Positions 1 through 64,000 of a stretch of 64,000 nt of DNA are shown here, one piece after another; within the stretch, counting starts at the first letter, position 1, and every line of letters begins with the position of its first letter. The DNA comes from Ceratodon purpureus (taxonomy: Eukaryota > Streptophyta > Bryopsida > Pseudoditrichales > Ditrichaceae), in contig CM026424.1 in the NCBI GenBank assembly GCA_014871385.1, forward strand, positions 7,059,320-7,123,319. Reading direction: 5' to 3'. The notes beneath the pieces are model-generated. The model was not told the origin of the DNA. It saw only the letters and a program-made list of their open reading frames with translations, and ran no database searches. The position numbers and the translations under genes are program-made.

Positions 1-1425
1 CAGAGAAAACGAGAAACCTCTGGTTTTCGGTTATCCATTCTCCTCCAAACACAACATTGTACAATCACCATCAATTCCTTCCTTCGCATTGTCTCCCTCA
101 TCGCTTCAATGTCTGAACAACATTCTCTCTTGCGTTCTTTCCCAGTGATGAGTTAATTTGCCCTTCGCGCACAAGGAATCCAAGGCGGTTTCCTATCTGC
201 ACTTCTCCATAGATATCTATGTGATACTAACTTGGCGATACTGTGCTTATACCCCCACGTGCTTCTCAATTGATATCCCGTAGATAGCCAGGCGATACTA
301 TGCTTATGCCTAGTTCATACCCGTTAGATACTGAGGCTCTCGTGTTGGGGAATAGACAAGAATGAACCTGTGTCGGCTGCATGTTTGTGTGTTGCCATCG
401 GTTTGAGAGTTAAAATACTTCCCCCTTGATCAGTCGATTGCGCTCTGTCTGTGAAGCAATTTCTCGGCTGTTGAATTCTGATCGGTAGCAGCGAGTTTCG
501 GGATTGTTTGCTCTTTCTTCTTGCGGTTGCTATGCGGAATAAGAGTGCTTAGGGCTTTCCTTTTAATGGCATCTGTTCCATAGGTTTGCAGCCATGTAGT
601 GGAGGTTATGAGATTACTTCAGTTAAGCAAACGGTGACCAGCGGTTGGTTGTCAAGAGTGGAAGAGGAGGCGGCGACAGTGGAAATGACTTTTGCAATCA
701 GTCTGCATTGGTGATTATGAGCAATTGTGAGCGATTGATGTGATTTTGGACGAAGCATGGCGGGTGTTGTATTGTTGTCGAAGCGGATTCAATTAAGCGG
801 CGAGAGGTTTAAACTGTTGTAAGCACGGAGAGCGGTATGGAAGGTGATCTCCATTGGCTGCAGCTGTAGGTATCTTCGGTTCACACCTGTTCACTAACGA
901 AGGAATTCCCCGGGAATACACAAGGCATATGTGAAGTTTTGTGCGGAATTTGGTAGAGTTTTGTAGTTTTAAACCGGAATGTCGTCGGTAGAGCTTTTTG
1001 TTTCGTGCTTTACCAGTTAAGCGGTCAATTTCTGAAGGATTGTCACGAAGCCTCTGTAATTTTCGATTAGTTCTGGAAATTTCTGTAGTCTGCTTTTAAT
1101 GTTCTTCGCATTCGAGTTCTTTAATTTGAGATGTCCAGAAAATTGTATGTGTTACTCGTATCACATCTGAGACAAAAATTAGCTTCAATTTCTTCTTACA
1201 TGTAACCTGCAGGTACTTTGGTTTTGATTAGGGAGTGCAATGATCAGGATTTCGTCTGGTCTGAGGAGTTAGTTTCTCTGAAAGTACGTATCATAGACAT
1301 CCGCAATTTTCTCTTCGCATTCTTCACGAATACATTCTGCAACTATTCCATTGTGTCTGCCTCGACAACACTCCAATAGCTTCACATCCTCAACATCGCT
1401 GATTCGCATTGTATAATTTGCTGTT
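1..1425 (+). other. Upstream/5' leader region of the ribokinase gene
   Basis: No convincing coding region is visible here. The stretch is of mixed composition and directly precedes the first ribokinase coding exon, so it probably holds the promoter and 5' untranslated leader, possibly with a leader intron. No clear TATA box or transcription start can be fixed by eye. Confidence 0.4.
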
Positions 1426-4400
1426 ATGACGATAACCGCACCGTTGGTTGTGGTTGGATCTGTAAACGCTGATATCTACGTGGAAGTTGACAAGCTACCG
1501 AAAGAAGGCGAAACTATTGTGGCCAAAAGTGGTCACACTTTTGCAGGGGGTAAAGGAGCCAATCAAGCGGCCTGTGCTGCTCGTCTCTCATATCCAACTT
1601 ACTTAGTCGGCCAGGTATTGATTCCCATTCCTGAAAGAATATCCATTACATCGATTAATTTCTGAATTAGAGTAATTACAGATACTTCTTTGCTTCGTTG
1701 TGATGACCAAATGCTACGACGTCGGCTTGCTTGTGAAACATACTGAATGCTTATTGAATAATCGTGATCATGTAGATTACAAAATTCATAGTATGTATGT
1801 TGATCGCTTGCTGAATTTTCTTGTAATTATAGCTCTGCAGGGACCTTCTACATTGTTGCATCTCCTGTGTAAGAGAAGTAAAACCTGACATATTTAGAAC
1901 TCAAACCATTTGATGCCATATGCAAGGCACAAAAATTAGGAATAAAGAAGTTACGTTGTTGTGACACGGAAACCCGAACTTTAGCAAGTTTCTGAATGTG
2001 GTTTTGAACCTCGCAAACATGTCACCGGATTTCCCTTTAATGTGTGCTTTCCCTAAGGTTTCTCTGATTTTTAAACTGTTGCGGGTATGAAATACTCGGA
2101 CTATCTGTCACTATATTTTACTGAGACATCTCCCAGGGTTTTTTCCGTCTTCTGGAGAATTTCTGATTCTTTTGAAGCTAGTGGAACAACAATTTCGCTC
2201 AAGTGGCTTCAGACCAGACTGTATGACCATTTCAACATACAGATTATTGGACCTGACAATCATGTCAAACAGTCTACAAGGCCCTTGAATAGTAGTGAGA
2301 GGAATCAAGATTTGTCACTTGTCTGCAGGATTTTGTGCATATCTTAGTCAAAGCGTTGTAGTACTTTGTGGAACGATCATTGATTCACCTGATAAGAGTG
2401 CTATTTGTTATAAAGCTATTCCAAATGTACAATCGATTTAGCTTTGCAATTTTTAAGAAATCTCGAAGAAGTCTTGCTCGGACACCTAGAAGGTTTACCT
2501 CAATATAACGGTGTTTCCGGTCGTTCAGGTTGGCAAGGATGGACATGCCAGTCTTGTTAAAGAAGCACTTGCATCTGCTGGGGTTCGCTTGGACCACGTG
2601 AACACGGTGAAGGGCCCGACTGGGCATGCCGTTGTAATGTTGCAACCAGGAGGAGTAAGTTCAATTGTGCTTGTACAAGGTGCTAATGTATCTTGGCCAC
2701 GACTAGAGGATGGCATTGGAAGATTGACAACAACTGTTCAACAACTGATTCGACGAGCAGGCGGAGTTCTTTTACAGAGAGAGGTTCCTGACAGCGTCAA
2801 CTTGGAAGCTGCAAAGGTACTACGGTCTAACCCCTCACATGTTCGAGTGCAATTGAGTTAGATATGTGATGAAATTAGGGGAAAAACTCATTAATATGAT
2901 GTAAACGGTTCAATTTCTGGACGGTTAGTACATCTGTCATTCTTAGAGATCTAACTACTTGTCCCTTGTTTTGCATTGCATCCTCTACATTAATTTCTGG
3001 ACTCAGGAACTTAGTCTCATCAGTTCGTAGAAATTCTCTTCATATTTCCATAGTATACGTGCATTATGTCTAAATATATTTACAACTGAGCCTTCGAATT
3101 CATCGTTTACCCAAATCTTGTACCATCGTAAAACTCTCGTGGAATTTCAGTACGTTTGTGTATTTGGATCCACAATCGTCAAATACGAGTATACTTAGAA
3201 AAATCTCACGATCTTGTCTTCAGGATAAGTAAAGACGAAACCATCTGGCCTAATGTTGCAGGATCTTTTCTACAGATTGCTCGCAGTGCCAATGTTCCAG
3301 TGGTCCTTGATGCTGGAGGTGCTGATACCCCCATATCACAGGAGCTCCTCAAGTGTGTCACTGTTCTAAGGGTCAATGAAGCCGAACTCGCTCGGCTCAC
3401 AGGGATGCCAACTAGCAATCTTGACCAAATCACGATGGCTGCTATGTCAATTCACCAACTGGTATGTTGACGCTGCATTGTAGAGACGTAATTCTGCTTT
3501 GATTCGATTACTGTTTCATAATTCATTCCTTTATGAGGTCCACTGAAGAAGATAAGAAGCTGGATGCTCTTTACATCGGCTTGATTGCTTAACGTACGAA
3601 TATGTCTATACACCAAGTATCATGTTTGGGAATCAACCTCATTATCTCTGAAGCTGGTGTAGCATAGTAATGTTTTTGATCATGATGAAGGGTGTCAAGC
3701 AAGTACTGGTGAGGCTAGGCGATCTTGCTGGTGTTCTTCTTTTCCAGAAGGAACATCCATTTCTGACGCAGGGAGCATTCCAACCTCCAGCGATCATTGA
3801 CACCTCCGGTGCTGATGATAGCTTTACAGCTGCCTATGTTGTGGCTCTCATTGAGCGCCAAGTGACCAGTGAAGCGTTGAGATTTGCTGGTTAGTTTCAG
3901 CAGTTTCTTCATCCAATCGTTCTAATAATCCCACCCTAATAACTGAGAGGGAGCTTTGCATACAGAGCATGACTTTTGCGATTTGTCTTGGCATCGCATG
4001 TCATGCACCATTCCACAAATCATGTAAACTTACAAAGGAAAAATGATGAGGGAAATTCAATATCTTCCAGAATGTAGCAGAAAGCTAAAAAAACTAAAAA
4101 TACTTATAATGCTGATGTTGAATTCAATTGCGCAGCTGCAGCAGAGTCTCTCTGTGTGAGAGCGAAGGGCACCATTCCGAGCATGCCAGAAAGGAAGCCA
4201 ATAGTGCAACTTCTCAAGGACCACCCTACCACCATGAGGGATGAAGACCTGCCAAATGAGCAACAGGTTCTGTTGCTTTTGAAAGAACACTCCCCGTTCA
4301 GTGGTGAAATTGAAACCATGCCGGCAACTGAGAAAGTGAAAGGTCCAGGTGAGGATCATCTCGTAATGACACCAACTGAAATCAACGAAAATGAAACCAC

Positions 4401-4452
4401 GGCGGAAGCTGAGAAATTGGTCCCAATCGAGGATCTCCCCGTACCAACATGA
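1426..4452 (+). CDS. RBSK: Ribokinase (PfkB family), five exons
   Basis: Ribokinase phosphorylates D-ribose to ribose-5-phosphate with ATP. Proposed exons are 1426-1614, 2529-2816, 3276-3461, 3691-3889 and 4136-4452; all junctions are GT-AG and the phases join to 392 residues. The N-terminus has the sugar-binding GSVNAD block (about residues 11-16) and the PfkB signature GGKGANQA (41-48). The C-terminal signature near 258-266 reads DTSGADDSF, where the family normally has GAGD: the third position of the anion hole is Asp 263 (codon 3814-3816) instead of Gly, while the catalytic Asp 264 is kept. After the ribokinase fold there is an acidic tail of roughly 80 residues (ends 4452) that bacterial ribokinases lack. 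No obvious transit peptide precedes the fold. The gene converges on the ALMT gene. Exon 4's acceptor has a weak pyrimidine tract and is the least certain junction. Confidence 0.88.
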
Positions 4453-5306
4453 ACTGCCTTCTTGGAAGCGTGATTACAGCATACGGTGAGCCTCACAAGG
4501 CCATTACCGGCTCGAAGTGTGTAGGAGTGGCAGACCGAAATCTAAGAGTGCTTCATCTGTAAAAAATTGATTAGAATATCATAGGAGGAGGCTTTTAGTA
4601 GATCTTAAGTTTTTAGGTTGCGATTTCTCTCATTTGTTCAACCCTTTGGCTTAGAAGATGACATACTACATACAAGCAAGCTCCGTAACTTCATTTTTGG
4701 CCTCTAAAAACACATCTTCGGGGCCTAGAGGGTAATTTCTATTTGCTACTCTTCACAACGAAGATTGCTTTGTGTGAGGTGCATCTGCCATTGAATGGTA
4801 GCGACCCCTATAAGCTCAGCTAATTTGCTCCTTTACAGACATGGTTATACCATAACACACTAACCCTGGTGCAAGTTTGAGACCTTCAATTCAAATTTGG
4901 GATTGATTGCAGTGGCTACGTTGCTTAGTCGTCTGTATTTATGGCTGTTCGTAGCGCTTGAGCTTAGTTTGGTGTCTGAAAATTCATATGTATTCCTCTC
5001 TGAGGTCCAATGCGGTCTTACAAATAGTCATTCTCTAAAGCTGCAGATCCAACATCCAACAATGTTTCATCTCTGCAGACTCGAAAAGAGACCTCCACAA
5101 ATTGTACAGTTCCCACAAAAGGGAAAGCTCACTATCTATGCGGACTTAGAATTTAACGAAGCTCTATTCAAATAGTGTTTAGATTGTCCTGCAAAAGCTC
5201 GTCCACGCCCGCCCCAACAAGCTGCAGGAAAAGAGCCATTGCTGCAGTATGTTCAATACTATGCTGAGCCAAGTCTTTGTAATCAAAGGGATGAAGCATG
5301 TCTCAT
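4453..5306. other. Ribokinase 3' region and intergenic DNA
   Basis: The first few hundred bases are probably the ribokinase 3' UTR. A 92-codon open frame at 4897-5175 has no recognisable features and is not called. No other structure was seen. Confidence 0.35.
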
Positions 5307-5608
5307 GGCCGGTTCAAACTATGCCCAAACTTGAGAGGTCGTTGATTTAAACCAATGGAAATGCTGAAATGTCCAAAGTCCGGCCTCTCGGCCTTCACAC
5401 TAAGGCCTGAAGTTCAAAGGTCCTTGCCTCCAAAAGAGCCTAAGTGGCAGCACTTTTAAGAAGTTATGGCACCAAGAGACGGCCTCTAGAGCAATAGTTT
5501 GGGTCGAACCAAACTTTTGTTGAGAGGCCGAACTTCTTTGTGATTGGGCTCGGTCTCGGCTTCTCGACATAGTTTGTCCGCTCAACTTGGGCATAGTCTG
5601 AACCGGCC
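5307..5608. mobile_element. Small inverted-repeat element (MITE candidate), ~302 bp
   Basis: The ends are inverted repeats of about 29 bp that begin GGCCGGTTC and run through CTATGCCCAA, with a few mismatches (5307-5335 against 5580-5608). The inside is non-coding, with repeated GGCCTCTCGGCC-like words. No target-site duplication is obvious, so the superfamily is left open. Confidence 0.65.
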
Positions 5609-6008
5609 CTCGGGATGTTTTCAGAGTCCATAGTCACATTCTCTGTTTCAACGCCATTCACTCTCATGCAGTATGAAGCAGGTCTACAAAAAAAAAAGGC
5701 TTCACTCAAGAACATTTACCTCAAGCGGGTATTTCAGTTCAGAGATGCTGGTACATATAATGAACAAACCGCAAAGGGAGGTACGTATTACATGTGGATT
5801 CTCATTTCACATTCTACTAAACATTGGAGACCATAAGCACTTACTGTTCATGGCATTCAGCCAAAGTTGACAACCGGTATACTTCTGCCACAAGTCCTCG
5901 TGAAGAACCCTATTCCTGTAATTAACAGAATATTTTCAGATCACAAACTGAGTATATCAACATATGACGGTATCACCATAGGAGGTTCGTTCATGCCACC
6001 ATATCAAC

Positions 6009-6235
6009 ATACCGGAACACCATATAGCAGGTTTGTTCATATTATAAAGACAAAAAACGAAAATAGGATAAATTGTTTTTTGTGATATTTTGTTATATCT
6101 ATTGAGGTTATTGAAGTGATTTCTTGCTAAAAAATGAAAATCAAGAAAATCAATTTTTGAGGGACAAACCTTATTTTTCCAAAAAAATATATTCGTCTGA
6201 CAGAGAACGAACCTGCTATGGTGTTACGATGGTAT
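6009..6235. mobile_element. Small inverted-repeat element (MITE candidate), ~227 bp
   Basis: Both ends carry inverted copies of a sequence containing CCATAGCAGGTTCGTTC (left about 6009-6038, right about 6205-6235), around an AT-rich core. A further related copy of the end sequence in direct orientation lies at about 5972-5995, which suggests a partial second element or end duplication. Confidence 0.45.
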
Positions 6236-6373
6236 TACAACTATTGAGTAAAGAGAAATAGAATAGAAAGGGCGATGGCATACCTCGGAGGATTTGTAGC
6301 GTTCTCTCGGAAGCCGACAGAGGGTACCATCGATTCCAGCAAATGCGTAAGATTTAGATCTAGGGGAAGAAAT

Positions 6374-8669
6374 TCAGAGTGTGTCGAACGCTGAAACAAA
6401 CTCATCCGAAGGCTTAGACTCTCCAGGTGAAGGTTTGTCGAAACGAGCTTTCTCAGCAAGGTCGTCAACGACCCCGACCACATACTTTCCTTTTGCTGCA
6501 ATCTCAATGAGCAGTGATGCAAACTTGAGTAGCGACAGAGCTGCCAGACGCTGCACGGTGGTCTCCCAGTGGTGCCCAATTGACCCTCTTCTCTTTAGAA
6601 ATTCACCGGCTCTGCCGTCAAGGGTGGGCTTTTTCTCCTCGATCTTCTTCTTCTTCTCTTCGTGTTCTTTAGCCCTGTATCAAAATCACCGCCATAACCA
6701 TTAGATATCGCCGGTATGTGAATGGTATGGAGTAGAAGTGTCAGTTAATGCAGGTGCAACAATGAATAAACATGAGTTATGTTCCCTTACGCTTGGTGGT
6801 GCAGCTCAGGCAGGGTCATCTCCGATGGATCTAGAATCTGTTCAGTTTCATCAACAGAAATCCTATCATCGTCGCTGGATTCGGAAAGAATGCTGCGTGA
6901 CTCCAATACTTCTTTTAGAAAACTGGCAACACGACCCCCGCTATTGTCTTCGACTTGATAGTGGTGGGATACTTGCAATAATTCGTCAGATTTCCTGGCG
7001 ATCCTGTGTTGCAACAAGAGAGCGACCTCCTCTGCCCTTTCTAATACTTGATGAAAATCGTGTTTCTTCATGTTGCGCATGGTCTTACCTAGTGCTCGGA
7101 ATACTCTGTCCACGCCAAAGACTTCAAATTAGACTAATAGAAATAGAAATACAATTGCATGGATACAGGCACTTGAATCAATCACTGCAAACTTTGCTAC
7201 TATAAAAACTGTAATAACTTACTCTGCACACTCTTTCCCGAGCGCCATAAACTCTGTCCGAAACATTGCACGAAGATGTAAGGGTGCTTGTATCTCAGCA
7301 CGTAGACACGAGTCTAAGGCTACAACATCATAATAAGCAAATCGCAGGTTCTCTGCAACATCTCGATAGAGATGCCATGGGTACCCAACGAAAAACTTGC
7401 CATGTGGGGGCTCAAATCTTGCTGCCTTCAACTGAACAGAAGACGAGAGACATCGTCACTGACTTTATATTGAAGTCAAAGGAAATTATCCAAGTAGAAA
7501 CTAGGATACTGAAATAAACAGGAACTAGGTGCAAGAAAGGACATGTGCTTTGAAACTTTAGGAACATTTTGCAGGAGTGGAGGGCGAAGAAACGTACAAG
7601 CTTCTCTACTTCGGAATCTGTAGCCACGATCTCGTGAAAGCAGGAATGGAGCTCGTCGTTGGCAGCTTGGCTCAAAACCTCAGGAAGCTGTTGTAGCACA
7701 GTACCTTGGCAATACTCCAGAACACACTTTTCAACCACGTTGCCAGCACGCTCAAAATTGGTGGCAAGAAGTTCATTGATGTTGTTGCCAGCAAAATTAG
7801 GTAAAAGAATAATGTTTACAAGCGATGCAATTACAAATCCGATTGCTATAAGACCAAGCCGAAGCAATGGGAGCTTGATTTTCTCGTCACTCTGGGTGAG
7901 GATGAGAAGATGAAACGTGATCATCGACATTACGACGGCGTAGTTCCAACGGTCTCTAAAGGGTCGCCGAAACTTGAACATCGTGGGGATTGCACCGCCT
8001 AGAAATGTGCAGATGAAGAGAAAATACTTCTCATACGAACCCATGTAGTCCCCGAGAACATCAACCGCTAAGGCCAGCAACGACGCCATCAAAGTACCAA
8101 GCGTTCTGTTCAACCCTACACATTCAACAACCACGGATTTACTTTCCTCCGAGCAGAAGCTCCAATGAAATGAGGTTATGAACAAAATAATGATCATGAT
8201 ATACAACCACACATGACGATGGTCTCAAACCTTTACTGAATGTCAGTCCCACATTGGTCTCCATAACAATGTCGATAGTTATTACAGCCCACACTCCATT
8301 CTTGTTGAAAATACTCAAAAACCCCGGAGCAAAGCATAGCAGCGACCCAATGACGGCCGCCAAGCCCGCTTTCATGGGCAACAGAAATGGGAGTTTGTCC
8401 CGGGTGAACTGTCGCAGCTGCACAATTGGCCAGTACAACCAAGACTCGTCTTCCTCATCTCGTCGAGCACGCAGTTTCTTCTGGAGGAGAAGGGATCGCG
8501 TCCGGGCGTAGCTGAGCCCTGTATGCGACGCAGCCGCAGACAAGAGCCCCTGCTTGCCTCCACGAAGCCGTCGGAGCAGACTCTTGCGGTCCTCCTGGTA
8601 CTGGCTGTTCTGCTCCAGCAGCGGCTCAGATAAACGCGTTGGATCATCGTCCGTGCCTCTGTAAGCCAT
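6374..8669 (-). CDS. Aluminium-activated malate transporter-like channel (ALMT family)
   Basis: ALMT proteins are plant anion channels (malate and other anions) of the plasma membrane or tonoplast. Proposed exons on the minus strand are 8669-8231, 8115-7598, 7431-7223, 7105-6791 and 6674-6374; donors and acceptors are GT-AG and the phases give 593 residues, the usual ALMT length. After a ~85-residue polar N-terminus come about six hydrophobic segments (roughly residues 95-250). Family marks are visible: SKGLNRTLGT after the second membrane segment, ILLPNFAGNNINEL at the end of the membrane part, and FEPPHGKF followed by YPWHLY in the cytosolic half, where most ALMTs have WEPPHG. A Lys/Glu-rich helix opens the last exon. 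The start at 8669 is the first ATG of the frame with an acidic and then basic N-tail as in other ALMTs. It converges with the ribokinase gene. The transported ion cannot be told from sequence. Confidence 0.9.
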
Positions 8670-9109
8670 CGGGGGTGCTTCCAGAGCTTTCTCACTTCTC
8701 CGGCTATTGCATCACCAATCTCTCCCACAATATCAAAATAGTCGCACTGTAGGAATTCACGACAGATATGACCAAAAGTACTGTCTGCATTCACGACTTC
8801 CAAATTCGAGAACTGAATTTCAGAATCAAAATGGCGCCATCACTCGTCTTTCTCCAGGAAACCTAATGGTAGAAACGGGCGTGACAGTTTGACCCTTCCA
8901 CCTCAACGAATTAATGACGAACAATCAAAAATGAAAACTAAAAGATTATCTCTCGGATGTATCACTGTATGTTCCGAAGACACTGAACATATCCAATCAA
9001 CTCCCAGCTCTATTCTCTTCCCTAACTTCAGATTCCTCAGTCGCGGCTGACTTCAGTAATTGCGCATTCTACAGTCTCATAAAATGCACCCTCTCTGGAA
9101 ACCAAAAAA
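8670..9109. other. Upstream region of the ALMT gene
   Basis: This stretch lies immediately 5' of the ALMT start codon (minus strand) and probably holds its promoter and leader. No ORF or clear TATA box is supportable. Confidence 0.35.
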
Positions 9110-9680
9110 AATCCTCACGCATCCTAATCCTAAACACCCACACGAACCAATTGGCCACTCCTCCCGCAATCAAAAACTCCACAACCCGAAACTCAAACCA
9201 TTCAATACGATCAAACTCCCTCAAACGTTCACTAGATTCTCCAACACTGACACCACTGTAACCCGAAACCTCTCAGGAAATACAGTACCCGCCAACGCTT
9301 CCGGTCGCATTTACAGACACACAATTCAATCCCAGACTCGACATCAAAATCCCCACAGTTCCCACAAATCCCTTCAAATTATCAAACGCCCTCGAATCTT
9401 CACCAAATTGCACGAAATCAACACCAATGCGACCAGAGCGCTCCTAAGAAACCAATCCCCACAAACGCATTCACCCCCATTTGCAGAAACGCGATCCAAA
9501 CCTCTGCAAACAGACCCACAACCCCAATCTCCGCAACTGCCTTCCAAGCGATCAAACTCCCTCCAATCTTCACCAAATCGTGCAAAATTTTCACCGCTGC
9601 AACCAGAAACCCGCCACGAAGACGATCGCCGCCAACGCTTTCGGTCGCATTCGCAAAAACGCGATCCAATCCCGTAGCTT
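9110..9680. repeat. Degenerate ~170-bp tandem repeat, about three units
   Basis: Diverged copies of one unit recur with a spacing of 170-171 bp. The word TCAAACTCCC and variants start at 9211, 9382 and 9552, and the companion block ending in AACGCGATCCAA or similar falls near 9308, 9478 and 9648. The repeat is cytosine-rich on the plus strand, which keeps long open frames on both strands; these are compositional and not called as genes. Confidence 0.7.
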
Positions 9681-11382
9681 TTGCGCACTGCAACCCATTC
9701 GAGTAAACCTCTCTCGTCCAATTCCTGTCCTGACATTGTGAAGCTCCAAATCCATCACAACATCCAAAAACCGTCTCTATCTACACTATACAAACAATTG
9801 GGAAACTGTAAATCTTCATCGGAATATGATGTTGGTTTTGGACGTGGTGATGGTTTTTAGTTTCCTTCTCTGTCCTTTCCTGCTATTGTGAGGCTGCTGG
9901 ATCATACACCGCAAAACCGACAAGTCCGTCTATCTAGGTTTTGTGTAAAATTAGGAGTGCGAAACGTACATTTGGGTGGATTGTTATGCTGTGACGGTAT
10001 TGGGGGCGTTGGATTGTTCCCACTCTGACAGGTGAACATGGGAACGGAGAGCTGTGGAATGAGTTCCGCGTTCTTTGTTCGTGGGAACGTTGTGTTCTGG
10101 CGTACGGTGATTGGTTGGGAGCCGGCAAGAAGGTCCAGGCTGGAGGTGCTGTCTGGGAATGTGCCATTTGGATGAGGACAAGCTGGACTTTCCTTCGTCG
10201 TTGAGCAGTTTCGATGGATGCCACGGTTGAAGGTCCATTTTGAACCGGTAGTTCGGATCCTGTAGCCGTGTGGATGGGGAGTTACATTGTTTTGTAGGTC
10301 AAAGTGGTTTGACTGGCATGTGATAAGAGAGAGAAGAGGAGAGAGCTGAGAGAGATGGAGAGTTTTCAAAGAATTGGGATTTAAAATGAAAAAAAATTAT
10401 TCTAGTTTTATAGAAGTCGACAGTTGTTTTAAACTAGTTGTTGAAAACATATAAACTAAAGATAGGCTTGTACTCATTTGAAACCCTAATTATCTAAAAG
10501 TTCTCCAACTCTCTCAGCTCTCTTTTATTTTCTTCCTTATTACATGCCGGTCAAACCATTTTTGATTTATTATTTGAAATAATTTCACCTTCCAACGGAC
10601 ATAGGACCTTGAATATAAGCTTTAAGGGATGCTCGCCCATTCCCAAGAGAGATCCCATATGTGATTAATATGTGGGCACAAAATTTGGATGTGTGTCAAG
10701 CAAGTTGATTAAAGTAAGTCACATAAGTAAATAAAGTTGAGTGAATCCATTTTCATTCAAAACTTCATTTTCGTGACCTATATCCACCTCTCTAAGCTTT
10801 GATAGAGTTGATCAAGTAGCTTTGACCTAAAACAATGAATAATTTCCCAGTGTGAACATGAAGATTGAATTGAATACTTTTGATGTAAAGATGTACTTTT
10901 AGTGGTATAGTAAATGGTGCTACATGCATGATCAAAAACTTTGTCAAACTGCATTTGACAATCTTCTCAAATACGTTTGTCATGAGCTATAATTATTAAC
11001 AAAACACACCTTAAAAGCAATGTATTATGTATTCTGATAATTTGAAACTTTTGAAAGGTCGAGAGCTCTCAAAAAAATTAGTATTAAAAATGACACATGT
11101 TATTTACTCTTTGAATACATCTAAAAAACGACTTTTTGATTACCATCATCACTCAACCTAAAACCCAGAGGCACGCCGCACTACCATCCATACAATGGAT
11201 TTCTCTTCGTCGATCTTCGTAGCCCACAGCCTAGAGCTACCCTGAGCAAGTAAACATCCTCGCATGTTCCTGATGACCGAATCTTGAAACGCTTGACGCG
11301 AATCTGAATCGCTTCTAACCTCCAACTGCCTAGTACATGGTGCATGCAACTGTTGTCATGTCCGGCGTGAGCCAGCATCCAG
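9681..11382. other. Intergenic DNA between the 170-bp repeat and the palindrome
   Basis: The part 9900-10340 is moderately GC-rich with open frames on the minus strand that lack recognisable domains. From 10370 on it is AT-rich. At 11160-11382 the sequence is a diverged continuation of the palindrome arm: a block at 11320-11344 matches the inverse of 16583-16607. Confidence 0.4.
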
Positions 11383-12036
11383 AGCAACTACGGAGGTTAG
11401 GGGTGGCCGTCTTGTCGGACCTTGTGAAGTCGCTGCCAACTTGTTAGTCGACGCTCCTCGCCGAAAGCCTCGAGGACGCCCTCGTGAACTGACGATCTTC
11501 CTGGACCAACGATGCCGTCGCTGCAGGCGCGGGGGGAATACATTGAGTTGGGCGCTGATGGTGCACCGCGTCCAGCTTGATGCGAGCCCTGATCTCATCA
11601 TCGCGCTTTCGAGTGCTTGTGTGCCTATCAACGATCCCCACGTAAGTCCAAACCGGCCAGCCAGCGATCCAGTACGTGAGTTCTCCAGGGAATCCAAATC
11701 TGCAAAAGTTGTCAAAAGCGCAGCCTGCAGCAGGAGGGAATCATGACCAACATCGCCAAAAGTATCAACCTGGCAACGACGTGATCATCTCTGGACGACG
11801 TGGTGATCGTCTCCGGACATGATCACCTGGACTAGACGATGCGATGATCCCATGTTCTGCTGCCTTATCCGCGCACTGGTTCGTCATCTTGCAGGATTAG
11901 TCACAAGAAGAGAGAGTCTGAGATCAGAGAAGGAAAAGCTAATAATCGCACGTCGCCTGAGTCACCTTTCCACCTTTTCGTCAGCACAACACAATCCAAC
12001 TTCTGTAGTCAGACTTCAGCTGCGGAGAATATCGCG

Positions 12037-12044
12037 TATATAAA
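12037..12044 (+). promoter_or_regulatory. TATA box of the left-arm secreted-protein gene
   Basis: TATATAAA lies 131 bp before the first ATG. Upstream, around 11775-11845, short direct repeats of the type ACGTG(G)TGATC and TGATCATC occur, including ACGTG cores of the kind bound by plant bZIP factors. Confidence 0.6.
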
Positions 12045-12174
12045 CCCATCCAGCAGTACCCATGCAACTCATCCCTCGCCAGTTCACCTGCACCTGCTTG
12101 AGCCTCCTGCAGCCCACTTCTCTCCGCATTGCCTGCTGCTCGTCGGCTTCATCTTCGACCCCCTTCCCTGCGCA

Positions 12175-12573
12175 ATGGCGGCCAAGTACTCCTCAGGCAG
12201 CAGCAGCGGCGCGAGCACCATGAGGGCCACCCTGGTGCTCATGCTCCTTCTGGGGGCCGTCGTGGCGGCGCACGCTCGGAAAGTGTCGTGCGTGAACAAG
12301 ATGGACACGCCCATCACGATCAACGGCGTCACGGTGGCCGTAAACGCGACTGCCCTTGTGGATTTAGTGGCCACGGTGACGGTCCAGGTGCTCGACACCA
12401 CTGGCGCGCTCCTGTCCGGGACGTTCTTGGTCCCGGCGGACGTGACGCAGCTGGTGGTGACTTACGTGGACGGGTACTTGAAGGTGCTGGTGGGCGCCGT
12501 CGGTGGACTTCTCTCCGGGCTCCTCAACACTCTGCTGGGCCTGGTGCTGGGCACCATCAAGATGGCCCTCTGA
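12175..12573 (+). CDS. Small secreted hydrophobic protein, left-arm copy
   Basis: This is an intronless ORF of 132 residues with a TATA box upstream. The first ATG is at 12175; a second in-frame ATG at 12220 gives a more classical start, because MRATLVLMLLLGAVVAAHA is a textbook signal peptide with cleavage after AHA. The mature part (about 98 residues) has a short VSCVNKMDTP start, a Val/Thr-rich middle with beta propensity, and a C-terminal Gly/Leu-rich stretch with a repeated GGLLSGLLNTLLGLVLG pattern that may pack against membranes or self-associate. The family is not recognised. An identical copy lies in the other arm, tail to tail. GC content is high compared with flanking DNA. Confidence 0.75.
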   Translation: MAAKYSSGSSSGASTMRATLVLMLLLGAVVAAHARKVSCVNKMDTPITINGVTVAVNATALVDLVATVTVQVLDTTGALLSGTFLVPADVTQLVVTYVDGYLKVLVGAVGGLLSGLLNTLLGLVLGTIKMAL

Positions 12574-13411
12574 GTATTCGCAATGCGACCACGTTCCGAG
12601 ATGTTGCGGACATGAAACACTTCATGAGGAAGATGACTTTCCTGCTGAGGTCGATGTTCGGCGACAGTGTGGTTTAGGTGTACTGTGGGTTGCGGTTTGG
12701 TGTCTAATAACATGAACTTCTATATTTCAGTTTTTTTTCCATCCTGTTCTTCCGCTAGTGCAGGTATGAGCCGTGTCACGGTGTGTGTTTAATGCACTGG
12801 AGGTCATATGTAGGCTTGTATTTCTCTAGCAGTAGAAACGTCACGGCTTCATGTGGGCTGTTTGTTAGCAAAGAAGAGCCACCAGTGGGGTTTCAGTTTG
12901 TAGCTGTTGGTTCTCCAGGCCATGTGCAGATCATTGCTTGATTTAATGTCTCGCCTTCCTGCATGTTGGTCTTGGAGAAGGGCTCTCAGTCTCTCTTTGA
13001 GCTGCAGCAAATAATATAATAAGCAGAATGGAATAAAGTGGGCTTTTATCATGAAAGGCAGCTGACTCTACAAAGTCAATGTGTTATATGGCTTGGATGG
13101 CGCAGTGTGAATGTCAATAATTTGGCTATCGGTTAAGTTATGCATCGTTTTGGCCCTTGAGAGTGTTGAATAGGGCATCCATGCAATCCACCATGGCCAT
13201 ATATCCATGATTCATGAATTGCTGCAATGCGCACTTTGATAGCATATTGTCTTACGACAGGTAGCATATCATGAGAAGTGATCAGCCAGCCTTTCACAAC
13301 GACAATTTGCACCGTCGCACTGCTTGCACCCACTGAATTCTAACTCAGCCCTCATTCTAGACGCTGAGGTCAGAGTATCCTCGATCTGATGTGAGCGCCA
13401 ACAGACCTGGA

Positions 13412-14514
13412 TCCCTGCGAATTTTGTTTTCAAGACTTGCACAATAACTAGAGCAGTTTTTTTACAATGCTGATGTACAGGCGTTGATATTGGTAAGCAC
13501 CGCTTGGTTATAAGTTCAGGATATGTTAGAGTACTAGGTGATCTGGACTCAGAACATGTAGACGACATCATTGTCATGGGTGTGCATGAAAATTTGTGAA
13601 CCGCGAATAACAAGTCGACAGAGATCACTGACACAAACCTAAGGTAGTGAGCAATGAATGGTAGATTCAGATAATTTATTTTGTCGGTCAGATGTCTGCA
13701 GGGTGTGATGTTTTGTTTTGGATAGGGTTATAAATTGTAATGAAGGGGTACTTTTGGGATCTATGGTACAGAGCGGTTAAAGTGTGAATATACGGTTCAG
13801 CGCAACTTTGGATATAGGATCCAGAGCATTTAAAGTCTTTTATAGATAATTAAATATTGGTGAACGCTATTCTCTTTTCGTGGATAAACCCCATTTGAAA
13901 GAGCAGTTGCCGTGGATTCTGGAAGTTCAGTCGCCAGAATTTTGTTCAGCGTCTTTGTTCTTAACAATCTGATCGATAAGGACTTGCTCAGAGTTCGTTG
14001 TAGTAAAACGCTGAACATGAGCCTGTTGGGAATGATGCAGTGGAAACGATTCACGAATTTTAAGGAGAGTCGTCTTCGGGAGCGGGTTATTGTAGACTTT
14101 CGTTTGCCTAGTAGGCTATTTTAAATGGTTCGCTTGGTCAGTACTAGCTTAAATGAATGTAGTGTTTGGCTGAAAGTCTGCCTTCGCATCCTTAGGTTAT
14201 TCAAAGGTCATGACCCTGATATATCAAAAATATTAAGATGACAAAGAAATGACACCAAAAATTAAGGCATAAACACCAACATTTCAATTGACTTAAAAAT
14301 TGAAATATTATACTAACAACATAGGCGTTGTTTGAAATTCCAATATTTTGCCTAAGCCTCAAAAGTAACAAACTAACGATATATATGCACACGACATGAA
14401 CAACAATGACAGTAAAAGATGGCTAACCAACACATGCACATAATTCAGAAGTTCAAAAGCACAAAACGACACCTAAAAGAACGAGCAACACTTCCAAAGA
14501 GAACACAATCTTGT
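13412..14514. other. Spacer of the palindrome
   Basis: This 1,103-bp segment between the two arms is AT-rich and unique within the window. Short open frames at 13830-14054 (-) and 13912-14124 (+) overlap each other and show no features of a real gene. Confidence 0.6.
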
Positions 14515-15352
14515 TCCAGGTCTGTTGGCGCTCACATCAGATCGAGGATACTCTGACCTCAGCGTCTAGAATGAGGGCTGAGTTAGAATTCAGTGGGTGC
14601 AAGCAGTGCGACGGTGCAAATTGTCGTTGTGAAAGGCTGGCTGATCACTTCTCATGATATGCTACCTGTCGTAAGACAATATGCTATCAAAGTGCGCATT
14701 GCAGCAATTCATGAATCATGGATATATGGCCATGGTGGATTGCATGGATGCCCTATTCAACACTCTCAAGGGCCAAAACGATGCATAACTTAACCGATAG
14801 CCAAATTATTGACATTCACACTGCGCCATCCAAGCCATATAACACATTGACTTTGTAGAGTCAGCTGCCTTTCATGATAAAAGCCCACTTTATTCCATTC
14901 TGCTTATTATATTATTTGCTGCAGCTCAAAGAGAGACTGAGAGCCCTTCTCCAAGACCAACATGCAGGAAGGCGAGACATTAAATCAAGCAATGATCTGC
15001 ACATGGCCTGGAGAACCAACAGCTACAAACTGAAACCCCACTGGTGGCTCTTCTTTGCTAACAAACAGCCCACATGAAGCCGTGACGTTTCTACTGCTAG
15101 AGAAATACAAGCCTACATATGACCTCCAGTGCATTAAACACACACCGTGACACGGCTCATACCTGCACTAGCGGAAGAACAGGATGGAAAAAAAACTGAA
15201 ATATAGAAGTTCATGTTATTAGACACCAAACCGCAACCCACAGTACACCTAAACCACACTGTCGCCGAACATCGACCTCAGCAGGAAAGTCATCTTCCTC
15301 ATGAAGTGTTTCATGTCCGCAACATCTCGGAACGTGGTCGCATTGCGAATAC

Positions 15353-15751
15353 TCAGAGGGCCATCTTGATGGTGCCCAGCACCAGGCCCAGCAGAGTGTT
15401 GAGGAGCCCGGAGAGAAGTCCACCGACGGCGCCCACCAGCACCTTCAAGTACCCGTCCACGTAAGTCACCACCAGCTGCGTCACGTCCGCCGGGACCAAG
15501 AACGTCCCGGACAGGAGCGCGCCAGTGGTGTCGAGCACCTGGACCGTCACCGTGGCCACTAAATCCACAAGGGCAGTCGCGTTTACGGCCACCGTGACGC
15601 CGTTGATCGTGATGGGCGTGTCCATCTTGTTCACGCACGACACTTTCCGAGCGTGCGCCGCCACGACGGCCCCCAGAAGGAGCATGAGCACCAGGGTGGC
15701 CCTCATGGTGCTCGCGCCGCTGCTGCTGCCTGAGGAGTACTTGGCCGCCAT
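15353..15751 (-). CDS. Small secreted hydrophobic protein, right-arm copy
   Basis: The translation is identical to that of 12175-12573 (132 residues, or 117 from the second ATG). It is intronless and carries the same signal peptide, Val/Thr-rich middle and Gly/Leu-rich C-terminus. The two copies point towards each other. Since whole arms including promoters are the same, both copies are probably expressed alike. Confidence 0.75.
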   Translation of the reverse strand: MAAKYSSGSSSGASTMRATLVLMLLLGAVVAAHARKVSCVNKMDTPITINGVTVAVNATALVDLVATVTVQVLDTTGALLSGTFLVPADVTQLVVTYVDGYLKVLVGAVGGLLSGLLNTLLGLVLGTIKMAL

Positions 15752-15881
15752 TGCGCAGGGAAGGGGGTCGAAGATGAAGCCGACGAGCAGCAGGCAATGC
15801 GGAGAGAAGTGGGCTGCAGGAGGCTCAAGCAGGTGCAGGTGAACTGGCGAGGGATGAGTTGCATGGGTACTGCTGGATGGG

Positions 15882-15889
15882 TTTATATA
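15882..15889 (-). promoter_or_regulatory. TATA box of the right-arm secreted-protein gene
   Basis: This is the inverted counterpart of the TATATAAA at 12037-12044, at the same distance from its gene. Confidence 0.6.
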
Positions 15890-16543
15890 CGCGATATTCT
15901 CCGCAGCTGAAGTCTGACTACAGAAGTTGGATTGTGTTGTGCTGACGAAAAGGTGGAAAGGTGACTCAGGCGACGTGCGATTATTAGCTTTTCCTTCTCT
16001 GATCTCAGACTCTCTCTTCTTGTGACTAATCCTGCAAGATGACGAACCAGTGCGCGGATAAGGCAGCAGAACATGGGATCATCGCATCGTCTAGTCCAGG
16101 TGATCATGTCCGGAGACGATCACCACGTCGTCCAGAGATGATCACGTCGTTGCCAGGTTGATACTTTTGGCGATGTTGGTCATGATTCCCTCCTGCTGCA
16201 GGCTGCGCTTTTGACAACTTTTGCAGATTTGGATTCCCTGGAGAACTCACGTACTGGATCGCTGGCTGGCCGGTTCGGACTTACGTGGGGATCGTTGATA
16301 GGCACACAAGCACTCGAAAGCGCGATGATGAGATCAGGGCTCGCATCAAGCTGGACGCGGTGCACCATCAGCGCCCAACTCAATGTATTCCCCCCGCGCC
16401 TGCAGCGACGGCATCGTTGGTCCAGGAAGATCGTCAGTTCACGAGGGCGTCCTCGAGGCTTTCGGCGAGGAGCGTCGACTAACAAGTTGGCAGCGACTTC
16501 ACAAGGTCCGACAAGACGGCCACCCCCAACCTCCGTAGTTGCT

Positions 16544-19500
16544 AAGGTGGGTGCGGTTCTGGATCGAGGAGGCCGGGGGGATTGCACCATGTACTAGGCA
16601 GTTGGAGCTGGGTTGCGAATTTAGATTCTGGCTAAAATGTTTTTCCAGTAAGCGTGGAAGATTTTTTTGAAGCCTGGCCAAGTTGTAAAACTCGTATATA
16701 CTCCATCTTCTGTAAATTATTAGTTTGAGTAAGAATTTGCTTAAGAATACATTCCGTTAAAAATGTTAAGTAAATATCTTGAAAATCAAATAAAATTTGT
16801 TTTTTAACGTTGAAGGTTAACAAGTTTGTCAATGAATTTTTTTTAGAAATTTCTAATATAGACCAATATAGTCATACAATCAATCTGTAGTAGTATTTTC
16901 CTTCTCAAAAAAATTTTGCACCAATGTATTAATTTTGACTACTACATCAAAGCTGTCAAAGTTCGTAAATTTGAATTTGGCTTTAAATGAACTTTAGTTA
17001 CCATTACAACACAAGACGTTCATCCAAGAATATTGAAATGAATTAAAATCTTGTAGTGGACTCTAAGAATCTTGTACAAAATAAAGTAAAATAAAACTTG
17101 CTCTATATGAAATGACCTTCATTAGTAGAGTGATAGTAGTATAGATAACCATTATTTTTCTGTAACCTCCGTCATTGATTGTATTACCCTCAATTTGTCA
17201 TATAAATTCATTCCAAGCCTTTTCCTCTTCCTTTGCTCAAGGGACTCTGCCTTTATTCAACTTTGTTCAAGAACTTAGAGCACACAAAAAAACATTTTAT
17301 TAGAAGTTTAGATTAGGTGAAATAGGATTTGTTAATTTTTGTAAAAAAATATAATTGCTTGTAATTTAAATTGCCATATTCTTGCAATCATATTTCAAAA
17401 GTAGAATTTCCTTTTGGGATTTTATTTTCAAGGCTCTTCTTCATCATTTATGGTTAGAATTTGAGTTAAAGTTTTTTTTAACATATTTTCACATTGACAT
17501 GTTACATACCAAAAATTGAGATTCCAAATTGGATCTTAAAATGGCATTGTTAAAAAATAAAATAAAAATAAAAATAAATTCTATACTAAATTGTAAAACT
17601 CCAATTCTAGTATAATGTACGTAAAATTTTAATTGATAATACAAATTATTTTCTAGATGAGAGCATTTTATCTATCAAGGAGGGGCGGCCAACTAATTTT
17701 GTGAGCCACTGTATGTTCTATGAATCTTGATTATATTTTTTTCCTTCTTATCATGACTTCTCAAAGACTTGTTGCCTTTAATTTTTTATTGCTTATTTTT
17801 TGTTTTTTGGACAAAGTTTGATTATTATTCTAGTTGAGTAGTCAAAATGATATTGATATAGGTAGAAAACATAAACTTAGCCATTATAATGGCTCTTCAA
17901 AATGGAAATACAATTGAATGGTTGGAGAAAAATAAAACTAAGTTGTACTCATTATTAGCTTTATCATCTATGTAAATCAAATTTTTACAAACAAAATTGG
18001 TGGATAGAGAAATTGGATCACCAACAAATTCAATAGCATTGGCTTATATTTTAGTCAAGTCAATTTCAAAATCATCATCTATAACAACATCTAAGTATTT
18101 TAGAACGCAAAAGTTATACTTTGGAGAAGTGCAAGATTAAAGAGATAGAGATTCCTTTAACGTTTGCAACTTAGTAATCCTCGTTAGATAGGAAAGGAGT
18201 TTCTAATTTTTAATTGGACTTAACCCCTAAAACTGCCAAAAACATACCTTTATTGATAGAAATCCATTGCTTTCTAAATTTAGATATCAAATTGAATATT
18301 TAACCGTAGGATCTTGTAATTGCCTTATTCAAAAAGATGTATACCAATTTTGAAGACAATCCGCCGTACTAATTGCAAGATTATAATGTTTAAAGTTTTT
18401 TTGACACTACTCTGTGAGTATACGTAAGTTTTGATGCCCATAAACTATACTTTGCAAACACATTTGATCCGTGGAGGATCAACAATTTCATTAATTATGG
18501 AGGTTAGGTTTAAGCTCACAAAGATTGAGCCTCATACGAGCTTGGAAAAGCAAACAAATCCTTGATTTTATGAAAGGGGGTGTGCTGAAATTGCCTTACA
18601 TTCTCCACAATTAAAACTACTTAAAAGGTAATCTGAAAATGTTTGATTAAAAATTTGAACCGTAGATATGTTGAAGTCAATGAGGGAAGAACCACAAAAA
18701 AATTCAGTATGCAATCAGAGTAGATCTCAAATTTCCATAATTGTTTGAATTGTAAATTGTATATTTTGCTTTTATTTTAAAGGGCAATTTTGGTAAGAAG
18801 GGGTCCCGTGGATGGACCCCTTGCCACATCATTGATACTAGATGAAATTTAATAAGTTTGGATGAAATGAAGATAGGATGAAATATTTTATATGGATGAA
18901 AATGTATTTTAGATGAAAACTAAGATCTAGATGATAATTGTCATTTGGATGAAAAAAATCAACAACCTCTTTAGATGGAAATGGTTAGTTAGGTGAAAAT
19001 TTTCTATTGGATGAAAAATGTCATAAGTGTGTATGGATGAAAAAATATTGGACCCATCATTTTGCAAGTGCCCACCTTTTGAAAATTTGTCTTGTCACTT
19101 TTTGCCCTATTGAATGACAAGCAACTTGGGCAGAAAATGGGAGATTTTTATTGCTTATTGGTGCCCGGATTTAGAGCAGATTCTTCTAAAATTCATAACT
19201 TTTGCATTGTAACTTCAAATGCTTTGATATTTGCGCCATTTGAAAGCTATTGTTGAGAGTTACATGGAGTAAATATTTCAAAAAATAATAAAATTTTGAA
19301 ACCTTACAATAGCCTGCCAAGAAGTGCTTCGACCCGAATCAGGTCTCAGAGACCTTTAGAGGTTAAATAGTCTCTATAATATTGGACAATATTCAAGATT
19401 TTAGACCCAAATAAAATCATAAAATCATAGATCTTCCAACACTACAAAAATTTGACATTAAAATTGAAAGAGGAAGAAGTACTTAAGTATGTAGAATCTT

Positions 19501-21732
19501 CAATACAACGACAGTTTACTATTGTAGCAGCCCTCTTTGGCTTTTTTGCAACTAACACAATAGTTGATGAGGTGGTAGATAAGGAAGTTGTGGTGCAACA
19601 AGTATCAAAGGCTAAAAACTGCCTCAAACAAACTCTTTCCACTCTCTATGTCCAATGTGTCCCTGCTTATATTCTTGCACGCACAAACAGAATTGCCAAA
19701 AAAATTCAACAATTTTGTAACAAGTACTACATTGACCAAAAAAAATCAGCTTGAATTCAGATTAACTACATCTACGAAGTTAATTTTAAACGAGTAGCAA
19801 ATGCAACATCAATGACCAAGTCCCAAATAGCATTCAGTGCCATAATGAGGCATGAGAAGAAAAATTCATCCTTCTCTCTTTCGCTTCGCTATAGACCAGT
19901 ATCATCCATAATCTGCAAAACGCCTCGTATATTGATTGTTGGTTATTCAGCAAAATAAATAAGTTACTTTTGCTTTGAATTACCTAAGAAAGTTAGATGA
20001 TTCTACCTTCAAGATTTGAAATAAATAAATAAATAATTATTTGACAGGTATTTATATTTGAATTAGAATTATCACCATATTTACAATTTTCTTTTCTCAA
20101 ATTTGAGCTACATAAGTACTATCAATAGTTTGAAAGACCTTGAAATGAATATTAACTTTATTTGGTTGAAGAAGATGCGTATGCTTTATTAAAATAACAT
20201 TGTGAAGTAGTTTTGGTATTATGTTTAAATGATAATATAAGTTTTAAATTCTTATATTTTGAAATGTGAAATTTCAATAAGGAAATTAAATCTTGGCCCA
20301 TAAATTGTAACTTCAATCCTCCATTATTTGTTTATAAAATTTTAAATAATACAAACAAAATTTATAAACACTTACAAATGTTTGTAATTATCAATTATAC
20401 TATGTTGTCAAGGAGTTTGTTTTGTAGATTATTATTGAACTATGTTTTTCATTGCTAAATTTTGGTCTTTGCAAATTCCAAGTATTTTCTTCTCGAAACA
20501 TTTAAAGGCTTAATTTTTCTTTCACCTTGAGCTTAGATTTGAAATTTTTATTTAAAATAATAATTAAAAAGTACATAAAACATACATTGCTATATTTGTT
20601 AAAAACACTTCAAAAACCGGCCATTTCTATAGCAAGGAGCAAAAGAACCAAAAAAATACCCGTTTTTTTGAATTTTCAACTATAAGATTTTGTTCAAGAT
20701 TACTAAAAATAAAGCATAAAAATCTTATTAAATTTGATTGATCAAATTGAAAGGTTATAGATTTTGAAATAACAAACATTTTTTTTTCTATCCTACCCAA
20801 ATAGGATTAACAAAGTTTGATTTTCTACGATATCAAAATTTTTAACTACATAATTTAGGGGTCTTATAACAGCGTAATATACATGATGTTAGTTACTTGT
20901 TTGCTAAATTTTAGAAATAACAAAGGAGTGAAGCATTAAGAAAAAATTGTGAAAGAAACATGGATTCTTATAATTTATTGCTAACAGTCATTTTGTTTTT
21001 CTAATAATCCACTTTTATTAGAATGTCCATGCAATCAAAATATGGATCTATATCTACTCTTAAAATAGAAAAAATTAAGAGAAAGAAAAAACAAAGGTCT
21101 CTATCTTTTATGTAATAAAGAAAAAGATTTTTTTCATCTTGACCAAAAAAAAGTGAAAAAAATTTGGCTCTTCATAGAATGATATTTTTCTATTATAAAA
21201 GATTATTTTTAATAATCTCAAAGGAAATCATGCTAGTTAATTATATGAAAAATACCAAAAGTAGTTGAAGAAAATTTGGAAGTCTCCAAGGATTAAGGAA
21301 AATTGCATTGGACATAAATATTTTTTCAAGGTGTAGTGCTAAAAAAATTGTATTTCTACGTGGCTCTCAAAATTCCCTATATCTAGAATAAATTTCAAAA
21401 AATCACATTTAAAACTGATATTATAGAGACCTTGCATGAAATCTCAAAAATCCCATTATGTGACAATTATTTTTGTTTAAGAGTTATGACAATTGTTGTT
21501 TAAAAGTTAAGCAAGAATGCAATCTTGTGAATAGGAAGCAATGAGGAGCCAACTTTTAGAATAATATTTCTTTTCTTTGCATTTATTTATTTATTTATTT
21601 TATTTTTTGAATTTGAAATAAAAAAGTGTGTGTATTACTACATAGTCTTAGAGGAATTTTTATTAAGAAGGCTTGTCTTTAGAAAATGTAATATCATTTA
21701 TGTAGAATTTATTTTAATTTTCAAACCTGCAA
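16544..21732. other. AT-rich intergenic DNA
   Basis: No gene could be supported over about 5 kb. The open frame near 19452-19754 lacks an ATG at its left end and has no recognisable domain. The only clear structure is the GATGAAA-rich cluster at 18839-19046. Confidence 0.5.
18839..19046 (+). repeat. Cluster of irregularly spaced GGATGAAA motifs
   Basis: About ten copies of (G/A)GATGAAA or close variants occur within ~208 bp at spacings of roughly 14-35 bp, for example near 18840, 18860, 18877, 18894, 18911, 18945 and 19034. The spacing is not constant, so this is a decayed short tandem repeat or a cluster of binding sites. Confidence 0.6.
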
Positions 21733-21742
21733 CTTCCATCTA
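21733..21742. repeat. 10-bp target-site duplication, left of element 1
   Basis: CTTCCATCTA lies directly before the element's first base and recurs exactly at 29246-29255 directly after its last base. Confidence 0.85.
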
Positions 21743-22174
21743 CAGCGTCGCTATCTAGTGAGCGGTGAGCGTTAAATTTTCTATTTATTTTTTATTTTTT
21801 TCGTTTTTTATTTTTTATTTTTTAAATTAATTTTTTTTCTGTCGCTCTTTGAGCTTGTGAAGGCACATTTTAAGGGGATATCATTTATGTTTTATTAAGG
21901 CGCCTATGACCGTGGGTTAATTTCTTGACAACATTGTGTTTAGGGTGAGACAGAGATATGTCAAAATGCGTAGTAATTGTTTAGAACGCAATTATATAAT
22001 TTCTGTGGCAAAGCTATAATGTAATGGCAACGAGGGAACATCCAATACACAAGTAATTCTCAAAATATGGTCTTTATTTATACTTGCGGATTCAGATACA
22101 AATCAAAGCCAAAACAAATCCATTCCGCTTTTTCAAATCCAGAAGCACTAAAAATCCAAGTCACTGCTAAGGGC

Positions 22175-22400
22175 CTATGCTGTTATTGAAGTTCTAGAGT
22201 GATTCAACAACTTTAGCTGGCTCCAAAACACGCACAACTTCGTTGAAGCAGAAGCTGGAGGCGTGCATGAAAGTATCGACTTTGTAATCCATCTCACAAA
22301 AAAATCGGAAAATGTAGTACACATGCTTGCGATACTTCCATTGGCCTTTCTTCCCAAGAGTTTCCAATGTCATCTTCAGGAAGTCCGAGCAAGTACATTT
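22175..22400 (-). pseudogene. Element 1 transposase, C-terminal SWIM fragment
   Basis: Read on the minus strand, a piece resembling KHVYYIF followed by FMHASS and FNEVV corresponds to the C-terminus of the element 3 transposase (KHLYYIF, IHAPSL, FNEVK). It lacks the first zinc-ligand pair in a clean frame and is decayed. Element 2 keeps a homologous remnant at about 31600-31760. Confidence 0.65.
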
Positions 22401-23199
22401 AGGGTAATCTATTATAGTAATACAATATATCCTAACACTTGCACCTTGTAAGGAGATAACACAGCCGTATCCCGTGTATGGAATTGACGTGACAGGGTGT
22501 AAGCATGGTAAAGTGGACCAAAAAAGTGCTTAACTATTTGTCAGTTTCAGCCCTCTTGCAAAAATTGCACAAAAGTGACGGAAAGATGTAATTGAAGTCA
22601 ATTTTTTTTACTAATATGGATTCTCAACTTGTTTTTCTACAACTTGGAAAAGTTTCGTGCAAACTTTAGACACTTTAAAGTTGTTGTATGAAGGCTTTAA
22701 ATCCAAGCAAAGTGAATGTAGTCCTTTGGAAAAGTGAACATAACGGTTTAGGGTTTTGTCCAAAATCACTTTTAATTTCGCGGTGCCCTCTGTATATTTA
22801 AGAAGTATTCTAAAATAGTCAATTCATATACTCATTAATTGGTTTAGTGTTCCAAAAGTACTGCAAGGATGTTATTTAAGAGGGTCACTTCCGCCGTACT
22901 TTTTGTCACTTTTTTTTCACCGAACATTGTTTTTTTAAATTGAGAAAACATCCTCCAAAGACAACAGAGGGCACCAAATGAAGAAATCAAGACTTTGGAA
23001 AAGTTCATTTTCATGATTTATAACCAGTGGTCAAATTTAGTTTCAATTATAGGATGTTTTTTTTACGAAGATGTGTGTAAGATACCTTGCGACACCCTAA
23101 AAAGTGACTAAAACGCTCAAAAACTACACCAAAATGCTCAAAATCAGCTTTGAGCTTTAAAAAACAGCACACTTCATATTCACTTGTTAGTGGTCACAT

Positions 23200-23860
23200 G
23201 TTGCACTTTGTGGTCCACTTTATTGTGCTTACACCCGACACCTGTCACCCAACAGTTGTTTATGAGCCCCGCGCTGCTCCACTTACTATGGTGCTCCGGA
23301 GTAGGTGTGTCGGAGTTCCTTCTAATTGCATATCCGTTTCAAGATGTCGGATGTGAATCCGGATTTGCAAGCACGGGAAAATTAGCCCTTGGAAATGGCG
23401 TGTCTGCAGCAACCTGGAATTGTCGGCGGGGTGACAATGCGCCTCGTTGTTGAAGTTGGAAACCTGCCTCTTCCAAATCTAAGATCTCTTTCACGGTCAA
23501 GTTAGTTCCCATTTTGACTGACCAATCATTGGGGGAAATATTTGGTCTCCAACGGGCCTTGTAAGACAGCCCGAAGGTAGGTGAACTTGCTGCCCACGCA
23601 TGCCTCTCTAAGTAATCTCATTGGTGGATATCCTGCCCGCTGACAACACAATCCGCCCCGCTGACAACACAATCCGCTACTGTCCAATGGGGTGACAGCA
23701 GTGGCACACGCCTTCGCTACCAGCGATTGGCTGGACCTCCCAAACGCCGATTTGGCGACCTGCTGGCACCATTGGTGCCAGCACATATAGTGCACGGGCA
23801 TGGCCAAATTTTGAGGCACGTGGGAAACCCCATATTGCAAGACCCCATATTTCCCCTAAT
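23200..23860. other. GC-rich island inside element 1
   Basis: This island contrasts with the AT-rich DNA around it. It lies between the transposase exon 2 fragment and the C-terminal fragment and probably includes decayed transposase sequence. It holds a direct duplication of a ~20-bp CCGCTGACAACACAATCCGC word near 23638-23677 and a palindrome at 23761-23783 with 11-bp arms (TGCTGGCACCA and its complement around one base). Confidence 0.5.
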
Positions 23861-23862
23861 GT

Positions 23863-24642
23863 CTATGGGATAGATAGCGAATCAATCACAAATGCCTTCT
23901 TCGTACCCTTCACACATCTATTAATGTCATCAACGCAAAACCAAAAGTCAGTAGAAATACCATGGTGAGTTCTGAACTCCTTCTTGAGGCCTACGTATAT
24001 TGGAGCAAGCGTGCCATGTGTACCTCGGCATACTTGAGTATCACACTTCTCATTCGTATGAGCCTGCATTGCTTGGCATTTTCGATTAGACTTGCCGGGC
24101 AGCCTTGCAATGTGCCACTTCAATAGGTCACATTCTGTCTCCTGAACTGAGGTAGTGTGTTGGACTTCCAAGTCCGGTTTAAAAAGGGCCTCCACAATGC
24201 TTGCCCTAGTGACTCTTGTACCATCATGCGGAATGGAGTAATTCACCGTATCAGAGCGATGCGGGTCATGACTTGAACCTGGTGTCAAGTCTAACTTCCT
24301 TTTCGTATAACCAAAAATCTCTGCACCCTCCAAGCCTCGCTTCTTAGTCAAGAGATCTTCAGCCCCCGGATATGAGTTCGCCACCTCAGCAATCAGCTTG
24401 GGGTCTCCAAAGCGTTGGGCATGGCGTAATCGCAGCTCAATGTTATCCGGTCCTTTTCCTCCATTCCCCCCTTTCAACCAAAATCTGTAGCTTGTAATTT
24501 GCATGAAGGCGCAGATGAGGTTGTCCATTGTAGCTGCATATAGACACGTCATCGTATTCCCAGATTGGTGGAGCCATCGGTTGTGGACTGTTTCCGCTAG
24601 ATTGTAAGATGACATGTTCGCTCTCTCGTCAAGAGTGAGGTC
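23863..24642 (-). pseudogene. Element 1 transposase, exon 2 fragment
   Basis: About 255 residues on the minus strand match the start of exon 2 of the element 3 transposase: DLT, then NLAETVHNRWL, CAFMQ, ELRLRHAQ, KRKLDL, then DINRCVKGTK against NLSETVHNIWL, GFMQ, ELRLRRAQ, KRKLNQ, DIQRCVMGTK. The frame is open across this part. The intron before it sits at exactly the same codon boundary as in element 3 (acceptor at 24643-24644). Confidence 0.8.
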
Positions 24643-24743
24643 CTACAGGAATTAAAGATCTGTAAATTACCATTGATGTTTGCAAAAGTCAAGGAAGAGA
24701 GGATTCAGCAAAGCAATGAGGTAAGTAATTCTATACAGCTTAC

Positions 24744-25062
24744 CAACTGCATAGAGCCGCCCCATTGCCTATATTGGAAGTGCCAAAACGCCAATCAGCC
24801 GTTTAATAAACACCTTCGTTCTTCTGTTGTAGCTCCAGAAGATAGCCACCATCCACGAATAACATTGTACTTAGCCTCGGCTTCCTCTTGAGTCTTCGCG
24901 TCCTTCCATCCCTTGCACATAGCAATGTGTTGATCCTGGAATCCAGGAAGAATGTCTCTCGACGTCTATTGCTGAAGGCACTTTGTCCAATGAAACAAAC
25001 ATGTGCGCTCCCCGTCATCCATGCATACGTAAGGATCTCCACTACCAATTTGCTGCAAGAAT
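24744..25062 (-). pseudogene. Element 1 transposase, fragment of the catalytic exon
   Basis: The minus-strand reading contains ERTCLFHWTKCLQQ and, further on, IRGWWLSSGATT, matching ERTCQFHWATSLRKH and IRAWWTSSGATT of element 3. The donor site at 24743-24742 follows the same residue as in element 3. At least one in-frame stop is present and everything N-terminal to this block is absent, so no active transposase is encoded. Confidence 0.75.
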
Positions 25063-25224
25063 TAAAACAATAAATTCAAAAGTCAGCTTTTCCTCATCCG
25101 TCATTGGATCCAATAGAGCCTCAAGGACATCTTATTCACCTCAAAAAATCAAAAAAAGGTCACAAACTTTGACCTCGTAAGGCGGAGGCAGCAGCCTCCA
25201 TGCTGCTGAAACTCAAAATATTAG

Positions 25225-25690
25225 GGGAAAACCTTGATTAATTTCATTTTTTGCTGCTATTAATGCTGCTTACTGGGGCACCTTTTCAAAATTTATGGAG
25301 TGATTTCCCCCCCTAAATCCATGTCTCGGATCCGAGAGGGGAGGTGGGACTCTTTTTTTTTGCTGTTTTTTTTTTAATTTTATGTAGGGCCCCTTGAAGG
25401 GCCACTAATTAATTTTATTTTTTGCTGTTATTAAAGGTGCCCAATGGGGAACCTTTCTGAAATTTATGGAATTGCTGCCCACCCCAAATCCTTGTTTCGG
25501 ATTTGAGAGGGGGGGTGGAAGTCCTCTTTTTTTGTTGTTTTTTTTAAATTTTGGTTGGGCCCCTTAAGGGACCACAGTGCTTTTTATTCAATGAGTGTTG
25601 TTCAGTCTGGTCATGTTGAATTTATTTTGAGCAGTTTTTTAAACTTTGATAATTTGTTGCCCCTTGAAAGGAATGTCTCGGATTTGACAG
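25225..25690 (+). repeat. Tandem ~170-bp units with TCTCGGATCCGAGA dyads in element 1
   Basis: Two and a partial third copy of a unit containing a TTTTTTGCTG(C/T)TATTA block, a GGATC/T dyad and a GGGCCCCTT(A/G)A block follow each other. The dyad is perfect (14 bp) at 25324-25337 and degenerate near 25490 and 25672. The units lie directly 5' of the methyltransferase-like exons, as in elements 2 and 3. Confidence 0.65.
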
Positions 25691-25890
25691 GGGGCTGAGA
25701 GGCGTTTTATTCTTTAATATTTTAAGACTTTATGTTTGCTTGTCTTGGTTTTGAGTGTATGTTTGTTCTATATTTCTATATTTTTATGTCTAAAAGGACT
25801 ACTAATCTTATGGTTATACGTCAGTATGATAATAACGATGTGTCTCTTTTGTTGTAGGTTTTACGCCATTTTGTATTTACCAGTCGAAGC

Positions 25891-28120
25891 CCGAAATGAC
25901 TCCTGAAAAACTACAGCTAATTGCTAGTGCCAGAGTGTCTGCTAAGCACAAAGAGAAGTGATTGAGGTGGTGGAACATGAGCAAATTGAGTCAGCAAGAA
26001 TATAATTTCCCACCCACGCCTGCCTCGGACAATAATCTTCGTGTCAAGATAGACCAAGTTGCCTTCTTGGTAGGGGTAAATCTTTTTCTAATCATCCATT
26101 TTTAATCCTTGTCGTTAACATGGAGCTTGAGTCAACTTATGATTTCAATGTAATTGACTGTTTTATGCCTATCTTATGTGGGAGTTAGAGGATGAAGCAG
26201 TCGCTTGATTCAATGAGATAGTGGAAGAGGATGAAATTGTAATTCAAACGGAGGGCCTAAACGTATCCATTAACCATATTGGAGCTTGAATTGCTTCTCA
26301 TTCAATTACGTTGTGGGGAAAGGCCGTTAAGGATTTCTTCCCTAAGGTTGGAATGTTCATGAAGAAGTTGCCATTCCTGCAGCAAGCAGGAGCTGAAAAT
26401 GCCATGAACCGGGCGATTCTAAGGTACTTTTGGAGAGAGTTCGTAGTCAAGGGTGCAATTGATAAAAAAGACATCCTTATCCGCTTCAATAAATCGGTGG
26501 ATGTTTCAAGCAGTGAATGTATTTTCACTGAGTACCAGAGGAAACAGTTTGGAAGGCCACATTATTACAGTGTCTGTGGTATCTTGAGATGAAGGTGAAC
26601 GAGGGATATCCAGGGGAGGAAAGGAATCTAAGAATTAATTGTGAGCAACAAATGAAATAGAATGAGTTTGAGCACATTGTCCTCCCCGATTCCCCTACTT
26701 TGGATGTTGGTGGTGAAGATGAATTTTAGAAGAAAGAAAGGCAAAAGAAGGTCGCGAAGAGGACAAAGATGGAGGCGCGATTGAAGGTCAAGGAAGATAA
26801 GAAGAAGGAGAAGGAGGTGGAGCTTAATAAAAAGAAGGAGGTCTCGGCCCGCAACAAGGAGTTGGCTAAGTTGGTGGCAAAGGAGGGTTTGAATTGAAGC
26901 TTCTTTCTCTTCCTGGAATCTCTCTTTTGGGCAGTAGCATGCCATTGACCTTGACTCGATTGATGTCTTAGGTACATCTTTCAGTTGCGCATGTTCCTTC
27001 TCAAACTGTTTACACCATTCCCTGCACCCAAGTGGAAAATGTACACTATGGAGTGGAGGTCATCAATGACAACATCAAAGGAATTTTGGAGTTATTCAAT
27101 GGTATCACCGGCGAGGACAAGCCTGTGATTTGGTCAAAGATTCAGGAGTGGATTAAGGCTCACCAGAGGAACAAGATTCGTCGCTCGAGGGGAGATGAGG
27201 ATGATATGGTAATGGATCTCATTCTATTTTATGTGCCAGAGGATTTACTGTTTCCGGGCCTTAGCCTTTTTGGAGAAACTCCTCTATGGAATCGCCACCC
27301 CAAAAGACCTGTAGCCGGGGTGGAGGGGAAGTTCGAGTCCGACTGGATTCGGAATTTGCTTCAAACTTTCTTAAGGATAATGGAGCGGACATTGTCTTTT
27401 ATCCCGATTCAAAGTTTATTTCGAACGAGCTTCTCTCTTGGGCAGATTGGGCAGCCTTTCAGGAGAAGAGGAGGTGGTTTGCAATCAATGGGCTTCCATT
27501 GACTGTACTAGATAAACCTCACTTGACTCACAAGTGCTTTATGGTGAAGTGTTTTGTCTAGAAAGAGAACGCTCGCGAAGGAAAAGCAGCATCAAGTTTT
27601 GTTTTCTATAATAGGCTAAAACAAGCTGCTAAGGGCATCATGTTGTCAACCAATGGTCATGTCACAAACTTCATAAGTTTGAATTCCCTTACTCTTGAAT
27701 CAGAGAATCGCAAACCGTTTAGAAGAGCTCGTGAGAAGTCTCTGAATCTTCTCGAGGCTCTTGTGGACCTTTGCATTGTGGAGAACGATATTGTAATGGA
27801 CCTCACTGCATCCACATGTAAATTCCATATTTTCTAACCTAAATGTAGTTGGTTCTATTTGTTTTCAATATTTCTACGATTTCTAAATCTTTATTCAATT
27901 GTCATGTGCTTCCAATCGTGCTTGCAAAAGCATCAACCGACATGTCATCACTTTTGAAGATGACAATGTCTTGTACAAAGAGGTACTACTGCCGCTCATT
28001 CCACAACCCGATGAAGTCCAATTTGAGCAGGCCACTTTACCTCTTCCGAAGAATAAGCGCCGCTTGGAAGATGACGATGAACCTGAGAAGAAGATAGCCC
28101 CCAAGCGCTCTTGTAAGTAA
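25891..28120 (+). pseudogene. Element 1 methyltransferase-like gene, decayed
   Basis: Exon-like blocks follow the order seen in element 3: MTPEKLQLIASARVSAKHKEK near 25900, a block with ITLWGKAVKDFF, ILRYFWREFVVKGA and FTEYQRKQF at 26200-26580, a lysine-rich linker at 26730-26890, the catalytic-like part from about 27030 (DLILFYVPEDLLFPG, the counterpart of motif IV), REKSLNLLEALVDLC with DIVMDLTAST near 27730-27815 (counterpart of motif I), and after an intron RACKSINRHVITFEDD at about 27920. Several stops and frame changes interrupt it. The intron inside the motif I loop is at the same place as in element 3. Confidence 0.75.
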
Positions 28121-28149
28121 GTCTTTACTATCAGTCAAGATTGTTTATA

Positions 28150-28395
28150 GGACCTGAGGACCGAACCGTCCGACCGATCCGCATGTCCGTCCGTTAAGGG
28201 TCATGTCCGGTCCGTTTTTGGTCAACTCACGGTTGACCGTCCCAATCTTGCATATATTAAAGATATATACCTATTAATTTTTTTCTAGCGGACCGCTATG
28301 TCCGATAAATGTCGAGGACCGACCGGTCCGTCCGTCTGAAGTGCCGTCCGGTCCGCCAGATTTGGCCTATGTCCGTCCGTTATGACAACCGTACT
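28150..28395. mobile_element. GC-rich insertion with GGTCCG repeats
   Basis: A ~245-bp GC-rich patch sits in the AT-rich 3' part of element 1. It is dense in GTCCG, GGTCCG and CGGACC words on both strands and contains a GGTCAAC/GTTGACC hairpin near 28216-28237. It looks like a nested small element, but no clean ends or target duplication could be fixed. Confidence 0.4.
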
Positions 28396-28429
28396 ATCAG
28401 TTTTTGGTGTTTACAGTTAATTTGTATTT

Positions 28430-28801
28430 TTGAAATACTATTTTCTAGATACCTTTTATTCCTCTTACTTCAGACCAGGGCCAAAAGCGTTGAAGTCCCA
28501 AGGACTTGTGTTAAGGTATCCAAGCAAGATAAGAAGTCTAATCCGTCCTTTCGAGCTTCCTTACCACGTAGAGAACCTTACACACGCAATGGCGGCGGCT
28601 CCTTTACCGCCATCTTTTCCAAAGCATCGTAGACCTAATCGTGACGCAGAGCAGTATTTTGAGCTATTTGCAGAAGTAGATAATGTGGTACTATCTGATG
28701 GCAGTGATTGTGAGCACATGAGCATTGAGTCAACTAGTAATGACAATGACTTCGAGCATGAGTACATTGAGATTTCTACTTATGAGAGTTCATGTACTTG
28801 A
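28430..28801 (+). other. Open frame at the 3' end of element 1, unassigned
   Basis: A frame of ~120 codons ends at 28801 and has an acidic C-terminal half with a GSDCEH and EYIEIS segment. By position it could be the last exon of the element 1 methyltransferase-like gene, but similarity to the element 3 last exon is not visible. Confidence 0.3.
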
Positions 28802-29245
28802 TTTATTCTATTATTCAAAAGTGTGTGACTTTTTGATACATTAATCTATTTCCGTTTCTTATACTTGATTCTTATTTGGATACGCTTGAAATATGACTCT
28901 TCATGTACTAAGTTTAAATTCATGATATTGGACTTTGTTTATAGTATAGGTGTCGTAAGAAATCGTTTTCAACAATGACTTCTAATTTTAAGTATTCAAT
29001 TATCATGTAATAATTATAAAACTTGATCTAAATGACCTGCACGGAAATATGGTATGTGCATCATATCTAATGGAAATAATTGTGTATTATCCTCGAAATA
29101 TATTATAAAAAAACCACGGTCATAGGGCTCCCTTGTTGATTTAAAGCACATTTTAATGGAAAAAAGTTCCAAAATTATTGAAATTTAACGCTCGCGAGTC
29201 GCCGCTCACCGCTCACTCCTCACCGCTCACAAGATAGCATTCCTG

Positions 29246-29255
29246 CTTCCATCTA
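29246..29255. repeat. 10-bp target-site duplication, right of element 1
   Basis: CTTCCATCTA is identical to 21733-21742. Confidence 0.85.
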
Positions 29256-30272
29256 CAAAGTCTCACAAACATACTATGATTTCAGATTTTTCTCATTGTT
29301 AGGCCAAGGCTCCTAAAAATAAAGATCCAGCCATCAAAGATACTGGATAAGGTGCATGTGTGTAAATATAGCCTTCTTGGACTCAACATGTTTTCTTGAC
29401 TCTTTGGATTAAGAAAAAAATTCTTACATTTTAAAAGATTAAAACAATATTTCTTCCAAATTTCCAAACACTTATTAAATATAAAACTTTTAATTTTGAT
29501 AATTGATCCGCCAGTCTATGAAGTGAAATGGTTGGATTATAATCTCTAATGTTTTTTAGATAATGAACTGTAGTGTCTTCTCCCAATTTCTAAAACCAAA
29601 TCATTTAGGTTCAACAAATCAATGCAACAAAAAAGGCTTGAAGTGTGTTTTGGATCTAAGACACTATCATCAATACAAAAGTATGCTAACATAGAGTCCA
29701 AAAACCAAGTTATCTTTGATTCAGTAGACAATTGAAGACAAAAAAATTACAGAAAAAAAAAAGCTAATACATTAGCAATTTGACCAAACCATTCTAAAAA
29801 CATCAATCTCCATTCATGATCTGACTAATCATGACAAGCTTGAGCTATTATAAAAATTTCCATTATCCGCATCTACTTCATTGACGCTTGAATCTGCACT
29901 CAAATATGTTATAGTTTCTCCAGGTAATATGGAAATAATCTCTTTGACTGTTTATGGCATCAACTGTAGCATTGTGTGGACATAAAATTAAGCAATCTAT
30001 GAAATACTTGTTGTTTTTGTAGATATAATTGATAAGAGATAGAACACTCTCTCTTATATTTAGAAACGTAAGTAGTTGTATAGTGCCATCATCAACAGAA
30101 ATATGTTTACCATCCTTTACCTTCAGGAGCCACTCAACAAAATGTATAATTTTTCCGTCTTATTAGTGAAAATTTTGTTAATAAATCATGTTTGCTCGGA
30201 GCAAAACAATTTTGAGGCTTCATTGTCGATCAGCTACGTTCCTTCAACGAGCTTGATCCAAGAACACTTGTG

Positions 30273-30274
<2 letters not shown>

Positions 30275-30334
<60 letters not shown>
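30275..30334. repeat. (AT)n microsatellite, ~60 bp
   Basis: About 30 uninterrupted AT units. Confidence 0.95.
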
Positions 30335-30336
<2 letters not shown>

Positions 30337-30681
30337 AACTTTTCTTTTAAAATTTAGCCTCCTTTTTTAAAAAAAATGTAAATGAAACCCTTATGTGAAG
30401 TCAATTTGAATTTAATTAGAATAGGAATTATATAAATTTGATTGAAAATCAAATAAGCCTATTTTAGAAACCAATACACACACCTTGTAACTATGACTTT
30501 ACCAATAGTTGTACCTTTTGGAAATTGGGAAGATAAGTAAAGAAGAAAAGAAGAAGGAAATACTAGAATGTATTAATGTTAGTTGCATTATGTATTGAAA
30601 ACTCTCAAAAATGAATTTCAAACCTATATGAATGTCAAATTGATTTTAGAAAATTTGTCTAATTGAACTACATTTATTAGC

Positions 30682-30821
30682 ACTAGTGGAAAAGACGTAC
30701 GAGTACACCAAAGGAGTACACCAAGCGATGACCAAGTACACCAAAAACTTTCAAATTTTTGGTGTAATTGGTCACTGCTTGGTGTTCTCCTTTGCTGTAC
30801 TCGTACACCTTTTCCACTAGT
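30682..30821. mobile_element. Hairpin MITE, 140 bp
   Basis: The element is almost entirely two inverted arms of ~66 bp starting ACTAGTGGAAAAG, with only a few mismatches and a loop of about 7 bp (near 30750). The left flank makes the end read CACTAGTGGAAAA, similar to CACTA-type termini, but the right end lacks the matching final G, so that assignment is tentative. Confidence 0.7.
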
Positions 30822-30923
30822 CACAGTTGATTGTCAATTTGAATTAAATCTATGCTGATTGGTAAAGTCAATTAGATTGTAGCAATATTAGATAAACAAA
30901 GCAAGCAGTTTGATAAAAGGAAT

Positions 30924-30933
30924 GGCCCAAATC
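30924..30933. repeat. 10-bp target-site duplication, left of element 2
   Basis: GGCCCAAATC precedes the element and is repeated exactly at 35033-35042. Confidence 0.9.
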
Positions 30934-31599
30934 CAGAGACGCTATTTTGTGAGCGGTGAGCAGTGAGCGGTGAGCGGTGAGCACAAAAGTTTTTTTCAAA
31001 AAAAAGTTTGAATTTTTTTTACAAAAATGAAATCTTTTCACCCAATTCTATCAAAAACCATAATCTTAAAACTCTTTCTTCGGAGACATGATTAAATAAT
31101 AAATGACACCTATTACCGTGGAAGGTTAATAAATTTGACTATTTTAAAAAAAAATCCCAAAAAAGGAAAAACGAAAAAAATTGCTAAATTTATTTCAAAA
31201 GAAGAAATGGGATAAAAACCAAAACTAGATGGGAAAAAAACTCTTACGCAAGGCCTTTTTGGATTCACAAAGAGAGTATTCTTTTATATCCACTTTTGAA
31301 AATAAAATTCCACAAATATATAACATTGAAAGGTGGATCCGACAATCGATTACATGTGGTTTTAAAATTACAATTTTTGTTTTTAATATACCTATTTATG
31401 ATTTACTATAGAATATTATATAAATGAAGGGGCTTAGTAGATATGATCTTCATTTATAGAAGGTAAGTTCAAATACATACTAAGCATAAATTTAAATTAA
31501 ATCTGTTAGGAGAAAATATGAGTCACAATGTAAAAACTTCTATAGCAATTGCAATTAGTTCCAAAGAAACATCCAAAGGAATCTATCAAGTGTAGTAAG

Positions 31600-31760
31600 T
31601 TCTAAAAATGCATAACTTTGTTGAAACCAAGTCGATGAAAGTATCCACTTTGTAATCCATCTTTTAGGGATATAAAAAAATCTAGTAAACGTGTTTGCAG
31701 TACTTTTCTTGTCCTATCTTTCCAAGGATTTATAATATCATCTTCATGAAATTTTAGAAT
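31600..31760 (-). pseudogene. Element 2 transposase, C-terminal remnant
   Basis: At DNA level this matches 22240-22400 of element 1 (shared words such as GAAAGTATC, ACTTTGTAATCCATCT, ATCATCTTCA). It therefore corresponds to the SWIM end of the transposase. The frame is not open. Confidence 0.6.
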
Positions 31761-31948
31761 GTACATTGCGGTTCATTGATTATAGTAATGGAGTACACCT
31801 TCCCCTTTCCACCATCTATAGAAATAACATATCTATAAATACAACATAGTATGAATTTTAAAATTATCATACAACAATTGTTTAAACCCCTGAAGAAAGA
31901 TTTCTAAAAACATGTGACAAGTATTATTTCCCAAAACAAATGATCTTG

Positions 31949-33589
31949 TAATTTTCCATAAAAACTATCAAATAATACTCAAAATTAAACCACTTGATGG
32001 AACTCTTGAATCTCAAAGACCCATAAAAGGATGTGTCTTTCCAATGAAAAGTAGATTCAAAGCATACAAAGTGACGTAGGAATCCAAAAGAGGTTTAACA
32101 ATCACATGTTTATTGAATTTTGAGTTAAGTAAAAATAGGCATTTGACTTGAAAGGGATTAAAACGCATAAAAGTTCTTGAAAGTTAGAAAAGATAAATGT
32201 GGCCTTCACACCTCAAAGGGATCCATAATGTATTACCTTTTAAAAATTATTCAACAAAAAAGGTATTTTAACTATGTTGATACTCTGACAATGTTGTTTT
32301 GAATTCTTCAAATTGGCACTACACATGGAGATTTTCTCCAAATATTTGATGTAATACATCGTTGGAAAGCCCTCGACAAGAGCTTTCCAAAAACATACAA
32401 CAAGCCATATTTCAAAGAAAAAAAAAATCTCGTCATTTTCCAAGTCGAAGCTTGGGGGCACCTCTCGGATCTGAGAGGAGAATCTTACATATATTCTGTT
32501 TTTGAACTTCAAACTGTGAGTAAAAATTGCAACCACGCACTCAAAAAAGCAAAAAAAAAATACTTGGCCAAGGCACCTCTCGGATCCGAGGGATGGTTCG
32601 GAGATGCTTTCTGCCTTCACTTTAAACTAAAAAAGCAGAGAAATCTGAGCATCCAACATTGAGCTGGAGCTCACATGGAGCAAAAAAGCGAGTGAAAGTC
32701 GAAGCTTGGGGGCACCTCTCGGATCCGAGAGATGGATTGGGGGTGCCTCTTGCATTCACTTTTTTTGACAACTCGCATGGAAAATGACGAGATTCTTTTT
32801 TTTCTTGGAAATATGGCTTGTTGCATGTTTTTGGAAAGCTCTTGTCGAGGGCTTTCCAACGGTGTATTACATCAAATATTTGGAGAAAATCTCCATGTGT
32901 AGTGCCAATTTGAAGAATTCAAATCAGCATTGTCAGAATATCAGCATAGTTGAGAAATTTATAATGGAGTTATACTATAATATTTTCATGGTAGAGCATA
33001 AAAAGCGGGAAAATATTTGGACCAAAGATTCTCCTCTCGGATCCGAGAGCACCCTAAGGTGGGTGGGATTTTGACACTTTTTTTGACAATTGGCATGGAA
33101 AATGACGAGATTTTTTTTTTCTTTGAAATATGGCTTGTTGTATGTTTTTGGAAAGCTCTTGTCGAGGGCTTTCCAACGATGTATTACATCAAATATTTGG
33201 AGAAAATCTCCATGTGTAGTGCCAATTTGAAGAATTCAAAACAACATTGTCAGAGTATCAACATAGTTAAAATACCTTTTTTGTTGAATAATTTTTAAAA
33301 GGTAATACATTATGGATCCCTTTGAGGTGTGAAGGCCACATTTATCTTTTCTAACTTTCAAGAACTTTTATGCGTTTTAATCCCTTTCAAGTCAGATGCC
33401 TATTTTTACTTAACTCAAAATTCAATAAACATGTGATTGTTAAACCTCTTTTGGATTCTTACGTCACTTTGTATGCTTTAAATCTACTTTTCATTGGAAA
33501 GACACATCCTTTTATGGGTCTTTGAGATTCAAGAGTTCCATCAAGTGGTTTAATTTTGAGTATTATTTAATAATTTTTATGGAAAATTA
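31949..33589. repeat. Inverted repeat inside element 2 with a third partial copy
   Basis: Arms of ~495 bp (31949-32442 and 33094-33589) pair outside-in with a nearly constant register. A third, partial copy in the right-arm orientation lies at about 32775-32950 inside the spacer. Each copy contains the hairpin word TTGGAAAGC...GCTTTCCAA. Dyads CTCTCGGATCCGAGAG flank the copies: near-perfect at 32462-32477 and 32577-32592, and perfect at 32716-32731 and 33034-33049. Confidence 0.85.
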
Positions 33590-34117
33590 AGCAAACTCAT
33601 GTTTTATTGTTAAAACTCAAGTGCTCGAGTTGAGCTGTGCGTTTGCTTGTTCGACTTTGCTACTTGCAACGAACATGTAGCGCTTTCTGTTTTTTTGTTT
33701 AAACACCTTTTGTGGAGTATCGAACTGGTTCCTTCGGATCGAAGATGAGAATCTTCTTATGATTCTTATAATGTCAAAGATGATGTTTGTAAGGTAGTTG
33801 GATTTGAGGTTGTTTGTGTTGGAGGGCCTTTTCGGAGTTCTCATATCTTGAGTGATTATAAGAGAGTCTTTACCGTTGGGCCTGTACGATCTTTGAATAA
33901 TCAGCTAAGAGCTTTGCATGTGTTAGAGTATATTTTCTACTGCGTATATGCATTTTCAGTTTTAAATTGTTTTTTGTCCAGTCTCCCTTATATTGTTAAT
34001 GCATGGTTTTTTTTTATTGTACTTCTACTTTAACAAGATTATATGATATGATATAAAGTTATTCTAAGATGATGCTTGACTTGTTTGCATATCATCCGTC
34101 ACTTTGACATTTTTCAG

Positions 34118-34818
34118 CCGAAGCGTGAAATGACCTCTGAAAAATTGCAGCTTTTTGCAACTGCCAAGGTTTTTGCCAAGTACAAAGAGAGATGGCTAAA
34201 GTGGTGGAACATGAGCAAAGAGAGTCGCCTGGAGTATAACCGTCCTCCATCACCAACTTCTGATTCAGTTCTCCGGGTTTGGATTGATCAAGTTGCCTTT
34301 TGGGCTGGGGTATGTATTCAAATCTTTTGGCTGAAATTGTTGAATTCATTCCATGTCTTCTACCGGTTAGAGAAACAATATATTTGTTTAAAGTAAAATA
34401 TGCACTTATAGAAATTGTCATTGTTTGTTACCGCAGTTAGAGGAGGAGGCTTTCAATTGTTATGCCAAGATTGTAGAGGAGGACATCATAGTGTTGAAGA
34501 CACATGATTTACCAAATCCTGTAGAGTGCATTGGCTCTTGGATTGAGGCTCATTCCATCACTTTGTGGGGGAAAGTCTTTAGGAATTTTTTCCTAAGGCT
34601 ACCACTTTTATCAAGAAGGAGCCATTTCTCAACCAGGCTGGTGTTGAGAATGCTATGAAGCAGGCTATCTTGAGGTATTTCTGGAGGAAGTTGGTTGTCA
34701 AGGGTGCATTTGACAAGAACGATATTCCACAGCGATTTAAGAAGTGAGTGGATGTCTCTAGCAGTAATGTATTTTTACAGATTATTAGAGAAATCATTTT
34801 GGAGTTCCTCACCTCCAT
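34118..34818 (+). pseudogene. Element 2 methyltransferase-like gene, 5' exons only
   Basis: The first exon-like block (34118-34309; acceptor TTTTCAG, donor GTATGT) encodes a peptide with MTSEKLQLFATAK, WLKWWNMSKESR and IDQVAFWAG. A second block from 34437 (acceptor CCGCAG) has LEEEAFNCYAK, SITLWGKVFRNFF and, after a frame change, AILRYFWRKLVVKGA. Both match elements 1 and 3. The catalytic part is absent because the element is deleted up to its right end. Confidence 0.75.
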
Positions 34819-35032
34819 TGGATATGAATCGGGTGTAAATTTCTACATTGATCAATTTAGAAGCCATTATCTTTTGAAAAAAAACCTTTAACCACCTTCC
34901 ACGGCCATAGGTCCCATGTATGCCATGTCATGCAAAATCATCTCAAAATATTCAAATAATAGTCAAAATTTTAAAAATTTAGTGCTCACCGCTCACCGCT
35001 CACTGCTCACCGCTCACAAGATAGCATTCCTG

Positions 35033-35042
35033 GGCCCAAATC
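35033..35042. repeat. 10-bp target-site duplication, right of element 2
   Basis: GGCCCAAATC is identical to 30924-30933. Confidence 0.9.
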
Positions 35043-37117
35043 TATTTGAAAATGGTTTTTACATTCAAAGTACATAATTTTTATTCGAATTGGTCAATGT
35101 TACTGAGATCAAGGTTGTGGATTATTGTGCATTCACATGCATGGCATTTGTATTGTCCAATTAAATTGGTATTGATGTCCAGTTGACCCGGTAAATTTGA
35201 TGTCAAATTGACTTTAGAAGAATAGTAAAAGAGAAGACATTTGGAGAAAATGAAGAAAGCAGTGATTTATTTAAATTCTAGTCTAATGGATAGTGAAACC
35301 CAAGATAGGAAGAAACCGAGTAATAAGATGATGGTATAAAGTCTATTGAAATTCAGAAGGACAACCTTTGATAACATTCCCTGGGGGAATTTAAAGAAAG
35401 GGAATCTGAGAGAGATATTGCAAAGGCTTGTTCAATTGACATTATAATTACTATTGTGGAATAGTAAAATAGAAACGTAGTAGTTCTATATATGTGAAGT
35501 GAAACTCTTCAGCATCATTTGGAAAATTCTTAGATTCAGATTGGCCATCTAAATTTAAAAATTCATGAATGACTTTGTTTTGTCAATATAATAAATATAA
35601 TAAATGCATAAATAAGGAAAGGCTAAAGTAAATACTAAGCACTGATAGTTTTTTGCTACAAGAAAATAGAGTATGTTCAATTAAAACAAAATATTAAGTA
35701 AGGGAGTTGAAGTGAATTAAGTGATTAAATCTAAATGTTAGACTTTGTATTATCAAGTGTGAAGTAATAAGAGAAAGGAATCGTTAAATATCCAACTAAG
35801 ATGTCGGAAGGAAAGAAAAGATGAAGATGAATCAGGAGATAGCTTGAGGTAAGCAGAACTTACACAACATTTCTCAAGGAATCAGTCATAGTCACTTAAA
35901 TCAACTAGGTAGAATAGTTGATTCTAACCTACTAATGAAGAAACTTGCAATTGCATAAGAATGCATTGTCAAATTGAATACACAACAAAGTAATGGTAAT
36001 ACCTTGAGAAATGAAAATGCTAATTATTTGTCTTTTTGAACTCCCATAACCTTTGAATAACTTAAGAGTGTAAATTTGAAAAATAATTGAGAGACTTGGG
36101 TGTTTAACCCCTAAAGGACAATCTGCCACATTTGGGCTTTTTTAGAGTTTGGGCATGTACCTGTGACTTCAATTTACATCGGGATTTTCTGAAATTTTTA
36201 TTGAAGGTCGGCCGTTCGGAGATCTTCGTGTTGGTATTTTTATTTTTCAATTCCGACATCAGGATCAAAAGTTATGAAGGTTTAAGTGTCAAACGCTGCT
36301 CGTTGGGCAGCTGCTGAAATTTTCTAAGCCACTGCGAATGCAGCAAATTCTGCCCAAAACTGCCCAAAATTGCAAAAATCTGCGAAAATCTGCCCAAAGA
36401 CAAACCTTTGAAATTCCACCAAAAATTGAGATTTTGATATTTTTCAAAAATAAAAATTTCTATGTATAGAGAAGGCAGTAGAGCATGTTTCCACCGTTTG
36501 GATTTTTAATCCAATTTTTTTTCATATGCTATTTTTATTGTCAAAAAACGGCCTTTGTTTGTGAATTTCAGTATACCCCCTAGCAGAAAATGATTTTTTT
36601 GGCAACCTTATACAACTTTTCTGAATATGATTTTCTTAGAATAATTAGCTAACTCAGTCTTCTTTGACGTGCATCAAAACCCCCAAAATCCATGATGTAA
36701 AAAATGGTTTTTTGGGCCTTCAAAACTCTGTTGTTCCCTTATTGTGCAGGGAAAAAAAACTCGTTTTTCAACTTTGAATGTCATGATCTTGCAATTGGTG
36801 AGGAATGAGTGTGTAAGACTTGGTGGACATGTAGACATAGAAGTTAGCTACAAGATCTTACGGTTGGATGTACTAGTTAAGACCCCAACTTTTCAAAATT
36901 CACCTTGCTTTGAAGGGGGGCTGTTTTCAGGCAGTTTTGATGAAAAATACCCTTAGAACTTTAGGGGTTAAGACTTAAAAGATGTAAAAAGGTTCTTTTA
37001 AGAAAGCAATTTCATCTCTACAAACATTTACTCACTAGAGTAACCTTTAATTACGTTATAAGCTAAACAAAAATACCTATTTCCGCAACCTACTACTAAT
37101 TGTAAATTTTATAAATT

Positions 37118-37249
<132 letters not shown>

Positions 37250-39039
37250 TGAAAACAAACATTTTATCATGCATTCATATTTTTTTTCTTGATCAAAGAT
37301 ATTTTTTAAAAAAATAAATAAATAAATAAAATCAACTTTAAAGTTATATTGTATTACCATATTAAGTTTGTTATCAATCATGTAGTCAAATACAAATATC
37401 TTCATAAATGTATTTTTTTAATTCTTTGAACATTATAGAGTTTGAATGAATTTTCAACATTTTGGTTATTTCAACATTTTGGTTACTTGCATTATTTTAT
37501 GAGTTTTTATAAAGTTAAGATACATCAATCAATCAAATATGTAACTAAATTTTATATGAATTCAACATCAAACGTTTTTTTGAATAACTAAAATGATTTA
37601 TGACTTGACTTTATTTATATTTGATATAATAAAAATAATTGTGATAATGTCTTTATCATTTAATATACAAATAGTACTCTAGTTTATTTTTTTCATATTG
37701 TGTAAGATCAATTCATCATATGCATTTCAATTCTAATATATAGATAGTTCCATCAATTGAATTTTAATCTAAAGACATAAAGGAATAATTTAAATCATAA
37801 ATAATTAGAATAGATATAAAATTAAACAAAAAAAATTCATACTTTTAAATATGTACTGCTATTTCTTGTCTCTTATTGAATTAATATATTAAAATTTGTA
37901 CAAATAATTCAAACATTATTTAGTATCATAAAAGTAATAAGATCTTTATTTCAAAAATTATATAACAACCAAATTTTTCATAATATAGAACTTGGAGTAT
38001 ACTTTTGAAGTAACGTATTTATATTGTGCCTTTAACATGCTAATAACTGCATTATGTGCAATCAAAAATATTCAAATGATCATATTTATTGCAAACCTTG
38101 AACATCACAATTCACAACCATAGTTTATTGATTTTATTTTTTCGTTACAATGTAAAATGAAATCAAGAAATATTGCCACAACAATCAACCCTTTTACATA
38201 TGTTCTTTGTATACCAAATAAGATTCCAATAACAAACCAAATCAATGAGTCTCAAAATACAAGTTGATAAACTTTTCTACGATGGTTGATGCATGAACTT
38301 CAAAAAACCACAATAGTTTATAGCATGCATTAATTATGACTTTAGAGATTATTTCTGACACTAAAGTCAATAAAGAAAAGAAATCTAGAACAACCTTCAA
38401 ATGTATTAGAAGGCCTTCAATGCATGTCCATCCAAACACATAAAGCCGAGGAGCCAAAAACTCCACCTTGTGTTATCCATTTGAGAGCTCCATGAAAGCT
38501 CCAAACATCCTATGTGAGCTATTTTGTGAGTAGTATGGAAATGGAAAAAATATCAAAAAGTAGTTTATATGTGATATGTTGAAAAGGCTTAAGGTTCATA
38601 GAACCATCTAAAGGCAAATGTATTAATGGGCAAACAAAAAGGTGAATAACCAATGTTGGAAGGTTCTAAAGGCTTTATATGCTATCCAAATGAAAATTGC
38701 AAAGATATTCTTGACATCTTCAAAAAGTAGAGCTTTTAGATATGTGCCAAAGACTTCAAGATTGGAAAATATAGGGAGTCCATGAAGCCTTTTCAGGATG
38801 TAGAAGATAAAGGTGCATGGAGTAGATTATAGTATTGATGGATTGTAGAAGGATGATGGAGAGATAGAAGAGATGGGAGGGGTGTTGGATAGCCAACTTT
38901 GTGACGCTCTATGAACCTCTATTTTTTTTAGATTGATTACAAAGGGACATTTTGGAATTTTCATTAAGTATAAATGTCAAAAATAACGTCAAAAGATCTA
39001 CTTTATTAACAATCAAATTTGAGAGAGCCTCCATAAGTC

Positions 39040-39620
39040 AAATGGTTAGGATGGGGGTAGATGACTAAGTTTGAGAGGCTGTATCGAATCATGGTTGATG
39101 TCAATGATGATTGTGAGGACATATATGTAATCTTCATGAAATGTAAATGCTAAAATGTCATCATTGTTAACATTTGGACAAAATAGAATATGATAGAGCC
39201 TTCTAAAGGGTGGCAAGTCAAAATGGAGCTTAGAGGAAGACGGAGAAGAGTAGACGGAGAAGAGCACAAAGGGAGAAGGTGGGAGTGACAAGGAAGCAAA
39301 CAAGAGGAAGAAAGAATAGGCTGAAAGAAGATGGGGTGGATAAAAAAGGGATGTGGATTGTGGCAGACAAGCGACTAACGAAGGTGGCTTGGGTTAATGA
39401 CTATGTTTGGGAGATTATATTAGCTTTATTTTTTTATTCAGATGATGATTTGACAATAGTTTCAAATTTTCCATGAAACGTAAATGCTATAAACATCTAT
39501 GTAGTCAACATTTGAAAAAATAATAAGGGAACAATAAGGCCTTCCAAAATTGGATGGTTATATTTGGATGGGGCGGAGTGCGGATAGAGGTCGGATTAGA
39601 GGAAGGACAAGGCTAGTTTT
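39040..39620. repeat. Diverged tandem duplication, period ~338 bp
   Basis: Matching blocks recur at a constant offset: GTAGATGACTAAGTTTG near 39057 against GTTAATGACTATGTTTG near 39394, CATGAAATGTAAATGCTA near 39135 against CATGAAACGTAAATGCTA near 39472, and ACATTTGGACAAAAT near 39171 against ACATTTGAAAAAAT near 39510. Confidence 0.6.
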
Positions 39621-40030
39621 AATTAGATTTACGTGTTTGTTTTGTAATTCTATTAACCTTCTTAGGTAATTTTTATGGCCATCATAAAATGCGACATGCT
39701 GGATTTTTGTGCTATGACTCTATAAGGCATGTAATTTTTTGCATGATGTTAAAAAATCATCCTATTTTTTAGATCAATCTTAAGCCAATTCTATGAAAAC
39801 TCTATTGAATTGTGACAATGGAACCATTCACGACATGACTCATTATAATAGCCTGTCACTAATAGATTGACAACATAGACAACCCTAATGATGATAAATT
39901 ATTTTAAAAAATATATTGCTAATTTTAAATCATTTGGTACATTTTAAAAAAAAAATTGAAAGTTAAAGTGTTAAACCTTTTATTCTTAAGAAAAAAAAGT
40001 ATTTGCTTAATGAGTGCCGACCTATCTGTA

Positions 40031-40050
40031 GGTTTAGGGTTTAGGGTTTA
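40031..40050 (+). repeat. Short interstitial plant-type telomere tract
   Basis: The sequence is GG followed by TTTAGGG twice and TTTA. This is the plant telomeric heptamer, here only two full units, so it may be a telobox-type site or a repair scar. Confidence 0.7.
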
Positions 40051-40884
40051 CCATGTGCAAGTATACCAAAACTTGACTCCTAAGTGACCACAATCATTTT
40101 TCACCAAAAACACTCAAAAATTTTCATTTTAAAAGCAACAATGAACCAATCAAAACTAAAGTTTTTTTTGCATCTTTAACCCTGAAACGTCATAGCAAGC
40201 CCCACGGGCTTGGTTTAAAAGAATAGTTGGAGACACGTATGATTTTCATTTCTCAACCAAATCAAGTGAGACTTGTTGTTTTGGAAAGCTATTGAAAAAG
40301 TGATGTAGATTCCAAATTTTCGCCTCATTTGAGAGATTGTGGAATCATTGGTAAGCAATCAAAGTTATCAAATTGAACAAGTTTTGAGGTTGGGCTAGCT
40401 AAAGTTCAGTAGTGCCGCACTGCTACAGTGCTACAATGCTAGCTGGCAGTATACTGGAAAGCCGTTTGTGAAGAAATTTATTGAAATAAAAAAATTAGAT
40501 TCTTTCTAGGCTTCCCACCTAGGACCCAAATTGTGGTTTAAGAATTAATAATTAAACCTTCTCTAAGACTTCTAGAAGATCATGCATATATTTTTTTATT
40601 AATTTTGACCACACAAATTAGAAGATTACAAAATTTGACTTAAAACACACTATAAATTCTATCCTTTCTAAATATTAAAAAATACTACAAAATCATAGAA
40701 GACCAAGTAATAATGACTCTTTTTTTCTCGATATTAGGCATTATCATACTTAATAATATTTTATATATTTTTTAAATCGACAAATTTGTACTACTAATGT
40801 CAAAAGCTTAAATATAAATATATGATAAGACAGCGATGCTACTGTGGCAGCGGCGAGCAGTGAGCAGTGAGCGGTGAGCAGCCA

Positions 40885-40965
40885 AAAATCGCACCGGGGG
40901 TCAGAAGTGAGCAGACAAAAACCGCACCGGGGCCAATATTTTCGTGTGCAAAAAACGCACCGGGG
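40885..40965 (+). repeat. Subterminal repeats of element 3
   Basis: Three copies of AAAAA(T/C/A)CGCACCGGGG lie just inside the left terminus at about 40884, 40916 and 40951. Such subterminal repeats are often transposase-binding sites in DNA transposons. Confidence 0.6.
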
Positions 40966-41055
40966 ACCCATGGCCGTGGAAATTTGTCGAGCATGTGTGG
41001 CATATAACCGTGGAAATTGCGAGGTACCGCCCCCGAATATTGGCAGCGGAAAGAC

Positions 41056-41069
41056 TGTAAAATCCGACA
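41056..41069. promoter_or_regulatory. Half-degenerate CGGATCCG-type dyad
   Basis: TGTAAAATCCGACA keeps the right half of the element 3 dyad TGTCGGATCCGACA. It precedes the ORF at 41092. A similar site, TGACGAATCCGTCA, lies at 41959-41972. Confidence 0.45.
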
Positions 41070-41091
41070 GACGCTCTTGGGCGACCATAGA

Positions 41092-41592
41092 ATGTTGAGG
41101 TACCTCAGATGTGCGCAAGTGATTAGCGGCATGGGGATGGTGAAAGAGGACTGTGAAGTTTGGGTTCCGAGTGCGGAAGAGTGCGAAGTAATTCATATCC
41201 TCTCAAACCTAGGTGACTATTCGATTCAGTCTGGAAGGGAAGTGGCTGTGATCGACAAAGCGGAAAACATGGAGAACTTGATTCCTCCAAGAGCAGGCCC
41301 ATATTCTCAGCTTCGCGGTTCGAGGAACATTCCAAGGATCGCAAGTCCGTGTTGGAAGCCAAAGATGATGAAACCGATCGTGACAAGGACGTTGAGATGC
41401 GCGGCCAATCCATATGCTGGTGCCGTTGGGGACGGAAAGATGTACGTATCGCAATTGCCCAAGCATTTAGAGAGACCAACAACGCCAACCATATCGGCGA
41501 CTGATACTGGAATCAATCTTGAAGAACACCAAGGATGGGAGAGGCTAGACTTTTCTGTTGATGGAGAAGATAGTATTGCCGTTGAGCAGTAG
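41092..41592 (+). CDS. Unrecognised ORF near the left end of element 3
   Basis: An ATG-initiated frame of 166 residues ends at 41590-41592. The N-terminal half is hydrophilic and acidic (KEDCEVWVPSAEECE), followed by a Pro/Arg-rich middle; no domain is recognised and no membrane segment is present. It starts 30 bp after a dyad site. It could be an exon of a larger cargo gene or non-coding. Confidence 0.35.
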   Translation: MLRYLRCAQVISGMGMVKEDCEVWVPSAEECEVIHILSNLGDYSIQSGREVAVIDKAENMENLIPPRAGPYSQLRGSRNIPRIASPCWKPKMMKPIVTRTLRCAANPYAGAVGDGKMYVSQLPKHLERPTTPTISATDTGINLEEHQGWERLDFSVDGEDSIAVEQ

Positions 41593-42385
41593 TAAGGCTA
41601 ACAAAATATTTAAGTGTAAACTGCATTAGTGGTTGCAGCCGTAGCATCGTCCGAGCCTAGGAAATCTAAATGTCGTTATCATGTATCTTAACCAACCTGG
41701 GTACAATAAAGAATGACATGGGGGGCGAGAAAATATTTCAATTTTGGCATTTCAATTTTACTCGATCTAATGTGATGTTTCACCTCCATTTTGGGTACAA
41801 TTAAGATCCGTAACAAGGACGTAGTGCAAAGGGCGGCCGGCGTTATGAACTTTTATATTAATTATGAAACCATAAGTTACCGTGACGTAATTCTACAATT
41901 CCAATGTTAGTCCTGAACGGGTGGGCACCCTCGATATTGTTGGCAAGACTAAACTTACTGACGAATCCGTCAGCCACATACAGGAGAATGGTAGGGGTGC
42001 GGTACTAAGGTAGTAGGGTGAAGGGAAGGACGACCGAGTGTCATGGGACTCCGACGGCCGGACTACTGCATCATCTGGAGCCGGTGGTACCTGGATTATA
42101 GTGAGATAGGAAATGAAGATAGTTTGTGGGACAGTTTAGTGACAAAGAACTCAACATACACAGACACTTGGTTTGTGAAACGGGGCTTGATGATGCACAG
42201 TCTGCTGTTAATTTGGTTCAAGAATTAAAGTGTAGTGGTTCAAACAATGTGCAAATGTAAGCTTGGCAAAGGTAGACTGATATCAAAGTGATTACATATG
42301 TATTAAGGGAGCAAGTTAAAAGCAGTACAACGACTATACCCTGTTACAAAACAGCGACTATATCACGATGCTGTCAACATAGATG

Positions 42386-43159
42386 TCAAACGGGAACTTC
42401 CTTCGCCACCTCCGATACAGACTGCAGACTTGGACCTATCACAGAACTATCACAAATCCATCTTTCGCCATTTCGTTTCCATAGAGAAATCATGCGCAGC
42501 GTAGGGCACTGAGTGGAAGGGTTGTCAACAACGTTAAGAACCTGCAGCCCCGAATACGCTTCCTGGCGGTACGTGTCTCGCCAGAAATCGACTCTCAGAA
42601 ACGTGACTGGGTCGGGTGGGGAGGGCTGCGCAAAACACAACGTCACGCTGTTGCCGTCCGGGAAGAACCCCACCTGACTCAGTCGATGAAAGGTTGTGGA
42701 CTCACTCGGAGGAATATGAGGTGTCATGATTCCTCCGGAAGGTGCTTCCTGAAAGCCTTGGCCAGGTACCCAGACAAAAAGTATGATGCACCTCATCATC
42801 TTTGGAGCGTCAACGGAATGGAGAAATTGATCATCAAAGACCACACTGCAGGTAAACACTTTCAAAAGCCACGTCTTAAAATTCTGAGACCAATCCTCAG
42901 CGCACTGGTAGAGTGAGAACTCAATCTTGGCCTGGGCGGAGGGTTTGCGAAATACAATATCCCCGATCTGCGGATCCATCATGGAGCTGGTGTCTAACAT
43001 AATTCGCGATTTACGGCCTAGGCTAAAATAGATTGGTTTCATCGCGAGGTCCATTGGCATGAGGCTTGAGCTGAGAATGATTATGCGATCTCCACTAACC
43101 TCATATATAGAGATCATCCCACAAGCAATCACAAAGCGCCGGAATTTGCAATGAAACAT
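42386..43159 (-). CDS. Unrecognised 257-residue protein, element 3 cargo
   Basis: A single open frame on the minus strand starts with ATG at 43159. The sequence is balanced like a folded globular protein (segments such as YFSLGRKSRIMLDTSS, VTFLRVDFWRDTYRQ and LRMISLWKRNGERW) and has no transmembrane segment. A TATATAA-like sequence at about 43370-43385, on the opposite strand, is suitably placed for a promoter, and a CGGATCCG-type dyad lies further up at 43560. The family is not recognised. Intron-free length and position between the left end and the transposase suggest an element-encoded accessory gene. Confidence 0.5.
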   Translation of the reverse strand: MFHCKFRRFVIACGMISIYEVSGDRIIILSSSLMPMDLAMKPIYFSLGRKSRIMLDTSSMMDPQIGDIVFRKPSAQAKIEFSLYQCAEDWSQNFKTWLLKVFTCSVVFDDQFLHSVDAPKMMRCIILFVWVPGQGFQEAPSGGIMTPHIPPSESTTFHRLSQVGFFPDGNSVTLCFAQPSPPDPVTFLRVDFWRDTYRQEAYSGLQVLNVVDNPSTQCPTLRMISLWKRNGERWICDSSVIGPSLQSVSEVAKEVPV

Positions 43160-43479
43160 TGGTAATTGAATACAGCTTTATCGATTGAGGTGTATCGTAC
43201 TCTCACGAATTCGGCGGCAGTCTGGCAGGATTCAGGTGAGTTAACCGAGATTTTTTGAACTCTAGTTATGAGGAAAGCGTGCATTTCGATGACCTCCAAA
43301 ACATTATCTAATCATCATTTAGAATACAATACATATATCTCTCTTAATGGAGCAAACGGGATGATTATATAACGGGATATATACCTGCCAAAAAATCCGG
43401 CAGTAGGATCCCTGCAATATTGTGTCATCCGGGAGATCAACATGAATTTTACCGGACTTAAATTACTGAGATGTCATTT

Positions 43480-43640
43480 TGTTACCCGTAGGGTAGTTCT
43501 CTGAAGTGGTGGACCCAGAACGTAGTCACCCGTGGTTTTGGTTCGGACCCAGAACGTAGTGCCGGATCCGTCAGATGATTTCCGGGACGGACTTGAGGCA
43601 AGGTACCCTGCCGCGGGAGGGGAACGAAGTGGACTCAAAA
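43480..43640. promoter_or_regulatory. Dyad-containing regulatory module P1
   Basis: The module contains TGCCGGATCCGTCA at 43560-43573 and, next to it, a duplicated GGACCCAGAACGTAGT word (43511-43526 and 43545-43560). It shares the dyad and a following TTTCCGGG(A)-rich context with the modules at 56.3, 57.4, 59.5 and 60.4 kb. It lies between the divergently placed ORF at 42386-43159 and the transposase 3' end. Confidence 0.5.
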
Positions 43641-44109
43641 AAACCGTCAGCCGGGTTTGGGAAGGGGCCGTGATGAGGGGGACCCGGCCCAATATCAGAA
43701 TTCTTCATTATGCCATGACGACAACGTTTTTCGGGATGAGAATTGCGACGGCGTTTGGATGGATGCAACAGTTAGATAGCAGAGAAGTGAGAGCATGTGC
43801 ATTCTATGTCTTCGGTGTGATTGGGTACCATTGATAATATGAAATTTTACTATCGTTGGCGCATAAAGTAGATCAATTTCTGGGAAAACTTAGAATATTT
43901 ATAGAAATAAATACAAATATACAAAAATGTCTGGATTGAACCGTATACTAAACGATGCTCATGCCAACACATGATCTGAATATCCGACATGAATACGAGC
44001 TGTTTTGCCACCGCTTTAATCTGTGACGTAATAGGAATAAAAATGTCACCGAGTTCGTACCGAGCGCCCTAGGATGAAGGTAGGGGAAAAAGACACATCA
44101 GAAGCAAAC

Positions 44110-47100
44110 CTAGACATTGATAAGCGAAAGAAGGCCACTCTGAAAAATAGCCTTGACCTCGTTAAAGCTGAGGCTTGGAGCATGGATGTAGGAGTCCTGG
44201 TGAATATCAAGGTTGCATATAGCATTGAAGATGTAATAGAGATGCTTGCAAGGCACCCAGGGAGGTCGTTTTCCCAGCGACTTGATGGACATTTCCTTGA
44301 AATTGGGGCAGGTGCAGGCGGGCTCTGGGCCAATTGTTATTTTGTAGACGTTGGACTCCGACACGGTCTCAGAGACAACGCTGATGATGCACCCGAAACC
44401 TGGGTTAGGTATGAGTGTGACTGATTGGATTCGAATGGTGAGTAGAGTAGATGAGGCCCAGTTGTTCTCGTGCTCTGTTCGTGGCACCCGGTTACAACGC
44501 CGAATCTTGAATCCCCCTCGCACCGTGGGATATATTCCTGGAGCAGGGGGTACACTCCACTGCGAAAGGTCAAACCGTGGCCGCTGTGGGAGAGATGCAC
44601 CGTCGTGAAAAACTTGGTGAGCGGCTAATTCTTGGCGTTGAGGGAGTCTGAAACCGGCTGCCTCGAGGTCAAGTATCTCCCTCTTTGAAAGGCGAGAGCC
44701 ACGCTTGACAGGCCAGATAAGCGGGGGAGGGGGCATGCTGGAGACCCAGTTCCGCTTAGTACCCATGACGCATCTCTGGATGTCGTCGTTACAGAAGCAG
44801 AACTGCATCCATTTTTGCTGATCCTTCCTGACGTCGGTGAAGATGCCCCAGTAGCATGGCACAATTGTAGCCTTCTTTCCCCGTATGAGCCTCGCCGTGC
44901 AGTTCTTATTCGTCCTCGCCTGTTGAGCAAAACACGCCTTCGCCGATCCCTTTGGAAGCCTGACAAGGTGCCACATACTCTCGTCCACATCCGTCTCCTC
45001 CACAGCGGTTACGTGATGACGACTCCTGTTCTCGTCCGGGCTTGAGACTGGCGATGGGGGTGCCGCTTGGACCCTTTGTGGAGGTGAATCCTCTGGTTCA
45101 GGATCAGGCTCCTTGCGTGCTCGCGTATTCCTAGTGCTCAGACGAGGTTGAGAAAAATTTACCTTGTCCGGCCTGTGGGAGTCATATTCGGATCCGATCG
45201 GTTGATTCAGCTTCCGTTTCGTGGACCCAAAGAGCTCGTCGCCTTCGCAATGTGGCTCACGGGAGAGCAACTGTGGAGCGTCATGGAAGTGTTCAGTGGC
45301 ATCGGCAAGGCGCTTGGGAATCCCTGATTTTTGAGCTCGCCGTAAACGGAGTTCGGCTTTGCAAGGTCCCTTACCCGGGGTCTCACCTCGCAGGTAGGCG
45401 CTATAGTTAGTGCATTGCATGAAGCCCCTGACATAATCGTCCACCGTGGCAAAGTAGATGTTGTCGCCACGATTGCCCGACATCTGAAGCCATATATTGT
45501 GCACAGTCTCCGAGAGGTTGCAAGAGGGCATCTCGTCCTTCTCGGCGTCCGTAAGGTCCTGCAATCAAAGAAATTGCTGATTCAATCAATTCTACGTCAA
45601 ATAAGTGTATTAAGTGACTGGATAAAAAAAGAGATGTTGTACTCACCAATTGCATGAAGCCTCCCCACTGCCGATATCTAAAGTGCCAAAATACGAGCCA
45701 GAGTTCGAGGTCACGAAGACCGGAGGCAGTAGTAGCGCCTGAGGAGGTCCACCATGCTCGGATCGCGTGGAAACGAATGTCGGCTTCTTCCATGTTCTTT
45801 GCATCACGATACTGCTTGCAAAGCACGTAATGCTGCCTCTGCAAATCTGATCCGATGATGTGAGCCTCAGTGTGCTTCCTAAGTGAGGTTGCCCAATGAA
45901 ACTGGCACGTACGCTCACGGTCTGGCATTGGAACCGTCGCGTCGCCACTTCCATAGATCTTCCGCACACAGTTCCAGTTGGCCTGGGCGCTGTCCGCCAT
46001 GAAGCCCTTGAAGTTGACTTTGTCATAGCCATATTTTGCCATTATTCCGTTCAGGAATTGCCACATCACGGTCTGGGCCCTCACGTCTTCTGACTGCATA
46101 TCACAAATGGCGATAGTCATGACCCGGCAATACTGAGAGTCATAGACATGACATGCCATGGTTGTCCAACCCTTTGTGCGCTTGACGTGATCAAACATAA
46201 TCCAGGAATCCTGGAGATCCCCGCCAGGTTGCATTCGCTTTACAAGGTCCACTCCCGACCCGGGACCTTTCTCGGACATCTTAAAGATAAAAACCTTATC
46301 CCCTTCAGAACCCTGCCCGGGAAATTTATTGTCATGAATAAACTCCCACTTGCTGCAGCCCCGCAAGGCAGCGATGCCGTCGATAATGCCCAGGTTACCG
46401 ATCCCCCTGAAGGTCGTCACGGCGTTCTTAAGCCCGGGCTTGCTGAGTGTATAATACTTCTTGAACACCTCATCCAACTCTTCGTCCGAAAGAATGGTCC
46501 GCTTCTCCCCCGGTGCAGTTAGGAGGTACTCACTCAGAAAATCCTTACTCGCCTCTAGAGCTAGGGCCGATGTCTTGGCGTACGGAGTGTTCTGCATATG
46601 CAACTCGAGTAGGTCGAGAACCTTCTGCTTGGTCTCCCTGCACTCAACGTATCCAACAGGGTGGTTATGTGTACCGATATGGATACACGCACGTGACATC
46701 GCAGGATTCCCAAGCACGTAGTACATCCTTGCAGGGCACGTGGCGATGCATTCCGGGGGATATCTGCAGATTTTGCATACAAGTGTGGACTTCGGAGGAG
46801 GATCACAACCAACGACAAACGGGGTAAGCGTGACACCGTCCCACTCAGACTCGTTCACCTCCATCTTGCGTTTGTCTCCTCGAAGCAAGAAGTCGCACTT
46901 CTCGTTCTGGCATTTCAGATGACCTGCACATACAGAATATCTGAAAGTCAGTCCTTGGTTGTTTGTGATGTTGGTCGTCATGGTCTTGCACCATGGATGT
47001 GCGTCGTACTTCTTATCCATCCCTGCCATCGACTTTGCGCTCGCTGCAGTGCCGCGATCAGGGATTGGTGGAAGCTCGAAGAGCACGTCCCCGTTAAACT

Positions 47101-47671
47101 CGGTCGGTAGAAATGGCACCCGATCCCTCTGAAGTGCTCTAAAGTCCAACCTCGACAATGCATTCCTCGCTCCGGGTTTGGAAAAAAGACGCATAAGGCC
47201 GGGGATGACACTGAAGCTACCCGATACTGGTTTCTGCGAAGAACTAGGCTGAGCTTGGGACGGCGTAACGAAATCATCCTTATCTGACTCACTTAGGACA
47301 TGAATGCGTTGAGCTACGGGTTGTTTCACAGGAGGATTGGGCTCGGTTCCAACATCGACAGTCGATGTCATGGATCGGCCCGGTGTTAATATCTCCGTGG
47401 ATGCAGCCCAACGATCCGCAGTGAGTCCCCTCACGACATATCTTCTAGCCTCAAGAAGCCACTCCCTACCATCCTTAGCTCTAATCGGCATCCGATATAC
47501 AGTTTGAATCAGTTCGCCGTCGTCGTTGACAATTTCTTCCTCAAGATGGACGGACTCAAGAACAAGGTTGTATCTCACGCTCAACAAGATAGCGGTAATC
47601 GACCCTACACCCTCCGAATTACATGGGACACAGAATGGAACATCGTGACCTTCAGCACGTATACGAGCCAT
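44110..47671 (-). CDS. MULE-like transposase with SWIM zinc finger, two exons
   Basis: This should catalyse cut-and-paste movement of the family. Exon 1 is 47671-45647 and exon 2 is 45558-44110, joined at a GTGAGT donor and TTGCAG acceptor in phase 0, giving 1,157 residues. Near residues 230-350 a Cys/His cluster ends in HNHPVG, as in WRKY/FLYWCH-type zinc fingers of Mutator-like transposases. The DDE-like core has Asp 494 (FDHVKRTKGW), Asp 560 (MADSAQANW) and the CxxH pair C589/H592 (CQFHW) typical of MULEs; the third acidic residue is not assigned. A SWIM finger lies at C1090-x-C1092-x19-C1112-x-H1114. The start is the ATG at 47671 (MARIRAEG); the frame is open slightly further upstream without another ATG. 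It is divergent from the ParB-methyltransferase gene, with 441 bp between them. Both exons are open, so the copy could be functional. The intron position is shared with element 1. Confidence 0.85.
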
Positions 47672-48112
47672 CTCTACGGGTAAGATGTGCACAGAGTGGA
47701 AGAGCCGAAGTGAAGCAGGAAGGCTGTTGCATTGGGTGGTTTAAGAGTTTTGTAACCAAGTACGTGATAGTTCACCATTGCAGCTTGGTTCAAGACCAGT
47801 ATCATGTCCCAGAATATAGTTGAACAGCTTTTATTTTGGGCACACAATCAGCATTAATGACTGACAGATTCAAAAATAAATCGTCTATGAGAAGAAACCG
47901 TCATGGCAAAGCCTATGACGCCCTATGGAACCTCAATTAATAGGCGAACTTAGAGCTCGGTGGGGACATTTAGCCTAAGTGCATCACACATTGGCCTTAG
48001 TCATTTTCAACATAGCACGGTTGAGGTTCATTTCTCTCTCAATGCATCAAGGATCTGATAAGAGTATGAGCCGGTTTTGTCTTCGAAGTAAGTTTTACGT
48101 TCACCGTCACAG
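47672..48112. promoter_or_regulatory. Bidirectional promoter region
   Basis: These 441 bp separate the divergent start codons of the transposase and the ParB-methyltransferase gene, so both promoters must lie here. No dyad of the CGGATCCG type and no unambiguous TATA box was seen. Confidence 0.5.
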
Positions 48113-51100
48113 ATGCCCAAGTCACATCGGAGTGGGGGGTTAGGCTCCCCCAGTGAAGAAACCCAGGAGAGATCAGGGAAGAAGCGCAGAAAGAGTAAGA
48201 CGGGGTTGCGCTTGACGGACAGGAAGTATCAGAGTCAGAGCAAGAGTCAAAGCAAGGTTGTTCGTTCAGTAAGCTCGATTCTCAGGGACTCGAGATCCAA
48301 GATTGAAGGGTGTCCGAGCGTCAACACTGGAGGATCGGCCACGAAAGTTAGCAGCAATCACTTCGTCGACGGGCAAATGACGGTGGCCGTCTCAAGGAGG
48401 GTGTTCAGCGATCTACACGCCAGTTCCATTCTTCAGCCGCGACATTCTGATGTAAGCTTGTCAGCACGATGTCTTGGTACGTTCTAGACGCAGCTGTAGC
48501 ATCATGATTGATCAGCGAGATTTTTGCTAGCCAGTGCCAGGTCGGGATCAAGTACTCGTAGGACTGGTTTGCGGCATCAGAATAGTGAGTGGTGTGATCG
48601 TCATGATAAGTGTTTTATGGTTTAATAGTTTGCCGTCGCAATTTTCATGGTACGCTGGGCGTAGAGGAGGGAGTGGTTGTTGTCATCATCCAACCGGGTT
48701 GAAGCCGGCCGCGGTGTGTACTAATGGCTTATGAGGGTTTTAAAAGTTTGTAGGTTCTTGGCATGCATCACAGTCATTGTCATACTTAACTTTGAGTAGG
48801 AAGTTGGTGCGGTCATCATTGTAGTTAGCTGTAGGAATTGATAGTTGTCGCGTTTAGGGTAGAGTGGGGGCCGCCGCGAGCAGGAAGTGTGGCTTAGAAG
48901 CTAATCGTGGAAAGGGTGTGAGCAAGAAGTGTGACTTAGAAGCCTCTCGAGGCAAGGGAGTGAGCACGCATAAATTGACAGACGGGAACCCTTGCTCTTC
49001 AGTTTCCTGAGGGTTGCGGTGTTGGAGGTCGGAGATGCAAGGAGGGGGTTTGGAGTGAGGTTCTTTGGTAGGTTAAGGGTATGCTGAAATGGTGTAAGTA
49101 TAGGTTTTGAGAGGGTCTGAGAGGGGCGGCTTCAGAGCACATCTCCATCTGGGTTGCCGTTGCAAGGTTTAGGTGGATAGTGCGAGGTCTGAATTATTGT
49201 GGCCGAGAAGGGTTTGTGGGTGTCAAGAGCGGCGTTTTTTCAAGGCTTTAATCATTGGGAGTGCACAACAACTAGTGACGGATTGCCGTATAATACGCAT
49301 TACATCTGTAAGTGTTGCTTAGGGTTTTTGTGACTTCTTAGGGTTTATGATGTTATGCTTCGCATTTGGGTGTATTTGTTGTGCTCTGAAATGCGGCCTT
49401 CTATTGACTTGCATGTAACGTGCCTCTACCTTGCAGGGCGCGATGAGCACTTCCCACGATATGGTAGACCCGGCCACAGAGGCAGTGAAGAGCGTGATAG
49501 ACGATATTCCTAGAGGTTCCTTCATGGACGAGGATATGGGTAGTTCGCAACCTCCCATCCGTAATGGCAGAGCCCCACCAAAAGTAAACTTTATGGGCTC
49601 CTTGCTCGAAGGAGATGATGAAGTGGGCAAGGCGGGCTTCTCGAGCGAGCAGCAGGAGGAGGGCTCGCGTGAGCAGCAGGAGGACGGCTCGCGTGAGCAG
49701 CAGGAGGATGGCTCGCGTGAGCAGCCGGAGGAGGACTGGTTTCAGCAAGAACCCAGCAAGGACAAGGACAGCAAGGAGGATGACGATCAGACCGAGGATC
49801 AGACCCAAGTTGGTGATGGCGAAGCCGGCGCTGATACTCTATTGAGCCTTGGTGGGCAGGTGGGAGAGATTGAACCTCCTCGAAAGCCTGTGAATGTTCG
49901 GCAAGCATTCCGTCAATTCAGGGAGGAGTTGAAGCCGGACCCATACGCTGCATTACTCAAAATGCGCCGCAGACCTCACCAATATTCAATGATCAAGATT
50001 CCCTTATGCCGGTTAATCCCATGTGATTTCGTGCGTCCAGCAATGCAGAGTGATGTACAGAAGTTGCAAGCTGAGTTCTTCAACGGCATAAGACCCGGGT
50101 CTGGGGCATTTTATGTTGCAGATACATCGCACACGGGGGACGTCGCAAGTGTCACCGAGGAGATGAAGTCAGGATGGTGTAATGCTTGGAAGGTGTTGAA
50201 CGCTGCGTTCGAGGATGAGATCAGGCAGCACAGGGAGACAAAAGATCTTACAGGAAAGATGTTTTATGTCTTCGATGGTAACCACCGCACAAGGGCATGG
50301 CGGGAGTTCATCGAAGTGGAATACCCAGATGATCTTGAATGGGCTAAAGCAAACGGAAGGCCGGACTGTATTCTGCTCGATGTGAAGGGAAGCCGTGAAG
50401 CTCTAGTGACAGCAATGCATGCCATCAACAAGTGAGTCCTAAACTGTGCAAGAGTATTGTGTTTTCTCCGGATGTTGATGTTGGATATAATAACATGGAA
50501 ATTTAGAATCTTTGATATTAAAGAAGTGTGTGTTGTATTCGACACAGGGCCAATGAGGATGCTTACGTCAAAGAAAGGCTGCCGCACACTCTACACAAGA
50601 TACAGACGTACGGGCAAATGTCTGTGGAGGAGCTGGAAAGGAGTGGAATTCTAACGCCGGATCTTCTGGCGCGCACGAAGAGTTCAACTAAGAAGTCGTG
50701 GCACTCGATGCCTCAAGAAGTATTTGTGACGTTTTTACACAGCGTAAGTGTTATAAGAAATCAGTGCTGTCAATTCGTAATTGGATGATTCAAGTCCCGA
50801 GATGTTAATGGCACGTGGACTGAAACAGGCAACATTGGCCCAAGTCGCAGAGGAGGCTTCTCAAATTTGGATCAACGAGCACCCTGGTGATGATTCAGGG
50901 CACGAGATGAGGGCAGCTGTGGACAAGGCCGTGAAGGAAGCCAAGGATAGGCTGCAAACAAAGTTCAACAGAGAGCAAGCCGTTGCAAATCCAGTCCATG
51001 GCAAGGGATTTCAAAACGAGGTAAATACTTTGGAGTTGATCAATTGGGTTATTCTTTGAATATAGGACGTTAAAATTCGTGGTGATGAGTGGAAATTGAT

Positions 51101-54100
51101 CTCAAAAATGGTCTGTCGGATTGTTCTCTAAATCTTTGGACGTTCGGATTCCGAGGGGATGTGCCCATTTAGTTCGTAGAAATGATCTGTCGGATTCTTA
51201 TGAGAAATTTAGGATGTATAATTTCCAAGGGGATGTGCCCATTGAGCTCCTTTAAAATGATCTGTCGGATTCTTGGAAGAAAATTCGGACGTTCATATTC
51301 CGAGGGGATGTGCCCATTAAGTTCGAAGAAATGATCTGTCAGATTCTTATGAGAAATTTAGGATGTATAATTTCCAAGGGGATGTGCCCATCGAGCTCCT
51401 TTAAAATGATCTGTCGGATTCTTGGAAGAAATTTCGGACGTTCAATTTCCGAGGGGATGTGCCCATTAAGTTCGTAGAAATGATCTGTCGGATTCTTATG
51501 AGAAATTTTTGATGTTCAATTTCCAAGGGGATGTGCCCATTGAGCTCCTTCAAAATGATCTGTCGGATTCTTGGAAGAAATTTCGGACGTTCAATTTCCG
51601 AGGGGATGTGCCCATTAGGTTCGTAGAAATGATCTGTCGGATTCTTATGAGAAATTTTTGATGTTCAATTTCCAAGGGGATGTGCCCATTGAGCTCCTTT
51701 AAAATGATCTGTCGGATTCTTGGAAGAAATTTCGGACGTTCAATTTCCGAGGGGATGTGCCCATTAAGTTCGTAGAAATGATCTGTCGGATTCTTATGAG
51801 AAATTTTTGATGTTCAATTTCCAAGGGGATGTGCCCATTGAGCTCCTTTAAAATGATCTGTCGGATTCTTGGAAGAAATTTCGGACGTTCGATTTCCGAG
51901 GGGATGTGCCCATTAAGTTCGTAGAAATGATCTGTCGGATTCTTATGAGAAATTTCGGACGTTCAAATTCCGAGGGGATGTGCCCAATGAGCTCGCGGAA
52001 ATTTTCTAAAAAATCCGACAGATCGATTTATAACACTCATGGTAGCAAGGTACCACAGAGATTTTACATACGTTTAGATGATTTGGATCAATTATTTGCA
52101 CTAAGATGTGTTTTTTTAGTAATTTTAAGGAAAATGTGCCTCAAAATGCGAAAAATACCGAAGTACCCTGGAATGTTTGAGTCGAGAAATCATCTTTAGA
52201 ATCCGACAGATGGTTTTTCTGTGTACATTTACCTAGGTACTCTGGGAAACTAGTCGCAAGAAATTATCTCTAGAATCCGACAGATGGTTTTCGAGTGTCA
52301 ATCATCTCAAGGTACCTTGTCAAGTTGGTGATAGCAAACAAGTTTAGAAATCCGACAGATGATTTTATTGTTTCCATTTACCTGGGTACTCTGGAATTTT
52401 TCTCCGAAGAAGTAATCTCTAAAATGTGTCAGATGATTTTAATGTGTCGATTACCGCAGGGTACTCTGTCAAGTTGGAGAATTTAGATTAGCTCTGAAAT
52501 CCGACATATGGTTTTGATTGTGTCAAATTACCTTGGTACTGTGGGAAGTAAGACAGTAGAAATAATCTCTGAAATTAGACTGTTGAATTCAATGTGGCCA
52601 ATTCCTCAAGGTACGTCAGGAAATTAGATATCGTAAACAATCTAAAACCTATGACAGATGGTTTATTTGTGTCAATCTACCTAGATACCTTGGAAACTTG
52701 GAGACATGAAATAATCTCAAAAATCCGACAGACGATATTGATGTGTCGACTTCCGCAAGGTACCTTGTCAAGTTGGCGATCAAAAATCATCTCTGAAATC
52801 GGACAGAGAATTATTTTGTGTTCACCTAGCTAGGTATTGTGGACTATATGACTGAAGAAATATTCTCTGAAATCCGTTTCATGATTTTTATGTTTCGAAT
52901 ACCCCAAGGTACCTCGGAAACTTAGCATTGATAAATCATCTGTCTCATCCGATAGATGAAATCTATATCGTATTCTTTACATGGTACTGTGTTGCATTCG
53001 TATGACAGATCAGCTGTTGGACCCTTTAGCGGTGATCTAACACACTTTCTATGAAAGAAAATGATGATTTTACATAGATAGTTAATGCTCTGTTATGAGG
53101 AAATTTGGTATTCGATGCAATGATGTCTCTCAGATTCTAATCTTCACTAGTCTGATTACTTGGGATGCTGTTGAGTTTCAGATCAAAAGACATTATGATC
53201 GGCACCAAACCAAGGTTGAGATGACCATCGACAAGCTCCAAGCAATTGCAACATCTGAGGTGTCGGCCAAAACAAAAGCGAAATGGCTGAGGTGGTAGAA
53301 CGGGTCGGCGAGTTCAAGGAAAACATTGAAGTTTCCACCATCACCTTGCTCAATTGAAGTGCTTAACCCCTGGATTACAAAAGCTGCATTTTAGGCAAAC
53401 GTAAGTGTATTTCATTATTTCTAGAACTCTGGGTTGTTACACTGATTCGAGGTTATAGCCGATGGCGTCCTCTTTAGTTATTTGTGTCTCACTCTTAAGT
53501 TGATGGTTTTGTATCAGTTGGAAGACGAAGTCGAGAAAGAGTGCCTCAACTGGTTGGCAACCAGTTCCGATTCAGAGGAAGACGTCAACTCGAAGCGCAC
53601 TCCTATGGCCGAGTACATCGAGAAGTGGCGTGTGCTCCTATGGGAGAAGGCATACTTGTCGTTCTTCACGGGAGCTAATGTGTATTCGAAGTCGCAACCA
53701 TTCAATTCCCAACCAGGGACTGACATGGCTTGGAAGCGATGTCTGTATCGGTACTTTAAGCGGGAGCTCATCCCAGCTGGTGTGGTAAAGAGTATACCAC
53801 CTCCGTGGTTCAGCTGGACGGAGACATCGAATTCCGAGTTCATCTTCACAACCAACCAGCGGAAGATGTTCAATTTGAACCATCTGATTGAGTGCTGCTG
53901 GTATATCGAGTGCCCAAAGTCATTTGTAACTGCTGAGGAGAAGGCTGTAAGGGAGATGTTTACCAAGAGGAAAGATGGGGATGACGACACCCATGATATT
54001 TCAGATGAAGCACTTCCTGCTCAGGATGCAGAGCCAGAACAGGATACACAAGTCGTTTCGACATCCACTGGTGCGGGGGATGCGAACACAAAGAAACGGA

Positions 54101-55679
54101 AGAGGGGAGCGAAGTCGGCATCGAAGGAGTCCCACCAGGAACCAGTGAAGAAGAGGAGCAGGGGGAAGAAGTCGGACCCAGCGACTGTTGAGCCGAATGG
54201 TGCGGAGAATGGGACATTCTCTCCAAGGATTGGACATGCTGAGAAGCCAGACGTCAGCGCACCTCAAGCAAGATGCCCTGTTCATGAGTTGATTCTGAAT
54301 GAATCAATAACTGAGTGGCAGAAGGCAAATCCTAGAATGAGGTTGAAAAGCATGCCAAAGGCTTTCAACGACATGGTCCAGTGGATTCGGAGCGTCACCC
54401 CTCAACGGGTCCGGATGAAGGACGGGAAGAGTGTTCGGGGGGGTGGATTGGCAGATCTCATTATCATTGATATTCCGGAGGGTCTACCGGTCCCTGGTAT
54501 ATCCGATGAGGACGAGATTCCAGATTGGAACAGCAGAGGCGACAATTACCTTGCAGCCGTCTTTGGCTTTGTTAAACTCGTTCTCCAAGACCAGGGGTGT
54601 GTGATCATTATCCATCCGGATGACAATGGCGAAATTGAGGACGAGATTCGTGATTTTCATCAAGTGGTTGAATTGAAGTCTGAGAGGTCGTGGACAGGCA
54701 TCAATAGATTGCTTCTTCGCTCCGCGAAAATAAGCGGCATGACAACATGCTTCTTTAAGGTGCAACTTCTTACATTATCCTCGAATAACAGCTTTGACTT
54801 CAGACCGACACCCGAGGATTACAAGAAAAAGAGCATCGACATCGTTGACCGTGATGTCATCCTAAATTGGGTTACGCTGGAGCAACAGACGATGCGCAAG
54901 GAGGTGCCATGGCGAGGAGCGAGGGAGAAAGACGTGCTGTTCATCGAGAGCTTAATCAGAGCCACCACCGACCCTGGTGACGTCGTCGTCGATATCGGCG
55001 CCGGAACGGGTAAGTCTCGTCGTTTTTTTACATGCGAGGTAACTTTGAACAAGGCCTTTTTTTTGGAATTCGAAACTACTAAAATCTAACAAAGAGGCAC
55101 TCAATTGTATCAGGTGCATCAATCAAAGCATGCCGGCAGTCAGGACGGAACATAGTCGCGCTTGAGGATGATCAGGAGCTGTATACAGAAGTCCTTAAGA
55201 AGATGGCCCTGCCGCCACTGCCTCTACCAAAGGCGGATGCATCTCATGTACCGATGAAGCCAATGATCGAAAAAGACGTGGTGGCCACTCCTAAGCCGGT
55301 GAATAAATTCATCGCCATGATGACCGAGGAAAGCGACGACGAGTAAGTGAGTATTCCAATGAACATTTTTTAACTGAGACATTTTGAATTGACATGGATT
55401 TTTGTACAATATGAATCTGTTTTTTGATACGGTTGTTGTCGCAGACCGCTAAGTCCGCGTTCCGGGGGGATAATTAACGAGTGCATCAAGAAGATTGCAC
55501 TATCACCTGATCTGCTGCGGCTTCCAGAGTATGCCGAGCTAGGGGCTCAATTTCAAGCTAATGTGGAGTCTCCCAGAATGAAAAAATTTACGCGTAGAAA
55601 ATACGATGGTCGAGTCCTAAACTTTGTGGATATTGAAGCCGAAGTTGTTACTCATAGCATTCTTGTTGATCCTGAGTAA
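48113..55679 (+). CDS. ParB-like domain fused to a DNA methyltransferase-like domain, eight exons
   Basis: Proposed exons are 48113-48451, 49437-50431, 50548-50743, 50829-51020, 53182-53400, 53518-55009, 55114-55342 and 55445-55679; every junction is GT-AG and phases agree, for about 1,298 codons. Exons 2-3 hold a ParB-type domain: KIPLCRLIP near its start and the DGNHRTRAW motif at about residue 393. Before it lies a tandem 8-residue EQQEDGSR repeat (49648-49740). Exon 6 has two basic nuclear-localisation-like stretches (KKRKRG, KKRSRGKK), then a methyltransferase fold in the order motif IV before motif I: ADLIIIDIPEGLPVPG (residue 965 on; 54469) and VVVDIGAGTGASIKACR with ALEDD after it (about 1136-1160), the layout of ParB-methyltransferase fusions known from phages. 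Motif IV reads DIPE where active enzymes have D/N-PP-Y/F/W. Exon 5 contains two in-frame TAG codons (53296, 53392) at positions where elements 1 and 2 have Trp; it is 219 bp and phase 0 on both sides, so skipping it keeps the frame. Exon joining across the array is inferred; two separate genes are possible. Confidence 0.7.
51090..53010. repeat. Phased 74-75 bp array with an orientation switch
   Basis: In the left half TCTGTCGGA starts at 51112, 51186, 51261, 51335, 51410, 51484, 51559, 51633, 51708, 51782, 51857 and 51931: strict alternation of 74 and 75 bp, i.e. a 149-bp dimer with alternating A and B subunits. The B subunit has TTGGAAGAAATTTCGGACG and both carry GGGGATGTGCCCATT. After 52000 the same motif appears inverted (TCCGACAGA and variants) at 52014, then 52202, 52276, 52351, 52425, 52500, 52574, 52650, 52724, 52799, 52873 and 52948, in the same period but with more diverged units containing GGTACC-like words. 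The array occupies the intron between the ParB-like and methyltransferase-like exons. Confidence 0.95.
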
Positions 55680-56230
55680 TCGTTACTTTACACGTAAATG
55701 AATTTTGGATTTCTAGTTATTCCTTATGTTCTATGGATTTTCAATGATGCAGTTTTTCATTTCAACAATACTGCCTATTTATTTAATATGCATAATAGTA
55801 ATTGATTTGAATGAACTCTGTCCCTCATTGCAATGATTAGATACTTCTTTATAAGACCGTCTTTACTCTTTTCAAAATTCATGCTACTACTGAAATAGCA
55901 GACTCAATCTTATTTGTTCATTTGTTGATATGCTGTTTTGTTACTAATATTGTGGGCACTATCTCTTAATTTTTTGATATTCTGTTTCTACTATCTTCAA
56001 TAGTAAGTTATCTCTCTCTTGCATTTTCAATCAATTGTAACAAAATTTAAAAATTCATTCAACCGAGCTCGTGTTAATATCACAATTTATATTTGAAAAA
56101 ATATAAATATTAATTGATATGTATACTTCGATTATTTAAATTCTAATAAACCAATGCGCACAATTCTTATGGATTAAATTTGGATCCGGGAGTAGGTTAC
56201 CAAATGTCCGTCATGTATAATCGCATGCAG
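55680..56230. other. AT-rich downstream region of the methyltransferase gene
   Basis: This is the probable 3' UTR followed by AT-rich DNA. No ORF or repeat was seen. Confidence 0.5.
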
Positions 56231-56470
56231 TTCATTTGAAAACGCCCATAACCGCAAGTCGATATCCTATTTCCGGGCCACACCTACCACCGACCCCGGT
56301 GGTTTCCTCGGCTCCCAAAAATCATGTGTCGGATCCGTCAGTTGCTTTTGGCTTGGGTGAAGAACCGCCGGGGTCCATCACCCGCTTCGTTGCGTGCCCT
56401 ATCTAGTGCTTGGTTGTGCACATGGTTTTACCTGCGCGGTTCGGCACATGGTTGCTATTGCAATTGATCT
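56231..56470 (+). promoter_or_regulatory. Dyad-containing promoter module P2
   Basis: The module contains TGTCGGATCCGTCA at 56327-56340, then TTTTGGCTTGG and, 30 bp on, CCGCCGGGGT. The same order of blocks is seen in P3. No gene follows before P3, so P2 may be an orphan or decayed copy. Confidence 0.55.
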
Positions 56471-57290
56471 TACAATATTTTGCTGCTCATCCGATCAATC
56501 TCTCATTCTTTTATCCGTTTCACTTTTATTTATTTTCCTCTTTTATTATCAAAGCTAGCCATTCATAAACAAAATCCATTTAATTATAAATTGCAAATCT
56601 ATTGAATTCATTAATTGAACCTTCTAATCATTCAATCAATGATGCTTTATATTCCCGATTCAACCTTGCCGTCTCTCTAATATGCATTATTCTTCTATTC
56701 TATAATCCCTGCATTTGTGCATTCTCCTCCTGTTTTTATTAGTCCTTTTTGGATATCTTTTTTTTCTGACTCACCTTAATCATTCTTTCTTACATTCATT
56801 CTCTTAATTGCTTAATCGTCAAATGTATTGATCTCTCATCTTTTGATGCCTATAATATATTATTCATGTTGTAATGTTTCCAGTCTTGTTTCATGTTTCA
56901 AGTCTTGGTATTGGATGCTTTATGTTATTTAATTGATAATCCTTATCCTTATCTTCTATCCTATTAATAGTCTGTTCTTTTTAATCGTCTTTTACTTGTG
57001 AACTCCCTCTTGCAATTTTTATCAATTGTAACAGTATTCTTGAATTCAATGTTTACGCCTTTCTATCACCATTTTATTTTTTAAATTACCTGCTCTAAAT
57101 ATTTCTGTAACTCTTTTCTTATTTATTTTTCTAACTAAATTTTATTATACATTTTGTAATAATCATCTAATACACGCACGCTTAGTATGTCTCATGTTTT
57201 TCTGATTGAAACAATTTGTTTCTTCGAGTGGGTTATCTAATGTCTTCTACAGGCGAACCGCAAGTCGCAATGCTGTATCCATACCTCCGT
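56471..57290. other. AT-rich spacer between promoter modules P2 and P3
   Basis: Pyrimidine-rich on the plus strand, without an ORF or repeat that can be supported. Confidence 0.4.
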
Positions 57291-57600
57291 TGCTGTAACA
57301 TAATGCCCATGACCGCTAGTCGCAACCCCATATCCGCATGGCACCTGCCCCTGACCCCGGCGGTTCTCATGAAGCGCCTAAACCTAGTGTCAAATCCGTC
57401 AGATGGTTCTGGCTTGCGAGAATTTCCGCCGGGGTGTTCATCAGCGCCGTTCTTTGCTTAATTATGTTCGCGGTTTGGCACTTGGTTTCTTCTGCGCAGT
57501 TTCAGGTGGTTCAAGCCGCCGCGGCCCTCGTGCACAGACTTCATACTATAAATAACCATTCACTTCACAAAGTTTGTCACCTTCTTTTCGATCCTTCTCG
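57291..57600 (+). promoter_or_regulatory. Promoter module P3 and leader exon of the CTD-heptad gene
   Basis: TGTCAAATCCGTCA (57388-57401), TTCTGGCTTG and CCGCCGGGGT follow one another as in P2. A TATA-like CTATAAATAA lies at about 57546, about 150 bp after the dyad. The leader ends in CCTTCTCG at 57600 with a GTGAGT donor at 57601. The module P5 has the same leader end (CTTTCTCG before GTGCGT). Confidence 0.65.
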
Positions 57601-57705
57601 GTGAGTCTCATTCTCTACGCTTTTCTGTTGTTCACTATTATTGACTTATTGTTAATTCCTCCTCTCCTAGCCTCGCATTTGTATATTTGCACTTGTGTTC
57701 GTGCG

Positions 57706-58376
57706 CTTACAATATGGCTATGGAGGTGGGGGGCCGAGGCTCAAGAGGGCCGAAGCATCCTCTCCCGGCCTCGCATTTCTCTGTTTCTTTGTGTGTGTGG
57801 TTACCCAATATGGCTATGGAGGAGGGGGGCCGAGGCTCAAGGGGGCCGAAGCATCCTCTCCCGGCCTCGCATTTCTCTGTTTCTTTGTGTGTGTGGTTAC
57901 CCAATATGGCTATGGAGGAGGGGGGCCGAGGCTCAAGGGGGCCGAAGCATCCTCTCCCGGCCTCGCATTTCTCTGTTTCTTTGTGTGTGTGGTTACCCAA
58001 TATGGCTATGGAGGAGGGGGGCCGAGGCTCAAGGGGGCCGAAGCATCCTCTCCCGGCCTCGCATTTCTCTGTTTCTTTGTGTGTGTGGTTACCCAATATG
58101 GCTATGGAGGAGGGGGGCCGAGGCTCAAGGGGGCCGAAGCATCCTCTCCCGGCCTCGCATTTCTCTGTTTCTTTGTGTGTGTGGTTACCCAATATGGCTA
58201 TGGAGGAGGGGGGCCGAGGCTCAAGGGGGCCGAAGCATCCTCTCACGACCTCGCATTTCTCTGTGTCTTTGTGTGTGAGGTCACCCAATGTTGCTATGAA
58301 TGTGGGGGGCCGAGGCGCAGAAGGGCCGATGCATCTCTCCCGGCCTCTCATTTCTCTGCTTCTTTGCTAGAAGAAT
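57706..58376 (+). repeat. 96-bp minisatellite, seven units
   Basis: TGGCTATGGAGG and variants start at 57715, 57811, 57907, 58003, 58099, 58195 and 58291, exactly 96 bp apart. Inner units are nearly identical; the outer ones are diverged. Because 96 is a multiple of three, long repetitive open frames exist in several reading frames and are not genes. The array lies in the leader intron of the CTD-heptad gene, and each unit ends in a pyrimidine-rich CATTTCTCTGTTTCTTT; only the last copy continues into CTAG, a usable acceptor at 58370. Confidence 0.95.
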
Positions 58377-58418
58377 GCTAGAAGAATGCTTTTAATTCTA
58401 ACACTCTTCACATTGGTT

Positions 58419-59048
58419 ATGCATAAGGAGGCCTCTGAGGATAATATGGGGAGCCGTAATCAAGTCCCGAATCCAGCAGAGACCGAGGTACTAAATTAAT
58501 AGTCACAAGACCTTGAACTGCACTGGTTTACATAGATGACTTCTGCCTCTCAATTATTTGCTTAACCTGTCATTTATGAGTGGAATTTAACCTTCTATTG
58601 ATTTCTTCTATTCTAGGAGTTTTCCGATTCTTCTGAGATGTCCATCTCCACCCCAATTCCGGTGATTAATGTCTCCGATCTCTCGGATTCATTTGATCAG
58701 CACTACTGTACCTGCGCCAGAGCAAGCCCCGACGGTTTAGGTAGAGGAACGTTCGAGGTCCATTCTCCAGAGTACATGCCTACTTCTCCAGTTTACATGC
58801 CTACATCCCCAGTGTATGAGCCTACCTCCCCGGGCTACATACCCACATCTCCTCCACAAGATTCCCCGCCGATGTCTCCTCCCTCTCCTTCCTCGCCTAT
58901 TAGAGTGAGGAGGCCAGCCCATGTGGTCTTTGCCCTTCCGGCAATACTGCCTTGCCCTAATCAACAAACCAGGCGATTTTGGAGGAGGCGCCGCAACTGG
59001 AATTGTAGACAGGCCCGGGAGTATTATAGTCGTGCATCACGTAGATGA
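58419..59048 (+). CDS. Small protein with four RNA polymerase II CTD-like heptads
   Basis: Exon 58419-58487 joins 58617-59048 in phase 0 (donor GTACTA, acceptor TTCTAG) to give 166 residues. Residues 76-103 are four heptads of the form Y-x-P-T-S-P-x (YMPTSPV twice, YEPTSPG, YIPTSPP; nucleotides 58773-58856), followed by a Ser-Pro-rich tract (SPPMSPPSPSSP) and an Arg-rich C-terminus (RRFWRRRR). The heptad of the largest RNA polymerase II subunit is YSPTSPS; position 2 differs here, so Ser2-type phosphorylation is absent while Thr4 and Ser5 positions are kept. The N-terminal part is acidic and Ser-rich. It could bind CTD-recognising factors such as capping, mRNA-processing or kinase complexes. 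It is expressed from P3 through a leader exon. No homologue is recognised; a fragment of the host polymerase gene is unlikely because the flanks are unrelated. Confidence 0.65.
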
Positions 59049-59334
59049 TCAATGAGTTGTTACAAAAGATGGCCCCATATACTCCTTGTTTAAAAATTTC
59101 ACTCATAAACATTGTATTAGATGCATATCTTTTATGAGCTAATTAATTATGCGGTTATTTTCTATGTTATCAAAGCTAGCATCTACCTTGCTTGATATAC
59201 ATTATGATATGAACACACTATTAGTAATAGATTGTATATATGAGTATGCTTGTTATTTCATCGATTTAATTTACTGTAAAAATATTAAAATGACTAAGCT
59301 ACAGATTTTTTGAATATTGGTATATAAAATATTC
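59049..59334. other. 3' region of the CTD-heptad gene
   Basis: AT-rich DNA up to the right inverted repeat of element 3; presumably 3' UTR and spacer. Confidence 0.4.
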
Positions 59335-59379
59335 TCTGCTCTTTGCTCACTGCTCACCGCTGCCACAGTAGCTTCGCTG

Positions 59380-59600
59380 CATACTCAACCATCATACCTC
59401 GCTGAGACCCCGGCCGCTGACAACCTCAGCTTCTGAGCTCCAACCCCGTCGGCATGATGGAACGCCTAAACTTTGCTGTCCGATCCGTCAGTCAAATTCT
59501 TGCCTCCACGATATCCGCCGGCCTCAATCTCGAGATCCACATCTGTCTCGAATTCGACGGCTTCGCCCCCGATTATCCCTTCGCATTATCCCTGACCTAG
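59380..59600 (+). promoter_or_regulatory. Dyad-containing module P4, just outside element 3
   Basis: TGTCCGATCCGTCA at 59477-59490 is followed by TTCTTGCCT and CCGCCGG in the spacing of P2 and P3, and CATCATACC- and ACCCCGGC-like words precede it. A TATAAACC sequence occurs near 59626. No ORF follows in the next 700 bp. Confidence 0.5.
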
Positions 59601-60290
59601 CCGCGACCTTCCTGCCTTCTCTATTGTATAAACCATGTCGTTAATTTATAAATCAAAATTAAATAAGTTTCATAATATATTAATTTCATTTTAGAAGGTT
59701 TCAACAACTAATTCCATAAATGGGATCAGGACCATTGGGTCTTCCACAATTAAATGTGGCCCTACATTTAAATGTAACCCACTACTTATAAGTGACCACA
59801 AATTTTTATGTAACTCATTTTCTTGATTATTTCGTCGTGTTTTCAGTTTTGATTGTCTTGTAAAAGTGCTGTCTACTTAAATATATTTTGGTGAACAAAA
59901 TAGTACAGAATATGAAACAAAATAAAGTGTTGCCACAAAATGGATTGATAATGCAGGGTTTTTATGTAAAGAAGAAAAGTCATGAAAACATAATAAGATA
60001 ATTGGAAAATGATCACTTGACAATGCTTTATTACACAATAATTTTGCTGCTTTTTATTTTAAAATATATTCAAATACAATAGAGGCAATATCAATTTTCA
60101 AACGCGAATGTATCAGCTTTATCATATGAATATTTGAAATCGCTCAAAATATTAAAACCAGAGATATACCACTGTTGACTTATGTATACAATCTTTATGT
60201 TTTCTCTCTTGTCAGCCAACCAAATGCGATGAATCCACACACTTGGTAGCACTTAATCAATTTTTTATTTTTTTACCTTACCTTTAGTTC
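59601..60290. other. AT-rich spacer
   Basis: Nothing recognisable was seen apart from a short run of ACATTTAAATGT-like inverted words around 59752-59782. Confidence 0.4.
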
Positions 60291-60553
60291 AATTCCCCGT
60301 GGCACACAACCGTCAGCTTCCTTGACCGCGGCGGTGTTCAGTTCAATTGGAATCCCATTGTCGGATCCGACAGTCTTATCTTGCTTCTGACCAACTGCGC
60401 CGGCTTCTATATCGAGGATGGTTTGGCGCCCAGTAAGCGCCTCTCTCTGATCCCTGACCTAGCCGCCGCCGCCGCCGCCATCGTGCCCTGACGATGGCCT
60501 ATATATACCTTTTTGTTTCCTGCAGGTTTTCATCTTCAGCTTGATCTTTCTCG
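60291..60553 (+). promoter_or_regulatory. Promoter module P5 and leader exon of the gene at 61249
   Basis: It contains the perfect 14-bp palindrome TGTCGGATCCGACA (60359-60372), then TCTTGCTTCTG and GCGCCGGC, as in the other modules. CTATATATACC at about 60499 is the likely TATA box, about 130 bp after the dyad. The leader ends CTTTCTCG at 60553 with a GTGCGT donor. Confidence 0.6.
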
Positions 60554-61059
60554 GTGCGTCTCATTCCCTGCATTATTCCTAATTCTTCTTGAAGTTCACA
60601 TTGACTTCATGCATTTTTCTCAAATCATCTTGGATAGTTTGTGATCTCGTTATTGTTTTTCTAACTTATTGTCGCCCTATCTACAGATCTCATAGTTTCT
60701 CATCTTGAGTCATCGCTGCATCCATCGCCAAGGTCGGAGCTACGGCACTGTAAGCACGGCATTGTTTGTTGTTGTTGGCCGTGTTTGTTGAATGTCGGCA
60801 TTGGCCGTGATTGTTGGCATTGGCCGAGATTGTTGGCCGAGTCGGTAGCCCTGTCGTAGAGTCGAGTCGTGGAGAGGTGAGGACGGGATAGATGAGGGTT
60901 GAGGAGGGCCGAAAGGGGTGGGACGGGATGAGGGAATGAAGAGAGATAGACCGTAGACATTATCTGCACAGTGAGGAGCGAGATGTAGTACGTGTGGGAA
61001 GTCGAGGCTCCAGTGGCCGATGAAGTTTTAAATAATGTATGCTCACATAATGTATGCTG

Positions 61060-61112
61060 TAGACGTGGAGGGCCGAGGCTCGATTTAGGCCTCGCATTTG
61101 TTTCTTTTTAGA
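61060..61112 (+). repeat. Single relative of the 96-bp minisatellite unit
   Basis: GTGGAGGGCCGAGGCTC, then GGCCTCGCATTTGTTTC and a TTTTTAG acceptor-like end match the unit repeated seven times at 57706-58376, at the equivalent place in the leader intron. Confidence 0.65.
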
Positions 61113-61248
61113 AGATATGCGGACAGAGAGGAGACTCTGGTAGACGTGTTTGAGTCTAAACAGTGGGAATAGAGGAGATGAACCGAGTGTTTTGATATTC
61201 ATTAACTGTTGCAATCAATTTACTCATCATGTTCATCTGTTTCCGCAG

Positions 61249-61740
61249 ATGGCAAATTCAACCCCAAGTGCTGCAATGGTTTGCAAGACTTGCCCCGCCC
61301 CCGATGCTTGCATCTGTCCCAAGTTGTCTAGTCCACCTCTATTGAAAGTCCCGGTCCCGAGCAGTTTGCCTCCGATGCCATCCGTGGATCATCTTCACAA
61401 GGGTGGCAACTCCGTGGAGCAGCGTGACCAATGTGGGAACTCCCTTCCTCCAAACAAGGACACTATGCACGTGATGTGTGTGCAAGGTCACGGGCGCTCT
61501 ATATGTTTTGAAGTGAACAGTTCTGAAGATGGTCTACCTGCCTGGGTCCAGAAGTGGATGGATGACGTGGCCAAGGGCGGCGACGGGCGTGATTACTACC
61601 CGGAGGATGGTGGTCATCTTTCTGAGGACGAGGACTCCGATTATCTAGAGTACGCAGGTGAATGTGTTTACGACGAGGTAGATAGTCCTGCAGTGTCTCT
61701 TGTAATTCTGACCGGAATGGAAGAAGACTCGGATAAGTAG
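61249..61740 (+). CDS. Small acidic cysteine-containing protein, co-regulated with the CTD-heptad gene
   Basis: The ATG at 61249 follows directly after a TTCCGCAG acceptor; the frame encodes 163 residues. The N-terminus has a Cys cluster (CKTC, then CICPK), the middle is Pro/Leu-rich, a central block (MHVMCVQGHGRSICFEV, then LPAWVQKWMDDV) looks folded, and the C-terminus is strongly acidic (EDGGHLSEDEDSDYLEY). No family is recognised. It shares promoter module, leader end and intron unit with the gene at 58419, which suggests a set of co-expressed genes. It lies outside the right end of element 3 as drawn and may belong to a neighbouring related element. Confidence 0.6.
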   Translation: MANSTPSAAMVCKTCPAPDACICPKLSSPPLLKVPVPSSLPPMPSVDHLHKGGNSVEQRDQCGNSLPPNKDTMHVMCVQGHGRSICFEVNSSEDGLPAWVQKWMDDVAKGGDGRDYYPEDGGHLSEDEDSDYLEYAGECVYDEVDSPAVSLVILTGMEEDSDK

Positions 61741-62956
61741 ATGCGTGTTTCTGTAGCTAAAGGGGTTCTATGCGGCACACTATATTCTCTGATGATGCTC
61801 CTGTAGAACCTGTGGAGCCCTTTTAACAGTGGATTTTTGTAAAAACAGATATCGGCTTGTATTATATCTTTGCATACTGTTGAAACAAGAACATTAGACT
61901 TTGACTGATGATCAATATTTGTCCAAATCAACACAATGCATGAACACTTTAAGATTGTTCGCGTTTTACGATTAATGTTGATATACCCCTTGCACCCCGC
62001 ATTTTGAAATTCAGTGGCATCCCGGAGTGGTTTGCAGTGAAATATTTGAATGCTATTTATTCTGTAGATTCGACAGTGAGATGATGAAGATGACTGAGCA
62101 ATTCCTTTTCAATTTCCCGAATTCGTCGAAGTTGATTTCTATTACGTTTCCAGGCGAAAATGCGCTTGAGGCAAAGGTTGATTATTTTTATCGAGTAAAT
62201 GTTCATTATTAATCTTGGAAGATAGCAAATGTCTTATAAAGTGTGTAAATGGCTTGTAGCATTCTCAATACCAATACCTCCCTGTCTTACTCTTATTATT
62301 GCTTCCATTTGTCTAAAATACTTACGGAAGGTTTCCTTTTTATCTCATTACTTTTTTACTTCTTTATATTTATTTCAATACTGTTACTGTATAACAATTT
62401 CCTTTAAATTTCCTCATTCAAATTTACGAATGAATTTAATTTTTGATTACCGAACTATCCTCATGGAGTATACGATTCTTACTTTTATGGTTCAAACATT
62501 ATATGAGTTCATTTACAGTGATAGTCTTAAGTATGAAATTTATATCATTGTTTTTATAATGTTTGCCACTGCCTCAGCATCTTTCCCGACTATTCACTAA
62601 ATACCTTTCCTATCCTTTTGATTCCTCTGCTTTAGAAATTGTAATCAATACACTCAAATTTTCAATTTTTAAATACAAGAATTAACTGCTAACAGTGTAC
62701 GTGGCCAACCATTGGCTATGAGGAATGTTCGTGATAAGTACTGGAATACTTTGAAATAAGTAACTGCAATGCAATAACTATTTTGAAATTCAAAAGGTAT
62801 AACTGTTACTGAGAAGTCATCACATGTGATATGGAAGGATAGGCTCAATGCTGAACATCTTCTGTCAACATTTGAAGAATTAAAGTTCTTTCTTTATAAT
62901 TTTCAAGCTTGTAATTATAATTAGAATTCAATCAAATTTCACATTTACTAAATAGC
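61741..62956. other. AT-rich DNA between the last two genes
   Basis: A hydrophobic open frame at 62229-62600 is explained by T-rich composition and is not called. A segment near 62015-62180 has exon-like composition but no domain. No repeat was seen. Confidence 0.4.
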
Positions 62957-63988
62957 ATGGCAGATCATAGACTTAAATGCGTTTATTCACTATTCTATGT
63001 CATAATTCTGACAACTTTCCGACAAGTACAATCATTTGATGAGGAAATTATACAGAATGTACTTTCACCAGTTGAAATTACAAATAATATGCACAAGAAG
63101 GTATGGCTAGATTGCTTCGAAAAGCAATATGATCGTGGTGTGCCAATAAAGCAAAACGTCGTGTTTGATCAAATCAAAGCTCATGCATCTATCGAAGTTG
63201 GCCGCGGTCTTCTCGATTTTGAAGATAATTTGTTTTGTGATTTTGAATACGAAATCCGCGAATGGAACTGTGCCATAAAATATGAGATTAATCACATGTG
63301 CATCTGGGAGCATCCACATGCTCGTCTTATGCGGCACGAAGATGCAAATTTCAACGATGACAATTGTCCAATCTGTGAACAAGGTCCCAGCCCTGATACA
63401 TATTTGTGTCGATGGAATATTGAACGAGATGGTCTGTATGTTTCTCAGTTCCATCCTTTTAGCGGTAGACATCAGTACAAGCTTTTTAAGCAATGGAAGG
63501 AGGACGAGGACCACCACGAATTTCTGAAGGAGTATAGAGTGTCTATTTTCAATGATCTCGATGATGAATTACTGCTTACATTTGGAGTTATGGATGCCCC
63601 AATGAATACTGTGATTATTCCAGGACGACTTCAAGCACACATTTCCGAACGATTTTTTTACATATCCTTAAATCCACGCACCGACGAGCGTTTACTCAGT
63701 TCGCCTTGGATATGCAAATTTAAAGACCTGGGGAGTATGGCATATCGTAGAGATGTCAAAATATGGAAACCTCCTCTAGTGAACCACGTTTCAATGCCTA
63801 TCGACTGTATAGATTGCGCATGGAAAGCAGATAATGAAGGGATTTGGCTGGATCGGGTTGGATGTGGACAAACCGGATCAATTTGGGAAAAACGATTTGA
63901 GTGGGTTCCAATACGAAAGCGGACAAGAGAACCTGACAATGAAGATCAACCACCAAAGCGCCCAAAACTGGAGCACTTCGAACTATAA
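62957..63988 (+). CDS. Unrecognised 343-residue protein at the right edge
   Basis: A single intron-free frame runs from ATG 62957 to a TAA ending at 63988. Residues 9-27 form a hydrophobic stretch (VYSLFYVIILTTF) that could be a signal peptide or anchor. The body is rich in Trp, Asp and Cys, with a CPIC pair near residue 137 and a DCIDCAW segment near 280. The C-terminus is basic and nuclear-localisation-like (KRTREP, PPKRPKLEHF), which conflicts with secretion; translation may begin further inside. Codon use is AT-rich compared with the element 3 genes. No family is recognised; it may be cargo of a neighbouring element or a host gene. Confidence 0.6.
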   Translation: MADHRLKCVYSLFYVIILTTFRQVQSFDEEIIQNVLSPVEITNNMHKKVWLDCFEKQYDRGVPIKQNVVFDQIKAHASIEVGRGLLDFEDNLFCDFEYEIREWNCAIKYEINHMCIWEHPHARLMRHEDANFNDDNCPICEQGPSPDTYLCRWNIERDGLYVSQFHPFSGRHQYKLFKQWKEDEDHHEFLKEYRVSIFNDLDDELLLTFGVMDAPMNTVIIPGRLQAHISERFFYISLNPRTDERLLSSPWICKFKDLGSMAYRRDVKIWKPPLVNHVSMPIDCIDCAWKADNEGIWLDRVGCGQTGSIWEKRFEWVPIRKRTREPDNEDQPPKRPKLEHFEL

Positions 63989-64000
63989 ATCTTTAATAAA

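Follow-up and report, generated by a model that had tools for sequence, protein, structure and literature searches.

A transposon-borne ParB-methylase-like gene in a plant genome: a possible element-specific DNA-binding factor

Results

Gene and transposon at the locus

The window (the whole 64-kb stretch of plant DNA that was analysed) holds three copies of a transposon family, one of which (copy 1) carries a gene for a putative protein with a ParB/Srx-like and a methylase-like domain (Table 1). Seven exons of this gene have GT-AG junctions with compatible phases, and an eighth, exon 5, is interrupted by TAG codons in this copy. The gene is real and not a set of chance frames: support beyond chance comes from the relatives of exons 2 and 6 and from the match of profile PF01555 to the last 402 residues of the spliced exons 6–8. 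The assignment of exons 1, 3 and 4 uses only their open frames, splice sites and phases, and a second copy of exon 1 is absent from the 64-kb window. An earlier, sequence-only reading had described in-phase GT-AG exons within one transposon; the seven exons, most junctions and the transposon setting hold, but the stops in exon 5 break the fused frame unless this exon is skipped.

Table 1. Positions of the features in the window.
Feature	Position	Strand	Description
Exon 1	48113..48451	+	113-aa N-terminus, basic and of low complexity; starts with ATG, frame open, donor GT in phase 0; weakest exon
Exon 2	49437..50431	+	ParB/Srx-like domain; DGNHR (GxxR P-motif) 50274-50288
Exon 3	50548..50743	+	After ParB-like core; GT-AG, phase compatible; no relative seen
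Exon 4	50829..51020	+	Charged linker, phase 0 end; GT-AG; no relative seen
Exon 5	53182..53400	+	In-frame TAG at 53296 and 53392; conserved ATG is codon 14; homologous to relic copies 2 and 3
Exon 6	53518..55009	+	Conserved N-terminal module, then motif IV DIPEG 54469-54483; motif I (DIGAGTG) begins at 54991
Exon 7	55114..55342	+	Remainder of motif I and next strand; PF01555 match strengthens once exons 7-8 are spliced on
Exon 8	55445..55679	+	C-terminus and stop; GT-AG, phase compatible with donor 55342
149-bp tandem array	51105..51994	+	Intron 4; TRF 6.0 copies, 95% matches; ATCTGTCGGATT (0-1 mismatch) 12 times, 74-75 bp apart
Degenerate inverted continuation of array	52012..52989	-	6 motif copies (0-1 mismatch) on - strand
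Transposase-like ORF, exon 1	45647..47740	-	Open frame, donor site; Cys/His N-terminus, core C-x2-H (by eye); homologous to relic copy 2
Transposase-like ORF, exon 2	44110..45558	-	SWIM-like CxC...CxH
Left terminal inverted repeat, copy 1	40831..40877	+	87% complementary to 59333-59379; similar to repeats of copies 2 and 3
Right terminal inverted repeat, copy 1	59333..59379	-	Pairs with 40831-40877
Relic copy 2	21743..29245	transposase pieces -, methylase-gene exons 5-7 +	10-bp flanking duplication CTTCCATCTA
Relic copy 3	30934..35032	transposase piece -, exon 5 and a partial exon 6 +	10-bp flanking duplication GGCCCAAATC

In all three copies the methylase gene lies head-to-head with a transposase-like ORF, and inverted repeats occur in both relics, each flanked by a 10-bp target duplication. 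These duplications, together with SWIM-like and C-x2-H signatures picked out by eye in the ORF, make a Mutator-like family plausible. The earlier label of a Mutator-like transposon is therefore kept as far as the transposon family, the inverted repeats and the duplications of the two relics are concerned, but no transposase profile of Pfam, PHROG or NCBIfam (the MULE transposase domain included) matched the ORF, no family was found for the 1157-aa spliced protein, and copy 1 is without a target duplication, no common string of at least 6 bases having been found next to its inverted repeats. We did not accept copy 1 as one clean element of 18.5 kb, since it lacks a duplication and a promoter-like module recurs beyond its right terminal repeat.

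The ParB region was found in neither relic, so that in the 64-kb window the ParB exons occur in copy 1 alone. Since relic copy 2 also lacks residues 1–596 of the transposase ORF, this absence is not counted as evidence; the ParB exons of the relics may have gone by deletion.

Because of the stops in exon 5, copy 1 itself is probably not intact. Whether it has decayed to DNA with no present function, which would be compatible with a working family elsewhere, is an even call: exon 5 has its two stops, the target duplication is missing and other relics lie in the window, but seven exons are open and relatives of 73–75% identity retain the ParB-like core, implying constraint in the family.

One fused protein or two genes

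The phases and exon 5 make it likely that the element family encodes one fused protein. Exon 4 ends in phase 0 at a GT donor, exon 5 begins in phase 0 after an AG, and leaving out exon 5 preserves the phase. Across the three copies of exon 5, synonymous change lies far above amino-acid change (pS 0.76–0.81 vs pN 0.21–0.44, given in this form as dS is saturated).

The main alternative is that of two separate genes, a ParB-like one stopping at or before the motif array and a methylase-like one beginning in exon 5 or 6, with the array as intergenic regulatory DNA. The length of intron 4 (~2.2 kb), the ATG at codon 14 of exon 5 (conserved in 3/3 copies), the relics, which carry exon 5 onward without ParB, and the database relatives, which span single exons only, would all fit such an arrangement. 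However, the exon 4 donor and the exon 5 acceptor agree in phase, copies 1 and 3 are alike upstream of this ATG (IxRHxDxxQxK), and the phage homologues join both domains in one protein, and we consider two genes to be a minority reading, of roughly one chance in four. The conserved internal ATG and one failed ParB profile test (below) slightly lower the odds of both the fusion and the ParB assignment. A full-length fusion query found no relative at E 1e-3 among the 8000 best-sharing candidates, from which length limits exclude P0001, a relative of exon 6.

A probable ParB-like domain

The motif DGNHR, which had been placed on exons 2–3, is present but lies wholly in exon 2. Three of 871 candidates (P0003–P0005) proved to be relatives of this exon, with 99, 73 and 75% identity over the core, the first of which may be the same locus or a near-identical copy and is not independent. 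The ParB-like core is strongly conserved in the resulting four sequences (one being 99% identical), and GNHR is invariant in 4/4 (two of them 99% identical), fitting the GxxR by which the available text of PMC12704722 defines the P motif of ParB-CTPases; the flanking order fits by eye.

When exon 2 was compared with 50,697 phage records (E<=10), the sole matches were three records (at least 99% alike) of one ParB-methyltransferase (ParB-MTase), to which exon 2 is identical at 20 of 49 positions, among them GNH and a YPDD..W stretch; the first 150 residues of this phage protein resemble phage proteins annotated as ParB-like. Against ten phage ParB regions, hhalign gave a score of 24.6 at a probability of 5.6%, and none of 200 shuffles scored as high (maximum 23.5). 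The probabilities of the ParB part across runs were 2.8, 3.6 and 5.6%, and with three annotated phage ParB-only proteins the best alignment fell outside the ParB domain and spanned 16 columns (1.3%). No ParB profile of Pfam matched any of the four members, and NCBIfam and PHROG gave no match of note for the window sequence. As a control, the annotated phage ParB L008 likewise goes unmatched in Pfam up to E 10, which makes the silence of Pfam uninformative.

From motif, order and weak similarity, it seems quite probable that a ParB-like domain precedes the methylase. What stands of the earlier claim is GNHR/GxxR, the domain order and the restriction of the phage matches to a ParB-MTase; a profile match and a high hhalign probability do not accompany it. 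The opposite reading, in which the ParB likeness is false and exon 2 encodes some unrelated domain specific to the element (possibly joined to the methylase-like domain), gains from the silent databases, the weak hhalign probability and the failed alignment to ParB-only proteins, but it loses by the equally unmatched control, by a motif and flanking order that fit, and by phage matches found only in a ParB-MTase; we judge it improbable.

The motif array

Intron 4 contains 18 near-exact copies of the motif ATCTGTCGGATT between 51111 and 52733, with 13 of 17 spacings being 74–75 bp, and the window as a whole has 21 matches vs 0.41 expected. The sites beyond the array, at 41061, 57393 and 58678, all have one mismatch, and none lies within a terminal repeat. 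With 12 units anchored on the motif period, ATCTGTCGGATT is the best conserved 12-column window (0.83 vs 0.68 for the other columns), a rank that it shares with the window shifted by one column. The array belongs to an intron of the factor gene only if the fusion holds; that the protein binds it is a tentative proposal. A CGGAT core common to all copies was also considered and dropped as a family-wide claim, since, of the parts tested outside the array, copy 3 alone is enriched in TCGGAT over shuffles.

A role as transposition accessory factor, with no part in silencing, can also be envisaged, be it as a nicking enzyme or as a helper of the mudrB kind. The head-to-head arrangement with the transposase in 3/3 copies suits this role, and DNA nicking has been reported for a Bacillus cereus ParB-methylase (in the accessible text of PMC5512222), but the array is internal and none of its outlying sites is in a terminal repeat, which leaves us with an unlikely explanation.

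The methylase-like domain

Exons 6–8 encode a methylase-fold domain. PF01555 (N6_N4_Mtase) matches the spliced exons, with the ~250 first residues left off, at 32.4 bits (gathering cut-off 26.7; E 1.2e-7), the E-value being 0.0041 with intron read-through and 0.027 for exon 6 alone; exon 6 alone and its relative P0002 are below the gathering cut-off. With seven phage ParB-MTases hhalign gave a probability of 93% (E 3.3e-7; 0/100 column shuffles as high), and the permuted order, motif IV before motif I, is collinear with the phage enzymes. The phage-type methyltransferase domain with motif IV then I on exons 6–7, motif I being split between them, is in this way supported, and the suggested check by a methylase profile gives a match. 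Motif IV itself was correct in position and order, but its residues are DIPEG and not (D/N/S)PP(Y/F/W).

Two of 1521 candidates are relatives of exon 6, P0001 (99%, which may be the same locus or a near-identical copy and is not independent) and P0002 (28% over 97% of residues 280–505). Motif IV is DIPE in the window and P0001 and DVPE in P0002, the catalytic (S/D/N)PP(Y/F/W) being absent in 3/3; the longer D(I/V)PEGLPVPGIS is conserved at 28% identity, and relic copy 2 has YVPE. The glycine-rich loop of motif I is DIGAGTG in the window, DISASTG (eroded) in P0002 and DLTASTC in relic copy 2. Because D(I/V)PEG takes the place of DPPY also in the 28%-identical relative, ordinary amino-methylation is doubtful, and the domain is probably not an ordinary amino-methylase.

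The idea that the enzyme marks element DNA is not supported, because the catalytic tetrapeptide is changed in every covering sequence (window, the nearly identical P0001, P0002) and the loop of P0002 is eroded. An active amino-methyltransferase comparable to bdelloid N4CMT could appeal to the PF01555 score, to the intact DIGAGTG of the window copy and to transposons being named as N4CMT targets (PMC8885841, available text), but with these motif changes, and with N4CMT activity abolished by SPPY to APPA (same source), it is very unlikely.

The proposed capture of a phage-type enzyme was not backed by a relative in IMG/VR (both domains) or GTDB (methylase part). In IMG/VR, pattern scans gave 36 matches for the ParB alignment and 192 for that of the methylase, and in GTDB the methylase alignment gave 80; none was confirmed, these being weak scans in which the methylase patterns were drawn largely from the N-terminal module. 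Matches to PDB sequences were taken as chance.

Discussion

In the mechanism that we propose, a plant DNA transposon family, probably Mutator-like, would encode a ParB-methylase protein head-to-head with its transposase, with an N-terminal ParB/Srx-like and a C-terminal permuted amino-methylase domain, as in phage ParB-MTases. The methylase domain would have kept its fold signature and lost the PPY of the catalytic motif, making DNA binding likelier than methylation. The protein would recognise ATCTGTCGGATT, arrayed mostly 74–75 bp apart in its own large intron, and would coat or open the chromatin of the element, serving it specifically, in the manner of VANC, in anti-silencing or as a transposition helper. 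We thereby put forward, with some reserve, that a phage-type ParB-MTase has been reused as a DNA-binding or anti-silencing factor that is specific to the element and probably non-catalytic; an anti-silencing role in particular, suggested by analogy, is rather doubtful. Less probable by a wide step is a nucleotide-gated DNA clamp, in which the methylase-fold domain would read the array and ParB would load, spread along the element and keep silencing off.

If this reading is right, the transposon-borne ParB-methylase would mark a new route by which phage-type genes enter plant nuclei. If the protein binds the array in its own intron, an unrelated protein would have given rise to anti-silencing of the VANC type, and it could then be asked what such systems need; the clamp, if true, would be a second, unrelated invention of sequence-specific anti-silencing. 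No ParB-methylase transposon appeared among the literature matches listed, a coverage mostly without subscription papers.

The closest counterparts are phage ParB-MTases (Gordonia phage Stormageddon gp207, Streptococcus phage Javan618), which share the N-terminal ParB-like and C-terminal N6_N4_Mtase domains, the order IV then I and GNH; the YPDD..W stretch of exon 2 is common to Stormageddon gp207 and Marley1013 gp1 (2/10 phage proteins aligned). In contrast to them, the plant gene has introns, an insertion of ~35–45 residues before GNHR (by eye), an extra conserved module in exons 5–6 and DxPE instead of DPPY, and the ParB similarity is weak. Arabidopsis VANDAL21, as described in the consulted parts of PMC5735166 and PMC10398659, is likewise a transposon with an accessory gene (VANC21) and short-motif tandem arrays in its intron; arrays lie in the VANC21 and VANB21 introns and upstream of VANA21, and the motif is bound in vitro (PMC5735166). 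Unlike in VANDAL21, the present array has two opposite orientations, and the likeness is one of element layout.

Mutator-like elements in general (PMC6446971) have inverted repeats, 8–11 bp duplications, a SWIM-type finger in many groups and extra genes in some, but the present transposase is too divergent for Pfam, and the main text of that source does not contain the word methyltransferase. DIRS1-like retrotransposons also are eukaryotic mobile elements with a methyltransferase domain, of unknown function; they differ in being retrotransposons with a tyrosine recombinase, and the available text of PMC3266345 mentions no ParB domain. The N4CMT of bdelloid rotifers is a permuted N6_N4_Mtase of bacterial type whose eukaryotic gene has introns and which clusters with phage enzymes, but it has a chromodomain and an active SPPY, and in the accessible text of PMC8885841 it is not described as transposon-encoded and ParB does not occur. 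The commonest ParB-fold protein in eukaryotes is sulfiredoxin, according to the available text of PMC12704722.

The methylase domain and its altered catalytic motif

In the candidate ParB-methylase fusion, the motif order IV then I described by the sequence-only reading was recovered, and the expected N4/N6 DNA methylase domain was confirmed by profile search, PF01555 matching the last 402 residues of the spliced exons 6-8 at E 1.2e-7 (32.4 bits, cut-off 26.7); exon 6 alone gave 0.027 and, with intron read-through, 0.0041, both under the cut-off. Using hhalign, we aligned a three-sequence methylase profile with seven phage ParB-methyltransferases (L001, L003-L007 and L011) at 93% (E 3.3e-7), collinearly from motif IV through motif I and further, with a score of 57.2 against a maximum of 23.8 in column-shuffled templates (0 of 100 shuffles as high). 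The 257-residue spliced methylase core matched 840 phage records (E up to 10), the best E among the matches listed being 7e-7 and 15/15 of those listed being annotated as methylase or methyltransferase.

Features of the gene under study and its surroundings (positions in the window)
Feature	Position	Strand	Remarks
Exon 1	48113-48451	+	GT-AG, compatible phase
Exon 2	49437-50431	+	GT-AG, compatible phase
Exon 3	50548-50743	+	GT-AG, compatible phase
Exon 4	50829-51020	+	GT-AG, compatible phase
Exon 5	53182-53400	+	AG before, GT after
Exon 6	53518-55009	+	GT-AG, compatible phase
Exon 7	55114-55342	+	GT-AG, compatible phase
Exon 8	55445-55679	+	GT-AG, compatible phase
DGNHR	50274-50288	+	wholly within exon 2
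Methylase motif IV	54469-54483	+	
Methylase motif I	from 54991	+	intron-split
ATCTGTCGGATT sites	51111-51941	+	12
ATCTGTCGGATT sites	52012-52733	-	6
GTCGGATCCGTCAG-like promoter-like module	43561, 56328, 57389, 59478, 60360	+	0-2 mismatches
Relic copy 2	21743-29245		
Relic copy 3	30934-35032		

Whereas motif IV of the seven phage enzymes is DPPYG or DPPYN, the transposon gene has DIPEG (in the window and in the exon-6 relative P0001) or DVPEG (in the relative P0002), and the block DxPEGLPVPGIS is kept despite P0002 being only 28% identical; relic copy 2 has YVPED. Since motif IV is altered, since alanine replacement of the Ser and Tyr in SPPY is reported to abolish the activity of the bdelloid N4CMT (PMC8885841), and since motif I of P0002 is without glycines, ordinary amino-methylation by the transposon protein is, judging from these motifs, unlikely. 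The proposal that the methylase marks element DNA agrees poorly with DIPEG/DVPEG in place of DPPY, though the conserved new motif IV might also reflect an altered activity.

The probable ParB-like domain

Exon 2 likely encodes a ParB-like domain. The ParB-type motif DGNHR is present, but in exon 2 and not across exons 2-3 as had been read, and its GNHR fits the GxxR P motif as described in PMC12704722, where N6_N4-methylase fusions (ParB) are named as frequent in phages. The 871 candidates examined yielded three exon-2 relatives, with 99, 73 and 75% identity, and conservation is strong across the ParB-like core (IPLCRL to AMHAINK). The ParB N-terminal assignment found no counterpart among the ParB families of Pfam, PHROGs or NCBIfam; an annotated phage ParB taken as control (L008) likewise matched zero Pfam families up to E 10. 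Against 50,697 phage records (E up to 10) the domain gave three matches at E about 1, all to a single Gordonia phage protein (three records, at least 99% alike), with 20/49 residues identical over a stretch spanning GNH and YPDD..W. This protein owes its own ParB label to its first 150 residues, which resemble phage proteins that carry a ParB-like annotation, and Pfam recognizes only its methylase part. In hhalign, the domain scored 24.6 against ten phage ParB regions (probability 5.6%), 200 shuffles giving a mean of 13.6 and a maximum of 23.5. Two results count against the assignment and lower its odds slightly: probabilities fell to 2.8 and 3.6% with other template sets, and the top alignment to the three ParB-only proteins, of 16 columns at 1.3%, missed the ParB domain.

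Exon 5 and the integrity of the gene

The proposed in-phase GT-AG joining holds for seven compatible exons, but exon 5 of the window copy contains in-frame TAG at 53296 and 53392; skipping it preserves the phase, exon 4 ending and exon 6 starting in phase 0. No known relative was found for exons 3 and 4 or, within the window, for exon 1. Homologues of exon 5 are present in relic copies 2 and 3, with pS of 0.76 (copies 1/2, 70 codons), 0.77 (1/3, 71) and 0.81 (2/3, 73) and pN of 0.44, 0.39 and 0.21, respectively. Because synonymous change is saturated and amino-acid change is not, and because the frame is open in copy 3 and has one stop in copy 2, we infer that exon 5 is a genuine exon, once coding in the transposon family; since it coded in the family, yet contains stops here, the window copy of the gene is probably damaged. 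The ATG of exon 5 codon 14, which is kept in 3/3 copies, would suit a separate methylase gene beginning there, a reading that we hold to be the less likely one but that lowers the odds of the fusion slightly; copies 1 and 3 have common residues upstream of this ATG as well.

Transposon setting

That the gene belongs to a transposon family was verified, 3/3 window copies pairing a minus-strand transposase-like gene with a plus-strand methylase gene. In copies 2 and 3 the terminal inverted repeats are flanked by duplications (shared strings of 12 and 10 bases), which were taken as 10 bp each, with both elements set to begin with CAG. The Mutator-like attribution is plausible in view of these duplications (8-11 bp in Mutator-like elements, in which SWIM fingers occur; PMC6446971), but no profile names the transposase-like protein. 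The inverted repeats at 40831-40877 and 59333-59379 (47 bp, 87% complementary) are only candidate borders of copy 1, because its flanks have no common string of 6 bases or more and because the GTCGGATCCGTCAG-like module, located inside at 43.56, 56.33 and 57.39 kb, is also seen beyond the right repeat, at 59.48 and 60.36 kb. The five modules align loosely (mean column identity 53%), TATA-like boxes follow those at 57389 and 60360, and the recurrence suggests co-regulated element genes. Neither copy 2 nor copy 3 yielded the ParB exons, an absence for which deletion accounts equally well, because copy 2 is also without the adjoining transposase N-terminus.

There may be a fourth relic at 19608-19888 (minus strand), where two pieces in collinear order are similar to methylase sequence, one to the end of exon 6 (E 0.011) and the other to exon 7 (E 0.8). 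Copy 3 holds a 494-nt inverted repeat (31949-32442 and 33096-33589, 99% complementary), near which CTCGGATCCGAGAG is repeated.

The motif array and a proposed role

The short motif ATCTGTCGGATT, arrayed in the putative intron 4, occurs 21 times in 64 kb (up to one mismatch) against 0.41 expected, three sites lying elsewhere in the window, and 13 of the 17 array spacings are 74-75 bp. In the degenerate half (12 units) no 12-column window is better conserved than the motif, and the window shifted by one column equals it; conservation is 0.83 there against 0.68 in other columns, although anchoring the units on the ATCTGTCGGATT period favours it somewhat. TCGGAT is unenriched in copy 1 outside the array (7 and 4 sites, where shuffles average 5.5 and 3.6), barely enriched in copy 2 (5 vs 2.6, 24/200 shuffles reaching 5) and clearly enriched in copy 3 (9 vs 0.9, 0/200 reaching 9).

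If the fusion holds, the element resembles VANDAL21 in its accessory gene, large intron, tandem repeats and short motif. VANC21 of VANDAL21 is reported to bind YAGTATTAY motifs (PMC5735166), and by analogy the protein may bind DNA instead of marking it, a role that would fit better because the methylase motif is non-canonical. The component parts are of known kinds; no such element was among the matches listed in literature on ParB-methylases, transposon-captured methyltransferases, accessory genes of bryophyte Mutator elements, adenine methylation in eukaryotes and transfer into plants, and their union in a plant transposon seems to be new.

Other features of the window

An ALMT gene at 7412-8224 (PF11744, 3.6e-29) supports a plant genome. 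An ORF at 62921-63988 (+, 355 aa), with a basic tail like a nuclear signal by eye, matched no family significantly (weak PF05938, E 0.036). In the right part of copy 1, the ORF at 58617-59048 (+) carries repeats like those of the RNA polymerase II CTD (YMPTSPV...; PF05001 E 0.002, 18.7 bits vs cut-off 20.3). A tandem array at 57710-58366 (96-bp unit, 6.9 copies) has several open frames. The inverted duplication 11383-13411/14515-16543 (2,029 nt, 100% complementary), either a recent duplication or an assembly artefact, contains a small ORF whose product, by eye, resembles a secreted protein.
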